From NCBI GenBank assembly GCA_963281255.1, contig OY725490.1, positions 6,965,530 through 7,029,529 of the forward strand: a DNA stretch of 64,000 nt, written 5' to 3'. Source of the DNA: Aphrocallistes beatrix (lineage: Eukaryota; Porifera; Hexactinellida; Sceptrulophora; Aphrocallistidae). The position numbers were made by a program, and so were the translations under genes. Below are positions 1 through 64,000 of the stretch, in pieces (within the stretch, counting starts at the first letter, position 1; each line of letters begins with the position of its first letter). The notes beneath the pieces are model-generated. The model did no database searches. It had not been told where the DNA came from and worked only from the letters and a program-made list of their open reading frames with translations.

Positions 1-231
1 GCAGCTCTTCTCCTCATGTGTCTACAGAACAGGTGTCCCCAATCATAGCACAACTAAGAACTGAGTGTGTATCACTTACCGAGGTAGAGATTGAGACACT
101 CGCCCCCTCCTCTTCAGCACGGCGGTATTCAACTCCTCTGCGAGACTCGTCAGCTCTTGGGACCTGGCGCAGCAGTACTCCCATACAGGGACCCCACTCA
201 GATACTCCTGCTCACCTCCAGACGCATCCAT
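1..231 (-). CDS. POP1: POP1, RNase P/MRP subunit, 5' end only
   Basis: POP1 is the large protein subunit of RNase P and RNase MRP, which process tRNA and rRNA precursors. Only the N-terminus is present. Exon 1 is 80..231 (50 codons plus 2 nt) and ends at a GTAAGT donor. After a 58-bp intron, exon 2 starts at 21 and leaves the window. Across the splice the frame reads SQSLPRHMRRRA, which matches the conserved SLPRHMRRRAMSHN start of POP1 proteins. The stretch before it (ARSQELTSLAEELN) also fits the family. The ATG at 229..231 is the first in frame. The gene lies 193 bp downstream of the carboxypeptidase gene on the same strand. The call rests on a short but very characteristic motif. Confidence 0.85.
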
Positions 232-424
232 GGTCAAAAGCTACTAACTAAACCACAGGATGAGTGTACTTACAACGCGTTTGTCTAATTGCTGGTGCTC
301 GTAACACACTACAAGTGAATGCTGGGCTCTTTCATAAGTGCGAAAGTACGTACATTCATATATACACATACAATTGAGCTGATTAACAGTGAAAGGTGTG
401 AAGTGGCATTGAATCCTAAATTGG

Positions 425-3400
425 TTAGTTGAGGCGTGACTTCTTACAGGGGGAGGGGGTCCTCCTAGGGGAGGGAGGGGGCTGGGTGTGCACGACTGAC
501 TTCATAAATGAGTGTGAGGGGTAAGGAATGGTGATGGGGCCCTTTCCCTTCCCAGTGGACAGAGAGATGAAGACCTGTTTAGAGGTCTGCTTCATGGCTT
601 CATCTGGCTCCTCTGACTTGTTGCAAATAACACGATGTGTGAAGTGGTCAACAACGGAGGTGTTAGTGGGAACAGGAGTGGCCTGAACCACACCCACAGA
701 GGTCTTGCGTCCGGACTGCATCAGTTTAGAAATGTGCGCTGGAACCGGACTGTGAGTGGTGTAAGGTGCCGCTAGAGCGACAGAGTGTCTCCCCTCCCCC
801 TCATTCCTCCCCTTGTTGAGAGAGGTGTCAATCTGGGAGTAGTGCTCCGCCATGTCGATGTTGTTCAGCGTCGTAGTGGCAGTTTGGTGGTCAGCTCGTG
901 TCCTGCTCCTCTGAGGCTTGACACCTGTCTGCCTGGTGGGATGTTCCGGGAGCTCTGCGATGTTGTGCACTGCGTTGTTGATGCGCTGCTCTCTGAGGGA
1001 GACTGGCGCCTGTTTCAGCTGGCCCGCTGAGAACCCCGCCTCTAGGGAAGGGACATGGGCCGGAGGGGAGAAGGGGAGGATGCTGAGTTTGGAGTCCAGA
1101 GGAGACTTCTCTTTTGAGGAGGGGGCAGGGAGGAGAGGGTGTGTGGGAGTCTGTTTGGAGACGGGAAGGAAGGAGTGTGAGTGTTCCTTGGGAATCTCCA
1201 AGGAGAGTTTCTTGACATCAGGATCCTGATCTGAGAGGAGGGTGGGCTTGTTGGGAGAGGTGAGGAGGGGGAGATTAGGAGTGAGTTTAGGAGTGACTGG
1301 ACTCTTCTCTAGCTCAGCTGGAACTGAGGGGACATGAGAAGTGGAGGGGACAGGGGGAATAGATGGAACGTAAGTGGGAACATTCTTTGAGGTGTGGACC
1401 GGTTTAGAGTTGTTTTTAAGTTGCTTCACCTGAGAAGTTGCCTGTTTGTGTTGCTTGGATTGGAACAGGAAATCGATGTCTCTCCGAATGTCCTCAAGCT
1501 TGTTCGAGTCCTTCTGAGTGCCGTTAGTTCGCAGGTGGGGAGAGTTCGTGACGGGAGCAGAAGGAGTGGGTTTAGGTTTGTGCTGAGGAGGCTTGGGTTT
1601 GTGGAGAGAATGCGAGCTGTTGGAAGCAGATTGAGGATCGCTCATCTTCTGCTCTGACACGAAGCTAGTGTAGACCATGTTCTTAGGGTTCTGGGGCGGG
1701 ATAGCTTTCGAGGTGGGCCAGAGAGCCTGTGAGGAGTTAGCATAACGACCCAATACAGCAGTAAGCTACTACTACGTACAGCATGTTATCAATACTACCT
1801 GAGTGATGTCTCCCGCATTGTTTGCGGAGCTAACAGAGTTCCTCTGCTTGTGGGGAGGTGCACTCGCCTCCTTAGAATGTTCTGACAAGTATTGAGACAG
1901 GTAACTAGACGCAAACCCAGTGTACATAGCAGTGGGAACCTAGAAAGTGGAGGTTGTAGCATAGGCTCCTTCAGGTTAGGTGAGCATCTGGTTACCTTGG
2001 AAATTATGAGAGATGCCGGATTCTGCATTTGGCTGGCGTCAGACTCACAGTCGGACTGGTATCCGTCCTCTGGGGGCTTACACAGGGGACTGAACACCTC
2101 CATCCTCGCGTTGTTGAGGTGTGAAGGGATAGAGGAGAACCTGTGCCCAGGGACACACGCGTTCTCACGGGACACGACGGGGAGGTGCTTGAGGAAGTCG
2201 TGTGAGAAGCTCTCAGCACTGGCACGGCCGCTCTTTGCGATGTCAGGCATCGAACTGTGAGCCCCGGAGAGAGGAGTGCTGGACTCTCTGGCTTTGCGCG
2301 CATTCCGCTCAGCTATCCGCTCCTACCGGGCGGATGTAGCTTTACGTGGAGCCGTGTCTATTTATAGTTTCAGATACTCACCCGCGAGAATACAGGGATG
2401 CCTCCGTTCCTGTTCTTGTACTTGGCAGCAGACGCAGAGGTCTGATTCTGGTTGGCGAATGCAGCCTCATTCAGTGCAGATCCGTAGCTGGAGTACTCTT
2501 TCGTGCTTTTTAACACCTCAGACGCACCTTCTTTCCGTCTGGTGCGCGCATGGAGGGACAGAGCGTAGCCGTCAGCTGATTTGGGCCCGAGTTGAGCTGC
2601 TCCGTCAGCTTCTGTCACTGAGGGAGCGCAGAATAAGGTAGAATCGGGGTATGGGGAAAGAGGGAATGGCGCGTTGGATACCTGTAATGGTTGCAGTAGT
2701 AAGCTTCGCCTTCACGCGTCTCCTCCTGTCCTTGTTCTTGTTCCGACTCCGCTTGGACTTCCGCTTCTTCTTCACGCGCTTCTTGTTCAGCGCCTTGCAC
2801 TGGGCGGGAGTTCCGTCCGACACAGAACTGTCACTACCCCCGTCGCTCTCAGAATCCAGAGACAACTCATCCAGAAGATCCAACTCGTCCAGAGGGTCTC
2901 TGTCAGAGGGAGGGGAGGGCTTTCCTTGTTTCTCCAGTTTCTGCAAGACCTATCAGCCAACAGCTAAACACAGCTGATCCTAGCGAGCGTGAAATGGAGG
3001 TAGTGGAGTACCTGCAGCCTCAGGAGGTCCAGGATCTCCTCCAGCACCTTCTCCCTCTTGTAGGGGTCTGGGTCGAAATAGTCCAGGAACGTGTCGCACA
3101 GCTGATGTCCCATCTCTTCGAGATCGCAGGGTCTGAAGTAGCAGGACGCTAGCTTGCCCATGCTGCTCCCACAGAAGCTCGCCTCCATGGTGAAGCTGTT
3201 CTTCACGTTGTAGTCTTTCCAGATTGCGATACGCCCGCAGCCCTCCTTGTACTTCTGAACTTTGAACCGCGAAGACCTGACACAGGACAGGACAGGGCAG
3301 TCACACAGTGGCATGGAAGGGAGGAGAGCGAGGGACATACCTGTAAGAGAAGAGGTGGGGCGCATTCTTATTCAGCATGAAAGGAAGAACTCTAGCTTGA

Positions 3401-5240
3401 ATGTGTCCCAGGAGGGACCCTGTTTCTATCTGAGCCGCTCCCTGTCCTCTCCTGTCGTCGCAGCCGTACATGAATATATTCTGCTTCCTCGAGTGTCCGT
3501 GGAGGTCGCAGTAGACCAGCACCTCTCTCTCCTGGCTCAGCTTGCGCAGCATCTGTCTCAGGTGGAAGATGACGGGGAAGAACTCCTTCATGCTGGAGAG
3601 CTTGTTGTACTGCCGGTTCAGGTCGCAGCCGGAAAGCGAGCACCGGTAGTTCCCTACGATCACCCCGTCCGGATTCAGCATCGGGACGATCTTGAATACG
3701 AAGATGTTCCGCAGTAGGTTGGCATCCGGATTGTCCGGGTCTGTCAGGAAGTCGATCACGCCCTTCATCATGAAACTTGAGTTCGTCTCTCCTGTGTACG
3801 CGGGCAACCGTGACAGGAATGGTAACAGACATTTGGGATTGACAGGTGTTCTCACCTGGATGCACGCGAGCTGAGATGACGACGGCGCGCTTTGCCTTCA
3901 TCTCAGCTGGAGAAGGAGAGGGGTTGGTGATGGTGAGCAGGTGCACCATGTTCCCCGCCAGAGAGGTGCAGAGCAGCTTCTGTCGGCAGATCTTGGAGCG
4001 GAGAGGACAGCTGTGGAGTTTGTCCAGGTAAGCCTGCAGGTGCGAGTAGGTGTAAGGGTAGCAGTGTGCGAAGTAGCAGGTGTCCTCTGCGTGCGGAAAT
4101 TCACAGGTCCAGGAGAGGCTGTAGTGACTCTTCTCCTTGGTGGACTTCTCGGACACCCTGTACTTGAGGTGGTTCTTGTAGTAGAACACATTCTCCCCGT
4201 GGGGGGTCCAGCCTACGGACAGATTTAGAATACCATTGTGACACCTCAGATAGGTTTAGAGGGAATAGTCACCTGAGTTGGAGTCAGCAGTCTCCTTCTC
4301 CGAGTAGAGCAGCGGCCTCAAGCCTTCCCCGTAGAGGGAGGCGGGCTTGAACAGGTTCATGATCACGAACCGATACCTGACTCCAGGCAGCATGTTCTGC
4401 ACCTGGAAGAAGAACCACTGCGCGTACTTGCCCGTGTACAGGTCGTGCTGCAGGTACAGCTCGTACTCGTGCTCTCCCACTTGGTTAGCTTTCCTCAGAT
4501 TTCCACTCTCGAACCGCGCCTCGAACTTGAGAGTGCGGTCCTGCAGAATGAAGCTGCGGGAGGGCGCCTGCTCGAAGCTGTGGCTGGCGCCTATCCGCGA
4601 CTTTGTGAAGCACTTCTCCTTGCTGGAGCAGTTGTGGTACCGGTACACCACGTGTCTCTCCGCCTCCTCTGGGATGGGCGAGGTGTCAAGGGGAGTGTCA
4701 GCTTTCTTGATCTTGATGGGTTCGGAATGTGAGGTGGGCAGAAGTTTAGACAGCGGAATATCAATCGACTCAACTTCTTTAGGCCATCTCGGGAGAGAAG
4801 GTCGGTCGCTCTCTCGCTTGTGTGAGATGTTGGAGGAGAAGGGAGCTCTAAGACTAGGCACCAGGCGTCCTTCCACTTCTTGATACACGATCTATAGAGA
4901 TGCGTCAGGCCGTGCATGAGCATTACACGTACAATCTGAGGAGTACCTGGGTAGTGGTACGGAGCTGCTTCCATGCAAACAAGGCATCATTGTCCTGGGA
5001 GGTCTCCCCTCTCAGGGTGTCCGCCCGTTTGCTGGTGCTGGCATTAGCGTTAGCAGAACTCGCGACGGAAGTTGCCTGGGTGTGCAGAATCCCGTAGGCG
5101 TACAGCTGTCTCCTTATATAGTCCTGAGACAAGTCTCTGTCGATCTCCTTAGAGAAGCTCTTGAACTTGCTGGTGGGAGAAGTGACCGGGTTCGTCTCGA
5201 GAAGGGGGTTTCTCGCTGTGGACGCTGTGGAACTTAGCAT
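425..5240 (-). CDS. Cytosolic carboxypeptidase, CCP2/CCP3 (AGBL2/3) type
   Basis: This M14 zinc carboxypeptidase should trim glutamates or C-terminal residues from tubulin in cilia and the cytoskeleton. I read nine exons: 4947..5240, 4273..4891, 3856..4212, 3341..3791, 3012..3276, 2682..2949, 2382..2617, 1996..2322 and 425..1726. They join in frame to about 1,372 aa. The CCP N-domain (DTCYFAHCYPYTYSHLQAYL) precedes the catalytic domain. Zinc ligands are seen in ARVHPGE, formed across a splice near residue 421, and in YCDLHGHS near 520. The catalytic Glu is in FTMEASFCG near 600. The last ~700 residues are Lys-, Ser- and Pro-rich and look disordered. Seven introns are 55-64 bp and one is 269 bp. 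The ATG at 5240 is chosen because the frame further upstream offers only a TTG. CCP2 and CCP3 cannot be told apart here. Confidence 0.9.
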
Positions 5241-6040
5241 TACACCATTCAAGCAGCTAATTGCTAGTAACCAAGGATTCTAACGACTAGTAAAAAAGCA
5301 GATTTAGAGAACACTTCTATTTTCAAGTAACTAGCTCTTATAAGTATCAATGAATAAGCTGACATAGGCGTTTATTTTAGTATTGGACAAATATTGTAAA
5401 GTAAATTGTTATTACATATACGTATATAGAAATGTGGTTTCTGTGTGCGATGGCATACCAGGAAGATTGCTTTCGTGTTGAAACTACCTCTAAGTTTCCA
5501 AACTCACCAACTTTGTCTCCATTCTTCTTCACAGATCAGATTGCGCCCATACAATCATGACGAAGCAGAAAAGTAGCTTCCTTAGACATCTTTTCCATTC
5601 TAATTGGTGGGCTACAAATGAGGCGGAGTTAATGTAAAGGATTGATTTCACTATTATTGAGGCATTCTAAAGGCAGCACAAATGAGCAACCTCTCTTAGC
5701 CAATATCCCATTACTCTAATTAACAATCATTTCGTTCATAAATCGATGTTAAAAGAAATGCATCTCTACAAAATCGTGAAAATCAATTGCTTCATTAAAA
5801 ATGCCATCATTCAGTGTCAGGTGGTAATTGCACTTTTTCTTGTTAAAATACGTTTGATTGTTGACATCAGGCGCCAATCTCTCAAAGTGATAAGAGCCGA
5901 CGTAATGAAGTAGAAGAGTGATATCTGTCAGTGATCAGACCTTGTCTAAGTGTAACGCTTGCCTGGCTAGTCCTCGATGGACTCATCCAGCACGTGGTAA
6001 GCGGAGGAGATGGGTGTGTCCACAGGCATCTAGAGATACA
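5241..6040. other. Intergenic, no gene seen
   Basis: This AT-rich stretch lies between the start of the carboxypeptidase gene and the end of NF-YC. It should contain the carboxypeptidase promoter. I see no coding frame, repeat or RNA gene in it. Confidence 0.6.
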
Positions 6041-7519
6041 TTACATGGATAAGGGTACAGGAATGTCCTTGTTCCGCAGAACTAGCAATGATACCTTTCC
6101 ATGCGGGAGACAGCTAGGGTCTCCTGGGTGCTCCAGTGGGGACAGCAGAGATGCCCCATCTAGGAACAAGTTGTTGTTAGAAAAGTTGAAGTTACTCGGC
6201 AGGACGTAGCCCTGATGCTGCGGGTGCGAAGAAGCGGGAGGTAGGAGGTTCTCTTCTAGGTCTGCGTCAGAGGGAGACATGTCTGGCTCTGCTCCCATCT
6301 CCCCCAGTTCTAACTATACAGCAAATAACGCAGCTGATAAGTTGATAGTAAACAGGTGATACCTACCATTTCCTGAGGAGGCGTCACTTCCTCGGGAGAT
6401 CCCTCCCGCTGTAGTTGCTGTTGCTGCAGGTACTCCAGCAGGCTACGTCGAGACGTTCCCATCAGCTGAGTGATCTGGGTCTGTATGTCCTGGGAGCTGG
6501 CGCTGCAATCTCCGTCCTTGGCTTCTAGGATATTCTCGAGGTACTGGAGCAGCACTTGGTGCTGTAGCAGCTGCTGCTGGATCAGTAGCTGGATCTCCAC
6601 TTCCGGTCGTATGTCTTCAGCTGACAACACACGATGATATGAAGATTGCGTGTCGTATCTTGTAACGAAGTAACGCACCATTCTTCCAGGATTCCTGAAG
6701 CTTCTCCTCCTGCGCTATCTGCTTACGCAGCAGCTCCATGCACGCCTTGATTTGGTCCTCAGACAAGAACAAGCTCTGAGCTGGACCAGGCTCAACGTCT
6801 GCCTCCCCTCCTTCTATTTTGGATCTGTGCTGCTTGGGGACTGCGCGGGGTTTAGAGATCTTGCTGTGACAGCTGTCATCTCTCGGGACTATGTCAATCA
6901 AGAAGTCGTACATCTCGTCCTCGCCCAGTGCTTTGGCTATGTCGCTCTTCTACAAGCATCGAGCTAGCACTACAGTCATCCAGTGAAACGTAACTACACG
7001 CATGACGCCTGAGAATCGTACCTGAAGCGTTTTCCTCTTAGCGTCTTCTGTGTGCAGCCAAGCCTTGAGCGTCAGCTCCTCTATGAACATGGTGGCTGCC
7101 TTTGAGAAGAGGAGAGGCACCTCGCTGGAGATCATCTTGACATTCTCGTCTAGCTTCATTATCTTCTTGATGCGGGCTAGAGGGAGCTCGGGGGTCGCTC
7201 TCAGGTCTTCTTCTGTCAGACTCTCCATTGCCGCGTTCTGTTTCTCCCAATACGTGCTAGAGAAGGGTCAGGTGTACAGGGTACACTGAAAGGATCCATA
7301 GATGGAAGGCCGACTCAATAACTACCGTATCGCCTCTTCGACTATACTCCGAGTGTCCAACTCTTCCCCCGAGCTGTCATCATCTCCAGGAGCAAGAGTC
7401 TCATCCAGAGCAGGTGTCGCCACCTGGTTGACTTCTGCCGCAACATCCAAGTCATCTGGTGGGATACAGGGCGCTCCTCTCGGCTTTTTACCTCGCTTCC
7501 CTGCTAACTTAGATGCCAT
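6041..7519 (-). CDS. NFYC: NF-YC, CCAAT-binding factor subunit C
   Basis: NF-YC is a histone-fold subunit of the trimeric CCAAT-box transcription factor NF-Y; it pairs with NF-YB and then binds NF-YA. Five exons, 7326..7519, 7022..7256, 6679..6949, 6367..6620 and 6041..6313, join in frame to 408 aa. The histone fold is unmistakable: [20 protein letters not shown], then [19 protein letters not shown], then [12 protein letters not shown] (residues ~85-170). After it comes a Gln-rich stretch ([15 protein letters not shown]), as in other NF-YC activation domains. The introns are 53-72 bp. The start lies 156 bp behind the MANF-like gene on the same strand, with AG dinucleotides 6-11 nt before the ATG, so a spliced 5' end is possible. 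Confidence 0.95.
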
Positions 7520-7675
7520 GGGTGCTAAGCTTGTGAAAGATCACAGCAAATGATATCACTCAATCTCTTTAATTAGAAAGCAGATAGACAATATTAGAAT
7601 TATCTCATCTACTTGCAAAACATATTGACTAGAATACAATTACCCTAAACAGCAATTACGAGCAGTAGCGCTGTG

Positions 7676-8194
7676 TCATAGCTCTTCGTGCCGAGGCAGT
7701 AGGAGCTTGACACGCTCTACGAAGTCCGGTTTCTCAACACAGCCGGGACAGCTCTCTCCCCACCCACTCAGGATCTTCCTCAGCTCCCGTATCCTCAGTT
7801 TGCTCAGGTCTGTGTTCTTGAAATCGATTTTCTTGTCATATTTCAGTTCGCATATCTGCTCGTCCATCTTCTTCAACTTCTCGCAAATCTTCTCGGGAGG
7901 AACGCTAGACAGTAATGGCCTCACTATCTCCATCACGATTCCGGTAGGAGCGTCCTCTGTGGCTCCGATGTAGTAACAGAATCTGTTCTCCTTCTCTTTC
8001 GCCTTCTTACATTTTCCGAATAGAAACGTCTTCATGGCGTCCTGTCCACTGATCCCCTCGGAGGAGGCGGCCTCAGAGAGCTGACCGAGGAATTGGATGC
8101 ACACGTCACAGTCCCCCTCCCTCAGCTTACAGAGAGAGGAGGGGGCGTGGGTCAGGAGGAGGAGGAGGGGGAGGAGAGTGGATATAAACAACAT
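7676..8194 (-). CDS. MANF/CDNF family secreted or ER-resident protein
   Basis: This single-exon gene encodes 172 aa. A hydrophobic signal peptide (MLFISTLLPLLLLL) is followed by a saposin-like domain with paired cysteines (GDCDVCIQFLG, FGKCKKAKEKENRFCYYIG, EKICEKLKKMDEQICELKY). A C-terminal SAP-like domain carries the family signature KIDFKNTDLSKLRIRELRKI and a CxxC (ESCPGCVEK). The C-terminus, HEEL, resembles the KDEL-like tails that hold MANF in the ER. The family protects cells from ER stress. The start is the ATG at 8192..8194; a TTG two codons upstream is not needed. A strong 3' splice acceptor ends at 8209, 14 nt before the ATG. Confidence 0.95.
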   Translation of the reverse strand: MLFISTLLPLLLLLTHAPSSLCKLREGDCDVCIQFLGQLSEAASSEGISGQDAMKTFLFGKCKKAKEKENRFCYYIGATEDAPTGIVMEIVRPLLSSVPPEKICEKLKKMDEQICELKYDKKIDFKNTDLSKLRIRELRKILSGWGESCPGCVEKPDFVERVKLLLPRHEEL

Positions 8195-8208
8195 TATCAA
8201 GCTAAGCT

Positions 8209-8222
8209 CTGTAAAAAATAAA
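8209..8222 (-). other. 3' splice acceptor just before the MANF-like start
   Basis: On the minus strand a T-rich tract (TTTATTTTTTACAG) ends in AG at 8209..8210, 14 nt before the ATG of the MANF-like gene. It is either the end of a 5'-UTR intron or a spliced-leader acceptor. The upstream same-strand gene stops at 8404, which leaves under 200 bp for a promoter plus a separate first exon. Confidence 0.55.
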
Positions 8223-8403
8223 TTATATACAACCTCTTCTTCATTTAATAAGTAGAGTTTAATGAAATAAACTAGCCAATCAGATTATGACAACAAATAG
8301 CTGAGAATGCAAGCATGGAAGAGATTAGGAGACAAATTTTAACATGTAAGTACATCTCGTGAAGTGATCGGGTAGTATGAGGGGATAGGAGGAGATGGGA
8401 CAC

Positions 8404-9914
8404 TCAGTCGATCGAGAGGAGAGGGTTCCAGAGAGTACTCTTCCCCATTGGTCCCTTCACCGCAAGACTGCAAGAGACCACCTCACCAAGACACAAGGGT
8501 ACCGCTTCAGGTCGAGTATCAGGGCTAGGGTCGCTCTTGGTGAGAACTGTCGCGGGAGGAGAAAGGGAGGAGGCAGATTCCTCCTTGATGTCATCTAGTG
8601 CTTGGGTGGCCTGGGGAAGAGGTGTCTGTTTGGGAGGAGGGAGGGGCAGTGGGAGTGAGGGGAGACTCTTGGAACTGTCCGCCGTAGGAGAAACCTTCTT
8701 AGCTCGAGGGATGGGAGTACGAGGCAGCTGTTCCAGCTGCGCACAGAAGTTAGAGAAGAGAGCGGAGAAATCGACGAAGTCTGACCTCTCCATGAACCTT
8801 TGAGCCTCCAGCTCGTGTCTCTTGGAGTGGGCGAGCATGGTGTGCATCTGGTCGCGAGTTGATCGCACCTCCAGAACTGCGGAATTTGACACCTGTGATC
8901 TCTCCTCCACACGGAACGAGTCAGGGGCGAGTAGATTTGTGAGTGAGTGCAGCTTGGGGGGTCTGTTAGCCTCAACAGCCCGCTCTATCTCAGATAGGAT
9001 GTCCTCTGTCCAGCAGGGAGGAGGGGGCGAGCTGTCGAGGGGCGGGAGGTGGGAACAGGTCTCTTGTTGGCCGGTTATAGCCCAAGTGTTCGTGAGCTCC
9101 GACTCCTCCTCTCTGACAGGGGATACGCTAGCGGGGACGAAAGGGGGTAAAGTGGGAGGAGAGAGGATCTTGTTTCTGTCCCCAGCGAGCATGGTGCTCC
9201 AGAAGGTCTCGTGGTCTACCTTACTCCTGAGCAGTCCCTGCTTCCGCATCTTGCACTCCACTTCCACGATCTTGTAGAAGATGGAGGTGTGCACTCGCTG
9301 GAGGAAAGCGTTGTCGTTTTTCAGCTGGGACCTGAAGGCTCGGGGTTTCTGTGCGAGTCTGACTCTTCGCTCTCTCCGCTCCCTCCTGCGACAGCTCTCC
9401 TCCCACCGCCGGTCCGTCCGCCGCTGCACCTCCAGCTGTCCCTTCACGTGTCGCTGCAGCGCCTCTAGGTGGAGGTGTTTGTAGTACTCGTGCAGCGGCT
9501 TCCAGTCGCTCAGCTGTTCGGACAGGGGCTTGTACCCACGCCCAGCTGATCTAGTGAGAACAGCTGTTATTCAGTAACGCACCTAGTTCCTCTCTAAGGG
9601 CTAGAATGACACGCATACCTCAATGGCACTTCTGTATCTGGGAGAGAGATGGTCTCAGAATGGGATGGGCCTCCCTTCATTCTCACAGCCGGATGAGAAA
9701 GGGTCTCTTTAGCAGAAGTACTCGTAAGGATCTGTGAGGGTTCATTTGTTGTGGGAGGAGCCAGGGGGCGGGTGTGAGGAGGGGGTGAGGGGTGGAGGGT
9801 AGGAATGTCAGTTTGGGACTGGAAATGCTCCGTCAGAGAAACCAGACGGGACCTGATGGTCTCCAGGTGCATCTGCAGAGCATCCAGCATCAGGTCGCAC
9901 TCCGCATCCGACAT
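8404..9914 (-). CDS. Unrecognised protein, 480 aa, two exons
   Basis: I do not recognise this gene. Exons 9619..9914 and 8404..9550 join in frame across a 68-bp intron to 480 aa. Residues 1-35 look helical (ECDLMLDALQMHLETIRSRL), followed by a Pro/Ser/Thr-rich linker. Residues ~100-230 look folded and highly charged: LSDWKPLHEYYKHLHLEALQ, an Arg/Glu run (RRWEESCRRRERRERRVRLA), then RVHTSIFYKIVEVECKMRKQ. The rest is low-complexity, Pro/Ser-rich, with a possible helix near DQMHTMLAHSKRHELEAQRF. No catalytic motif, signal peptide or membrane segment is visible. The gene starts only 102 bp after the SART1 stop on the same strand. A TACTAAC branch-point-like sequence (9941..9947) and an AG (9921..9922) precede its ATG. 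Confidence 0.75.
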
Positions 9915-9920
9915 TTCACT

Positions 9921-9947
9921 CTAGTCTAATAGCACTCACAGTTAGTA
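9921..9947 (-). other. Branch point and 3' acceptor in the SART1 / 480-aa gene gap
   Basis: On the minus strand TACTAAC (9941..9947) is followed 18 nt later by TAG ending at 9921. Six nucleotides further is the ATG of the 480-aa gene. The whole gap behind SART1 is only 102 bp, so a spliced 5' end by trans-splicing is plausible. Confidence 0.45.
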
Positions 9948-10016
9948 AATATAGCTAAGTACACTGACAATGGAATTTAATTATCTTCAATTAATTCAGT
10001 TTGGAATATAACACAA

Positions 10017-12302
10017 TCATTTCCTCCCTTTGGTCAGTCCCCCCTGTAGACCAACGGAGCTGGCCTCCAGTGAGTGCTGCCCTCCCGAGAGGATCAGGTA
10101 GGGGATTCCAGATGTCTCCATTTTCCTGGTTGCCATTGCGACAGTGTTGAGAGGCGTGTCAAAAGAATTCATCTTCATCATCGACAGTTCGTCCTCTGCC
10201 TTCTTAATCCGTCGCTCTGTCTTCATCTTCCCAGACCCCTTACCGTGGAACACATGAGACATCCGCCTGAAGGCCTCCTTCTGCGAAAGTTCCCGCCCCA
10301 AGTCATCCACGTACTCCAGCTTAATCTCAGGGACGTAGGACTTCAAGTCAGGGAATGAGTCTCTATCTCGATACTCATTCCTGTCCCTGTCTCCCTTCAA
10401 CCTATCTCTATCCCTATCTCTGTCCCTGCCTCGGTCCCTATCCCTATCTCTGTCTCTGTCTCGGTCTCCTGGTCTGCCCTGCTTGTCCGTCAGAGAATAG
10501 TTGTGAGCTGAGATGTCGTTCTTGTCTTTAGGGTTAGCTATCGCATCGGTGTATCCGGCGGACTTGGACTTCTTTTCAATGAATCCTTTCCTCTCGGCCA
10601 GCAGCAGAGCCGAGGTGAGAGAGTGAGACACGATCGGCTCCGCATCGAAATAGTTGTCTCTATCCTCTTCGCTCTTGACACGTCCCTTTTGCTCCTCCCC
10701 ATTCTTCAGCTCCTTCCATCCTTCCTTCTCTCCGTCCGATCCTGTGTCCATGTCATCCTCCGACTCAGACCTCATCTTGCTGTCGCCCTGTGTCCGCCTG
10801 GAGAGGTTGCTGGCGCCACTGCTGGGGTGGGTGTTGAGGGAGCGGACGAATTCTTGAGTGCTGTCGAATATCATCCCGCTAGGGATCGGATCCTCAGTTC
10901 GGGCGCTGGGCGGCTGAGAGAGGTGGAGAGTCTGCTTGGCGATGGCGGCCGCTCTCTCTACGGGGTCCATCTGCTTCCTGGAGAAGGCGCTCTCCCTCAA
11001 ACGGCGGATGCGCTCCTTGGCGCTGGAAAGAGCAGCTTCATCAGCTGAAGGGAGAAGAGGTGTTGTGACGTCATCCCCTTCTGTCATGGCTGGGCCCACC
11101 AGTTCTTCACTCTTCACCTTTCTACCTCTGAAGGCCATTGAAGGGGGTTCATGGGGAGAGGCGTCCCTCTCAGGCTGCTCCCTAGATCCCATGTCCGCGG
11201 GGAGAGGCTGTGGAGGAGCGGAGTCGGAGAGGAGCTCTTCTGCTCGTAAATGGACCACTTTCCGTCGCTTCTTTATCTTTCGGAACTTCTCTGCGATTTC
11301 CTCTGACGTCATCACCTGAGTAGCAAATTTGTGCTCCATGTTCAGGTCCACTTCTCTCTTACCCAGCTGAGACAGGAGTTCTTCCCGCTTCGAACTAGCC
11401 AGCTGGCTGCAGCTGTTGATGTCCAACTGTCCGTCCGTGGACAGGTGGAAAGACTGCGTTTTCACGCCTGAGATCTCATCATCGTACTTGGAGAGGACGT
11501 TAGAGGAAGAGATGTCACCTCTCAGAGCTCTCTCCACACTCTCCAGCTCTCCCCCCTCTCCCAGCGTGTCCTCATAAGGATCGTACCCTTTCATCTTCCC
11601 CTTCATCTCTCGATTCCTGCTAGCCATGTCCTGGTCAAGCATCGTAGGGTTCTGTAGCGTCTCTTCCCCCTCTTCATCTAGGACCGCTCTGTCCTGGAGT
11701 GTCAGGATCGTGTACTCCCCCTCCTTGAACCCGTCCAGACTGTGACCTACCTTCATTCCCTTCAAATCCGTACTCAGGTACCTGTTCCCACTAATGCCCC
11801 CTCTCTCCTCCGCCGCTTCCTTTTCCTTCTGAGTCTGTTCCAGGGTTCGGCTGTGCTCCACCCAGGCACTGACGTCATCAAGATCGTCAGTGGCTGTGTT
11901 TCCTTCGGGAGTCGGTAAGTCGGTGTGTCGACTCAACTTCTTCTCTCTGAGCATCTGCTTCAGCAGGAGAGTTCGCTGCGTACCTTCAGAACTGACATCA
12001 GTGGCGAAGGTGTCAGGTTGGTTAGAGGTGTCAGGTTGGTTAGGGGTCCTGTTGCGCTCGGAGATGTCTTCTTTGTGACGTTTGGATGTTTTGTGCTTCG
12101 AAGGGGAAGGAGATCTACGGGAGCGTTTGGTAGAAGTAGCGTGATGAGGAGAGGGTCTTCTCGAATGTTCAGACTTTCTCTGAGGAGACTTTTTTCCTTC
12201 GGACCTGTGCTTGCGACTGGACCTAGAACTGGTGGCGACGGGACTCGAGCTGTCTCTGGAGTGGTGACGGCGCCCCTTACGTCGAGTTTCGCGGGAACTC
12301 AT
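10017..12302 (-). CDS. SART1: SART1 / Snu66, U4/U6.U5 tri-snRNP protein
   Basis: SART1 (yeast Snu66) is a component of the spliceosomal tri-snRNP. This single exon of 761 aa is near the usual ~800. The N-terminus is an RS-rich domain (RRKGRRHHSRDSSSP). The core then follows SART1 order: DLKGMKVGHSLDGFKEGEYT, ILTLQDRAVLDEE, VLSKYDDEISG, IIFDSTQEF-like MIFDSTQEFVRSL, and EPIVSHSLTSALLLAERKG. The C-terminal hallmark is KLEYVDDLGRELSQKEAFRR, followed by HVFHGKGSGKMKTERRIKK and YLILSGG. An unusual Arg/Asp dipeptide tract (DRDRDRDRDRDRGRDR and on) interrupts the region near residues 615-640. The start is the ATG at 12300..12302. It leads the minus-strand gene run. Confidence 0.95.
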   Translation of the reverse strand: MSSRETRRKGRRHHSRDSSSPVATSSRSSRKHRSEGKKSPQRKSEHSRRPSPHHATSTKRSRRSPSPSKHKTSKRHKEDISERNRTPNQPDTSNQPDTFATDVSSEGTQRTLLLKQMLREKKLSRHTDLPTPEGNTATDDLDDVSAWVEHSRTLEQTQKEKEAAEERGGISGNRYLSTDLKGMKVGHSLDGFKEGEYTILTLQDRAVLDEEGEETLQNPTMLDQDMASRNREMKGKMKGYDPYEDTLGEGGELESVERALRGDISSSNVLSKYDDEISGVKTQSFHLSTDGQLDINSCSQLASSKREELLSQLGKREVDLNMEHKFATQVMTSEEIAEKFRKIKKRRKVVHLRAEELLSDSAPPQPLPADMGSREQPERDASPHEPPSMAFRGRKVKSEELVGPAMTEGDDVTTPLLPSADEAALSSAKERIRRLRESAFSRKQMDPVERAAAIAKQTLHLSQPPSARTEDPIPSGMIFDSTQEFVRSLNTHPSSGASNLSRRTQGDSKMRSESEDDMDTGSDGEKEGWKELKNGEEQKGRVKSEEDRDNYFDAEPIVSHSLTSALLLAERKGFIEKKSKSAGYTDAIANPKDKNDISAHNYSLTDKQGRPGDRDRDRDRDRDRGRDRDRDRDRLKGDRDRNEYRDRDSFPDLKSYVPEIKLEYVDDLGRELSQKEAFRRMSHVFHGKGSGKMKTERRIKKAEDELSMMKMNSFDTPLNTVAMATRKMETSGIPYLILSGGQHSLEASSVGLQGGLTKGRK

Positions 12303-13584
12303 CGTGTGATAATGCTATGATGTGAACTAATGAGAAAAACAATGAAATATGAATAAAGACGTGAATAAGAGAACTAGTAGGGACACTTGGAGAGTATAAA
12401 CGAATTAATTTACAGGTTGTTTCAACTGTTCATGTGGCATTGACATAGTTATGACAGAACGAGCAGAAATGTTACGAATGTGCCTTCCAGTAAACACAAG
12501 GTAATCTTGATTCGTCAGTTGTCCAACATCAGTCAATTGAGCAAGTCAGAGTCCGAGTTGGACATACACATACGCATCTACAGATTAGCCAATTCGCGAG
12601 TGTAGGAAGACTGCGAATGCTCTGACTGATTTCGAATTAATTAGATGACTTGAGGTTGACTATTTTGGAATCGAGTTGTCCGCTTATCAGCTGTGGCTAT
12701 ACTGAGATTATCTCGTGTACCAGGACTAACGAGTTGATAACATGATGTGAGATTATTCGCTGAAAGATGAGGATTCTTATAGAATGGAAGTTCCAGAGAG
12801 TAATCTTGATGAGTGCATCCAATCGTAATGCCAAGCATTAGAGTCAGCATGTTGACATGCTACAGATTCCATTACGGCAAAACAAGGTTGTATTAGAGCT
12901 TGTGAAAATCTAATATCAACAAGTTAGTGGGTGCAAGTATCTATAATCATTCTTCAGATGGCTCGGCTCCACGCAAACAGAGCTGTAAGTTATTAGTTTC
13001 CACTCACAGCTGAGACATTTCCGAGCCCATGAGAGAGCGAATTTTCATGAGTATGTGTCAGGTGGTACAAACTAGAAATTGAATCATAGTGCATGTTTGT
13101 ATTAGTGCCAGACGGTTGTGGTTGAAACCTCTATTTCAAGTACTACGGAAAACATTCTATCTTTTCCAGCATGAGCACAAACCTACCCAGCAACCTCATT
13201 TCTAAGAATGTAATGGACAAGAACGCAACTCCAGAAATACATTCGAAGAGTTTTTGTTAAAAAGGACATTGGTCAATTAAAATAATGGATATTCTTTCGA
13301 ACAATTTAAATTTGAACAATAAGTAAAATCTATTCAAGACTAAACCGCACAATTTTGGACAATAATGTTTTTTTTTTTGAAATGGTCAATTAAAGAGTTT
13401 AAGATCTTTCTTCCAATTAAACATTAATTTAGGGCAAATTATGTGTACATAACACATCCTTGATGTTGTCATTGATTCAAAGCTAAATCTTAGAATTGAG
13501 AGATTAAATGCTATATAGTTCACATTAGATAATATAACTAAGTGGCAGACTGAAACTACATACGTAGATTAGCACAGGTAGAAG
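12303..13584. other. Intergenic, no gene seen
   Basis: AT-rich sequence between the divergently oriented SART1 and ankyrin genes. It should hold both promoters. The short open frames in it look random, and I see no repeat or RNA gene. Confidence 0.55.
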
Positions 13585-13592
13585 TATAAATA
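13585..13592 (+). promoter_or_regulatory. TATA box of ankyrin copy A
   Basis: TATAAATA lies 43 nt upstream of the ATG of the plus-strand ankyrin gene. The inverted copy has the same octamer 57 nt before its own ATG, although the rest of the two 5' flanks does not match. This suggests a real core promoter with a very short leader. Confidence 0.5.
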
Positions 13593-13634
13593 AATAGAAG
13601 GCTTGAAAAATAGCATCAAAGAATTGTATCTATA

Positions 13635-14366
13635 ATGTCTGTTTCATTCAACATTCTCGATCAGTTAATTAATGCAATTAAGCAGCAAGATAGAACAGAA
13701 TTCGACCTCATTCTCCCGGCACTGCACAGAGATGAGATCAATAAGCGATCCCCTACAGGACTCGCACCCATCCACTACGCTTGTCAGGAAGGACACATTG
13801 AAATGGTCGAATCTCTCATACAAAACAATGCAGACATTTCCCTGCAAGACATCGAGGGGTGGACTCCACTACACATAACAGCGGCCATCAGCAACCATGA
13901 CCTAGCTGTAAAGCTGTTAGATTTCGGAGCCGACATCTCTCTTCTCAATAACGATCGGGAGACGCCATTTGATGTGTCAGAAAATGAGAAAATCACACTG
14001 CTGTTGGAACCCCTCAACACTACAGATGCAACTACACCTACAACGAATGATGAGGAACAAACACTCCTCACAGCTCTCAGAAAGGCTCACAGAATGAAGA
14101 ATGTTTCCAAGTGGGAGCAGAGCCTAGGCATCAGCGACGAAGGCAGCATTCTCCATCTCGCAGCAGCCTACGGCTTCTCTCGTCTGGTGGAGTACATCTG
14201 TGAAGAGAAAGTGGTGAGTGTGAACAAAGGGGACTGCGATGCATGGACACCTCTGCATGTGGCTAGCTACTGGCAGCAGACTGAGATAGTGGACATACTG
14301 CTGGAGTACGGAGCGAACCCAGCTCTCACCACTAAAGTACACTACAACAGACCTTGTGACCTCTAA
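13635..14366 (+). CDS. Ankyrin-repeat protein, copy A
   Basis: This single exon encodes 243 aa made almost wholly of ankyrin repeats; there is no enzymatic domain, signal peptide or membrane segment. Repeats are visible at TGLAPIHYACQEGHIEMVES, EGWTPLHITAAISNHDLAVK, EGSILHLAAAYGFSRLVEYI and DAWTPLHVASYWQQTEIVDI. A Thr-rich linker (NTTDATTPTTNDEEQ) sits between the second and third pairs. It is presumably a cytosolic protein-binding scaffold; the partner is unknown. A near-identical gene lies inverted 2.1 kb away. The last 364 bp are identical between copies, while the first 156 bp differ at about 30 sites. Confidence 0.8.
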   Translation: MSVSFNILDQLINAIKQQDRTEFDLILPALHRDEINKRSPTGLAPIHYACQEGHIEMVESLIQNNADISLQDIEGWTPLHITAAISNHDLAVKLLDFGADISLLNNDRETPFDVSENEKITLLLEPLNTTDATTPTTNDEEQTLLTALRKAHRMKNVSKWEQSLGISDEGSILHLAAAYGFSRLVEYICEEKVVSVNKGDCDAWTPLHVASYWQQTEIVDILLEYGANPALTTKVHYNRPCDL

Positions 14367-14373
14367 CTCGACA
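13791..14373 (+). repeat. Inverted repeat, arm A (583 bp)
   Basis: This arm matches the reverse complement of 16466..17048, with the same length and, by eye, only four substitutions, all before 14010. Identity stops 7 bp after the stop codon. The spacer between the arms is about 2.1 kb. The match covers coding sequence almost exactly, so it reads as a gene-conversion tract or a recent inverted duplication rather than a transposon. Confidence 0.9.
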
Positions 14374-16472
14374 ACAAATAGCCACCTAGCATTTTCTTCA
14401 CTTGTATTTATTAAGGCCTGTGCTTTTAAATTATTATTTACATTATAAATTGCTTATACTGAATCATTACAACAACATTCTAAAATATCTTATTGAATCT
14501 TGTTGTGGCTGTTCATCCAGGTTGAGTTGATGACTTCTTGATAACATGCTTTCACTATTAAATTTAAAATCGGACACATAACCAAGAATAACCAACAAGG
14601 AAATGAACATGATCAATAATCGGGCTACGTGCATTGGAGTCACATGTCTAACAGCTTGCTTTTAAGGATACATAAAAAATTATATTTGTCTAAGGCTTTT
14701 CTGTTTAAGGGTCATTTCTTATCGTTTGCAGCCAAAAAAGCCCAACAAAATTGAAAGTAAGTAATCCAGCGTAATGATGAATAAATTCACGCTTGATATA
14801 TGACTTGAACCAAATCAGGGAAATCAGGAAGTCATATAACTTAACACTGCCTCTTGCGTTTCTTGAACTATGGCATATTAAACCATAAGATGCAAGGATA
14901 TTACATGCAATGTCTGAAAGGTGTTTATCTTCTAGTTCATTACACAGTGCAAATAGTCATTACTATTAGTTTACCCTCATCAATAATCTGAATAGTTAAA
15001 ATTAACTACTCAGCTAACGCCACTAATAAATGAACCATTATGGCAAAATTTGTAGATTTACACTCGCAGAATAACTCTGCAAAACAAAATAAAGCACTTA
15101 GAAATGACAGCGTGTAGTTCTATGAGAAGAGATACAATTCTAGACTAAACAAGATACACACGTAATGAATCAAGATTGCTGTTCTGTTTCAGTTGTAATA
15201 TCCTGTAAAATATCAACCATTCTAGCCTTACAAGGAGATGGTGGAAGTTAAATCTGAGATTGCAACGTTTCAGATCAACAAATTCCAAGAAAAGAACTAA
15301 ATTAACAAATCCAAATAGAAAATAACAGTCCATGTCACAGAGTATATTGAGACACAACATTAAATTTAGTATCCGAAAGTTATTTACAAAAATGGAAATC
15401 ATTTACTTGGAAATAAATATATATTAATCGAGTTCGGGTGTCAGAAGCGGTAATCAAATGAGCTAAGAAGAACTAATAATTGATTAATAAATGAATATCT
15501 CAGGATTCATTAACAGAGCACTGAATAACGATGACACACTCAAATTAGAAATTAATTAAGCATCTAATGAACAGATTGGTCAGCCACCAGAACTAATTAA
15601 TCTAAACACAAATATGCAAGATACGCCTGCTCATTGTGCAGTTTGAATTCCTATCGACTAGGTTTAGTGAAGGCTAACGTAATGAGATACTTACACATTC
15701 AGATGTGAGATATGTGGATGTGGAATGTGTCAGTATGTGTACGTATTGTTAAAAGCAACGTACACACCTGGTTAAAATGGAGAAACCTAGTCGTGACAAA
15801 AGGGAATCATGCGCCACACACGAAATACAAAGTCATTCTTCCAAAGGATGTGACATCTTATTATTCAACAACCTAAGTTCTGAAACAATAACCTTAGTTC
15901 CAAAAGAGCAACCAGATCATTTTTGCAAATCCACAGTGTAGGTTCCATAATCCATATGCTTAATGCCACTTTTACCTGGGGTCTTTTCTATTTATAGTCT
16001 GGACCAAATTTATATGGCTTCCCGCCCAAAATGCCTTAAACAGGAAATGACGCAACACATTCCTGGTATATGTGGGGTTAATTTATTCACGTGCGTTTGA
16101 TCAAATTGATCACACCATCAATAAATCAAAACTTAGAAGTTAGTTTTCAGCGAATTTCTGGGGACTTTTGAGTATTATGTGAAGTGTCTCATCTGTCGAG
16201 TATGGGAACTGGTTGGCTGTCTAATGGAAGTACAGGGTCCTATTGCCGAAGTTGTTAACCTTACAGTATTTCTATTATTAGTATACCTGGCCAAATTACC
16301 CCATTGTTCCCATCGTTGATAATTTTAATACAATTCGATTTGACTTTAATACTTAGGTTCTTCGAAGATGCAGATAAGAATATTGATATCAAATAAAATA
16401 TATGCACAATACAAAATTTGAAAAGTGAAACTAGTCAATATTATTCGGTCGTGTGTTTAATTAGATGTCGAG
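14367..16472. other. Spacer between the inverted ankyrin genes
   Basis: About 2.1 kb of AT-rich sequence. I see no convincing coding frame, RNA gene or transposon ends. It separates the 3' ends of the two convergent ankyrin genes. Confidence 0.55.
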
Positions 16473-17048
16473 TTAGAGGTCACAAGGTCTGTTGTAGTGT
16501 ACTTTAGTGGTGAGAGCTGGGTTCGCTCCGTACTCCAGCAGTATGTCCACTATCTCAGTCTGCTGCCAGTAGCTAGCCACATGCAGAGGTGTCCATGCAT
16601 CGCAGTCCCCTTTGTTCACACTCACCACTTTCTCTTCACAGATGTACTCCACCAGACGAGAGAAGCCGTAGGCTGCTGCGAGATGGAGAATGCTGCCTTC
16701 GTCGCTGATGCCTAGGCTCTGCTCCCACTTGGAAACATTCTTCATTCTGTGAGCCTTTCTGAGAGCTGTGAGGAGTGTTTGTTCCTCATCATTCGTTGTA
16801 GGTGTAGTTGCATCTGTAGTGTTGAGGGGGTCCAACAGCAGTGTGATTTTCTCATTTTCTGAAACATCAAATGGCGTCTCCTGATCGTTATTGAGAAGAG
16901 AGATGTCGGCTCCGAAATCTAACAGCTTTACAGCTAGGTCATGGTTGCTGATGGCCGCTGCTATGTGTAGTGGAGTCCACCCCTCGATGTCTTGCAGGGA
17001 AATGTCTGCATTGTTTTGTATGAGAGATTCGACCATTTCAATGTGTCC
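16466..17048 (-). repeat. Inverted repeat, arm B (583 bp)
   Basis: Reverse-complement partner of 13791..14373. It covers the stop codon and most of the coding region of ankyrin copy B. Confidence 0.9.
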
Positions 17049-17204
17049 TTCCAAACTTGCGTAATGGATGGGGGAAAGTCCTGTAGGGGATCGCTTATTG
17101 ATCTCATCTCTGTGTAATGTCGGAAGGATTAAGTTAAATTCTTCCATGTCTTGTTTTTTAATTGCATCAATTAATGTTTCGAGAATGTTGAATGAAATAG
17201 ACAT
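16473..17204 (-). CDS. Ankyrin-repeat protein, copy B
   Basis: This single exon encodes 243 aa and is the paralogue of copy A. The start is the ATG at 17202..17204 (MSISFNILETL), which aligns with the start of copy A; an in-frame TTG four codons upstream is not needed. Of 15 amino-acid differences from copy A, 12 lie in the first ~55 residues and none after about residue 125. The reading frame is intact, so both genes are probably functional. Its role is the same as copy A: ankyrin scaffold, partner unknown. Confidence 0.8.
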   Translation of the reverse strand: MSISFNILETLIDAIKKQDMEEFNLILPTLHRDEINKRSPTGLSPIHYASLEGHIEMVESLIQNNADISLQDIEGWTPLHIAAAISNHDLAVKLLDFGADISLLNNDQETPFDVSENEKITLLLDPLNTTDATTPTTNDEEQTLLTALRKAHRMKNVSKWEQSLGISDEGSILHLAAAYGFSRLVEYICEEKVVSVNKGDCDAWTPLHVASYWQQTEIVDILLEYGANPALTTKVHYNRPCDL

Positions 17205-18808
17205 TTTAATTTCCAAAATATTTTCTTTACTTACAAGTTAACCTCGACTGCTATTGTCCATATTTATACTCACAGTAGTGTACAGAACAAAGCCTGAAGC
17301 ACTCGTACAAAGTTGAAAAGCTTGGATGACTACCAAGTACTAGCACAATTTTCCTGTTAATTAAACATTTTTTGCATAAATTTGCATATTATTGAATTTC
17401 GCAGGATTCAGGATTGTGAGCTGTCAGATGCGACACAACTTGTAACTTTGTAATCAATATTTAATGCAAGTTTAACAATTAAAGAGTTTAACGCAGAAAG
17501 TAGAGATTGCTGAAAAAATAATGTAGTTATGATTAGCGATTATGTGACTTCAATAGACAATCCCGTAACAAACGCAAGACTTACAGACGTAGAACGCACC
17601 CATGTGAAAGCGACGGCAATAAATGAAGAAGTTCAGCACTTGTAAGAAGTGCCAACATGAAGACAAGGTAAAGCAATCAGATAAGGAGGATCTCCGTAGT
17701 CAATTAGAACTGCACTGGCCTAGCAGATGTTTCATGGAGATGAGAAGTTCGCTTACTGATATATTTTTTCCTCGCCAAATTAAGCTAATATAACTTGTCG
17801 CACATACGTTACAGTTGGTAATGGTTCCATGACGCTGATAATGGCGATGTGTAGCATCATAGAATAGCTCTGTATTTCTGATAAAGAGTTCAATTAAGCA
17901 GAAGCAGAGCCTAGAACTACTCCACTCAAAGAGTTGATGACCAACTTGTTTACTTAGACATGCTGCATTATGCAATAAATCAGGAGGTAGAGATAAAAAT
18001 AACTTTTTAAAAAAAATGGTCATGTCTTTGGAACCATTTTATACACATGAGCGTATGATTTCAATTGTTAAATAGAGTTCAGTATTTAGTTTATTGATTT
18101 GAGATAACAAATTATACTCTTCTAGGTCTCATGTACAGAACTAAATCATATATGAAATTTATGCATGATGAACTCAATACAACAACACTTACTCAATCTG
18201 AGCAGATAGAGCACACTCACCACAGCAGAGTGAAATAGAGGATATGAATGGGGTGAGGTAGTAGTTCCTTTGAACTCCTGGATGGAACTTATACGTCTTA
18301 AGTTAACAGGTACATAGTAGGCTGAATAAGCATAAAATATAGCAGCATTCTATAAATTGTCCAATAAAACCCAAAGTCATATCATCCAAAAATGGTCACC
18401 GTAATCGCATGAAGCGTTATGTCCAATTTGTTAACACGAATACCTTAAACGAGAAAGTGATCGAACCTCAAGTAAACATCAAGGTAGTTCAATTGTGTTT
18501 TTAAAGAATTTCCGTCTGAATTATCTGTGGACAAAAGAGTGTCTAACCTTGTTACTGGTCATGTCTACACCAACAAAATTAAGAATGTTCTACGCAACAG
18601 ATTACATTGGTAAATAGGTAGTTGAGGGCGGAGGAGCATATCTCTACAATCTACTTTGACTAATCTTTTATAGTGTGTCATTATAATAGTCTAGGTAACG
18701 CCTGCATTTTTTAAAACTCTTACATAAATCTCAGAAAATCTATCAGAAAATGTAGCGCCATTGGTTTTAGGAAAATAATTAAAGGACAAAATTTATAAAT
18801 TTAAGTTA
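17205..18808. other. Intergenic, no gene seen apart from a promoter
   Basis: AT-rich sequence between ankyrin copy B and GPN3. A 107-aa minus-strand frame at 17700..18023 has no recognisable features and I do not call it. Apart from the TATA box at 17261 nothing stands out. Confidence 0.5.
17261..17268 (-). promoter_or_regulatory. TATA box of ankyrin copy B
   Basis: On the minus strand TATAAATA lies 57 nt before the ATG of ankyrin copy B. It is the same octamer as in front of copy A, in otherwise unlike flanks. Confidence 0.45.
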
Positions 18809-19639
18809 TCACATGTCACAGTTATAGTTTTCTTGCTCGTCCATCCCATCCATAGCTTTTACGTTAACATCCAAATCTTCTCCGTATTGGATAATCATAT
18901 CAATCTGCAAGAGGACAGATTCTTTGGACTCTTCATCAGTAATGTCTAATGGTAGGAACTGAACTAAGCTGAAGTCAGAGATCAGGTTACTGATTGCCTT
19001 GTTCAGTTTCATATACTTCGGATCCACGTGGCTGCTCACTTCCTCGAGTAGTGCTTTAGGGTCGGGGTCCAGGTACTGGTCCAGGGTCTTCTTGGCGTGA
19101 GGGGATATCAGGTCTATCTTGGAGAGGATGTTAATGTGAGGAAGTTCCAAGAGTATCATCGAACTGAGAGCAGTCATGATCCCAGAAAACATTTTAGGAG
19201 CGTCAACGATGAAATGACTATCCAACAGAAAAACAGAACAGATGTTAAAGTCCCAACTCTTGAGGACTTGTGTGAATTGTTTCATGGCTGGAATGTGAGT
19301 GTAGAGCTCGATCTGTCCAGGACAATCGAATATTATATAATCATCATCCGCACTGCCCAGCTTCTCCTCCAGCCATTCTAGATTCTGTAGGAAGAACTCC
19401 ATGCAGAAGACCAGGCCCCCATTAGGCCCGAAGTTCAGCTCCTTATCTTCCATGACGTCATCGATATGAACCAGCTCACGGATATCGGCGATGACCGGGT
19501 ACTCGAAGTGCTCCGCTGCAGGGTCCAGGTTAACCACGTACACGGTCCGATTGATGGTCTCGCAGTGCTGCTGGATGGCGTGGCAGTAAGTGGACTTACC
19601 ACTGCCAGCAGGTCCGATCACTAATTGCCCGTAGCGCAT
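18809..19639 (-). CDS. GPN3: GPN-loop GTPase 3
   Basis: GPN3 works with GPN1 in assembly and nuclear import of RNA polymerase II. This single exon encodes 276 aa against about 284 usual. The start motif [20 protein letters not shown] contains the P-loop. [20 protein letters not shown], the defining [13 protein letters not shown] loop (near residue 70) and [12 protein letters not shown] follow in family order, then a guanine-recognition-like LSKIDL. Near the end come DEES and IQYGEDLDV, also as in GPN3. The choice of GPN3 over GPN2 rests on this overall pattern. The ATG at 19637..19639 is clear. Confidence 0.95.
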
Positions 19640-21242
19640 TCAAACTTGATGTAAATATTATAACTCCAAAATTCTAAGAATATTGCTCAATTGCACACTA
19701 ATTACTATAATTACAGTAGAAGGAAGCTATTAAGAGGATTGTGACAGGAAGATTCGGTACCTAGATTTGAATCATACAATTTCTCGGAACTAAGCATAAT
19801 TTAATACAGTGAGTGAAATGAAAACTTCTCCAGATATGCAGATTCTCTTTATGGATGATGATTGCAAGAGATGTGCAGGACTTCACCTCATTGAGAAATC
19901 GCCATGTGTCCAGTATAAATATTGTACAACAACTTGTCGTCTATTTTAGCACATATATGAGATAATATAAGAACTAAATCTAACAAAAATAGGATACTTT
20001 ACGTATAACACTAAGAAGTTTTTTAGAGTCTTGTACAGATAAGGCTACATAATTGTAGCTGATGCAAATTCTCAAAAAGATTTAATGAGCATCTGAGGTC
20101 AGAAGATTCAGCGGACTCTGATATCAAACATCAGATTAGTTCCGAGATATTTGTAGTATTATTCTCAAGTAACCAGTAGAACGATTACAGAGAGTGAGGA
20201 ATCATTCAGTTAGTCATTAGAGATGGGAAGATGGCTAGATAAGGAGATTTTTAAGGAGAAAATAACACTACTATTAGCATAGATTGATAACCTGAGTGAT
20301 GGCTCAGATTACGCTATCAGAAAGGAAAGGGCGTTCTAAAGGAAGAGGAAGAATGTAGTAATAGCATAGTGACGGAATAATTATCAGTCAGTGTGGGCGA
20401 TTTACTATCGCTAGAGTTGCAAGATCATTTGAAATATTTTAGCATACCTACTACGGCAGCAAGTGTAGGTGTGAGGAAACATTTGAACCATGTAAGTACA
20501 TGGGAGACATCTCCTGTCCTACGTAGTCACAACGAACTGGTGCGTGAAATGTGACAATTAATTGAAAAATGAAGTTTATCTTGACCTGGCTATCTGCATG
20601 TCAATCAATGAGCAGATAATAGAAAGTAATTATACTTTGCATTAATTACGTATGATGTACGAGTACGTAGATGCTATTACTTGAGAGTAACCTTTTTCAT
20701 GGATTCTAAGCAGAATACGATTCTAGAACATTGCATTTTTCGAATGATTGGGTTACAGGGCGAATACTGTTTAGCAGTTAAATCAATACTATCATTACAA
20801 TCAAAATAAGCCTTAGTATTAACTCATTAAGAAAATATTCGAATAGATCGAGTCAATTAGCCTTGTAAAGAGAGAAACAACAGAGAAGCTGTACTCCAGA
20901 TGGCACAGGTTTCAGATGATGCTGCGATCACAAGAATAAGACATTTCTGAAAAGCAGCTGCGTAAGTACAAATTTGACTAGTTGCAAGGGTAAAATTCAA
21001 ATAACTTGTCAGAACAATAACTGCGATCCTTATTAGAATAATGTTAATGGAGAGACACCAGTCAGTGGTCAGACTTCATACGTCTATCCAGGGTTCAATC
21101 TTAAATATTGGAATTTGACTGATGCGAAGAAATATTAAATTGAAAAGTTTGCCATTTTGGTAATAGCAAATTCATTCTATTGAAAGGGAAAGTAGCAACG
21201 TGATACGGTACGTGTACGGAGTATAAAGTGCATCGTTAAAAT
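19640..21242. other. Intergenic, no gene seen
   Basis: 1.6 kb of AT-rich sequence between GPN3 and EXOSC5, both on the minus strand. No open frame, repeat or RNA gene could be supported. Confidence 0.55.
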
Positions 21243-21920
21243 CTAACAAAATTTAAGGTCAGACAATTTCTTAGAAAACACGTTACGAAAGCTAGTCAAT
21301 ATGTCGTCTACTTCTCCTAAAGCGGTCTCTAGGCACAACTGGTATTTTTGAGGTGTGAAAATACCCCAAGCATGACAGAATAACTCTCTTTTACTTGGCA
21401 TTCCAATCGCGAATACAAATACGCTCTCTGCATCCGCTTCTTCTTCCTTATTCGGATTGACAATCGTTTGTATTTTATCAACTCTCGCTTCCTGATCTGA
21501 TTGTGGGATGGCCACAGTTACGGAGACAATGGATTGCCGCATCGGCACTCCCGCGTCAATTAACGCGACATAGCAGGCGTTGATAACTGTAGAAAGGTAA
21601 GATCCCCCGAATGCCCCTTCATGAATAGTGATGGAGATAACAGCTCGAGGGAATAGCGTTTTGATAACGACTGAGTCTAACACCTTTTTAATATTAGCCA
21701 CGCACACATTGTCATTAGGAACAGAAGGTCGAACTTCCACAGAGCGGTAGTAAACCAAGAGATTCGCTTCACTTCCAACTTCCACCTGCTGCCGAGACTC
21801 GGAGGGACCCTGGACAGCTACTGTTACCATTGAGCTGCAGTTACAGAGACGAGATGATCCATCAGACTTGGGCAATATGCCAAGGGATAAGTCGCCCAAT
21901 TTCGTTGTGCGTGCATCCAT
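21243..21920 (-). CDS. EXOSC5: Exosome core subunit RRP46 (EXOSC5)
   Basis: RRP46 is one of the six RNase PH-like proteins of the RNA exosome ring, catalytically inactive in animals. This single exon encodes 225 aa, close to the usual ~235. Matches include LPKSDGSSRLCNCSSMVTVA at the N-terminus, AVQGPSESRQ, IKTLFPRAVISITIHEGAFG, the strong YLSTVINACYVALIDAGVPM, and a C-terminal LETALGEVDDILTSFRNVF helix. The initiator ATG is at 21918..21920. It follows APEH by 186 bp on the same strand. An AG acceptor (21933..21934) lies 12 nt before the ATG, so the two may form an operon-like pair. Confidence 0.92.
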   Translation of the reverse strand: MDARTTKLGDLSLGILPKSDGSSRLCNCSSMVTVAVQGPSESRQQVEVGSEANLLVYYRSVEVRPSVPNDNVCVANIKKVLDSVVIKTLFPRAVISITIHEGAFGGSYLSTVINACYVALIDAGVPMRQSIVSVTVAIPQSDQEARVDKIQTIVNPNKEEEADAESVFVFAIGMPSKRELFCHAWGIFTPQKYQLCLETALGEVDDILTSFRNVFSKKLSDLKFC

Positions 21921-21932
21921 TAAATTATAATA

Positions 21933-21945
21933 CTACAGATAAATC
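21933..21945 (-). other. 3' splice acceptor just before the EXOSC5 start
   Basis: On the minus strand GATTTATCTGTAG ends at 21933, 12 nt before the EXOSC5 ATG and about 175 bp after the APEH stop. Confidence 0.4.
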
Positions 21946-22106
21946 TGTTAGAATCAGGGTTAGATTGAACTTGCAATTTGCTATTGTACTGCAGTGAATT
22001 ATGATAAATACCCTGAATTCCATTCCCGTAAAGTAAAAAAGAGTAAAATTTATTAGATCTGCAAGACACTTGACTAACTTAACTAACAAGCACGCGCATC
22101 GAATGA

Positions 22107-24266
22107 TCAACTAGAGATAGCCTCCAAAAGGAAGCTCACAGCATTGACGAACCCGTCTGCTTCAACGGAAGCTTCCCTCAGAGAATGGTTAGAGTTTGGG
22201 TAGCGGAGGATCCTCACATCCTTCCCCAGGGCTCGAAGCAGTTTGTAGTAGGCCAGACCCTGACTGTTAGGCACCCTGCAGTCCTTCTCCCCCAGCAATA
22301 TCAAGACTCGCGCCTGCACCTCCTTGGCGTGTATGATGGGGGACTTACTCAGCATAGAATCCAAGGCTTCCCCGGTCATGATCGTAGTCTGCGAGTGCTG
22401 CAGTCCACTCTCGTAATAAGTCCAGTCGGGAATGTCCGTCACTCCCGCCATGCTAGCCAGGTTTGTGACGGGATTCCGCATCACTGAGGCTTTGTACACC
22501 TTAGGGAACTGTCCGATGAGATGAGCAGCGATGAAGCCACCGTGAGACCCGCCTATGCACACCACTCTCTCGGGGTCACACGCCCCTTCAGACAGCAACT
22601 GGTCCACTGTCCTCTGTGCATCGTCCACATCCTGCCGGCCGACCTTGCCGGAGAGGCTGTGGATGGAGGAACTGCTGTACCCCAAAGTTCCTCTGTAGTT
22701 CGGGAATAGACAGAGAAAGCCGAGCCGAGCGATGCAAGAGACCCACAGGAAGAACTGGACAGGACCAGGGACGTGGGGACCTCCGTGCAGATACACGGCT
22801 AGAGGAGGTTTCTTCTCCTTAGCTTGATCACTTGGATGTACTAGGATAGCATCGATGTGCTCTGAGGTGTCAGAAACCGCGAACCGGCGAACTTCCCACC
22901 TCAACTCATGGAACTTAGCAGAGGTGTTAGGCTTGGAGACTTGGAACCACTGCGTGACAGTTCCCTCGTGAAACACGCCTACCATGAGTCGAGGAGTGAC
23001 GTTAGGAGACGAGTAGGTGGCGAGTAGCAAGTTGTGCGAGGCGTCCAGCAGGTTCCAGGAACCGGGATCCTTCGTCAGCTGTGTGGTCTTATGCTCCTGC
23101 AGACTGACCGAGTAGACGTCCTGGAAGGAGCGGTTGTAGCAGGATAGGAAGAGGTGAGACCCGTCCGCAGAGAAGCAGTTCAGAGGCAGGGAGAGGCAGA
23201 CTATGCCGGAGAGTTCAGGACTGGGAGTATCAAGGGACTCCACGACTAAGGTCAGCTGCTTCGTCTTCCAGTCTATCATCATCACGCGGAAGTTGGATAT
23301 GTGAGGTCCATGGGAAGGATGGTCTAGATAGATCAAGCAATCTCTATCAGGGGAGAACCGAGGGAACATGGCTAAACGCCCGTTCTCCCCCAGCTTCTCA
23401 CAAAAACTCCCGTCCATGGCAACGTGAAATATGTACCCGGTCCGGTTGTAGCAAAATCGCAGTCCTAACCGCCACGGCTCGCACAGGACTCCGATACACA
23501 CCACACTGTTGCTGTCCGCTAGCAGCGGCTGTCCGAAGCAGTACTCCTCCGGCAGACCGGCCAGCTCCTTCACTTCCTCCTTGGCCCGGTCTAAGATGTA
23601 GACGTGAGGAGAACTCGACTCCACCATCTGCTCCCCCCAGTTCTCCACGAAATCGTACTCGTGTCCGGGGGAAGGTGGGGACTCATCTTTCTGTGTGGGG
23701 GGCTGGTCCTGGAAAAAGGAGAAACTTTTCTTCCTTTTCCTCTCCGCTGCGTACACCAGAATGCCTTCGTCTTGTGACCAGGAGAGTCCGGAGAACAAAT
23801 TCCCGACGCTAACATTTCCGTGGAACTTGGCTAGGTCGAAGGATTGCAGACAGGCATGCGGGGAGTATATCTGAAGGAACTGCTTCTTAGAGCTGCTGTC
23901 TGGCTGGCTGGGAGGCAGAATGACTGCTTGCAGTTTCCCCGAGGGAGAGGGAGATTCGATCAGAGCTTGCGTCTGGGTTGGAAGAGAAGGGTTGTCGATC
24001 TGAACTACGTCATTCTTGGCTAGCATGAATTGAGAACAAGTTTTGAACTTCTCTTCTTCCTGCTTCAGTAGGTTCTTCTGTCCCCAGGTCGCATTTACGC
24101 TGAAAATTGACTGAGCGTCAAGAGCTGAGTCGGCAGACAGCTTCTCCTTCGTCGGCAAGTGTGACTGAGACAAGTAAGCATGCTGGATGGCGGGAAGAGC
24201 TACGAATTCTTTGTAGGCTTCCTTAGCTCGTTCAATTGAGTCCTGGAGAGGCTCACTGCTAGCCAT
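22107..24266 (-). CDS. APEH: Acylaminoacyl-peptidase (acyl-peptide hydrolase)
   Basis: APEH is a cytosolic serine peptidase of family S9 that removes N-acetylated residues from blocked peptides. This single exon encodes 719 aa against about 732 in mammals. The N-terminal half is the beta-propeller (e.g. FSGLSWSQDEGILVYAAERK). The C-terminal alpha/beta-hydrolase domain starts near PPLAVYLHGGPHVPGP. The catalytic triad is visible as Ser in CIGGSHGGFIAAHLIGQFPK, Asp in LLGEKDCRVPNSQG and His in YPNSNHSLREAS. The family marker RNPVTNLASMAGVTDIPDW is present. The ATG at 24264..24266 begins a good frame. It is divergent from the NHL gene at 24594, with 327 bp between them. Confidence 0.96.
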   Translation of the reverse strand: MASSEPLQDSIERAKEAYKEFVALPAIQHAYLSQSHLPTKEKLSADSALDAQSIFSVNATWGQKNLLKQEEEKFKTCSQFMLAKNDVVQIDNPSLPTQTQALIESPSPSGKLQAVILPPSQPDSSSKKQFLQIYSPHACLQSFDLAKFHGNVSVGNLFSGLSWSQDEGILVYAAERKRKKSFSFFQDQPPTQKDESPPSPGHEYDFVENWGEQMVESSSPHVYILDRAKEEVKELAGLPEEYCFGQPLLADSNSVVCIGVLCEPWRLGLRFCYNRTGYIFHVAMDGSFCEKLGENGRLAMFPRFSPDRDCLIYLDHPSHGPHISNFRVMMIDWKTKQLTLVVESLDTPSPELSGIVCLSLPLNCFSADGSHLFLSCYNRSFQDVYSVSLQEHKTTQLTKDPGSWNLLDASHNLLLATYSSPNVTPRLMVGVFHEGTVTQWFQVSKPNTSAKFHELRWEVRRFAVSDTSEHIDAILVHPSDQAKEKKPPLAVYLHGGPHVPGPVQFFLWVSCIARLGFLCLFPNYRGTLGYSSSSIHSLSGKVGRQDVDDAQRTVDQLLSEGACDPERVVCIGGSHGGFIAAHLIGQFPKVYKASVMRNPVTNLASMAGVTDIPDWTYYESGLQHSQTTIMTGEALDSMLSKSPIIHAKEVQARVLILLGEKDCRVPNSQGLAYYKLLRALGKDVRILRYPNSNHSLREASVEADGFVNAVSFLLEAISS

Positions 24267-24593
24267 AGAATCTGAACTGAATAGTTCTTATCTACACTTG
24301 TAATTGAAGCATTTTAATAACTAGGATAAATTTAGGATGATTACGAATCAGCCAGTAAATTGGGAACACATGGGCTTCAGCTCAAGCCCCCTGAAACTCT
24401 GAGATAAACTCCTTTATTGGACATGTTATTTCAGAAAAATGCAAGATTAGTAACATCTTTTATTTGATAATGCTTCCAAACCAGATAAGTATGAGATCTG
24501 AATATTTTCCGGGCGACACAATCATTAGGCTATTTATAGAGGAGTTTATAGATTAGCAATTGATAAGCATCTCTTCTCTAGCAGCATACTAAA
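24267..24593. promoter_or_regulatory. Divergent promoter region, APEH / CC-NHL gene
   Basis: 327 bp separate two genes pointing away from each other. A TATA-like TATTTATA (24531..24538) stands about 60 nt before the plus-strand ATG. A pyrimidine tract ending in TCTCTTCTCTAG (24569..24580) stands 13 nt before it. The latter is a good 3' splice acceptor. Confidence 0.4.
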
Positions 24594-25835
24594 ATGGCTA
24601 CACATCTGCACTATTCTTACTCGTCAGAAGGTGAGAATCTGTTCAATAAAACCAGAAAGAAGATAGAGGATACTTTCGCCTCCTTAATCCAACTCCTCCA
24701 CGAACGATGCAACGGTCTGCTAGCCGAGCTAGAAGCAATGCAGAAAGAATTCGAGGCAAATAGTGACAAAGCGAAGGAGGCACTCGACAAGATAGAAAAG
24801 GACAACGAAGACATGAGGCGACTCTCTGTCTCTTTGAAATTAGACACAGCTAGAGATGGACTGGCTAAGATGATCGAGGAACTGGACCGGAAGAGCCGTG
24901 ATGAAGAGATGAAACTTAATTGCCCGGACATCTCATTCGTTTGTGAGACGAACGAGTTGGAATGGCGGATTGCCCATCTAGGCACTCTCTCTCTGGAATC
25001 CATACAGAAATCGCTTGTTAAGATGTACAAAGGAATGAAAGAACCACTCAAGAAATTTCGGAAACAGGGCGCTAACGAGGAAAAGTTAGCTGTCAATCCG
25101 AGGGGCGTGTGTATTGATCGAGCCAATGGGAAGATCTTCATTTCTGAAATCTCTAACTCAGAAATCGAGGTATGGAACTACCAAGGAGAGTGCGTGTCCA
25201 CCTTTGGGAAGGGGGAACTCGAAAGTCCATGGGAACTATGTCTCTGCGAGAACATGCTCTACGTCACAGACATACATCTTGATGCCATTCTCAGGTTCAA
25301 TGTTACGGGGTTCGTGTTCGAGGCTAAGACAGGAGGGAAGTTTGGGAGCGAGGAGGGACAGCTGGCCTCTCCGGCTGGGATTGATATAGAGGGAGGAGAA
25401 GTTTTCGTGATGGAGTGCGGGAACAAGAGAATATCCGTGTTTGATCCCGATCTCCAATTCCTACGTGTGTTAGGGTGCGGGCTGATCGACAAGGCACACG
25501 CTCTGAGAGTGAAACAGTCGACGGTCTACCTCCTCGAGGACTCCGGGGTCCTCAAGATGTTCTCTGGGGAGACGGGAGACCTGGTGCGGATAATCAGGAA
25601 TAACCTCTTCTTCTCGAACTACATGTATCATTTCTGCTTTGATGGGAACGGCAACATTCTGACTTCAGACAGAGACCAGAACTGTCTGTTCATTCTCTCT
25701 TCTGAGGGGAACCTGCTCCACTCCATCAACACGTCGGAGTGGGGATGTGAGTCTCCCTTTGGGGTCGGGGTAACCAGGGAGGGGAGGATCGTTATGAGTT
25801 TCCTGCACGGCGACTTCGGTCTCGTCATTTTGTAA
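24594..25835 (+). CDS. Coiled-coil / NHL-repeat protein (TRIM-like without RING)
   Basis: This single exon encodes 413 aa. Residues ~15-105 form a charged coiled coil (EAMQKEFEANSDKAKEALDK). Residues ~165-413 form NHL-type blades, e.g. NPRGVCIDRANGKIFISEIS, SPWELCLCENMLYVTDIHLD and SPAGIDIEGGEVFVMECGNK. This is the back half of a TRIM-NHL protein (coiled coil plus propeller) with no RING, B-box or filamin domain and no room for them upstream. In TRIM-NHL proteins the propeller binds RNA or protein; here the partner is unknown. Two shorter NHL genes lie at 40.6 and 41.9 kb. The end is 124 bp before PIGB on the same strand. Confidence 0.8.
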   Translation: MATHLHYSYSSEGENLFNKTRKKIEDTFASLIQLLHERCNGLLAELEAMQKEFEANSDKAKEALDKIEKDNEDMRRLSVSLKLDTARDGLAKMIEELDRKSRDEEMKLNCPDISFVCETNELEWRIAHLGTLSLESIQKSLVKMYKGMKEPLKKFRKQGANEEKLAVNPRGVCIDRANGKIFISEISNSEIEVWNYQGECVSTFGKGELESPWELCLCENMLYVTDIHLDAILRFNVTGFVFEAKTGGKFGSEEGQLASPAGIDIEGGEVFVMECGNKRISVFDPDLQFLRVLGCGLIDKAHALRVKQSTVYLLEDSGVLKMFSGETGDLVRIIRNNLFFSNYMYHFCFDGNGNILTSDRDQNCLFILSSEGNLLHSINTSEWGCESPFGVGVTREGRIVMSFLHGDFGLVIL

Positions 25836-25959
25836 CTGAGATTCGTTTACGATGATTCAGAATATGTATTGTATACCGTATATCGCTATATTTCTAAGTA
25901 TGTAAGTCTATTATAAGCTATGATGTTATCTGATAAGTCGTAGCTGATATTAGGGACGC

Positions 25960-27510
25960 ATGGACACTTCGTATCATCTCATATTGATACTCTTCCGCCT
26001 GTCCAACGCAATCCTTTGCAAAACCTCGTTCGATCCTGACGAGTACTGGCAGGCGCTGGAGGTAGCTCACAGGAGGACGTTCGGGTATGGGTACCTCACG
26101 TGGGAGTGGCACACTCAACTACGCTCCTACATGTTCCCACTCATGTTTGAATGTTTGTATCGAGTGCTCTCCTTGTTTGAAGGGTGGGGATTCTCGCGAA
26201 TGCTGCTGGTCTTGTGTCCTCGTCTGGTTATGGCAGTGCTTGCTTACCTCACGGACGTGTACACTCACAAAGTCTGCACGTTGTTATTCGGGAAAAGAAC
26301 GGCTCTCACTTGTCTATATCTCCAGATAACCTCCTGGTTCCTGTTCTACGCGATCACTCGCACCTTTATCAACTGCCTTGAAGTCTTCCTACTCACCGCA
26401 ATATTCTATGTCTGCTGCACGCTGCTGATTGAGGACTATCGCGGCAGGATCAGGTCTCGCGAGTTGAGATTTGTTATATTCTTGAGTTTGATTGGGTTTA
26501 TTTGCTACCAAAGACCAACTGCAGCACTAGTTTGCGCGTATCTCTATTTCGTAGTCGCATATCTCAGTAATCTGCACAAGACTCGCATTCTCGTTCTCTC
26601 ACTCACCACTAGCTCTGTCGTCAGCGTCGTACTCTGCGCCACGGATGCAATCCTCTACGGAGAGGTGACACTCCCACTCATCAACTTCTTGATTCTCAAC
26701 GTAGTGCACGGGATCGCGAGCTTGTATGGGACCCACCCTTTCCATTGGTATATCACACAGTGCCTGCCAGTCTTTCTGCTAAACAACCTCCCCGCCTTCT
26801 TAATCGGCACATTTTCTGTACTGAAGAACAACCTACGTAACCCTCTCAGCAACAAGCGAGTTCTGATCTTGTCTATTCCTGTTTTCGTCTTGCTCAATCT
26901 CGCTTTCCTAACTCCTGTCCCTCACAAGGAGTTCAGGTACTTGCTGCCAGTGCTACCGTTCTGTCATATGCTGGCAGCTCGAGGAATATATACACTTAAA
27001 TGGTATTCCAGTAACAAATTGGTCTCATTAATTGGAAAAATTCTCATCTTGTCACCCCTCCTCCAACTTCCCGTTTCCATTTACTTCGGATTCGTTCATC
27101 AGAGGGGAGCTATTCGACTCATGGACTATGCGCTCGGACATGTTACCCAAGAGAATCGTGTCCTGTTCCTAATGCCGTGCCACTCCACACCTCTTTACTC
27201 CCATTTGCACAAGAACGCCACTCTTCACTTTTTAGAATGTTCGCCTCCTAACTACGAGCCCGTAGACCGAGCAGCTGTCTTCTACAAAGATCCAGCGCGG
27301 CACACAGAACAACTGCTGCGTGCAAATAGATACGACTATGTGTTCTGCTTCTCAACACTTTCTGAGCAAATTGGAGATGTTCTCTCCAGATACGGATTTG
27401 CTAAGTCAGTGGAAATATTCCATACCCACTTCCCAGAGGGTAGGATTGGATCTCATGTACATGTATACAAACTGATTGATAATATTGCTAGCTTTGAATC
27501 GGTGCTATAA
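25960..27510 (+). CDS. PIGB: GPI mannosyltransferase 3 (PIG-B)
   Basis: PIG-B adds the third mannose to the GPI anchor at the ER membrane, from dolichol-phosphate-mannose. This single exon encodes 516 aa, with about ten hydrophobic segments, as in family GT22. Key matches are CKTSFDPDEYWQALEVAHRR (the acidic DE of the first luminal loop), FGYGYLTWEWHTQLRSY, the HPFHWYITQCLPVFL region, the family motif HKEFRYLLPVLPFCH, MPCHSTPLYSHLH and the C-terminal HTHFPEGRIGSHVHVYK. The ATG at 25960 gives the usual short N-terminus. The stop is only 85 bp before NUDT19. Confidence 0.96.
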   Translation: MDTSYHLILILFRLSNAILCKTSFDPDEYWQALEVAHRRTFGYGYLTWEWHTQLRSYMFPLMFECLYRVLSLFEGWGFSRMLLVLCPRLVMAVLAYLTDVYTHKVCTLLFGKRTALTCLYLQITSWFLFYAITRTFINCLEVFLLTAIFYVCCTLLIEDYRGRIRSRELRFVIFLSLIGFICYQRPTAALVCAYLYFVVAYLSNLHKTRILVLSLTTSSVVSVVLCATDAILYGEVTLPLINFLILNVVHGIASLYGTHPFHWYITQCLPVFLLNNLPAFLIGTFSVLKNNLRNPLSNKRVLILSIPVFVLLNLAFLTPVPHKEFRYLLPVLPFCHMLAARGIYTLKWYSSNKLVSLIGKILILSPLLQLPVSIYFGFVHQRGAIRLMDYALGHVTQENRVLFLMPCHSTPLYSHLHKNATLHFLECSPPNYEPVDRAAVFYKDPARHTEQLLRANRYDYVFCFSTLSEQIGDVLSRYGFAKSVEIFHTHFPEGRIGSHVHVYKLIDNIASFESVL

Positions 27511-27579
27511 TGTGAAGTTTAGTGACGATCACAAGTATGTATGAGCGAATATTTAAAGATTTAATGAAACATTAATTCA

Positions 27580-27594
27580 CATTTTGTCCTCTAG
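27580..27594 (+). other. 3' splice acceptor one base before the NUDT19 start
   Basis: CATTTTGTCCTCTAG ends at 27594 and the NUDT19 ATG begins at 27596. Only 69 bp lie between this tract and the PIGB stop, which leaves hardly any space for a terminator, promoter and first exon. A spliced-leader acceptor is the simplest reading. Confidence 0.55.
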
Positions 27595-27595
27595 C

Positions 27596-28775
27596 ATGGT
27601 AAGCAAGCTCCCATGGAGACAAGCTGCCACGCTAATTCTAGCTAGAAATGCAGGGACAAATTCGAATATATTCCAAGAAAAGCAGAAGAGACAAATCGAA
27701 ATTCTCTATATCAAAAGAGCCAGCAAGTCGAGTGACGTATTCTCTAGCAATTACGCGTTTCCTGGAGGCACAGCAGATGCGGCGGACTTCTCGAACAAGT
27801 GGTGGAGTGTGTTTGCGAAAATGACAGATAGACTAGGGATAGACGTGAAGCAGTATCTCAATTCCAGTGTGCAGTCCGATAAGAACATCCTCCTCTACAA
27901 GGAAGGAGGTATGTTAGAGAACGGAATGCCTCCGCACGTCGCTTTCAGGATATGCGCGATTCGAGAGGCATTTGAAGAAACCGGTCTATTGCTCTGCGTC
28001 GACGCTGGAAAGATGGAAAAAGAAGCATCTGGTTTAGCTGGGAGAGGCTCGTGCCACTTTGCCGGGACGAGGGATCTATCAAAGTGGCGGGAGTCCGTCC
28101 ACACGGACGCAAATAGGTTCATTGAGCTGTGTGAAGAGTTTAACTGCGTCCCTGATGTGTGGAGTCTGTTAGAGTGGTCCAATTGGTTGACTCCTCCACT
28201 TCTCTCCAAGAGATGGGACACTCTGTTCTACATCTGCTGCCTGCGAGGGAGTCTCGTCGCATCAGCTGATAAGGTTGGTTTTAATAATCACGTTGGAGAG
28301 TAAAGAGGAGTCAATAATCAGCTAATCTATTCGCTAGGTAGAGATTAGCAGTGTAGAATGGCTGAAACCAAGCGAGGCCATCGAAAGAGCTAGCAAGAGT
28401 GAAATCAACCTTCCCGTTCCGACCCTATACGAGTCCAGCCGTCTGAACAGATTCTACAGTCTGGAAATGTTAGCGAGGTTCGCTCTGTGGCGAGCAGAGC
28501 ACCACTCTTGCACTAGAATCAACTCCGCCATCTTACTCAGTAGCAATGAAGCGTTCGTTTCAGTTTATCCAAACGATGCAATGTATGACGACCTCATTAT
28601 GAAGGGAAATGTAACAGGAGAGATAGTTCTGTCTGAAATGAAGACTAAATCTGGATTGCTTCACAGGTTTGTGCGCATAGGCAAGTCACTCTTCCTCATC
28701 TGCAACGCTGTACCAATAGATGGACACCTGATACCCTCCCTCCTCTCCGCCGAAAGGATCTCGAGCAAACTCTGA
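27596..28775 (+). CDS. NUDT19: Nudix hydrolase NUDT19, peroxisomal CoA diphosphatase
   Basis: NUDT19 (RP2p) hydrolyses CoA and acyl-CoA to phosphopantetheines and 3',5'-ADP in peroxisomes. Exons 27596..28273 and 28338..28775 join in frame across a 64-bp intron to 371 aa (mammalian ~357-375). Matches are PWRQAATLILARNAG, SNYAFPGGTADAADFSNKW, the Nudix box core AFRICAIREAFEETGLLL near residue 125, FNCVPDVWSLLEWSNWLTPP and, after the intron, EWLKPSEAIERA. The protein ends in SSKL, a textbook PTS1 peroxisome signal. The ATG at 27596 matches the family start; an upstream in-frame TTG is ignored. Confidence 0.95.
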
Positions 28776-29312
28776 TAACTCTCCTCTGTAGAAAGGATTC
28801 AGAATAAGACTATTTGCAAATTCGTATTCGACAAATAAGTATACGAATATATTTCGAGGTGCGATTTCAAATATGATTAAAGCTTGTATTATATCTCGTT
28901 TGTGATAATTAAAGCTTACGATTCGATTTCGAAAATATCTAAAACATGAGTCTTACAGTTGTAGGTCATTGCCTAAAGTGAGAGCTGTTCGGCGTGTGTA
29001 GATGTGTGGTTCGGATCGCAGACTGTAAACCTGGATTGTCCTGTTCTCATGTCAACTACGTCATGATATCCAGATCTGATGCGCTACGAAGCTGCGTGAC
29101 ACGACCTTCTACTTCTTTCCGAAAGAGAAGAATTTTTATCTCGATTTAGTTTAGGATTTCTTTCTTGGAGTAGTTGAATCTTATAATTATTGCTATTAGT
29201 TATACTACGTAATAAAATTAACATTGGTGAAGTCCATCAATACCATTACGTCTATCACTCGTAGGATTCCTGTAGTCGCTTAGACGAATTCATTAACCTA
29301 GAATAGCAGAGC
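28776..29312. other. Intergenic, no gene seen
   Basis: About 540 bp of AT-rich sequence between NUDT19 and CCDC28. It probably holds the NUDT19 3' end and the CCDC28 promoter. No other feature could be supported. Confidence 0.55.
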
Positions 29313-29939
29313 ATGGCCACTCAATCTCCTCCACTCCAGCATACCTTCTTCTCCGAGATGAAGCCGATCAAGGAGATCGAGCAGGAGCTCAACTTGCTGA
29401 TGAAGGAGTTCGACGAAGGAAAGATGCAAGCGTTTACTGACCCGGAAACCATCTCACGGATGGACCGCATCCGACAGATGCAGGAGCGGCTGGCACACAA
29501 GCATTTCAATCAAGACAGGGAAGTCCTCTCTTCGAGGGAGGAGGGGAAAGGGGATCCGTTCCACCGGGACCCTTCAAGAACAGAGGAGCTGATGCGAGAG
29601 CTAGACGCACTGACTTCAGAGATCCAGGAACTGAAGCCTGTGTCTCTCCTGGACAACTCCTACTCTTCCCTCCTGAGCTCTCCCATGCTCCTGAAGAATC
29701 AGGTGCACTCTAGGTCCCCGGGCTCCTCTATATTCCCGCCAGCAGGGGACGAGGCAGCTGAGAGGGTGTGGTCCGGGTCTCCTGCACCGACCCCAGATAC
29801 GGTAAGACTGTCAAGTGTACATTTGCACGAATCATCTCTCACTCCCTCCTCGAGGCTTTCGCAAGATGGAACAATTGATTCTCCTGCAGAAAACAGCGAA
29901 GGACAGCCTTCCCTGCGACCCGCCAAGCTCGCTAGCTGA
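29313..29939 (+). CDS. CCDC28A/B-like coiled-coil protein
   Basis: This single exon encodes 208 aa. The first ~110 residues match the CCDC28 family: HTFFSEMKPIKEIEQELNLL, MKEFDEGKMQAFTDP, MDRIRQMQERLAHKHFNQD, then EELMRELDALTSEIQELK. In vertebrates CCDC28B acts in cilium length control and mTORC2 assembly and modifies Bardet-Biedl syndrome. The remaining ~95 residues are Ser/Pro-rich and probably disordered, longer than the usual tail. An AATAAA lies 69 nt after the stop. The match to CCDC28 is recognised by pattern only; A and B cannot be told apart. Confidence 0.85.
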   Translation: MATQSPPLQHTFFSEMKPIKEIEQELNLLMKEFDEGKMQAFTDPETISRMDRIRQMQERLAHKHFNQDREVLSSREEGKGDPFHRDPSRTEELMRELDALTSEIQELKPVSLLDNSYSSLLSSPMLLKNQVHSRSPGSSIFPPAGDEAAERVWSGSPAPTPDTVRLSSVHLHESSLTPSSRLSQDGTIDSPAENSEGQPSLRPAKLAS

Positions 29940-30007
29940 GGAGGCCGATTGCATTGATATTTATTTGTGTTGCCAGGTTTTGTAGGTGTATTCAGGACAA
30001 GTTATTC

Positions 30008-30013
30008 AATAAA
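30008..30013 (+). terminator. Polyadenylation signal of the CCDC28-like gene
   Basis: AATAAA lies 69 nt after the CCDC28-like stop codon. The convergent giant gene ends at 30201, so both transcripts must end within about 260 bp. Confidence 0.5.
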
Positions 30014-30200
30014 TCAGCAGTCACACCTCCCACTTTACAGATTAATTAAACTGAGTCAAATAAATTACTTTAATTCACATTACTGAATCATTATGCATGA
30101 ATTCGAAAGCTCAATATTATCAAAATTAGAACTTTAACTGATGCTTAGAAGCTGCCGGAGAGAGAACGAGTAAAATGCGTAAAGTGAGTGTCCGTGTGAA

Positions 30201-33200
30201 TCAGACGTCAGTCGGCGGGACTCCCGTCCTGATCATCAGGTTAGTGGAGCGGATGTGGCGAGTGTAACACTCCGGACACATTCCTTTGATGGTAAAGAAT
30301 TTGGTACTGCGACAAACGCAACACTTCTCAGGCACCAGGGATCTTCCTTCCGTGTCTATCTTCGCCGCGACCCCTTCTGTGCGAGACTCACTCTTGGTGA
30401 GTTTGAAGTAGTCCCTCTTCGGAATGGATTCCGTCTCCTCAGAGGAGGTGGTGGGTCTGGAAGAGGATGTGTTTGTGTTCGAAGATGAGCTGTTAACAGA
30501 GATGCTGCGCGAGTGGATCTTAGAGTCCAGCAGCTTCCTGGACAGCTCCGAGTCGTCGAATTCGGGAGGGATCAACTGGTTGAGGAGTGTGAAGTGGTCC
30601 TCGTTGAAGAAGGGCTTAGAGGGCGGGTACTGTCTCGTAGGGTCGTGTTTGTTGGAACGACTCGACGCGCGGGAGCTAGAAGTGGAGGTCAGGTCGTCGG
30701 AGAGAGTGGAGAGCGTCGAAGGGGTGGACAGAGTGGAGGGGGTGGAGGTGCGAGAGTCTGAGATGGAGTCCGCTGGAGTTGGTTTCGGCTTGAGTGCTCT
30801 GGAAGGAGGATAGTTCATCTTATGTTCCGACCGGACTGGTTTCTGGTTCTCCTTCTCCTCTTCTTTCATCGCCCTGCCGATAGGAGGTGGTCTCGGGATG
30901 CTCTGGTAGAGGGAGGGGGTGAGGGGAGGGGGTCTGAGGATGGGACGGGTGTAGGAGGGCGGCGGTTCAATTTCAGGTCCCTGAGAACTCGGGGTGGATG
31001 AGGGTGTGAGTTCCTCCTGGGGCGTGGCTAGGGACGAGATGGAATCGAACTTGACTCGCTTGGCTTTGCAGTGAGCTTGCTTCTTGGGAGGAGACTTGAA
31101 CTGGTGGTTGGGGTCCAGCGTCCTGAGGACACTTCTCCGGTGCAGCTTCACAGCTTGCTGGTGGCAGACTTGTCTCAGCTGAGAGAAGGCTTGCTTCTTG
31201 ACAGGATCCAGCCGCACGTCGGGCTCTATCAGCGCGAGGTCCAGCTTGTTCTGCGCCTGCACACACAAGCTAAACGCTACGCTGAAGTCGGACACGTTGT
31301 GCGACTCTCGGTACAGGTCCCGCGCCTGCGTGTAGAACATGTCCGCTTGCGTCGGCGGGAAGGAGGCGGGGAAGGCGGGAATCCTCTCCTGCACCAACTG
31401 GGGCGGTGGAATGTATTGAGGAGCATCCGCTGGCTGGTCTTCCGTCTGCCCGCTGGCGATGTTGGACAGTTCATTCCTGAACTCTACGATGGACTGCAGC
31501 TGTTTCCTCCTAAGCCGGTCTACCTCCTGCTGCTGTCTGGACTCCTGCGCCTCCATCTGCTCCTGGTAGTCCCTGAGAAGGGAGGCCTCCTCTTCGCTGT
31601 GTCTGCGCAGCAGCAGCTCGCTCTCCTCGTCCAGCTCGCTGCTACTCATCTCCCGCCCCTCGGGGCCCTCTGAGGGGATAGGGACAGGAAGGGGCGCCAT
31701 TTTGATGGAGGAAGGGTCCGGGTCGTACTCCTCGCTGGAAGCGGAACTGCTCTCAGACTCTGCTGGAGGGGCGGGGCTCTCTTCAGGAGGTGGGAGAGGG
31801 TCCGTGAGCGGCGGAGGATGGGAGTTCGTGTAACTGGATGGGTCCGTTAGAATCGAGATTCCCTCTTGAAACTGTAACTGTGTAAATGCGTCCATCAACA
31901 CCTCCAAAGGGACCTGGTAGCTCTGGACTCTCTCCAATACGGCCTTCCCGGGGTTGAAAGCGGTCTTTTTCTGTCTCTTCTCGAAAGCTGTCACTTCATA
32001 GCTCTCTCCGATGCAAGGAATGCTCTGGAACAGATTCCTCCATAGGCCCGTCTCTGTCAGCTGCGCTGCCAGCGCGGCGACCGCTGCCGCAGAAAGGGAC
32101 TTGTCAGGGTGCAGGAGGGCGGAGAAGCAGAACTTGGGAGTAGTGCCGCTTCCGGTCTGAAGAGGTGGGTACTGTCTCGGGGGGTAGGAGGGGTCTGCTT
32201 GTGAGAGAGGCGGTGGGTAGGCTAGGTTTAGCGGAGGTGTGAAGAGGGGGTGTATAAGATCGGTACCGGCGTAAGGAACCTCAGCAGAGGGCGCAGGAGT
32301 CAGACTGGGATGGTAGTAGGGTGCGGGGTCTGATTGCGCAACAGGGGGAGGCAGGGCGATGGGAGGTGCGAAGAGAGGCTGTGATTGGTTTGTAGGCGCA
32401 TAGGAGGGATCTGTGAAGGGATTCTGAGTTAGGACAGGGAGGAGGTGCTGGCCTGGTTGTCTACTGGCGTCAGAAGGGATCACAGGAGGGGGGTTGACGA
32501 GTTCGGCTGAGAATATCAAGTCCTGCGAGCGAGGAGCTGGCACGGGATGTGCTGCGACGGCTCCGACTCCCTGTTTCTTCCGTTCATAATCTTCTAACAG
32601 ATTCTCAAACCCTATGCCGGGCGGCAGAGCGGGGTAGAGAGAGATTTTGTTTTCTGTCGATTCTTCCTCGACCTGCTGCATCCTGCGGATGGTAGCGCTG
32701 TCCCCACTGGCCTCTAGACTGCGCGTGGTCTCCTGGGGGAGCTCGAGGGGACTGGGCCGGGGGGCGGTGGGGTTGAGGTAGAGGGTGGAGAGGAGCGAGT
32801 ATTTGCTGGTGATTAGGTATTCACTCATTTGTTGGATGCTTGGAAACTAAACAATAAACATACACGTACGTACAAACTGGATTTATTCAGAGAATTGCTG
32901 AAGAATATTTACCTTCAGTTCATTACGCGGCTATTACTCAGAGGGAGTACCACCAGACGGCTAATGTTAAGCAATGTCAATTCAAGGCAGTCTTATATAG
33001 CGTTTTAAAGAAGTTTATTTATAACTTCGCTCTAAGCGATTATACATTTTTTAGGGGTTCTATATTGCATGATCTCAAGTCGGACAATGCGCATATCTTG
33101 TGTAGTGTAAAGGACGATATTATTAGCATAAATCAGGGTTTTTTTAAGGTTGAGACCTTGGTGTAACTCAGTTTAATCACGGTGTAACCACCGAAAAAAT

Positions 33201-36200
33201 ATTAACCAAATATTGCCCACGCTGCAGCGGCCGACCCAAATCGTGGTGTAACTCCCAAAATTCGTGGTGTAATTTTTACACCACGATCGCCCTTAAAAAA
33301 CCCTGGCATAAATGGAATAAATTAGTTTTGCGTTTACCAATACGAGGCTTGTAATTAAGGAATAATGGATGGACTTACCTGTCCGGCCATATGTCCATCG
33401 TAGCACACCCAGCGGCAGAACTCGAGGTGGTAACTGAAAGTGACAGTTTTCCCGGTGGGATCCGCTGCGAGGACGGAGGAGAGGTAGTAGTGAGGAGAGA
33501 GGCAACTCGCGCCGACAGGAATCAGGTCCGAGAGTCGGATGTGAGCGCCGAGTGATCCTGGCTGAGTGAGGAGTGTGTCACCGCTGAAATCCAGGATGAG
33601 CACGTTAGGCACGGAGCGCAGCTTCAGATTGGCCCCGAGAGTGCTGGCGAGAGCTTTGCTGAAGACGAGAGGATGTGTCTCTGTTCGGAACCTGCGCGTC
33701 CTGGCTAGTCTCGTGATGTTCCCTTTGAGGGCATCCAGGAAAACAGGAAATGAAGTCAAACTCCCCTGCTCATGCTCCAGCGTGAAGTTCCGCAGGGATC
33801 GGTAGTGACCAGTCTTCAGAGTCTCATCGATCGTTCCAGCAATAACCGGCACCAGCTCCCCGATGGACAGGCATCTGTCCGTGGCGGAGAAGGCGTGTCT
33901 GTGTGCGAGGGAGATTGCGCCGGAAGGGAGGGCATAGGCGCGCGAGTAGTAGTGCAGTGCGAATAGGCTCTTGAGTGCACACATGGGACAACTGTAGCCC
34001 AGGCAGGTGTGTCCAGGGGAGAGCAGCACGGCCTGTCTGAAGAAGGGGAGGTGCCAGAGCATACTGATAGCAGACACGAAGAGAGGAGGTGTCACCTGCT
34101 CCTGTGACCGCATGTCGTGTCCTGATTGAGCACTGGGAAGAGGCGGGAGTGAGGTATAGGTGTGGATGTCGGGGGTAATGAGTAGGACGCTAGGGGGAGG
34201 GGAGGTGTCAGAGGGAGGGGACGGGAAGGTGATGAAAGGAGGGGAGGTTCTTTCTAGAGAGAACATTTCTTGGAAAATTTCAGGGGGCGGGTTTGTGTCG
34301 GTGAGACTGGTAGCAGGACCAAAGCTGTCGCTGTCTCCGATATGGAGGTCCAGCATACCAGGCTGTGTGTTGGTTGTCTGGAAGATGAGCGGTTGTGTGA
34401 ACTGACCAGAAAGTAGAGGGGAGGTGACATCGGGGGTGAGGCTAGTGAGTAGGGGCGAGGAGAGAGGGGGCATGTAGGGATCAGAAAAGGAGGCGGAATA
34501 GTGCCCCATGATACTCTCGTTTGAGTAGAAGCAGAAGAGAGGAGAGAACTGGGACGATTTGATCCTGTCGCAGAGTTGCAACCAGGAGAGTTCTTCTCCC
34601 TCGGATAGAGAACCCAACCTGAACAGGAGCCACTTCTCACGCGGACACAGGTACACAGCGGAGGTGTAGACCGCATGCCCCTCCTCCACAGAGGAGAGGA
34701 GGAGACCTGTCAGGTAGTAGGAGAGGTTTTGGAGATTTCGTTTGGCGGAGACGGCGCCCAGATAGCTGAGCTGCAGCTGTGGAGGCAGATGGGAGAGAAC
34801 ATCTCGATTCACTGTCTCCTGCTCGCAGCAGAGGCAGATTAGACGCGAGGCGTTCTGTATCTGTTTCTTCTTCACGCTGGAGACGGACTTGAGGGCGATT
34901 CTGCAGTGGTTAGGGTTTAGCTTGGAGAAGCGAGGGATGTTAGTGGCTTGACTCAAGTAGGCCGAGAGGGAGAGAGAGACTGAGGGGATTAGTTCTTCTT
35001 CATTCCTGTCCGCCACTGAGAGGTAGAGCTTATTAAGGAGGGCGGGGTCTCCTTCAATCAGCTTCGAGATCAGCTGACTGTAGATAGAAGAGGGACTGTT
35101 GTCACCTATTGCTTCCGGTGCCAAATTCCTCTGAACGAACACGGAGATATGGTGCTGTCTGGTGGAGAAGGAGTGCAGGGAGGAGCTGATGAGGTTGCGA
35201 ACCTCCGACGAGAAGGGTGTCTGAGAGGATTGGGGCGCAAAGGAGGCGCTGAATCCAGGCGTGAGGAGGAGAGTACTGAGCAGCTGAGTGGTGAGGCTGT
35301 TTCTGATGTTGAGCAGGGGCAGAGAGGGGACAGAAGGATGGGGCGTGAGGGTGTGGTAGCGCACCTTGTCTAGAGAGGAGGCTAGCGATTCGGAGGTAGT
35401 GTGCACAGGAGGAGGCAGACCCGTGTGTGCAGAGGCCAGGGGAGAGGCATGCGTCTGCGGAGAGAACAAGGGCTGTGAGTGGGTGGAGGTGTAGAGGAGC
35501 GCGAGGGGGTAGATGGAGTGAGCAGTCACTTGTGCCAGCAGTTCGTCCCAGCGCTGCATACTCGTATGAGAAACCGCATTCGAGCTGTAACAGCACCACA
35601 AGCCCCTGCCCTCCACGTAGCAGTACGAGGAGAGAGCGCCAGTCTCAGAACGCGAGATGATACCGGTGAGGTAGAAGGGCTTGTGCAGAGAGTGCCGCGC
35701 CTCGGCCGAGGGGGACAAGTCTCCGAGAGTGAGGAGAGTCGGAATGCAATTCCAGATCCTCCACGTAGAGATCGTCCCCACTTCTCTGTCGTAGTTCACA
35801 GCCAAGTAGAACTGGTCCGGACTGTTGCAGACGCGCTGGCAGACGGGCGGCAGTATCTTCTTCAGGCCTTGCCTCAGCACTTTGTGGTTGTGTGTCACGG
35901 GCGTGTTTCGCTGGAGAGAGTCTTTAAACGTGTCCAGCCAATCAGACACAGCTGTCACAACGAAGTACACCTCCTTCACACCTCCTTCACGGCCTGAGTC
36001 CTCCACTTGCAGGGAGTAATGCTCCTTGAAAGCGTCGCTATGCGGCTGGAAGCTCCAGTGCAGCTGGTGGAATAGTCGGTGCCCGGTATCGAACTCAGAG
36101 CTGCCGAGCATGGAGGGCATGCAGGTGTTGAGGTACTCGATGATGTCCAGCTGGTTCACGGAGTGCGAAGCTGCGCGCTTGAAGAGAGCGTCCAGCGCGT

Positions 36201-39200
36201 GGATGATCTGGTGCTTCTTCTTGATGCGCAGCTTGCAGAAGTTGAGCACGCTGTGGTAGTAGGCAGAGAAGTTGATCATTTGCAGGAGCAGGTGCGCCGC
36301 GATGCTGGTGTCGAAGGGGTCCCTCTGAGTCCGGGGAATGCGCACGTCCCTAGGGCGGGGCAACGGGACGGAGTTCTTGGAACTGGGGTGTGATATTTCA
36401 TCTGCCTTGGGAGGAGAACTCCCCTTGAACTGTTGCACTACCTGATCGTAGCGCCCCAAGTTCTCAGCTGTGAAGGTCTTGGAGGTGAGGAAGGAAGGTG
36501 CGGGCTGCTGCTGCTGGTACTTGAGGTCAGGAGACCTGGGAGGGTGTGAATTGCTCTCGGGCATCGTGGCAGAGGAGAACAGCTGGTCCAGTTGTTCAGC
36601 GTAGTTATCCTCTGACTTGGCCAATCGATTCGGTTTGGGGTTGGGTGTGTCCATCAGCTCGCTGTGTCTCGGAGACGTGGTGTCCAGGTCAGAAGGGGGG
36701 TATTCATGAGTTGTCTGTATCACCTGGGGGATCCGCACCTTGTCTTTCTTTTTGAAGTACGTCTTGGGGTTAAGTTTGTTCAGGAGAGTGATGGAAGTGG
36801 CTTTCTTGTGTTTGCCTTTCGGTTTGACGCCATTCTGCTGTGAGAGTTTAAGAGGGACAGTCCTGGTTTTATCCTGAGCTGCCTTTGCTCCGCTCTTCCC
36901 ATTGCTCATTCCCGCTAGGGTGGAGAGCTCAGATACGCTGGAGTAGTGGCTGAAGTCCGGACCGCTCGGTTTGATCTGAATCGCGTCTATTCCTTCTAAA
37001 CTCTCCTTGGAGTGAGATACCCTGATAGGCAGTGGCGGTCTCTCTTTGTCCCGGTCTTCCCTGCTGCCAGTCTCTTCCGAGGAAGAAGTGGAGAGCTGAG
37101 GACGGTGTTTGTGTCCGTCCGTCTGCTTCATCCTCTTCTTTAAGTTGATGTCCCGAATTGGGACGTACTGAGGGTCAGGCGTGGAACGGTCCGGTGGGAC
37201 TTCATCCGTACTGGAGGACGTCAAGCCTCGAACTCTCTGGACGCTGACGTTCGGGGTCGGAGGGTCTGAGGGGTCCGGGGCGCTCACGGATCGCTTGATG
37301 CTGCTGACGGGTAAGAGGAGAGCGGAGTTCTGGTACTGATGAGAGAAGTCGAGCGGGTTCGTGTAGAAGAGAGTGCTAGGCTTTGCGTTGAGAGCATCGA
37401 TCTCGTCTAACACGCGTGCCCAGGTGTCCAGGTTCTTGTACCCCATCCCGTCCACTGACACCCAGGTCCGCAGTCCTGTGTGGTAGTAGAGGTGCAGAAC
37501 CCTCTCCTGGGAGATCTCCGCCATCACCCCGGTCAGGTAGAGGAGCGTGCTGGCCCCGGCGTTAGGTCCGATCTCCGTGAAGAGCTTGCCTACCTGCAGG
37601 GAGGTGGGGAGAGCGCAAAGGAGAGAGTTTACGTCAACGTCACGGTCCGCGTAGTCCAGAGCCAGACACAGGACTCGCGGAGCTGTCACGAGCAGGGAGG
37701 TAGCCAGGTAGGTTCTTTTGCAGGTTTGACTCTTGCAGTTCAGCTTGTTCATTAGCAGTAAAGTGTCGCGGATCGCTCGATGTGCGAGGGCGGGAACGTT
37801 GTTGATGTTTCCGTGCTTGTTACACGGTTTCTTAGCGTAGGGCAGATAGAGGGCGAGATTGAGATGCAGCAAGTTCTGTTTGAATTCTGTAGGCTCATAT
37901 ATGGCCCCGCATCTGCACTTGCCGGACTGCTGGAGCGTCAGACTGAAGAGGTTCTGAATGAGTCGGCTCTTTTCAATCGGGTCAGGTCCCTGGAAGGTGA
38001 TTGATTTCCTAAGTTCGTCTTTTAGAAGTGTGAGAATCGAATCAAAAACCTCGGTGCCACTTCCGGTGAATTGAGGAGAGTTCAGCAGCCGCGAAGATAG
38101 GCTCTGTTTGAAACAATAAATTCGTTAATTCAAACCTGAATACACAGCACACATAGTTATGATATCCGTAGCAAGTATGATAGGGTATCTAGGACACAAG
38201 TACTGATTCACACGCAGCACTATATAAGCACAGGACTAGCAGGCCTACCTGGAACAAGTCGAGAGGAGGAGTGAGGGCTGTCGCGTGAGTGGAGGCAGAG
38301 AATATTTGCTTCAGACGTGTGACGAGAGGCAGAGAGTCTGGGGTCCGTAATTGCATTTCTAAGCGGAGGAGTGACTCTCTAAACGCATCGATGCTCCAGA
38401 GAGCGACGATACTGGTGAAGAAAGGGTGGTAGCTAGCTCTGGTCTCTTTCCTGAATATGCTGCATTCGGAGCTAGCTTGGGAGGGAGGAGGGGGGTGGGG
38501 CGTGGATACACTCTGTCCGTTTAATAAACCGTTTCTGTTCGGTTGACGCCTGCACAGAGAACTTTCGTAGTTAGATCCGATGCCGATACTATCAAGTCCT
38601 TCCAGACTCGCAGTGTTCCCGGATAAGTGCACATCCTCGTTGCTGGCGTCGTTATAGAGAACCATCCGGACCGGACTTCCCGCCCTCTGCTGTAGCTCTG
38701 CCGGCATCACTACGTCCTGCACCAGCCGGAGAGAGGGAGGCTCCTGTGTCGGGTCGTCTCGCGGGAACATGTCGGTGAGGATTTGCTCCGCTATGGAGTT
38801 CAATCCAGGGTTGGTCTTAGTGTGCGAGATCTCAGGGAGGCCTCTCTCCAAGGGAGAGGAGTCCAGCAGGCTGGGGGCGGGGTTGAGGTAGAACAGGACG
38901 TCAGGACGGCAGTAATTCGACTCGAGGAAGTAGCGGACATCCTGCCAGACCAGGCCGATTTTCTCGAAGTGAGTCCCGTCATATATGATCCACGACTGTA
39001 TGTCAGTAGTGTAGTATATGATCAACTGCACCTGGTTGACCGAGACGAGCATTCCGTAGAGGGAGAGCACTCTCTGAGAGATAAACTTGTTGGCTACCAG
39101 GGGGAAGAGGTCCTTCATGAGGAGAGAAGGGGAGATGTGCTGCACGATGAATTCAGTGTCGGAAGAGTTGATGACGTCAGGATTCCATTGGAGGTGTAGA

Positions 39201-42200
39201 GGGATGACGTCAGGGGAATTCATAAGCGATAGAGAGGTCCCGTCGTGAGTTAGCATGTTCCGAATGATGCTAGAGAAGAGCTTAGGGAAGGAAGGAGTTT
39301 GGTGGGGTTTAGAAAGCGCAGATTGGAGCTCAGCCACTAGTCTGTTGGCAGAGATGGGAAGAGCCACCTGTGTGTAGAGAGTGCCTTCCTTATGCTGCAC
39401 TCGAATCTGCAAGCTCTGCTTGAGATAGTTAACGAAAGGGTTGAGTGGGAAGCGAGAAAAGAGCTGCGAAACTAGATCTATGTAGAAGTCAGTGGCAGTG
39501 GTACCGTTCAGCTGGGCTAGCAGGCCTATGTGTTGACAGGAGACGGGAATGAATCTGGAGGGGATGAGATGAGGCACTGCGATGATGATGTTAAATATTT
39601 GCTTGAGATAGATCAGCGGCGTGTCTTCGATTACTTGGTCATGGATCTGAAGGAGGGAAAGCCTGAAGTGATTCATTTGCAGCAATGTGAAGAGGACGAC
39701 GGACAGTCTCTCTGCGCACTCCATTTCGCTGGTGGGGACTACTGATTGCGGAGAGAGGTTGGGAGAGGGAGTGAAGTCGCGCTCTGTGAACTAGAATAAA
39801 ACAAAAAATTATTAGATTGTTCTTATTCAGAAGTACTACAGTGGCGAGCATTTTAAGGAGGATAATGATGATAATAACAAAGGTGCATAAAGCCATTGCT
39901 TCAAAGTATTCGCCCTTTGTCTCTTCATAATGATGGAAATTAGATAATATATAAACAATAGATGTAAAGCTAGGTATATTGCGAAACAGATGCAAGCATA
40001 TTGTCATAACTGTGCTCGCTATGTTATGTGCAAAATGTAAGTGTGCGAATGAAGATATTATAGGTCAGGTTAATAGGAGATTAAGTAAGAGAAAAGATAT
40101 TGAATATCGAACCTATTTTTTCTGAAAGTACTCAACTGAAGAGATGATTAAGCACATAGGCGCCGAACCCGGGGGAGCTGGGGGGGCTCGAGCCCCCCCT
40201 GGATTCGAAGATGGCCCATAGACGCAATACAAAATTTTGGGCTGAGCCCACACTGGAACCCCGAAATTGTCCTTAGATTTTGAAAAGTTCGGCGCCCCTG
40301 ATTAAGCATCCTCAATATTAGCATAAACAAGCCAGATTACCGGTCAAGAAATGAACTCACAATTCTACCTGTGCATCTGTTTAATTGAATCATAATCAGA
40401 CGAGCACAGAGATTGTGTGAAGTAACTTGAGCTCTATCTGCAGCCAATAGAATTAGACGCTGGAATTTCGACAGAGAGTAGGCAGAGAGACAGGGGTTAC
40501 AGATAATATAATAAATAATGTATCCAGGATTCTTTAAGAAGTTTAAATCACTTTGGTATGATAACCAAAAGCATCGGGAGCTATGGAGACCAAGAAGGGA
40601 ATTTTAAGGGACCGAGAGGAATTGCCATCGAACCGAGTAGCCAAAATATCTATATTGTAGACTCGATCAATTGCCGCGTACAGGTTTTCTCCAAAGATCT
40701 GATATACGAGTTCTCCTTCCCCCAAGCTGGTGATTCAGCACGATTGAACCTACCTTGGGGTATTTGCATAAAAGACTCGCTCGTGTTTATAACTGCTAGC
40801 TCTATCGACTACTTCGAAAGGCAGGCCGAACACGGATTCTATGTATACACGATAGATGGGATATTAATAACGAAGATTAATAGATATACTGTACGAGAGA
40901 GAGAAATGAAGTTAAACGTGCCTCAGGGAATCGCGGTGGACTCCGAGAACAATGTGTATATCGCTGATTTTAACAACTCGCGAGTAATCGCATATTACGT
41001 GTCATTGCCTCTCTATAGTGTAATTGTTGCAAATGCAAACCCAAGGAATGTCTATTTGCACAGCAAAATGCTGTATATACTCCTCAGCAATGGAAAGGTG
41101 ATTAGGAAGGGATTAGATAAGGAGACAGAAATTGAAAAGATAATCAATTGCAAAAGAAATTCCTGTTCGGCAGAATTCTTTTCTGTGTTAGATGATAAAG
41201 TATATGTATGCGACCAGAAACGGAATCAGATTATCGAGTACTCTATTGAAAACGGAGAAATGACGAGGACAATAGGACAATCTGATAGCTTCACTCACAT
41301 CAAAGGTTTAGCTTTTGACAAGCAGTCAAATGTCCTTATCAGTGTGTGTGAAAATGAACGTAACAGGCTAAAGCGGATCTTACTGTAGACCAAGTAAATT
41401 TAATTGTATATAAACACGATTAAAACATGTGTATATATGAAACCATATAAGTGATGTGAAGAATATTATAAGTGCATAAAGTTTTGACCATTTATAGAAT
41501 CCAATCCAATCCGAGTCAGCTGACAAAACTCGTAGCAAGGCACGGGGGGCAGGTTCCTCAACAACCTGTACTTCCAACATAACCATAAGATGTTTACCGA
41601 AATGAGATTGTCCCAAGCTGACTCGTGAGGACAAATTCAAATCTGATATTTAAGATATTTAATGGCGATAGAGCATTACTTATCTAGTTAATAATTATAT
41701 AATTATGCTTGATCCACTTACAAGAAGTGACAATATAGTCTATCATGATATAAGACATAATTATCAAAGCAAAGTAGCTCAAGATTCTGTGTATTGAGTT
41801 ACGATTCACTCAGATAAGCAGTATCATAATATCTTTCTATATAGGCTCCTCTGACAAAGGCAAGGGATTCATATCGTTAGCAAACTGACTTCTTATTAGA
41901 TATTTACAAGAATGGAGAATTCCCAGCGCGATTACAAGCAGATAAAAGGACCAATCAAGTCGATTGGAGAGTTCGGGGCAAGCCGATGCAAATTCATGGG
42001 GCCTAAGGGAGTGAAAGTAGACCGCTGGACTCAGAATATCTATGTAGCTGATGGAATGGCTAACCGAATTCAAGTCTTTAGCAGTCAACTTGAGTTTCTG
42101 TTCGAGTGTGGAGTTAAAGAGGAAAAGAAGTATCTGTTCATCCCCTCCGGAATCTGCCTAACGGACAGACTCGTGTTTATAGCGACAGGAGTGGTGGGGA

Positions 42201-45200
42201 TGTACATCTTCACCTTGGAAGGGGAACTTGTCACCTCTTTCTATCCTCAGTCTAAATCGATTTACAGAACCATCAAGGCAGTAGCGGTAGATGAAGATGG
42301 GAAATGCTACGTTTGTGACAGGGCAGGGAATCAAGTCGTCGTGCTCTATAATGGCCTCCCCACCGCAGAGGTATTCGTCCAGTCCATCAATCGTCCTTGC
42401 GACATCAAAATATTCGAGAATACTATCGTCGTGCTGAAGGGCTCGGAGAAGATGTTGAGCGTGTTCTCAAGAGAGGGCGAACTCCTGAGAGAGTTCCTGA
42501 CAAGAAGCGGGATGGCATCAGAATTTTTCGACATCGATCGGTGGGGGAACGCACTGATCAACGATTCCATCGACTGCAAAATAAAGATCCACAATCCTTC
42601 CGGCGACCTCATCCATCAATTGACAGGAAACTTCTTCAACAACAAAGGCATCGCCATAGACGGGATGGATCGCATAATATCCGTGTGTGAGTATGAAATA
42701 AACAGATTGAAGATATTTTGAGTTAATTATATACAATAGTGTTTACCAGTGTTCACCTAAGTCGAATTGAAACTAATAATTTAGAGGGGCACAAGTGTAG
42801 ACTCACCTTGGTTAGTTGCGGAGTGAATAACCTGGAACTGAATGGACAGTCGCTCAGTGGAGATGTGAATTGGGATTGACTTGACACCTGTGCATTGTTG
42901 TCACTAATCGCAGAGCCGATCGTCCCTGAGTCCTGCGAGGAGGTGACTGTCAGGTGAGGGGGAGGGGGGAGAGGGGAAGGAGACAGAAGCATTTCTTCAT
43001 GTCGGATGGTGGCGTCCAAGAAAGAGAGTGCTTCGTCTACACCAGTCTGCACAGAGAGGTGGTCTGTCAGGATAGGCTGAGTGACAACGAGAAAGTCTCC
43101 GTGTGCCAGAGGTTGGGAGGGTGTGAAGGTGTTGTGTCGAGTGTCAGAGGACGGGTGGAGGGCGAAGGGAGCTGCGGCGGGGTTGGAAAAAAGAAGGAAA
43201 ACGGGCGTGTGAGTGCTAGTGGAGGCTTTACAATTGTGCCAGACACTGGAGAGCTGAGGTCCCAGCACTGAGACGCCATGCGTCCTGCCGCTGTAGTGCG
43301 TCCAGCAGCAGATGTCCTGGTTGTAGAACCAGGTCTCGCAGTAATTAGGGCTCTCCGTGATTATTCCTAGCAGGTAGTACACCCTCCTGAACACGTGCGG
43401 GTTCCGAGTCTGGTGGAAGAGGTCCTTCGGCTGGATTGCAGTGCTTATCCGTTCGTAGAAATCAACCACCTCGTCCCGGTCTGGTTGTCTGTCCCAGCGA
43501 AGCGAGAAGGCAATCACATCCGGAGAGTTGAGCAGTGAAATTTGGCGATTTTTCACATCTCTTGGCAGTTCAATTAGATCCCTGGCTGCTTGCGCGAAGA
43601 GACGCATCACTCTGATGGATCCTGCTGGGTGTTGCGGAGTAGAGGTGTTAAGATCTTTGATTTTCTGAATCAGATCGCGAGCTGAAACCTCAAGAACCAT
43701 CCGTGTGTGCTGAGTGGCATCGGTTCCACTCTGGCGAAGCTCCAGCTGCGACGCCAGCCTCTGATGCGTGATACACTCCGAACTCTGACACACCGCATTC
43801 CCACTCTCAGCGAGCGCAGCATCGCACAGTCTCGCTTCCTGGCCTTCCCCACAGAGTGCGTTGTGGAGACGCATCAGCAGGTGCTGGTATGTGGAACTAA
43901 CAGGAGCAGAGAGGATAGTGTCCTCAGCTTTGGGGAGGGAGAGGATGGGTCTGAGAATGGATGGAGGGAAACAATAGTCCTTTGACTCATGGGCTTGAAT
44001 GAGTGCGCAAAAGAGGCAGAGGAGACCTTCACACTTGTGATGCATTATTCCCGTCAATCCCTTCCTAATCACGTCCAGCTGTCTTAGTACCCAGAGGGGA
44101 GAAGGGGTGGGAACAGGGGGATCGCTTTCTTTGCTATTGTCGGGAGAGACAGAGATGATATCGAATAGTTTCTTTCCGTCCCCGTCCGCCCCCTCATTCA
44201 CGCGGAACGTACCCATGTCCTCATCCATGTCCTGATCGCTCTTCGAGTCAGTTGCACGCTTGACTGTCTCACGCAACATCATTTCCGGTTTAACACTTTC
44301 TGGGTCTGGAGACAACTTCTCGCCTGCTCTCCAATGAAACAGCTCTGCGTCGCTGCTATACATTGACTCAGGACTTCCGTGCCTGTTCCTGTAGATCGGA
44401 ACGCTATCAGAGGTAGAGGGGAACAGGTTCTCCCTCCGAATCTTCTCCCCCTCTGCCCCCGGAGAGACGACAGACTCAGTGAGGGCAGAGCCAGTCTCCA
44501 GGGGTGAGAAGAGAGGGTCTGTGTACACGAGGAGAATGGCTTGGTAGGACAGGCTGCGCAGGGTGTTTAGCACCCCTGGCCACTTGTCTCCGAGAGTGGT
44601 GAGCTTCGCATCGTCCATGCAGTACCAGGCGTGCAGGGTGGAATGGTGGAAGAAGAAAGCGTAGCTGAGGTCGTGTCTGGCTACGATGGCAGTCAAGTAG
44701 AGCGGGCGGAACCTAAGCATAGGATCACTCGGCGAGAACACATCAGTCAGATTCAATGATACGCCGATTGAGTTGATGACGTCATCAAGATTCTGAGGAG
44801 TGAGTGGGAGGCCGTCCCAGCTGAGAGAGATGGTGAACACATCCGGTCTGTTGCTGAGAGAGCGCTGAATGCGGAGCGGCAGTTTACAAGCGGGGTTAGT
44901 ACACAGCTGAGTGTCCTGGAGCGCTCCGATTTCTCTCAAAACGTGTCCGAAATGGTTCCCTCCTCTCTTGGCATGCGACACTCTTCTCATCTCTTCGATC
45001 AGGGATTGCGCAGACACAGAATAGACCAGTTCCAGAGAAGGAGAAGGGTCCAGTCTGCTTCCGCAAGGACACTGCCCTGAAAAATTGAAGCTAGCTGCAA
45101 ACTTCTGATGTGTCACACAGTGAGGCGCGGTGCAAATAGTCATGTCTGGAGTTCCAGTCAAGCTGTAATGGATTCGCACGAGCAACTCTTCGTACGTTTT

Positions 45201-46862
45201 AGGGACATCGTCAAATGAAAGACCGAGGTTGTAGCCCTTCTCTCTCTCGAAACAAAGCGCCATGGCACGTCTTAGCAACTCTGGAGGTACCACTGGAATG
45301 TCTTTATAGTCAAATCTCTCCAAGATGAGCTGGTATACACAGAACACACACGTCTTGAGAGTGCAAACGTGTCCCTTCACACTCTGAAGAGCCCGCCGGA
45401 ACATGGGAAGCTGCCAGAGGAGGGCGAAAGGGGTTGGTATAGTCGGGACTTGCCTCTGACAGGAGCTCCTCTGTGTGTGTTCTCTGAGCTGAGGAGGGAA
45501 GGAGTGTCTGGAGGAGGGTTCGGGAGAAGGGGGTAGCAGTTCTTCTTCGCTGTGAGATTCTACATGCGTACGCATCGAAGGAGAATGGACGAACACTTGA
45601 ATGTTTTGGTAGGAGACATCTGATTGCGGAGACAGTGACAAGTCTCCTGAAAGGTCGAGCCGCCCCCCATGAGCCTCCTTCGAGCCCAATCCGAAATCTA
45701 AGTACCCATAGGAGCAGCTGTCCTCTGTGAGAAGAGTCAGGTTAGTGAGTGAGTGCGGAGGATGGTCGAGATAGTTTGAGATTCCTTCTTCCCAAAGAGA
45801 AGTATTTTGCATCTCTTCTTCCCATACGTTGGAGAGTCGGTTACTCTCATCGCTGGTGCTAGGCACGAGATGAGGAAGTGTTACGGCGGCAGGAGCTGGC
45901 TCGCTCGGTGCAAGTGCAAGAGAATCGGAGAAGATTAGGAGAGTAGGGAGGTAGCCATTCTGCTTCATATAGAATAGAAGTTGTGAAAAGGTCCCTTCGG
46001 CAAGCTTTACAGACACAGAATCAGTCCTAACCCATAACTTTCTTTGTGTGTGGAAGGTGAAACACACCTCTTTTCCCTCCAGTAGACATACAATAGCAGT
46101 GAGTAAGTATTTTTGTCTGTTCCCTATCAGGTCTGTCATCAAGAGCTCATCCGATTTCAAACTGGAGCTCATTGAGTCTAGAAAGATTGCCAAATCTTCG
46201 CCCAACCCTTCCTCCTCCGCAGGCCACTGCAGCTCTACAGCTAGAAGAGGCGGCGAGGAGAGCATTGTGAGAGTAGGCGTGATCTTACGGGAACATTCGG
46301 AATGATTGGGACAAGGGATAGTGTGGGGTGTGAGGAGAGCTTGGTGCACAAGTCGCGAGAAATCGTTTGGATCGGTTCGGTTTTCTGATAGTTGTATGGA
46401 TCCCATCAGGGAACGGAATCTTTTCACTGAGAAAGAAAGATAAGGTGTCACTTCTGGATCTGAACTAAAGGTGTAGCCGCACTCACAAGCCATTTTCTCA
46501 GCAATCCGCGAGCCGAACAACACCTCTCCCAGCGGCGTGGCGAGACACTGGTCCAGGGAGCAGAGGATCGTAGCGAGCCCTGCAGCAGCTGAGTCAAATC
46601 TGGTCTGGGACCCTGTCTGGAAAATGGTAGCGGCCCGCTGGACTATGTTCGGGGGGAGACCAGTGTATTCGTGATGCTGAAAGTTCGGATAGATCGACTT
46701 GAGTGCACAGAAAGAACAGGCAGTGTATTTGCAGTTTGTGTGTTTTTTTACATCTCTAAAGTTTTTTCTGAATTCATCTGTCTGCCAGAGTACCTGAATG
46801 GTAGAAGTGAGGAAGAGAGACGGAGGTACCGTCACAGAATTGGGCACTTTCTGTGTGTCCAT
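30201..46862 (-). CDS. Giant multi-module inactive USP53/54-like protein, ~4,322 aa
   Basis: Four exons, 42807..46862, 38249..39790, 33379..38103 and 30201..32846, all join in phase 0 at good donors (AAG|GTGAGT, CAG|GTAGGC, CAG|GTAAGT) and acceptors. I see eight tandem modules resembling the inactive peptidase domain of USP53/USP54. They lie roughly at 46823-45924, 45437-44514, 44102-43164, 39722-38860, 38430-37350, 36330-35470, 35310-34510 and 34100-32760. Each begins with a helix like TSTIQVLWQTDEFRKNF and ends like WKDV..Y.P.LLLYADP. The catalytic Cys position is not Cys (Leu in modules 1 and 8). Zinc-type cysteines (TACSFCALK, KTCVFCVYQ, LLCLFCALI, YSCPMCALK) survive in modules 1, 2, 3 and 8. 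The tail has an MIT-like helical hairpin (~31360-31100), also known in USP54, and a last finger EKCCVCRSTKFFTIKGMCPE. The introns are 3,016, 145 and 532 bp. A split into two genes at the 3-kb intron cannot be excluded. Confidence 0.8.
33134..33305. mobile_element. Non-autonomous hAT-like MITE (172 bp)
   Basis: The element is flanked by a perfect 8-bp target duplication, GCATAAAT (33126..33133 and 33306..33313). Its ends are inverted repeats: CAGGGTTTTTTTAAGG against the reverse complement CAGGGTTTTTTAAGGG. An 8-bp duplication and CAGGG ends are typical of hAT transposons. Inside are several copies of GGTGTAA and a perfect hairpin, CGTGGTGTAA-TTT-TTACACCACG (33263..33285). There is no coding capacity. 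It sits in the last intron of the giant USP-like gene. Confidence 0.85.
40155..40300. mobile_element. Non-autonomous hAT-like MITE (146 bp), second family
   Basis: A perfect 8-bp duplication, ATTAAGCA, flanks the element (40147..40154 and 40301..40308). The ends are imperfect inverted repeats: CATAGGCGCCGAAC against CAGGGGCGCCGAAC. Inside is a perfect 20-bp palindrome of seven G, CTCGAG-type centre and seven C (40180..40199). It is GC-rich in an AT-rich intron. The ends and duplication length point to hAT. It does not match the 33.1-kb element internally. Confidence 0.85.
40558..41388 (+). CDS. NHL-repeat protein, nested antisense gene 1
   Basis: This single exon encodes 276 aa, nearly all NHL-type propeller. 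Blades are visible at IGSYGDQEGNFKGPRGIAIE, QNIYIVDSINCRVQVFSKD, LNLPWGICIKDSLVFITAS, VPQGIAVDSENNVYIADFNN and IKGLAFDKQSNVLISVCENE. There is no coiled coil, RING or B-box, and no signal peptide. It lies wholly inside the first intron of the giant USP-like gene on the opposite strand. It is a paralogue of the gene at 41912 and of the C-terminal half of the protein at 24594. The ATG at 40558 is the first in frame; an earlier ATG (40518) is in another frame. Function is unknown beyond a likely binding propeller. Confidence 0.7.
   Translation: MITKSIGSYGDQEGNFKGPRGIAIEPSSQNIYIVDSINCRVQVFSKDLIYEFSFPQAGDSARLNLPWGICIKDSLVFITASSIDYFERQAEHGFYVYTIDGILITKINRYTVREREMKLNVPQGIAVDSENNVYIADFNNSRVIAYYVSLPLYSVIVANANPRNVYLHSKMLYILLSNGKVIRKGLDKETEIEKIINCKRNSCSAEFFSVLDDKVYVCDQKRNQIIEYSIENGEMTRTIGQSDSFTHIKGLAFDKQSNVLISVCENERNRLKRILL
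41912..42721 (+). CDS. NHL-repeat protein, nested antisense gene 2
   Basis: This single exon encodes 269 aa of NHL propeller: IKSIGEFGASRCKFMGPKGV, QNIYVADGMANRIQVFSSQL, IPSGICLTDRLVFIATG, AVAVDEDGKCYVCDRAGNQV and NKGIAIDGMDRIISVCEYE. It shares layout and end (CEYEINRLKIF against CENERNRLKRILL) with the gene at 40558, so the two are tandem duplicates. It ends 85 bp from the exon boundary of the giant minus-strand gene, inside whose intron it lies. No upstream domain is visible. Confidence 0.72.
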   Translation: MENSQRDYKQIKGPIKSIGEFGASRCKFMGPKGVKVDRWTQNIYVADGMANRIQVFSSQLEFLFECGVKEEKKYLFIPSGICLTDRLVFIATGVVGMYIFTLEGELVTSFYPQSKSIYRTIKAVAVDEDGKCYVCDRAGNQVVVLYNGLPTAEVFVQSINRPCDIKIFENTIVVLKGSEKMLSVFSREGELLREFLTRSGMASEFFDIDRWGNALINDSIDCKIKIHNPSGDLIHQLTGNFFNNKGIAIDGMDRIISVCEYEINRLKIF

Positions 46863-47872
46863 GATCTGATAATATAAGGTTGCTATGCTGTAAGATTAAT
46901 TAATTAATTAATAATATCACTACCTATAGAAAAGTTTACATTATTTAAAGCTCCAGAAATGCTATTCTTGATTCGAATTCATCAAAGTTCAGTTGAAGAT
47001 GAATGAGTGAAGTGCATCACGCACTAATTCTTCATGCAATCTCTTTCTAATTGCTCTGCTGCTAATTGCCTTTCAGAAAGCGATGCTGAAACACCTAAAT
47101 AATTTGCGTTATGGAAATAAAAAACAATTCTCCTTTCGAAATCTGATCCTATTTTGGATAAAAAGTTATTAATTAAAGGGAAATGTAGAAGAATACTGTA
47201 AGAGGAAGAGTAGGAATAGCGAAAAGATTAAAATAAATTATTCATTATAAAGGTTTAGTTCTCCGATCTATTGAACAAGTTGTAATTAACAATATTATAT
47301 ACGAAGTACCACAATGGTTATCCAAGAACTCGTAGGACATACTGAACAACCGAGCGAGTGGACAGACTCGATGTCTATTCATTGATAGTGTAACGCACTC
47401 AGAAATGAATCATGTTAGATGTCCTAGACAGCCTGAACGATGCTGCAAATTTCTAACCACAGTTAATATACGATCGATATTGGGTGTAGGAACTTAGTAA
47501 TAGCTAGACAGGGAGTAAATCCAATCTCGTATCAGGTTAGTAGTATTGATACAAGTGTGTGAAGGAGAGAGAGAAATGCTGAATTGCAATTTAGGGAAAT
47601 TCGGCAGATTTTAACCAAAGACAATAGAAAGTAATTGTTATAACAGTAAAATTATCACAAAGTCGAGCAAGCAACTAGAATTACTGGTTATAGCTACGTT
47701 AGTAAGTAAATACATTTGTAAGGAGGATTATTTAAATCTAGAAAAGTAAGATTCTAGCTTAGGTTCTACTGCTAAATTCGAAGTTGTCCCATGGTCGCTA
47801 TCACTACACTAGACTACTTAATTATGAGTTAACATCCTACTGGTCCCAGTAGTGAAGGCAGATAGGGGATGA
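46863..47872. other. Intergenic, no gene seen
   Basis: AT-rich sequence between the giant gene's start and the 3' end of the RRM gene, both on the minus strand. On the minus strand TTATATTATCAG ends at 46866, three bases before the giant gene's ATG. It may mark a spliced leader or a 5'-UTR intron. Confidence 0.5.
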
Positions 47873-50800
47873 CTATGTGGGTGCGTGAGGTACTTCTTTG
47901 TTTGTAAGCTCATCTGGGGCAGATTTCTGAGACATAGGATCCTCAGTAGAGTGCGAAGATTGAGGCATTTCACCAGGCGGTTGAGAGCCTGAGCTGTGTG
48001 TATGCGCTGTTCCCATCTTTCCATATAAGTATGGGTTGCTACTGTAGGACTGCATTAACTCGAGCATTTCCTTCGTGTCTTCGTCCATCGGGAAATCTTC
48101 CAGGAAGCGCTCATATTCAGAGTTCCAGTGACTGAAATCAAAACCATAAATCCCCACATAGTAGTCGTGGTAATCCTTCATTAGTCGGTTCATCGGATTC
48201 TGACTCATCATGTCGTACATGTAGGCGTATTGGTCCATCATCTCCTCGCGCTGGGAGGGGGATGGAGGGGCAGAGGAGGGTGACTCTGTTGCGTGATGGC
48301 GTTTCTGAGACCTAAAATGATGAGACCTTTTATGAGACTTAGATTCGTGTCGAGATTTGTGAGGATGCTTTGTCTTAGGTTTTTCTTCTTTCTCGGGAAT
48401 TTCCGAGGTCTCCATTCTTTCCACTAGTTCCTTCTCTCCTGATGCGGAGGGCGCAGCGTACAATTTTGCATCAACCCTTGGCTTTGCGACCTCTTTAGAC
48501 TTAGAAGAGTCCTGCTTACTTCTTTTCTTGTAGACTTCTTCAGGTGGCAAGTGCTTGGATCTTTTCGAATCATGCTTAGAGTCAGATTTTCGCTTACTTC
48601 TCTCCTTCTCATGTGCTTTTTCTAGCGGTTTGGGATTATTCTCTTTCATATTTGCAGTTTCACCAGATAGACGTGCTCTCACGTTAGCTAACTCTTCTTC
48701 TTTTTTCCTCGCCTTTTGATTTTTGCTCTCTTGTTCATTCAACTTCTTCGCCTTTGTGTGCTTTTCCACATCTCTTTTCTTCTTCTTCTTCGATTCTCTC
48801 TCAGAAGGTTGCTTCTTCTTGGCAGCAGAAAGACTAGTCTGAGGGGTTGCAGCATCCGTCGTGCGTTCTTCTTTAGCCTTGGCAAGCATTGGCAGGGAAC
48901 TGAGCAGAGTTGCAAGGGCTGTCGGATCCATGCCCAGAGCGGTGGAGAGGAGCTGTACGTTTATCTGAGCATTCGTAGCCTCTTGGCTGGACTGCTGGGC
49001 GGGCTGGGTGGGCTGTATAGCTAAGGACTGAGGCGGAGGGATGTGGGGCGCCATGTTGGGCGTGAGCAGGTTCTGTCCTTGAGGGGGAAGGACCTGGTGC
49101 TGCGTTGCGGCGGACTGCTGGATCCCCTGAACAGACATTTGAGCGGTTGCAGCAGCAGAGTAAGCGGCCTGAGGCGTAACAGGAGTGTCAATAGGAGGTT
49201 GGGGAGTTGACTGCACGGTCAGAAAGGTGGGAAGATGTCCACTCTGCCCTCTAAAAGGGTTCGGGTAAGGTACGTTAGGCGGCAGTTCTTTCGGGTCTGG
49301 AGGAAGGGAGGAGGTATTGCCGTTAAAGATCATGTCGTTCCTCGCTCTCTGTCCATCCGCTGCGAGCTGCAGCTTTGGCTGTTGCCCTTGTATCGTGTTC
49401 GACTGAGCGGTGTGTATTGCATCCATGCAGGAGAACGGATTGTCAAATTGTATGAAAGCAAAATGGTTGTGAATCTTTATATCTAGAATACGCCCATACA
49501 CTGAAAACGTGTCATGGAGATCTTCCTTCGTCACTTGTTTGGGATCCAAATTGCCCACGTACATACGGGACATGAGAGTCATCGGGTCTTTGCTCCTAGA
49601 CAGGTCCTGGCTCTGGTCGGAGTTGACTGCTGCCTGAGCAATGGTCGCTTGAGCGATCGTAGCTGGACTGATCTGGTAGCCATCGGGGGGTCCCAACACT
49701 TGATTCCTCGCATCCATGGTCTGCTGGTGCTGAGGTCCCATCCCTTGGTGAATAGGATTCGGGTCCTGTATAGATCCTGGATGCGGCAATCCAACGTTAG
49801 AATCAGGATCCATCGGATTGGTCCCTCTGGGATATTGCATTCCGTAGCTATTATTAGGATCCTGCATCGGCATTGGAGGGTAGGCGTAGCTGCTGGAAGG
49901 TTGGTGTGGATGCGGTGGCACAGCGTCAAAACCCCCCTGCGCCTGTTCTATCAACTGCGGAGAAGTCTGCATCATCTCCTGCCCCTGATGGGGCCCTGGA
50001 ACTCCCATATAAGAATGGTGGGAAGGCGGGTTGTGAATTGGCATAGGTTGCTGCTGCGGGAAGGATTGGTACTGATGATCTGGATGAGGATGTCTGGGGG
50101 GAAAGTGCACATGTCTCGAGTGAGGACCGTGTGCAAAGGGGGGAGGCCGTGTGGGAGGATCTTGGAGTGGTCTTGGAAACGGGTGTGCGTTGTAACCGTA
50201 ACCACCTAGAGGATAAATAGTTAGAATAGAGAGAAATAAAAAGTGAAAGCAAGGAGTAGCTAATGTAAGAGAATTGCACAAAAGGAAAGATAAATGAATT
50301 TTCTTTAGCTAAGAGTTCGCACGGGTTGTAAATTGGCAGGTAATATTAATAAGGAAGGAGGAAGTCGCGAGTTCCAAACTTGGTCGGAATTGCATTAGCA
50401 AGTTTCCTTACACAGTGTCGTACTGGAGGGAGAGAGGGAGTGGGGTGGTGGCTAACATTCTTTGGGAGGTGGGAAATTGTCCTTTTCCCTGATTAAACAA
50501 GGAGCATAATTGTTTTTACTAACATCGCTAGTATTTATTTTGCTTTTTGTAACACTATTCGTCATTACTTTTAAAATTTTTCCTTTATACTAAAGCAAGT
50601 GGCTATTGGCAACAAATCTCCTCGAAAAGCTTCTAGGAGTTTATCAGAAATATCTTACAAAAGCATAGTCCAAATTTTGCAGTGACAAGCTGTAAACAAT
50701 TCAAATAATCGGTGTATAGGCTATGCGTGCCAAATGCAGGGCAGACGAAGGGCGCAAGTTAACGCCTCATGATTTGAAAGGATCAACTGAGGCCCTCTAA

Positions 50801-52854
50801 AAATTATGGGATATGTGATGTCGATATAATGGCTTCGTTTAGAGGGTGATATATTGTGAACTGTGGATACATTTGAAATATAAAATCTCTAATATGGACA
50901 GGTCTATAATTCGAAGCATATACAATAGTATCTCAAAATTATAAAAAAATCTGAAATAATACGAGAATAGCTTATATGAGTGATAAAAGGATGTATGATA
51001 TATAACAATAGAGCGACAATACAATACAATAACATGCATACAAATATTGATTGATAAATTATGTAAAATAAATTAATTGACTCAAAAGAAATGCCTTACA
51101 AATATCTCTCAATTCCCAGTTCGCAGTTAAAATAAGCATCAATTAAATAGGGTCAAATCTCGCTATATGATACTACAAATATCGCAAATGGTTCCGTCTG
51201 GATAAACGAATAATAAAACAATTAAGTTTAGTCAAAACGGAACTCGGAGGTAAAGTGAGGTCACATGCCCGAGTCCCTTCTAAGTCTAATTCCGCGAAGG
51301 AGTTCCTACTTAGCCAAATTACACCAGCTCACAGATTCGTAGTCATTAAGATATTCAAAGCGTCTAAGAAAGGTCTTGATGCAAAATATCTAAAAGTCGT
51401 GACTGTTTAAGTTCATTTCTCATCATTTGCTCTAATAATTATTGGGTGCAATCTTACTTTGCTGCACAGTAAGAAACTATATCTAGGGATCAGAGCTAGC
51501 TCTTAATTAGGCTAAAAGAGAGAGAATAAAGTCTCTTTTGAGTCGAGCAGGAGATAGAACAACTACCTGGATTCTGGTCACTGATGTGCATATCTGGACC
51601 CATTGCGTGCCTCATATCTGGTCGGTGCATGTGCCCAGGGGCGGGCCAGTCTCTGCCCTCGTGTAGAGGATGTCCCAGCAATCTCTGTCCCTCCTGAAGC
51701 ACTGGCTTCCCCAGGTTGTTCCTCTCTTGGCCAAACTCTGGGGGCATGCTGGATTTGGGGTCCCATCTATCGTCTTTAGGAGGGACAGAGTCGTGACTCC
51801 ATCCCTGTCTCCAGTTAGACGAGCGGGCGACTGGAGTCTGAGGCTGGGAAGTCGTCTCCTGCTCAGTCTTTGGTCGCTCCTCGTCTCCCTTGCGAACAAG
51901 CAACTCTTCTTGTGTCTGCGGCTTAGTGCCCGCATCGGAAGGAGGAGTTGTCTCGTCCTGTTTCCTCAATCCGCCTTGAGCCCATACTCGCTGTGCCTCG
52001 CTAGAATAAATCTTGACACTGCCTTGAATTCGAATAATATTCTCTAGAAGCTTTTCAGTCGCAGCGTCAATCTTCCAATTAGACAAGCTGAACTGATTTG
52101 GAGGTTGGTCGTGTTGTCGGCCTCGAAAACTGGACTCATCCAATGCATCAGTACCCTTTTGGGTAGGTGTTCCTGTGTCAGGCATCTCCCCATCCTCTAA
52201 TGCCTCAAGTGATTTTCTCTCTGAGGCAGAAGGAATCTCCCCGTCTTCTTGTTCGCTGGCTCCGCTGAGAGAAGAAGGGGTAGCCAGTGGGTGCTGAGGA
52301 GTTTCTTGGTCCTGGATCACCTCACTTGTTTTCTCTTTAGGAATAGAATCCGGTCGTGGCATAGGCGCGTGGAAACGATTGGGGGGAGAATGGTTAATAT
52401 CTGCCCTGGAGGTAGGAAATCCGGGAGGGTATGGGTAGCGATGCTCGTGCGGATGTCGAGGGTGGAAGAAATCATTTCCCTGTGGGCGCCTGAGAGGTCT
52501 GTAAGGATCAGAACTGCCTCCATGAAGGTGATGGAAATTTTGAGGTTTAGCTAGGCCAGGCGAATAGCTGACTGTGGAGTCGTCCGACTTGTGTTGCCGA
52601 GCAAGCATCACTGACACACGCCTTTCAAAAATAAATTCATGGTGCATGGAACTAATGGCTTGCTGAGCAGAAGAAGGGTCCTTGTAAACTACGAAAGAGA
52701 ATCCCTTCGATTTTCCTGTCTCCTTGTTTCGAATGTATACTACCTCGCAAATAGGGCCAAACCGTTCAAATATTTTTCTTATTTCACTCTCTGTTACGTC
52801 AAACCCATGCCCAGTAATAGCAATTTTCCTTCCATGAGTTGATTCTGATGACAT
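47873..52854 (-). CDS. Two-RRM RNA-binding protein, ~1,206 aa
   Basis: Exons 51567..52854 and 47873..50205 join in frame (NPG|GYGYN) across a 1,361-bp intron. RRM 1 (residues ~8-90) has RKIAITGHGFDVTESEIRKI and SKGFSFVVYKDP. The rest of exon 1 is disordered, with repeated EDGEIP/EDGEMP motifs. Exon 2 opens with a Pro/His/Gln/Tyr-rich region. It then has RRM 2 (RMYVGNLDPKQVTKEDLHDT, HNHFAFIQFDN), whose short RNP-2/RNP-1 spacing resembles the hnRNP C/RALY/NCOA5 type. A long Lys/Arg/Glu-rich region and an acidic C-terminal segment (FSHWNSEYERFLEDFPMDED) follow. It is probably a nuclear pre-mRNA processing factor. I cannot name an orthologue. The ATG at 52854 directly follows an AG (TTTTTACAAATAG), a possible splice acceptor. 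Confidence 0.8.
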
Positions 52855-52926
52855 CTATTTGTAAAAAGTTTAAATATATAGATTAATAGTGTGAAATTTC
52901 GAATAAGGAATACCAAACCTCTAGAG

Positions 52927-53016
52927 CCTGAACCTTTCAGGGATGAAGGGGTCAGGCCAGTCAAGCTATGGCCTGACCTGTGATCAAGAGATTATCTAGG
53001 AGCGAGAGACGCTCCT
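52927..53016. other. Three consecutive perfect hairpins
   Basis: CCTGAA-CCT-TTCAGG (52929..52943 approx.), GGTCAGGCC with GGCCTGACC around an 11-nt loop (52950..52978), and AGGAGCG-AGAGA-CGCTCCT (52998..53016) follow one another within 90 bp. They lie in non-coding sequence 75-160 bp upstream of the RRM gene start. They could be a structured RNA, a transposon remnant or chance. No tRNA, snRNA or snoRNA signature was recognised. Confidence 0.4.
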
Positions 53017-53161
53017 TTAGGCGTATGTTTTTAAGCTATAAAGTATTACGTATCGATTTAGCCGTATGAAAACTCAGGACTTGAGACTAGGAACGTATCT
53101 CTGGAGGGATGTACGTATAATACCCTGCCTGTGACACAACTTACTCTCTGCATTAGTGCCT

Positions 53162-53340
53162 CAAGTCAACTGTTGTCCATCTCTCTATCTATTTATCTAT
53201 CTATCTGATAACAGAGAAGTGGTAAAGATGTGAGGATACTAAACTAAGAGCTGGATAGCTTGAAACAAGAGGATGCTTTTGTACATTCAAAACTAAGAAG
53301 GGGATCGAGCAGAGGCTGAGGAAGGAGGGCATAACAGACA
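53162..53340. repeat. Diverged direct repeat, copy 1
   Basis: This copy shares blocks in the same order with 53895..54050: a TCTATCTATC run, GATAACAGAGAAGT, GAGGATACT, CTAAGA, GGA(T/C)AGCTTGAAACAA and GAGGCTGA. It is a dispersed non-coding repeat of about 170 bp; the family is not identified. Confidence 0.7.
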
Positions 53341-53894
53341 ACAAGAGCACTATCAAGTCGGAGGGAATAAGAAATTAAAGAACCAAAACGAGAATTATAT
53401 CAAAAGAAATGTATAAACAAAATATTATGGGGCAAGGGCATAGAAAAGAAGTAATTAGGATACATGTGGATGTGGTGCGTACCAACCTCTCAATGTAATG
53501 AATTCAAGCTAATAGGCACAATGCCATGACAGAACCATCGTCACTGAAGATTCATAAACAAACCTCACAATATTCTACCAGTTTTAGTATTTATAGAGTT
53601 TTGATTGAAAGTTTTGAAAACAACTATAGGTTAGAAAGCGTGAAAATAAAAATATAACGTGTACGTATTTAAAAACACGAAATCATGAAATTCAGGAAAT
53701 ATAAAGATTTGGACTAACTTATATTTGCTAAGGTACATAACACATATTCTCAGTAGTGATCACAATCAATCAGTTTGGGTGTATCATGCATAGTCTATAC
53801 ATTTGTAAATGTAAGCGTGCATATAAGAACTAAATTCACCCAGTTGCTAGAAAGTGACACGAATTTCTAGGTAATTAGCAGATTCGAACCCTTC

Positions 53895-54050
53895 AAGCCA
53901 ACCGTTCTCTATCTATCTATCAGTTTGATAACAGAGAAGTCGATGGGAAAGATCCGAGGATACTCAGCTAAGAACAGGACAGCTTGAAACAATAGAAAGC
54001 TATACTGCAGTAAGAACTAAGAGAGAAGAAACGGAGGCTGATGAGGCAAG
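53895..54050. repeat. Diverged direct repeat, copy 2
   Basis: Partner of the copy at 53162..53340, about 730 bp downstream in the same orientation, by eye roughly three-quarters identical. Confidence 0.7.
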
Positions 54051-54307
54051 GCTTCTTATGTTGCTAGGTTAGATTAATTAAAATATGTAGTAGGTATATC
54101 ATTATTACAAGCTTACTGATCCCGAAATCTCGATTGTAATTCTTTTTGATTATTTACCCTGGAGTTTAATATGAATTCACATCAATTTTATATCGCAAAT
54201 TTAATAGTCAAATTATGTTTTAATGAAATACAAAGTATCCATATGCATAGACGTCAAGAATAATATAAATACATTTAATAAGAGCAGCAGCATCTTGTTG
54301 TTGTGGG

Positions 54308-54560
54308 TCACTGGCAGGGTAGAGGAGAGCGCTGTAGATGTGTACATAGTCTCAATCCGAATGCGTCCACGTCACCGCTGCGAAAAGACACCAGCATCTC
54401 CATGCGTTCATCCTCCCATCTCTGTATGAATATCCGTTTATATGACTGAGTGCCTCTCCCCGTGTAGTCATCTAGCTGTATACCCCCGTCATGTTGGGGC
54501 CTCATCAGTATGAGACGCGGGCTGTGTAGCTCCTCTATCAGCTCAGTAACGCGGTCCGTG
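54308..54560 (-). pseudogene. Possible gene fragment of unknown origin
   Basis: The minus frame reads RVTELIEELHSPRLILMRPQ, then a stretch including SYKRIFIQRWEDERMEMLVS and FRSGDVDAFGLRL. Its composition looks protein-like, but I recognise no family. Upstream it runs into the 34-bp tandem repeat, whose unit is not a multiple of three and so breaks the frame. It may be a 3' exon remnant damaged by repeat expansion, or chance. Confidence 0.3.
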
Positions 54561-54660
54561 TAGCTCTTCCATCAGTGTAGCGACGCGGTCCATGCAGCTC
54601 CTCCATCAGTGTAGTGCCGCGGTCCGTGTAACTCCTCCATCAGTGTAGTGACGCGGTCCG
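54525..54660. repeat. 34-bp tandem repeat, four units
   Basis: Four diverged copies of a 34-bp unit with the core CTCCATCAGTGTAGTGACGCGG, quoted here only in part: CTCCATCAGTG ... GCGGTCC. It is GC-rich against its surroundings and overlaps the upstream end of the possible gene fragment. Confidence 0.8.
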
Positions 54661-55642
54661 TGTTAGTCCGCCCCGGCTCCAATCCCATCCTTTCCTCTCC
54701 GGTCGCCGAACTGTGAACCCCCCTGCTGTGTATGCCCCTTCTATGTTTCCCTCCCGCCCATTCCTATAGTTAATTACTCAGGTTGACCCCTCAGGGTTCC
54801 AGCAGCCGTTTTGTGGCTAACTGTGAATGCACTTGGGACGCATTCATGTACCTTTCCCCAACCTGAGCTAGAATTGGAGGGTGTCAAGGCCGGAGCCCCT
54901 CCGAATTGAGAGACCCCTCATTATGTAACCTAACTGTATACTTACTATACCTATACTTATACCTTGACACCATTTAAGGACCTCCCTATACCCTTAGGAT
55001 GCAACAATGAGTACGATTGAATTTTGGATGTAAAATTATGACTAAATCGGACATTAATTTAAACTTAACTTAACTTAACTTGAAACGATACGAAGGTATT
55101 CGAACTTACACCTACACTGAACTTAATTTTGAACGATATTCGAATTCGACCTTATAACCTAACTTTAGACGTGAACGAAAACGAAGAGTTACTCTCTTAT
55201 TCGACCTTAAGCTGAACCTTAACCTATCTTAACGAATGTATTGAGGAGACCACATGGACAGACAACTTTGAAGCTCATAATTAACAACCCTCCCTCCTCC
55301 CCCCAAATATTCTAAAATTTCAAAACCTAATAGAATCAACAATTTTTAGCTATACCCCTCTAAGGGGTATGCACGATAACGATAAACTGAACCTAGACGG
55401 GAGGTATAATTTGGAATACCTCATAAAGCGCACTGAAAGTTTATTAACCTAGTCTACTGACCTAACTGCAAAATAATGTACCCTACTACCCCGGAAATGA
55501 CGAAGTTAGGAATGAGTGAGGAATGAGGCTAGAGACATCTCACACCTAGAAAGAAGGAGGGAGTTGATTAGATTGAAAATGGGAAAGAAGTGAGTGATGG
55601 CGTTAAGATTTGCCACATACCTTAGCTCGACGGTCTGACAGT
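54661..55642. other. Intergenic, no gene seen
   Basis: A mix of GC-rich and AT-rich sequence. It includes a short AACTT run (about 55064-55081) and a stretch of near-telomere-unlike AACCT/AACTT words (55040-55240). No coding frame is supported. Confidence 0.5.
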
Positions 55643-55879
55643 TTGGAAGTCCCTCAATCTGAAGATCTGGTAGTCCCTCAGTCAGAAGATCTGGAAGTCC
55701 CTCAGTCAGAAGATCTGGAAGTCCCTCAGTCAGAAGATCTGATAGTCCCTCAGTCTGAAGATTTGGAAGTCCCTCAGTCAGAAGATCTGGAAGTCCCTCA
55801 GTCAGAAGATCTGGAAGTCCCTCAGTCAGAAGATCTGGTAGTCCCTCAGTCTGAAGATCTGGTAGTCCCTCAGTCTGAA
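55643..55879. repeat. 24-bp minisatellite, ~10 units
   Basis: The unit CTGGAAGTCCCTCAGTCAGA-AGAT repeats about ten times with few variants. Since 24 is a multiple of three, one forward frame stays open and reads VPQSEDLE repeats (106 aa at 55610..55930). That frame has an ATG-less or weak context and no flanking domain, so I treat the array as non-coding by default. Confidence 0.9.
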
Positions 55880-56478
55880 TCTGACGGTGAGAATTCTAAA
55901 AGAGAAAAAATCAGGTCGGTCTATTTGTAAAGTCTATTTGTCAAGTGTAAGAGTAGGATAATACGGACCTGCTGGAGAGTTGGCTGTGTAGCGGTGCCCC
56001 CGGGGGTGATGAGGTGAAGCGATGAAAAAGGTAGCGAATATTGCCGGCAATATAGTTTCTGCAGCTTCTTCACCCGTATATATACTATCTCCGGTCCCAC
56101 ACAGCAGTAGGCATCTGTCAGTAGGCACCTGCCAATCATTATCAGGAGTAGACACCTGTAAGACTAAACACCTGTCGACTAGACAAGAGTGTGGACACCT
56201 TTGAAGCAGGTGTTGCCTCTGACAAGTGTTTACTACTGAGTTAATTCTAATTATAACTGCAATAGACAGGAGGTTGCGACAGGTGTCTTCTCCTGCATGG
56301 AACGGTGTAGAGTATATATACAAGTGATGAACACAGTTTCGAACAATTTCAACAGATCCTTTTCGCTCTCCATCACTCTTCCAAACTTCTCATCTGATGG
56401 ACTTCTCTCTCCAACTCATCATAGCTAGCTACGTGACAGCAACTGGATACCTACGCCACATCTAGAGCACAACCACAT
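55880..56478. other. Unique spacer with clustered CACCTG E-boxes
   Basis: Non-coding sequence between two tandem arrays. Five CACCTG/CAGGTG hexamers occur at 56126, 56153, 56169, 56207 and 56280. A 129-aa minus frame across it has no recognisable features. Confidence 0.5.
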
Positions 56479-58175
56479 CATATCTCCGGGAAAGCTCGTT
56501 ACAGCTACGTCACAGCTACAGCATACCTTGGAGAAAGCTACGTTACAGCTACAGCATATCTCCGGGAAAGCTACGTTACAGCTACAGCATATCTTCGGGA
56601 AAGCTACGTTACAGCGACAGCATATCCTCGGGAAAGCTACGTTACAGCTACAGCATATCTCCGCGAAAGCTACGGCACAGCTACAGCATATCTTCGGGAA
56701 AGCTACGTTACAGCTACAGCATATCCTCGGGAAAGCTACGTTACAGCTACAGCATATCTTCGGGAAAGCTACGTCACAGCTACAGCATATCTTCGGGAAA
56801 GCTACGTTACAGCTACAGCATATCTCCGGGAAAGCTACGTTACAGCTACAGCATATCTTCGGGAAAGCTACGTTACAGCGACAGCATATCCTCGGGAAAG
56901 CTACGTTACAGCTACAGCATATCTCCGCGAAAGCTACGGCACAGCTACAGCATATCTTCGGGAAAGCTACGTTACAGCTACAGCATATCCTCGGGAAAGC
57001 TACGTCACAGCTACAGCATATCTTCGGGAAAGCTACGTTACAGCTACAGCATATCTCCGGGAAAGCTACGTTACAGCTACAGCATATCTTCGGGAAAGCT
57101 ACGTTACAGCGACAGCATATCCTCGGGAAAGCTACGTTACAGCTACAGCATATCTCCGCGAAAGCTACGGCACAGCTACAGCATATCTTCGGGAAAGCTA
57201 CGTTACAGCTACAGCATATCCTCGGGAAAGCTACGTTACAGCTACAGCATATCTTCGGGAAAGCTACGTCACAGCTACAGCATATCTTCGGGAAAGCTAC
57301 GTCACAGCTACAGCATATCTTCGGGAAAGCTACGTTACAGCTACAGCATATCTCCGGGAAAGCTACGTTACAGCTACAGCATATCTTCGGGAAAGCTACG
57401 TTACAGCGACATCATATCCTCGGGAAAGCTACGTTACAGCTACAGCATATCTCCGCGAAAGCTACGGCACAGCTACAGCATATCTTCGGGAAAGCTATGT
57501 TACAGCTACAGCATATCCTCGGGAAAGCTACGTCACAGCTACAGCATATCTTCGGGAAAGCTACGTTACAGCTACAGCATATCCTCGGGAAAGCTACGTC
57601 ACAGCTACAGCATACCTTGGGGAAAGCTACGTTACAGCTACAGCATATCTCCGGGAAAGCTACGTTACAGCTACAGCATATCTTCGGGAAACACAGCTAC
57701 AGCATATCTTCGGGAAAGCTACGTTACAGCTACAGCATATCCTCGGGAAAGCTACGTTACAGCTACAGCATATCTCCGCGAAAGCTACGTCACAGCGACA
57801 GCATATCCTCGGGAAAGCTACGTTACAGCTACAGCATATCCTCGGGAAAGCTACGTTACAGCTACAGCATATCTCCGCGAAAGCTACGTCACAGCGACAG
57901 CATATCCTCGGGAAAGCTACGTTACAGCTACAGCATATCTCCGCGAAAGCTACGTCACAGCGACAGCATATCTTCGGGAAAGCTACGTTACAGCTACAGC
58001 ATATCCTCGGGAAAGCTACGTTACAGCTACAGCATATCTTCGGGAAAGCTACGTCACAGCTACAGCATATCTTCTGGAAAGCTGCGTTACAGCTACACCA
58101 TATCTTCGGGAAAGCTACGTTACAGCTATAAGATATCTTCGGGAATGTAACGCTACAGTTCCAGGATATCCTCGG
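56479..58175. repeat. 33-bp satellite with higher-order structure, ~50 units
   Basis: The monomer is 33 bp (GAAAGCTACGTTACAGCTAC ... AGCATATCTTCGG). Monomer variants recur in a fixed order in blocks of 7-9 monomers, giving a higher-order repeat. All three forward frames of the monomer lack stops, so long open frames arise automatically. The 540-aa frame at 56528 starts at a TTG, reads 11-residue units such as GKATLQLQHIF, and is shifted by a 7-bp deletion near 57691 without being closed. It is therefore not evidence of a protein. The 3' edge decays gradually to about 58200. Confidence 0.9.
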
Positions 58176-58770
58176 AAAAGCTACGCCGCAGTTACATCAG
58201 AACCGTCTACAAGAGTGAACATTAATGTTTGATGTCATAATAAGTTACGATGTATGCTATTGTAACTTATTCTTATAGAAATAACAATTAAATTAGTCAT
58301 ATGGGGTAGAAACAAATCAGAAATGAAAGGGTGAATAAGTAGTATATATTTAGTGATGGTTAAACCTTCCCATTCCAAAGCTATGGTGTAAATATATCTT
58401 GTGAAAGTAGGCAACTCTGAGTCTTGATTCAAACGAATAAAACAAGAAAATAAATATATACATTTCGATACATATTTGAGGACATCTAACCTGGCAACAT
58501 AAGCAATACCAAATAGCATTTGCAATCGTCTTAAATGTATAACAGCGTGCATTAAAGTAAATTATCGTGAAAATAAATCAACAAACCCCCTGAATGAATT
58601 CAAAAACAACACGTTACTTAGTTTCAGAGTAGAAGGGGAGAGTAAATATTTTTCCACTTCATTAATCAATAATTGAGAAAAATAAGGAAAACAACGAAGA
58701 ATTAATTAGAATAAGAGCAAAGTAAACCTAGCAACATAAGTGAAATAGTTGTATTTTAAATAAATTTGAA
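58176..58770. other. Spacer between the 33-bp and 159-bp arrays
   Basis: AT-rich, with no supported gene. The sequence at 58711-58724 (AATAAGAGCAAAGT) resembles part of the 159-bp unit and may be a decayed edge copy. Confidence 0.5.
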
Positions 58771-61700
58771 ATCAGCGAGAAACTAGGCCTTTTCTGTAAG
58801 AAACGTTATAAGAGCAAAGTGAAAGTGAGCATTTTCAGTTTGAAACAATGTCAAATTGAAAGTGATTCCAGGCATTTTGTTGTCCCTGTGGGGGGGTACA
58901 GTGACATTTTGAGAAAAGAATGTGCCCAAATCAGCGAGAAACTAGGCCTTTTCTGTAAGAAACGTTATAAGAGCAAAGTGAAAGTGAGCATTTTCAGTTT
59001 GAAACAATGTCAAATTGAAAGTGATTCCAGGCATTTTGTTGTCCCTGTGGGGGGGTACAGTGACATTTTGAGAAAAGAATGTGCCCAAATCAGCGAGAAA
59101 CTAGGCCTTTTCTGTAAGAAACGTTATAAGAGCAAAGTGAAAGTGAGCATTTTCAGTTTGAAACAATGTCAAATTGAAAGTGATTCCAGGCATTTTGTTG
59201 TCCCTGTGGGGGGGTACAGTGACATTTTGAGAAAAGAATGTGCCCAAATCAGCGAGAAACTAGGCCTTTTCTGTAAGAAACGTTATAAGAGCAAAGTGAA
59301 AGTGAGCATTTTCAGTTTGAAACAATGTCAAATTGAAAGTGATTCCAGGCATTTTTTTGTCCCTGTGGGGGGGTACAGTGACATTTTGAGAAAAGAATGT
59401 GCCCAAATCAGCGAGAAACTAGGCCTTTTCTGTAAGAAACGTTATAAGAGCAAAGTGAAAGTGAGCATTTTCAGTTTGAAACAATGTCAAATTGAAAGTG
59501 ATTCCAGGCATTTTGTTGTCCCTGTGGGGGGGTACAGTGACATTTTGAGAAAAGAATGTGCCCAAATCAGCGAGAAACTAGGCCTTTTCTGTAAGAGACG
59601 TTATAAGAGCAAAGTGAAAGTGAGCATTTTCAGTTTGAAACAATGTCAAATTGAAAGTGATTCCAGGCATTTTGTTGTCCCTGTGGGGGGGTACAGTGAC
59701 ATTTTGAGAAAAGAATGTGCCCAAATCAGCGAGAAACTAGGCCTTTTCTGTAAGAAACGTTATAAGAGCAAAGTGAAAGTGAGCATTTTCAGTTTGAAAC
59801 AATGTCAAATTGAAAGTGATTCCAGGCATTTTGTTGTCCCTGTGGGGGGGTACAGTGACATTTTGAGAAAAGAATGTGCCCAAATCAGCGAGAAACTAGG
59901 CCTTTTCTGTAAGAAACGTTATAAGAGCAAAGTGAAAGTGAGCATTTTCAGTTTGAAACAATGTCAAATTGAAAGTGATTCCAGGCATTTTGTTGTCCCT
60001 GTGGGGGGGTACAGTGACATTTTGAGAAAAGAATGTGCCCAAATCAGCGAGAAACTAGGCCTTTTCTGTAAGAAACGTTATAAGAGCAAAGTGAAAGTGA
60101 GCATTTTCAGTTTGAAACAATGTCAAATTGAAAGTGATTCCAGGCATTTTGTTGTCCCTGTGGGGGGGTACAGTGACATTTTGAGAAAAGAATGTGCCCA
60201 AATCAGCGAGAAACTAGGCCTTTTCTGTAAGAAACGTTATAAGAGCAAAGTGAAAGTGAGCATTTTCAGTTTGAAACAATGTCAAATTGAAAGTGATTCC
60301 AGGCATTTTGTTGTCCCTGTGGGGGGGTACAGTGACATTTTGAGAAAAGAATGTGCCCAAATCAGCGAGAAACTAGGCCTTTTCTGTAAGAAACGTTATA
60401 AGAGCAAAGTGAAAGTGAGCATTTTCAGTTTGAAACAATGTCAAATTGAAAGTGATTCCAGGCATTTTGTTGTCCCTGTGGGGGGGTACAGTGACATTTT
60501 GAGAAAAGAATGTGCCCAAATCAGCGAGAAACTAGGCCTTTTCTGTAAGAAACGTTATAAGAGCAAAGTGAAAGTGAGCATTTTCAGTTTGAAACAATGT
60601 CAAATTGAAAGTGATTCCAGGCATTTTGTTGTCCCTGTGGGGGGGTACAGTGACATTTTGAGAAAAGAATGTGCCCAAATCAGCGAGAAACTAGGCCTTT
60701 TCTGTAAGAAACGTTATAAGAGCAAAGTGAAAGTGAGCATTTTCAGTTTGAAACAATGTCAAATTGAAAGTGATTCCAGGCATTTTTTTGTCCCTGTGGG
60801 GGGGTACAGTGACATTTTGAGAAAAGAATGTGCCCAAATCAGCGAGAAACTAGGCCTTTTCTGTAAGAAACGTTATAAGAGCAAAGTGAAAGTGAGCATT
60901 TTCAGTTTGAAACAATGTCAAATTGAAAGTGATTCCAGGCATTTTGTTGTCCCTGTGGGGGGGTACAGTGACATTTTGAGAAAAGAATGTGCCCAAATCA
61001 GCGAGAAACTAGGCCTTTTCTGTAAGAAACGTTATAAGAGCAAAGTGAAAGTGAGCATTTTCAGTTTGAAACAATGTCAAATTGAAAGTGATTCCAGGCA
61101 TTTTGTTGTCCCTGTGGGGGGGTACAGTGACATTTTGAGAAAAGAATGTGCCCAAATCAGCGAGAAACTAGGCCTTTTCTGTAAGAAACGTTATAAGAGC
61201 AAAGTGAAAGTGAGCATTTTCAGTTTGAAACAATGTCAAATTGAAAGTGATTCCAGGCATTTTGTTGTCCCTGTGGGGGGGTACAGTGACATTTTGAGAA
61301 AAGAATGTGCCCAAATCAGCGAGAAACTAGGCCTTTTCTGTAAGAAACGTTATAAGAGCAAAGTGAAAGTGAGCATTTTCAGTTTGAAACAATGTCAAAT
61401 TGAAAGTGATTCCAGGCATTTTGTTGTCCCTGTGGGGGGGTACAGTGACATTTTGAGAAAAGAATGTGCCCAAATCAGCGAGAAACTAGGCCTTTTCTGT
61501 AAGAAACGTTATAAGAGCAAAGTGAAAGTGAGCATTTTCAGTTTGAAACAATGTCAAATTGAAAGTGATTCCAGGCATTTTGTTGTCCCTGTGGGGGGGT
61601 ACAGTGACATTTTGAGAAAAGAATGTGCCCAAATCAGCGAGAAACTAGGCCTTTTCTGTAAGAAACGTTATAAGAGCAAAGTGAAAGTGAGCATTTTCAG

Positions 61701-64000
61701 TTTGAAACAATGTCAAATTGAAAGTGATTCCAGGCATTTTGTTGTCCCTGTGGGGGGGTACAGTGACATTTTGAGAAAAGAATGTGCCCAAATCAGCGAG
61801 AAACTAGGCCTTTTCTGTAAGAAACGTTATAAGAGCAAAGTGAAAGTGAGCATTTTCAGTTTGAAACAATGTCAAATTGAAAGTGATTCCAGGCATTTTG
61901 TTGTCCCTGTGGGGGGGTACAGTGACATTTTGAGAAAAGAATGTGCCCAAATCAGCGAGAAACTAGGCCTTTTCTGTAAGAAACGTTATAAGAGCAAAGT
62001 GAAAGTGAGCATTTTCAGTTTGAAACAATGTCAAATTGAAAGTGATTCCAGGCATTTTGTTGTCCCTGTGGGGGGGTACAGTGACATTTTGAGAAAAGAA
62101 TGTGCCCAAATCAGCGAGAAACTAGGCCTTTTCTGTAAGAAACGTTATAAGAGCAAAGTGAAAGTGAGCATTTTCAGTTTGAAACAATGTCAAATTGAAA
62201 GTGATTCCAGGCATTTTGTTGTCCCTGTGGGGGGGTACAGTGACATTTTGAGAAAAGAATGTGCCCAAATCAGCGAGAAACTAGGCCTTTTCTGTAAGAA
62301 ACGTTATAAGAGCAAAGTGAAAGTGAGCATTTTCAGTTTGAAACAATGTCAAATTGAAAGTGATTCCAGGCATTTTGTTGTCCCTGTGGGGGGGTACAGT
62401 GACATTTTGAGAAAAGAATGTGCCCAAATCAGCGAGAAACTAGGCCTTTTCTGTAAGAAACGTTATAAGAGCAAAGTGAAAGTGAGCATTTTCAGTTTGA
62501 AACAATGTCAAATTGAAAGTGATTCCAGGCATTTTGTTGTCCCTGTGGGGGGGTACAGTGACATTTTGAGAAAAGAATGTGCCCAAATCAGCGAGAAACT
62601 AGGCCTTTTCTGTAAGAAACGTTATAAGAGCAAAGTGAAAGTGAGCATTTTCAGTTTGAAACAATGTCAAATTGAAAGTGATTCCAGGCATTTTGTTGTC
62701 CCTGTGGGGGGGTACAGTGACATTTTGAGAAAAGAATGTGCCCAAATCAGCGAGAAACTAGGCCTTTTCTGTAAGAAACGTTATAAGAGCAAAGTGAAAG
62801 TGAGCATTTTCAGTTTGAAACAATGTCAAATTGAAAGTGATTCCAGGCATTTTGTTGTCCCTGTGGGGGGGTACAGTGACATTTTGAGAAAAGAATGTGC
62901 CCAAATCAGCGAGAAACTAGGCCTTTTCTGTAAGAAACGTTATAAGAGCAAAGTGAAAGTGAGCATTTTCAGTTTGAAACAATGTCAAATTGAAAGTGAT
63001 TCCAGGCATTTTGTTGTCCCTGTGGGGGGGTACAGTGACATTTTGAGAAAAGAATGTGCCCAAATCAGCGAGAAACTAGGCCTTTTCTGTAAGAAACGTT
63101 ATAAGAGCAAAGTGAAAGTGAGCATTTTCAGTTTGAAACAATGTCAAATTGAAAGTGATTCCAGGCATTTTGTTGTCCCTGTGGGGGGGTACAGTGACAT
63201 TTTGAGAAAAGAATGTGCCCAAATCAGCGAGAAACTAGGCCTTTTCTGTAAGAAACGTTATAAGAGCAAAGTGAAAGTGAGCATTTTCAGTTTGAAACAA
63301 TGTCAAATTGAAAGTGATTCCAGGCATTTTGTTGTCCCTGTGGGGGGGTACAGTGACATTTTGAGAAAAGAATGTGCCCAAATCAGCGAGAAACTAGGCC
63401 TTTTCTGTAAGAAACGTTATAAGAGCAAAGTGAAAGTGAGCATTTTCAGTTTGAAACAATGTCAAATTGAAAGTGATTCCAGGCATTTTGTTGTCCCTGT
63501 GGGGGGGTACAGTGACATTTTGAGAAAAGAATGTGCCCAAATCAGCGAGAAACTAGGCCTTTTCTGTAAGAAACGTTATAAGAGCAAAGTGAAAGTGAGC
63601 ATTTTCAGTTTGAAACAATGTCAAATTGAAAGTGATTCCAGGCATTTTGTTGTCCCTGTGGGGGGGTACAGTGACATTTTGAGAAAAGAATGTGCCCAAA
63701 TCAGCGAGAAACTAGGCCTTTTCTGTAAGAAACGTTATAAGAGCAAAGTGAAAGTGAGCATTTTCAGTTTGAAACAATGTCAAATTGAAAGTGATTCCAG
63801 GCATTTTGTTGTCCCTGTGGGGGGGTACAGTGACATTTTGAGAAAAGAATGTGCCCAAATCAGCGAGAAACTAGGCCTTTTCTGTAAGAGACGTTATAAG
63901 AGCAAAGTGAAAGTGAGCATTTTCAGTTTGAAACAATGTCAAATTGAAAGTGATTCCAGGCATTTTGTTGTCCCTGTGGGGGGGTACAGTGACATTTTGA
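58771..64000. repeat. 159-bp satellite, 32 full units plus a partial one, runs off the window
   Basis: Unit starts (ATCAGCGAGAAACTAGGCC) fall exactly 159 bp apart from 58771 to 63859, with no insertion or deletion in 32 periods. I saw only two variant sites: G to T at about 59354 and 60786 (units 4 and 13) and A to G at about 59596 and 63889 (units 6 and 33). One forward frame has no stop in any unit, and 159 is 53 codons. It is open from 58744 to the window end and reads SRHFVVPVGGYSDILRKECA and similar. It contains no in-frame ATG. The other five frames have stops. Such homogeneity implies recent amplification or strong concerted evolution; it may also be affected by assembly. Confidence 0.95.

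Follow-up and report, generated by a model that had tools for sequence, protein, structure and literature searches.

Eight tandem USP54-like modules, without the catalytic Cys and His in place, in a predicted protein of the glass sponge Aphrocallistes beatrix

The minus strand of the window (the whole stretch of DNA that was analysed, 64,000 nucleotides of contig OY725490.1) encodes a tandem series of eight modules related to USP54, none of which carries the catalytic Cys or His at its expected place. The reading that we favor, and consider probable, is that the USP domain of an animal USP53/54-family gene was duplicated in series, giving rise to eight modules within one protein of ~4,322 amino acids that would act as a non-catalytic multivalent scaffold.

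The eight modules and their closest relative

A profile built from the eight modules and USP54 marked eight stretches, and no ninth, on the joined protein, here named M1 to M8 and all lying on the minus strand: M1 (45888..46862, amino acids 1-325), M2 (44463..45455, amino acids 470-800), M3 (43128..44135, amino acids 910-1245), M4 (38837..39754, amino acids 1365-1670), M5 (37327..38464, amino acids 1795-2125), M6 (35422..36354, amino acids 2450-2760), M7 (34477..35349, amino acids 2785-3075) and M8 (32730..34119, amino acids 3195-3480). When the same profile was run on the 682 six-frame pieces of the window (stop to stop, at least 40 amino acids long), it picked out the four exons together with two further pieces, both at the level of chance (E 0.4 and 0.71). 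Searched singly against 1,609 sequences, M1 to M5 and M8 matched USP54 (for example M3 at E 1.1e-18, M5 at 1.7e-12 and M8 at 7.1e-10), and in a PDB sequence search M1 and M4 did so at E 2.4e-20 and 2.5e-10, respectively. M2 is the module closest to USP54, with 34.0% identity over 309 columns. Neither M6 nor M7 matched USP54 singly in the 1,609-sequence set, in the default search of which M7 had no match at all; M6 alone had no PDB sequence match up to E 10. Pfam recognized UCH in one of the eight module rows and in one of the four exon proteins.

The divergent modules were instead recovered by leave-out profiles, searched against a set that included 1,600 shuffled modules: M4 at E 2.7e-22 (best shuffle 0.48), M6 at 5.8e-13 (0.23) and M7, the most divergent, at 4.9e-9 (0.74). 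The value for M7 depends on the profile, being 5.3e-6 and 8.6e-5 with smaller training sets and 0.0016 (best shuffle 0.024) with a profile of M1, M2, M3, M5 and USP54 only, and M7 is the weakest-supported of the eight. With eight stretches marked by the profile and leave-out profiles that beat 1,600 shuffles, the eight tandem modules described in the initial annotation were recovered. The shuffles, together with the profile marking of the 682 window pieces, led us to reject chance repetition, and a duplication introduced by the assembly was rejected on the low identity of the modules to USP54 (13.2-34.0%) and to M7 (14-21%).

As for the family of these modules, the exon 1 protein matched human USP54 (PDB 8c61) at E 5.6e-53, with M2 as the best part, and the exon 3 protein matched it at 2.4e-15 in two stretches. 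A profile made from the window's modules alone (with M5 and M8 partial) found USP54 in the PDB at E 1.2e-46, and the other nine of its ten matches up to E 10 were USP28 chains, at 3.2e-4 to 9.8e-4. This gap upholds the proposed link to the USP53/54 family and, by sequence comparison, USP54 is the closest solved relative of the modules. Three residues (L51, L292 and W315 in USP54 numbering) are identical in all eight modules, whose best-conserved positions are mainly hydrophobic. No relatives were found for P0001 among prokaryote genome contigs, nor for M2 among viral contigs and phages.

An AlphaFold2 model of M7, for which the sibling modules served as alignment, was poor (mean pLDDT 51.3, pTM 0.49, 177 of 291 residues below 50). 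The Foldseek matches of this poor model were nevertheless headed by four USP54 chains (2.5e-7 to 1.6e-6). Of the 50 matches listed, 49 were USPs or Ubp8 and the remaining one was a spliceosome chain; ~120 columns were aligned with the USPs, at a TM-score of ~0.34. For the modules other than M7, we infer a USP fold from homology.

Gene structure and the intron between M3 and M4

Joined in frame, four exons of the minus strand encode 4,322 amino acids and a final stop, in agreement with the ~4,300-residue protein that had been proposed. Exon 1 (42807..46862, amino acids 1-1352) holds M1-M3, exon 2 (38249..39790, amino acids 1353-1866) holds M4 and the beginning of M5, exon 3 (33379..38103, amino acids 1867-3441) holds the remainder of M5, M6, M7 and most of M8, and exon 4 (30201..32846, amino acids 3442-4322 and the stop) holds the end of M8 and the tail. 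The coding frame is free of internal stops, and the remaining two sense frames contain 22-55 of them per exon. All three introns are GT..AG and, since every exon length is divisible by three, all are in phase 0. By an approximate consensus score, ranked over 7,091 GT and 9,599 AG sites, donors 33379, 42807 and 38249 ranked 1, 2 and 41, and acceptors 39790, 32846 and 38103 ranked 127, 827 and 978. Thus, of the earlier description of phase-0 joins with consensus sites, the phase and the GT..AG borders stood in three of three joins, but acceptors 38103 and 32846 are ordinary by consensus-score rank.

Introns 2 (38248-38104, minus strand) and 3 (33378-32847, minus strand) interrupt M5 and M8, respectively, and joining restores both modules, so homology backs those two joins. 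Intron 1 (39791..42806, minus strand, ~3 kb) lies in the linker between M3 and M4 and is the sole join without such split-module support, which favors a reading of two adjacent genes, one encoding M1-M3 and the other M4-M8 and the tail, separated by two antisense NHL genes. In line with this reading, the 3-kb gap contains two open plus-strand NHL ORFs, the exon 1 frame continues 17 codons beyond its donor before reaching a stop, and exon 2 offers a Met shortly upstream of M4. We nonetheless consider two genes unlikely, given that donor 42807 and acceptor 39790 rank as high as 2 of 7,091 and 127 of 9,599 by the approximate consensus score and are in matching phase, and that the open frame of exon 2 begins exactly at this acceptor. 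M3 and M4, on either side of the intron, are moreover the second most similar of the 28 module pairs. We are therefore quite confident that M1-M3 and M4-M8 belong to one gene, and a single transcript spanning the M3/M4 intron is likely. Were there two genes, each would nevertheless encode a dead USP54-like protein with several modules.

The NHL-repeat ORFs inside intron 1 (40519-41388 and 41900-42721, both on the plus strand and so antisense to the array gene) are each a single ORF and share 27.6% identity over 293 columns; a further NHL ORF lies at 24582-25835 (plus strand). Elsewhere, the window contains a MANF/ARMET gene, an inverted pair of ankyrin-repeat ORFs (13614-14366, plus strand, and 16473-17237, minus strand) with 95.4% identity over 738 aligned bases, a tandem array of a 33-bp unit at 56503-58185 (51.2 copies, with several frames open on both strands) and a tandem satellite of a 159-bp unit at 58769-64000 (32.9 copies, 99% matches) that reaches the window end. 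MANF/ARMET, like USP53/54, is an animal family, which fits an animal host.

Catalytic residues, zinc motifs and ubiquitin contacts

In the alignment of M1 with USP54, a Leu stands opposite the catalytic Cys (SLFLTSTIQVLW against SCFLNSALQVLW). In M2-M8, where the place was judged by counting eight residues upstream of the start helix, none of the seven has a Cys at the expected position. The His column reads K, S, Y, V, E, G, G and K from M1 to M8, with no His in any module, and the Asp is kept in five of the eight. Two modules come close: M4 has a Cys two positions away from where it is expected, and M7 has a His shifted by one column. USP53 and USP54 are described as having a distinctive Cys loop of their own (PMC12037411); the elongated Cys loop EPGQNSC is found ahead of none of the start helices, and its pattern has no match within the window. 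The modules are thus predicted to be catalytically inactive and, because the triad is lost, no cleavage of ubiquitin chains is predicted. The expression "dead deubiquitinase" in the initial annotation accordingly suits the array, in which Cys and His are lost in eight of eight modules, but not USP53 and USP54 themselves, which are reported to be active, K63-specific deubiquitinases whose S2 site centres on F161/Y160 (PMC12037411).

The zinc-site motifs are likewise unevenly retained. The C..C..C thumb motif is present in four of the eight modules (M1, M2, M3 and M8), the second thumb motif in two, and the finger CxCG motif in three (M1, M2 and M5), being absent from M3, M4, M6, M7 and M8. Scored as motifs and not as structures, all three sites are found together in no module but M2; M1, M3, M5 and M8 have one or two of them, and M4, M6 and M7 have none. 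The full pattern was said to recur in every module; with C..C..C in only four and CxCG in only three, it does not.

At the column of F161, the S2 contact residue, M1 to M8 carry A, N, E, Q, Q, E, A and E, with an aromatic in none. This replacement in all eight modules speaks against the ubiquitin platform suggested earlier, and it weighs on the possibility that the array is a multivalent reader of ubiquitin or polyubiquitin, whose dead modules would still accommodate ubiquitin at the S1 site and hold chains or measure them. Such a reader would be a special case of a scaffold, and our confidences in the two are not mutually exclusive. In its favor, some deubiquitinases are reported to gain ubiquitin affinity upon Cys-to-Ala substitution (PMC6172466), and both the S1 and S2 sites of USP54 are reported to bind K63 chains (PMC12037411). 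However, besides the loss of F161 at the centre of the S2 site, the S1 site of USP54 is itself described as weak (PMC12037411) and five modules are missing the finger CxCG, and we hold a reader to be improbable.

Exon 1 also contains an acceptor-like site, 46793, directly before the VLWQ of M1 (rank 80 of 9,599 AG sites by the approximate consensus score), which may be a relic or an alternative start. It raises the question of isoforms in which an upstream Cys-box exon is spliced to 46793, between Q and V of the start helix, making M1 part of an enzyme, in a manner resembling the alternative N-termini described for Echinus. A splice here would keep the phase, and isoforms of both Echinus and USP54 are reported to vary in the Cys box (PMC1950886). 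Yet the M1 sequence ahead of 46793 already aligns with USP54 (the Leu-containing segment above), M1 has no His in place, and a search of the whole window, both strands included, with three Cys-box patterns gave no match, by which a Cys-box exon at another place in it was rejected; we regard such isoforms as very improbable.

The tail, known relatives and putative role

A single-sequence model of the tail (mean pLDDT 56.5) displayed a confident long helix (31455..31628, minus strand, amino acids 3848-3905, model residues 174-231) followed by three helices, corresponding to an MIT-like stretch (31116..31349, minus strand, amino acids 3941-4018). Foldseek of the tail gave no match below E 0.32; the MIT domains of NRBF2, Vps4 and ULK3 appeared at E 0.40-1.4, with bacterioferritins scoring alike, and there was neither a Pfam match at E 10 nor a significant PDB sequence match. 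The MIT-like tail of the initial annotation thus survives as a resemblance of the three-helix stretch to MIT domains, though the best of these, at E 0.40, is not significant. An MIT-like tail is plausible given the MIT domain predicted in USP54, whose ESCRT-III binding is reported to be weak (KD 70-170 uM; PMC9477494). At the C-terminus, a CxxC..CxxC motif (30267..30323, minus strand), which from its sequence may be a zinc ribbon, had no Pfam match.

The array shares a USP domain with human USP53 and USP54, the latter of which has the predicted MIT domain, and it differs from both in having eight modules, with Cys and His out of place and the S2 residue replaced, where theirs are K63-active (PMC12037411). 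Drosophila Echinus is a further relative with a USP53/54-like domain, and its isoforms without the Cys box are reported to be functional, rescuing the mutant (PMC1950886), a precedent for non-catalytic function in this family; unlike the array, it is a protein of ~1,700 amino acids with a single N-terminal USP domain. KIAA0157/Abraxas and USP52/PAN2 have, like the array, been called pseudo-DUBs, and KIAA0157/Abraxas is described as required by an active partner. Neither is an array of USP54-like modules, however, and KIAA0157/Abraxas belongs to the MPN- proteins, which have a different fold.

The order of the modules bears on how the array arose: the neighbor similarity of the real order is reached by 34 of the 40,320 possible orders (the real order and its reverse being counted), which points to growth by serial duplication, although serial duplication would also fit tandem genes. 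In the scaffold reading that we favor, each module would fold as a pseudo-USP domain and offer a protein-binding surface, and the eight domains, carried on linkers, would present repeated, diverging surfaces, while the MIT-like tail may attach the chain to a trafficking complex; we infer this scaffold role. A more specific version, which we offer as a doubtful conjecture, is that the array provides a platform, either multivalent or length-measuring, for ubiquitin chains, ubiquitin-like proteins or partners of USP53/54 and is kept at membranes by its MIT-like tail.

Among the matches listed in phrase searches of the open-access literature, which excludes subscription journals and preprints, there was no description of an array of USP53/54 modules, most of them concerning universal stress proteins, and no title in the literature searched was on point for USP54 in sponges. 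If transcripts agree, eight copies of a deubiquitinase domain would stand in one protein, and the USP53/54 fold could persist for binding alone, which would fit Echinus working without its Cys box; the modules would also provide eight natural variants for mapping which surface matters. An enzyme domain has here apparently been turned into a repeated building block.
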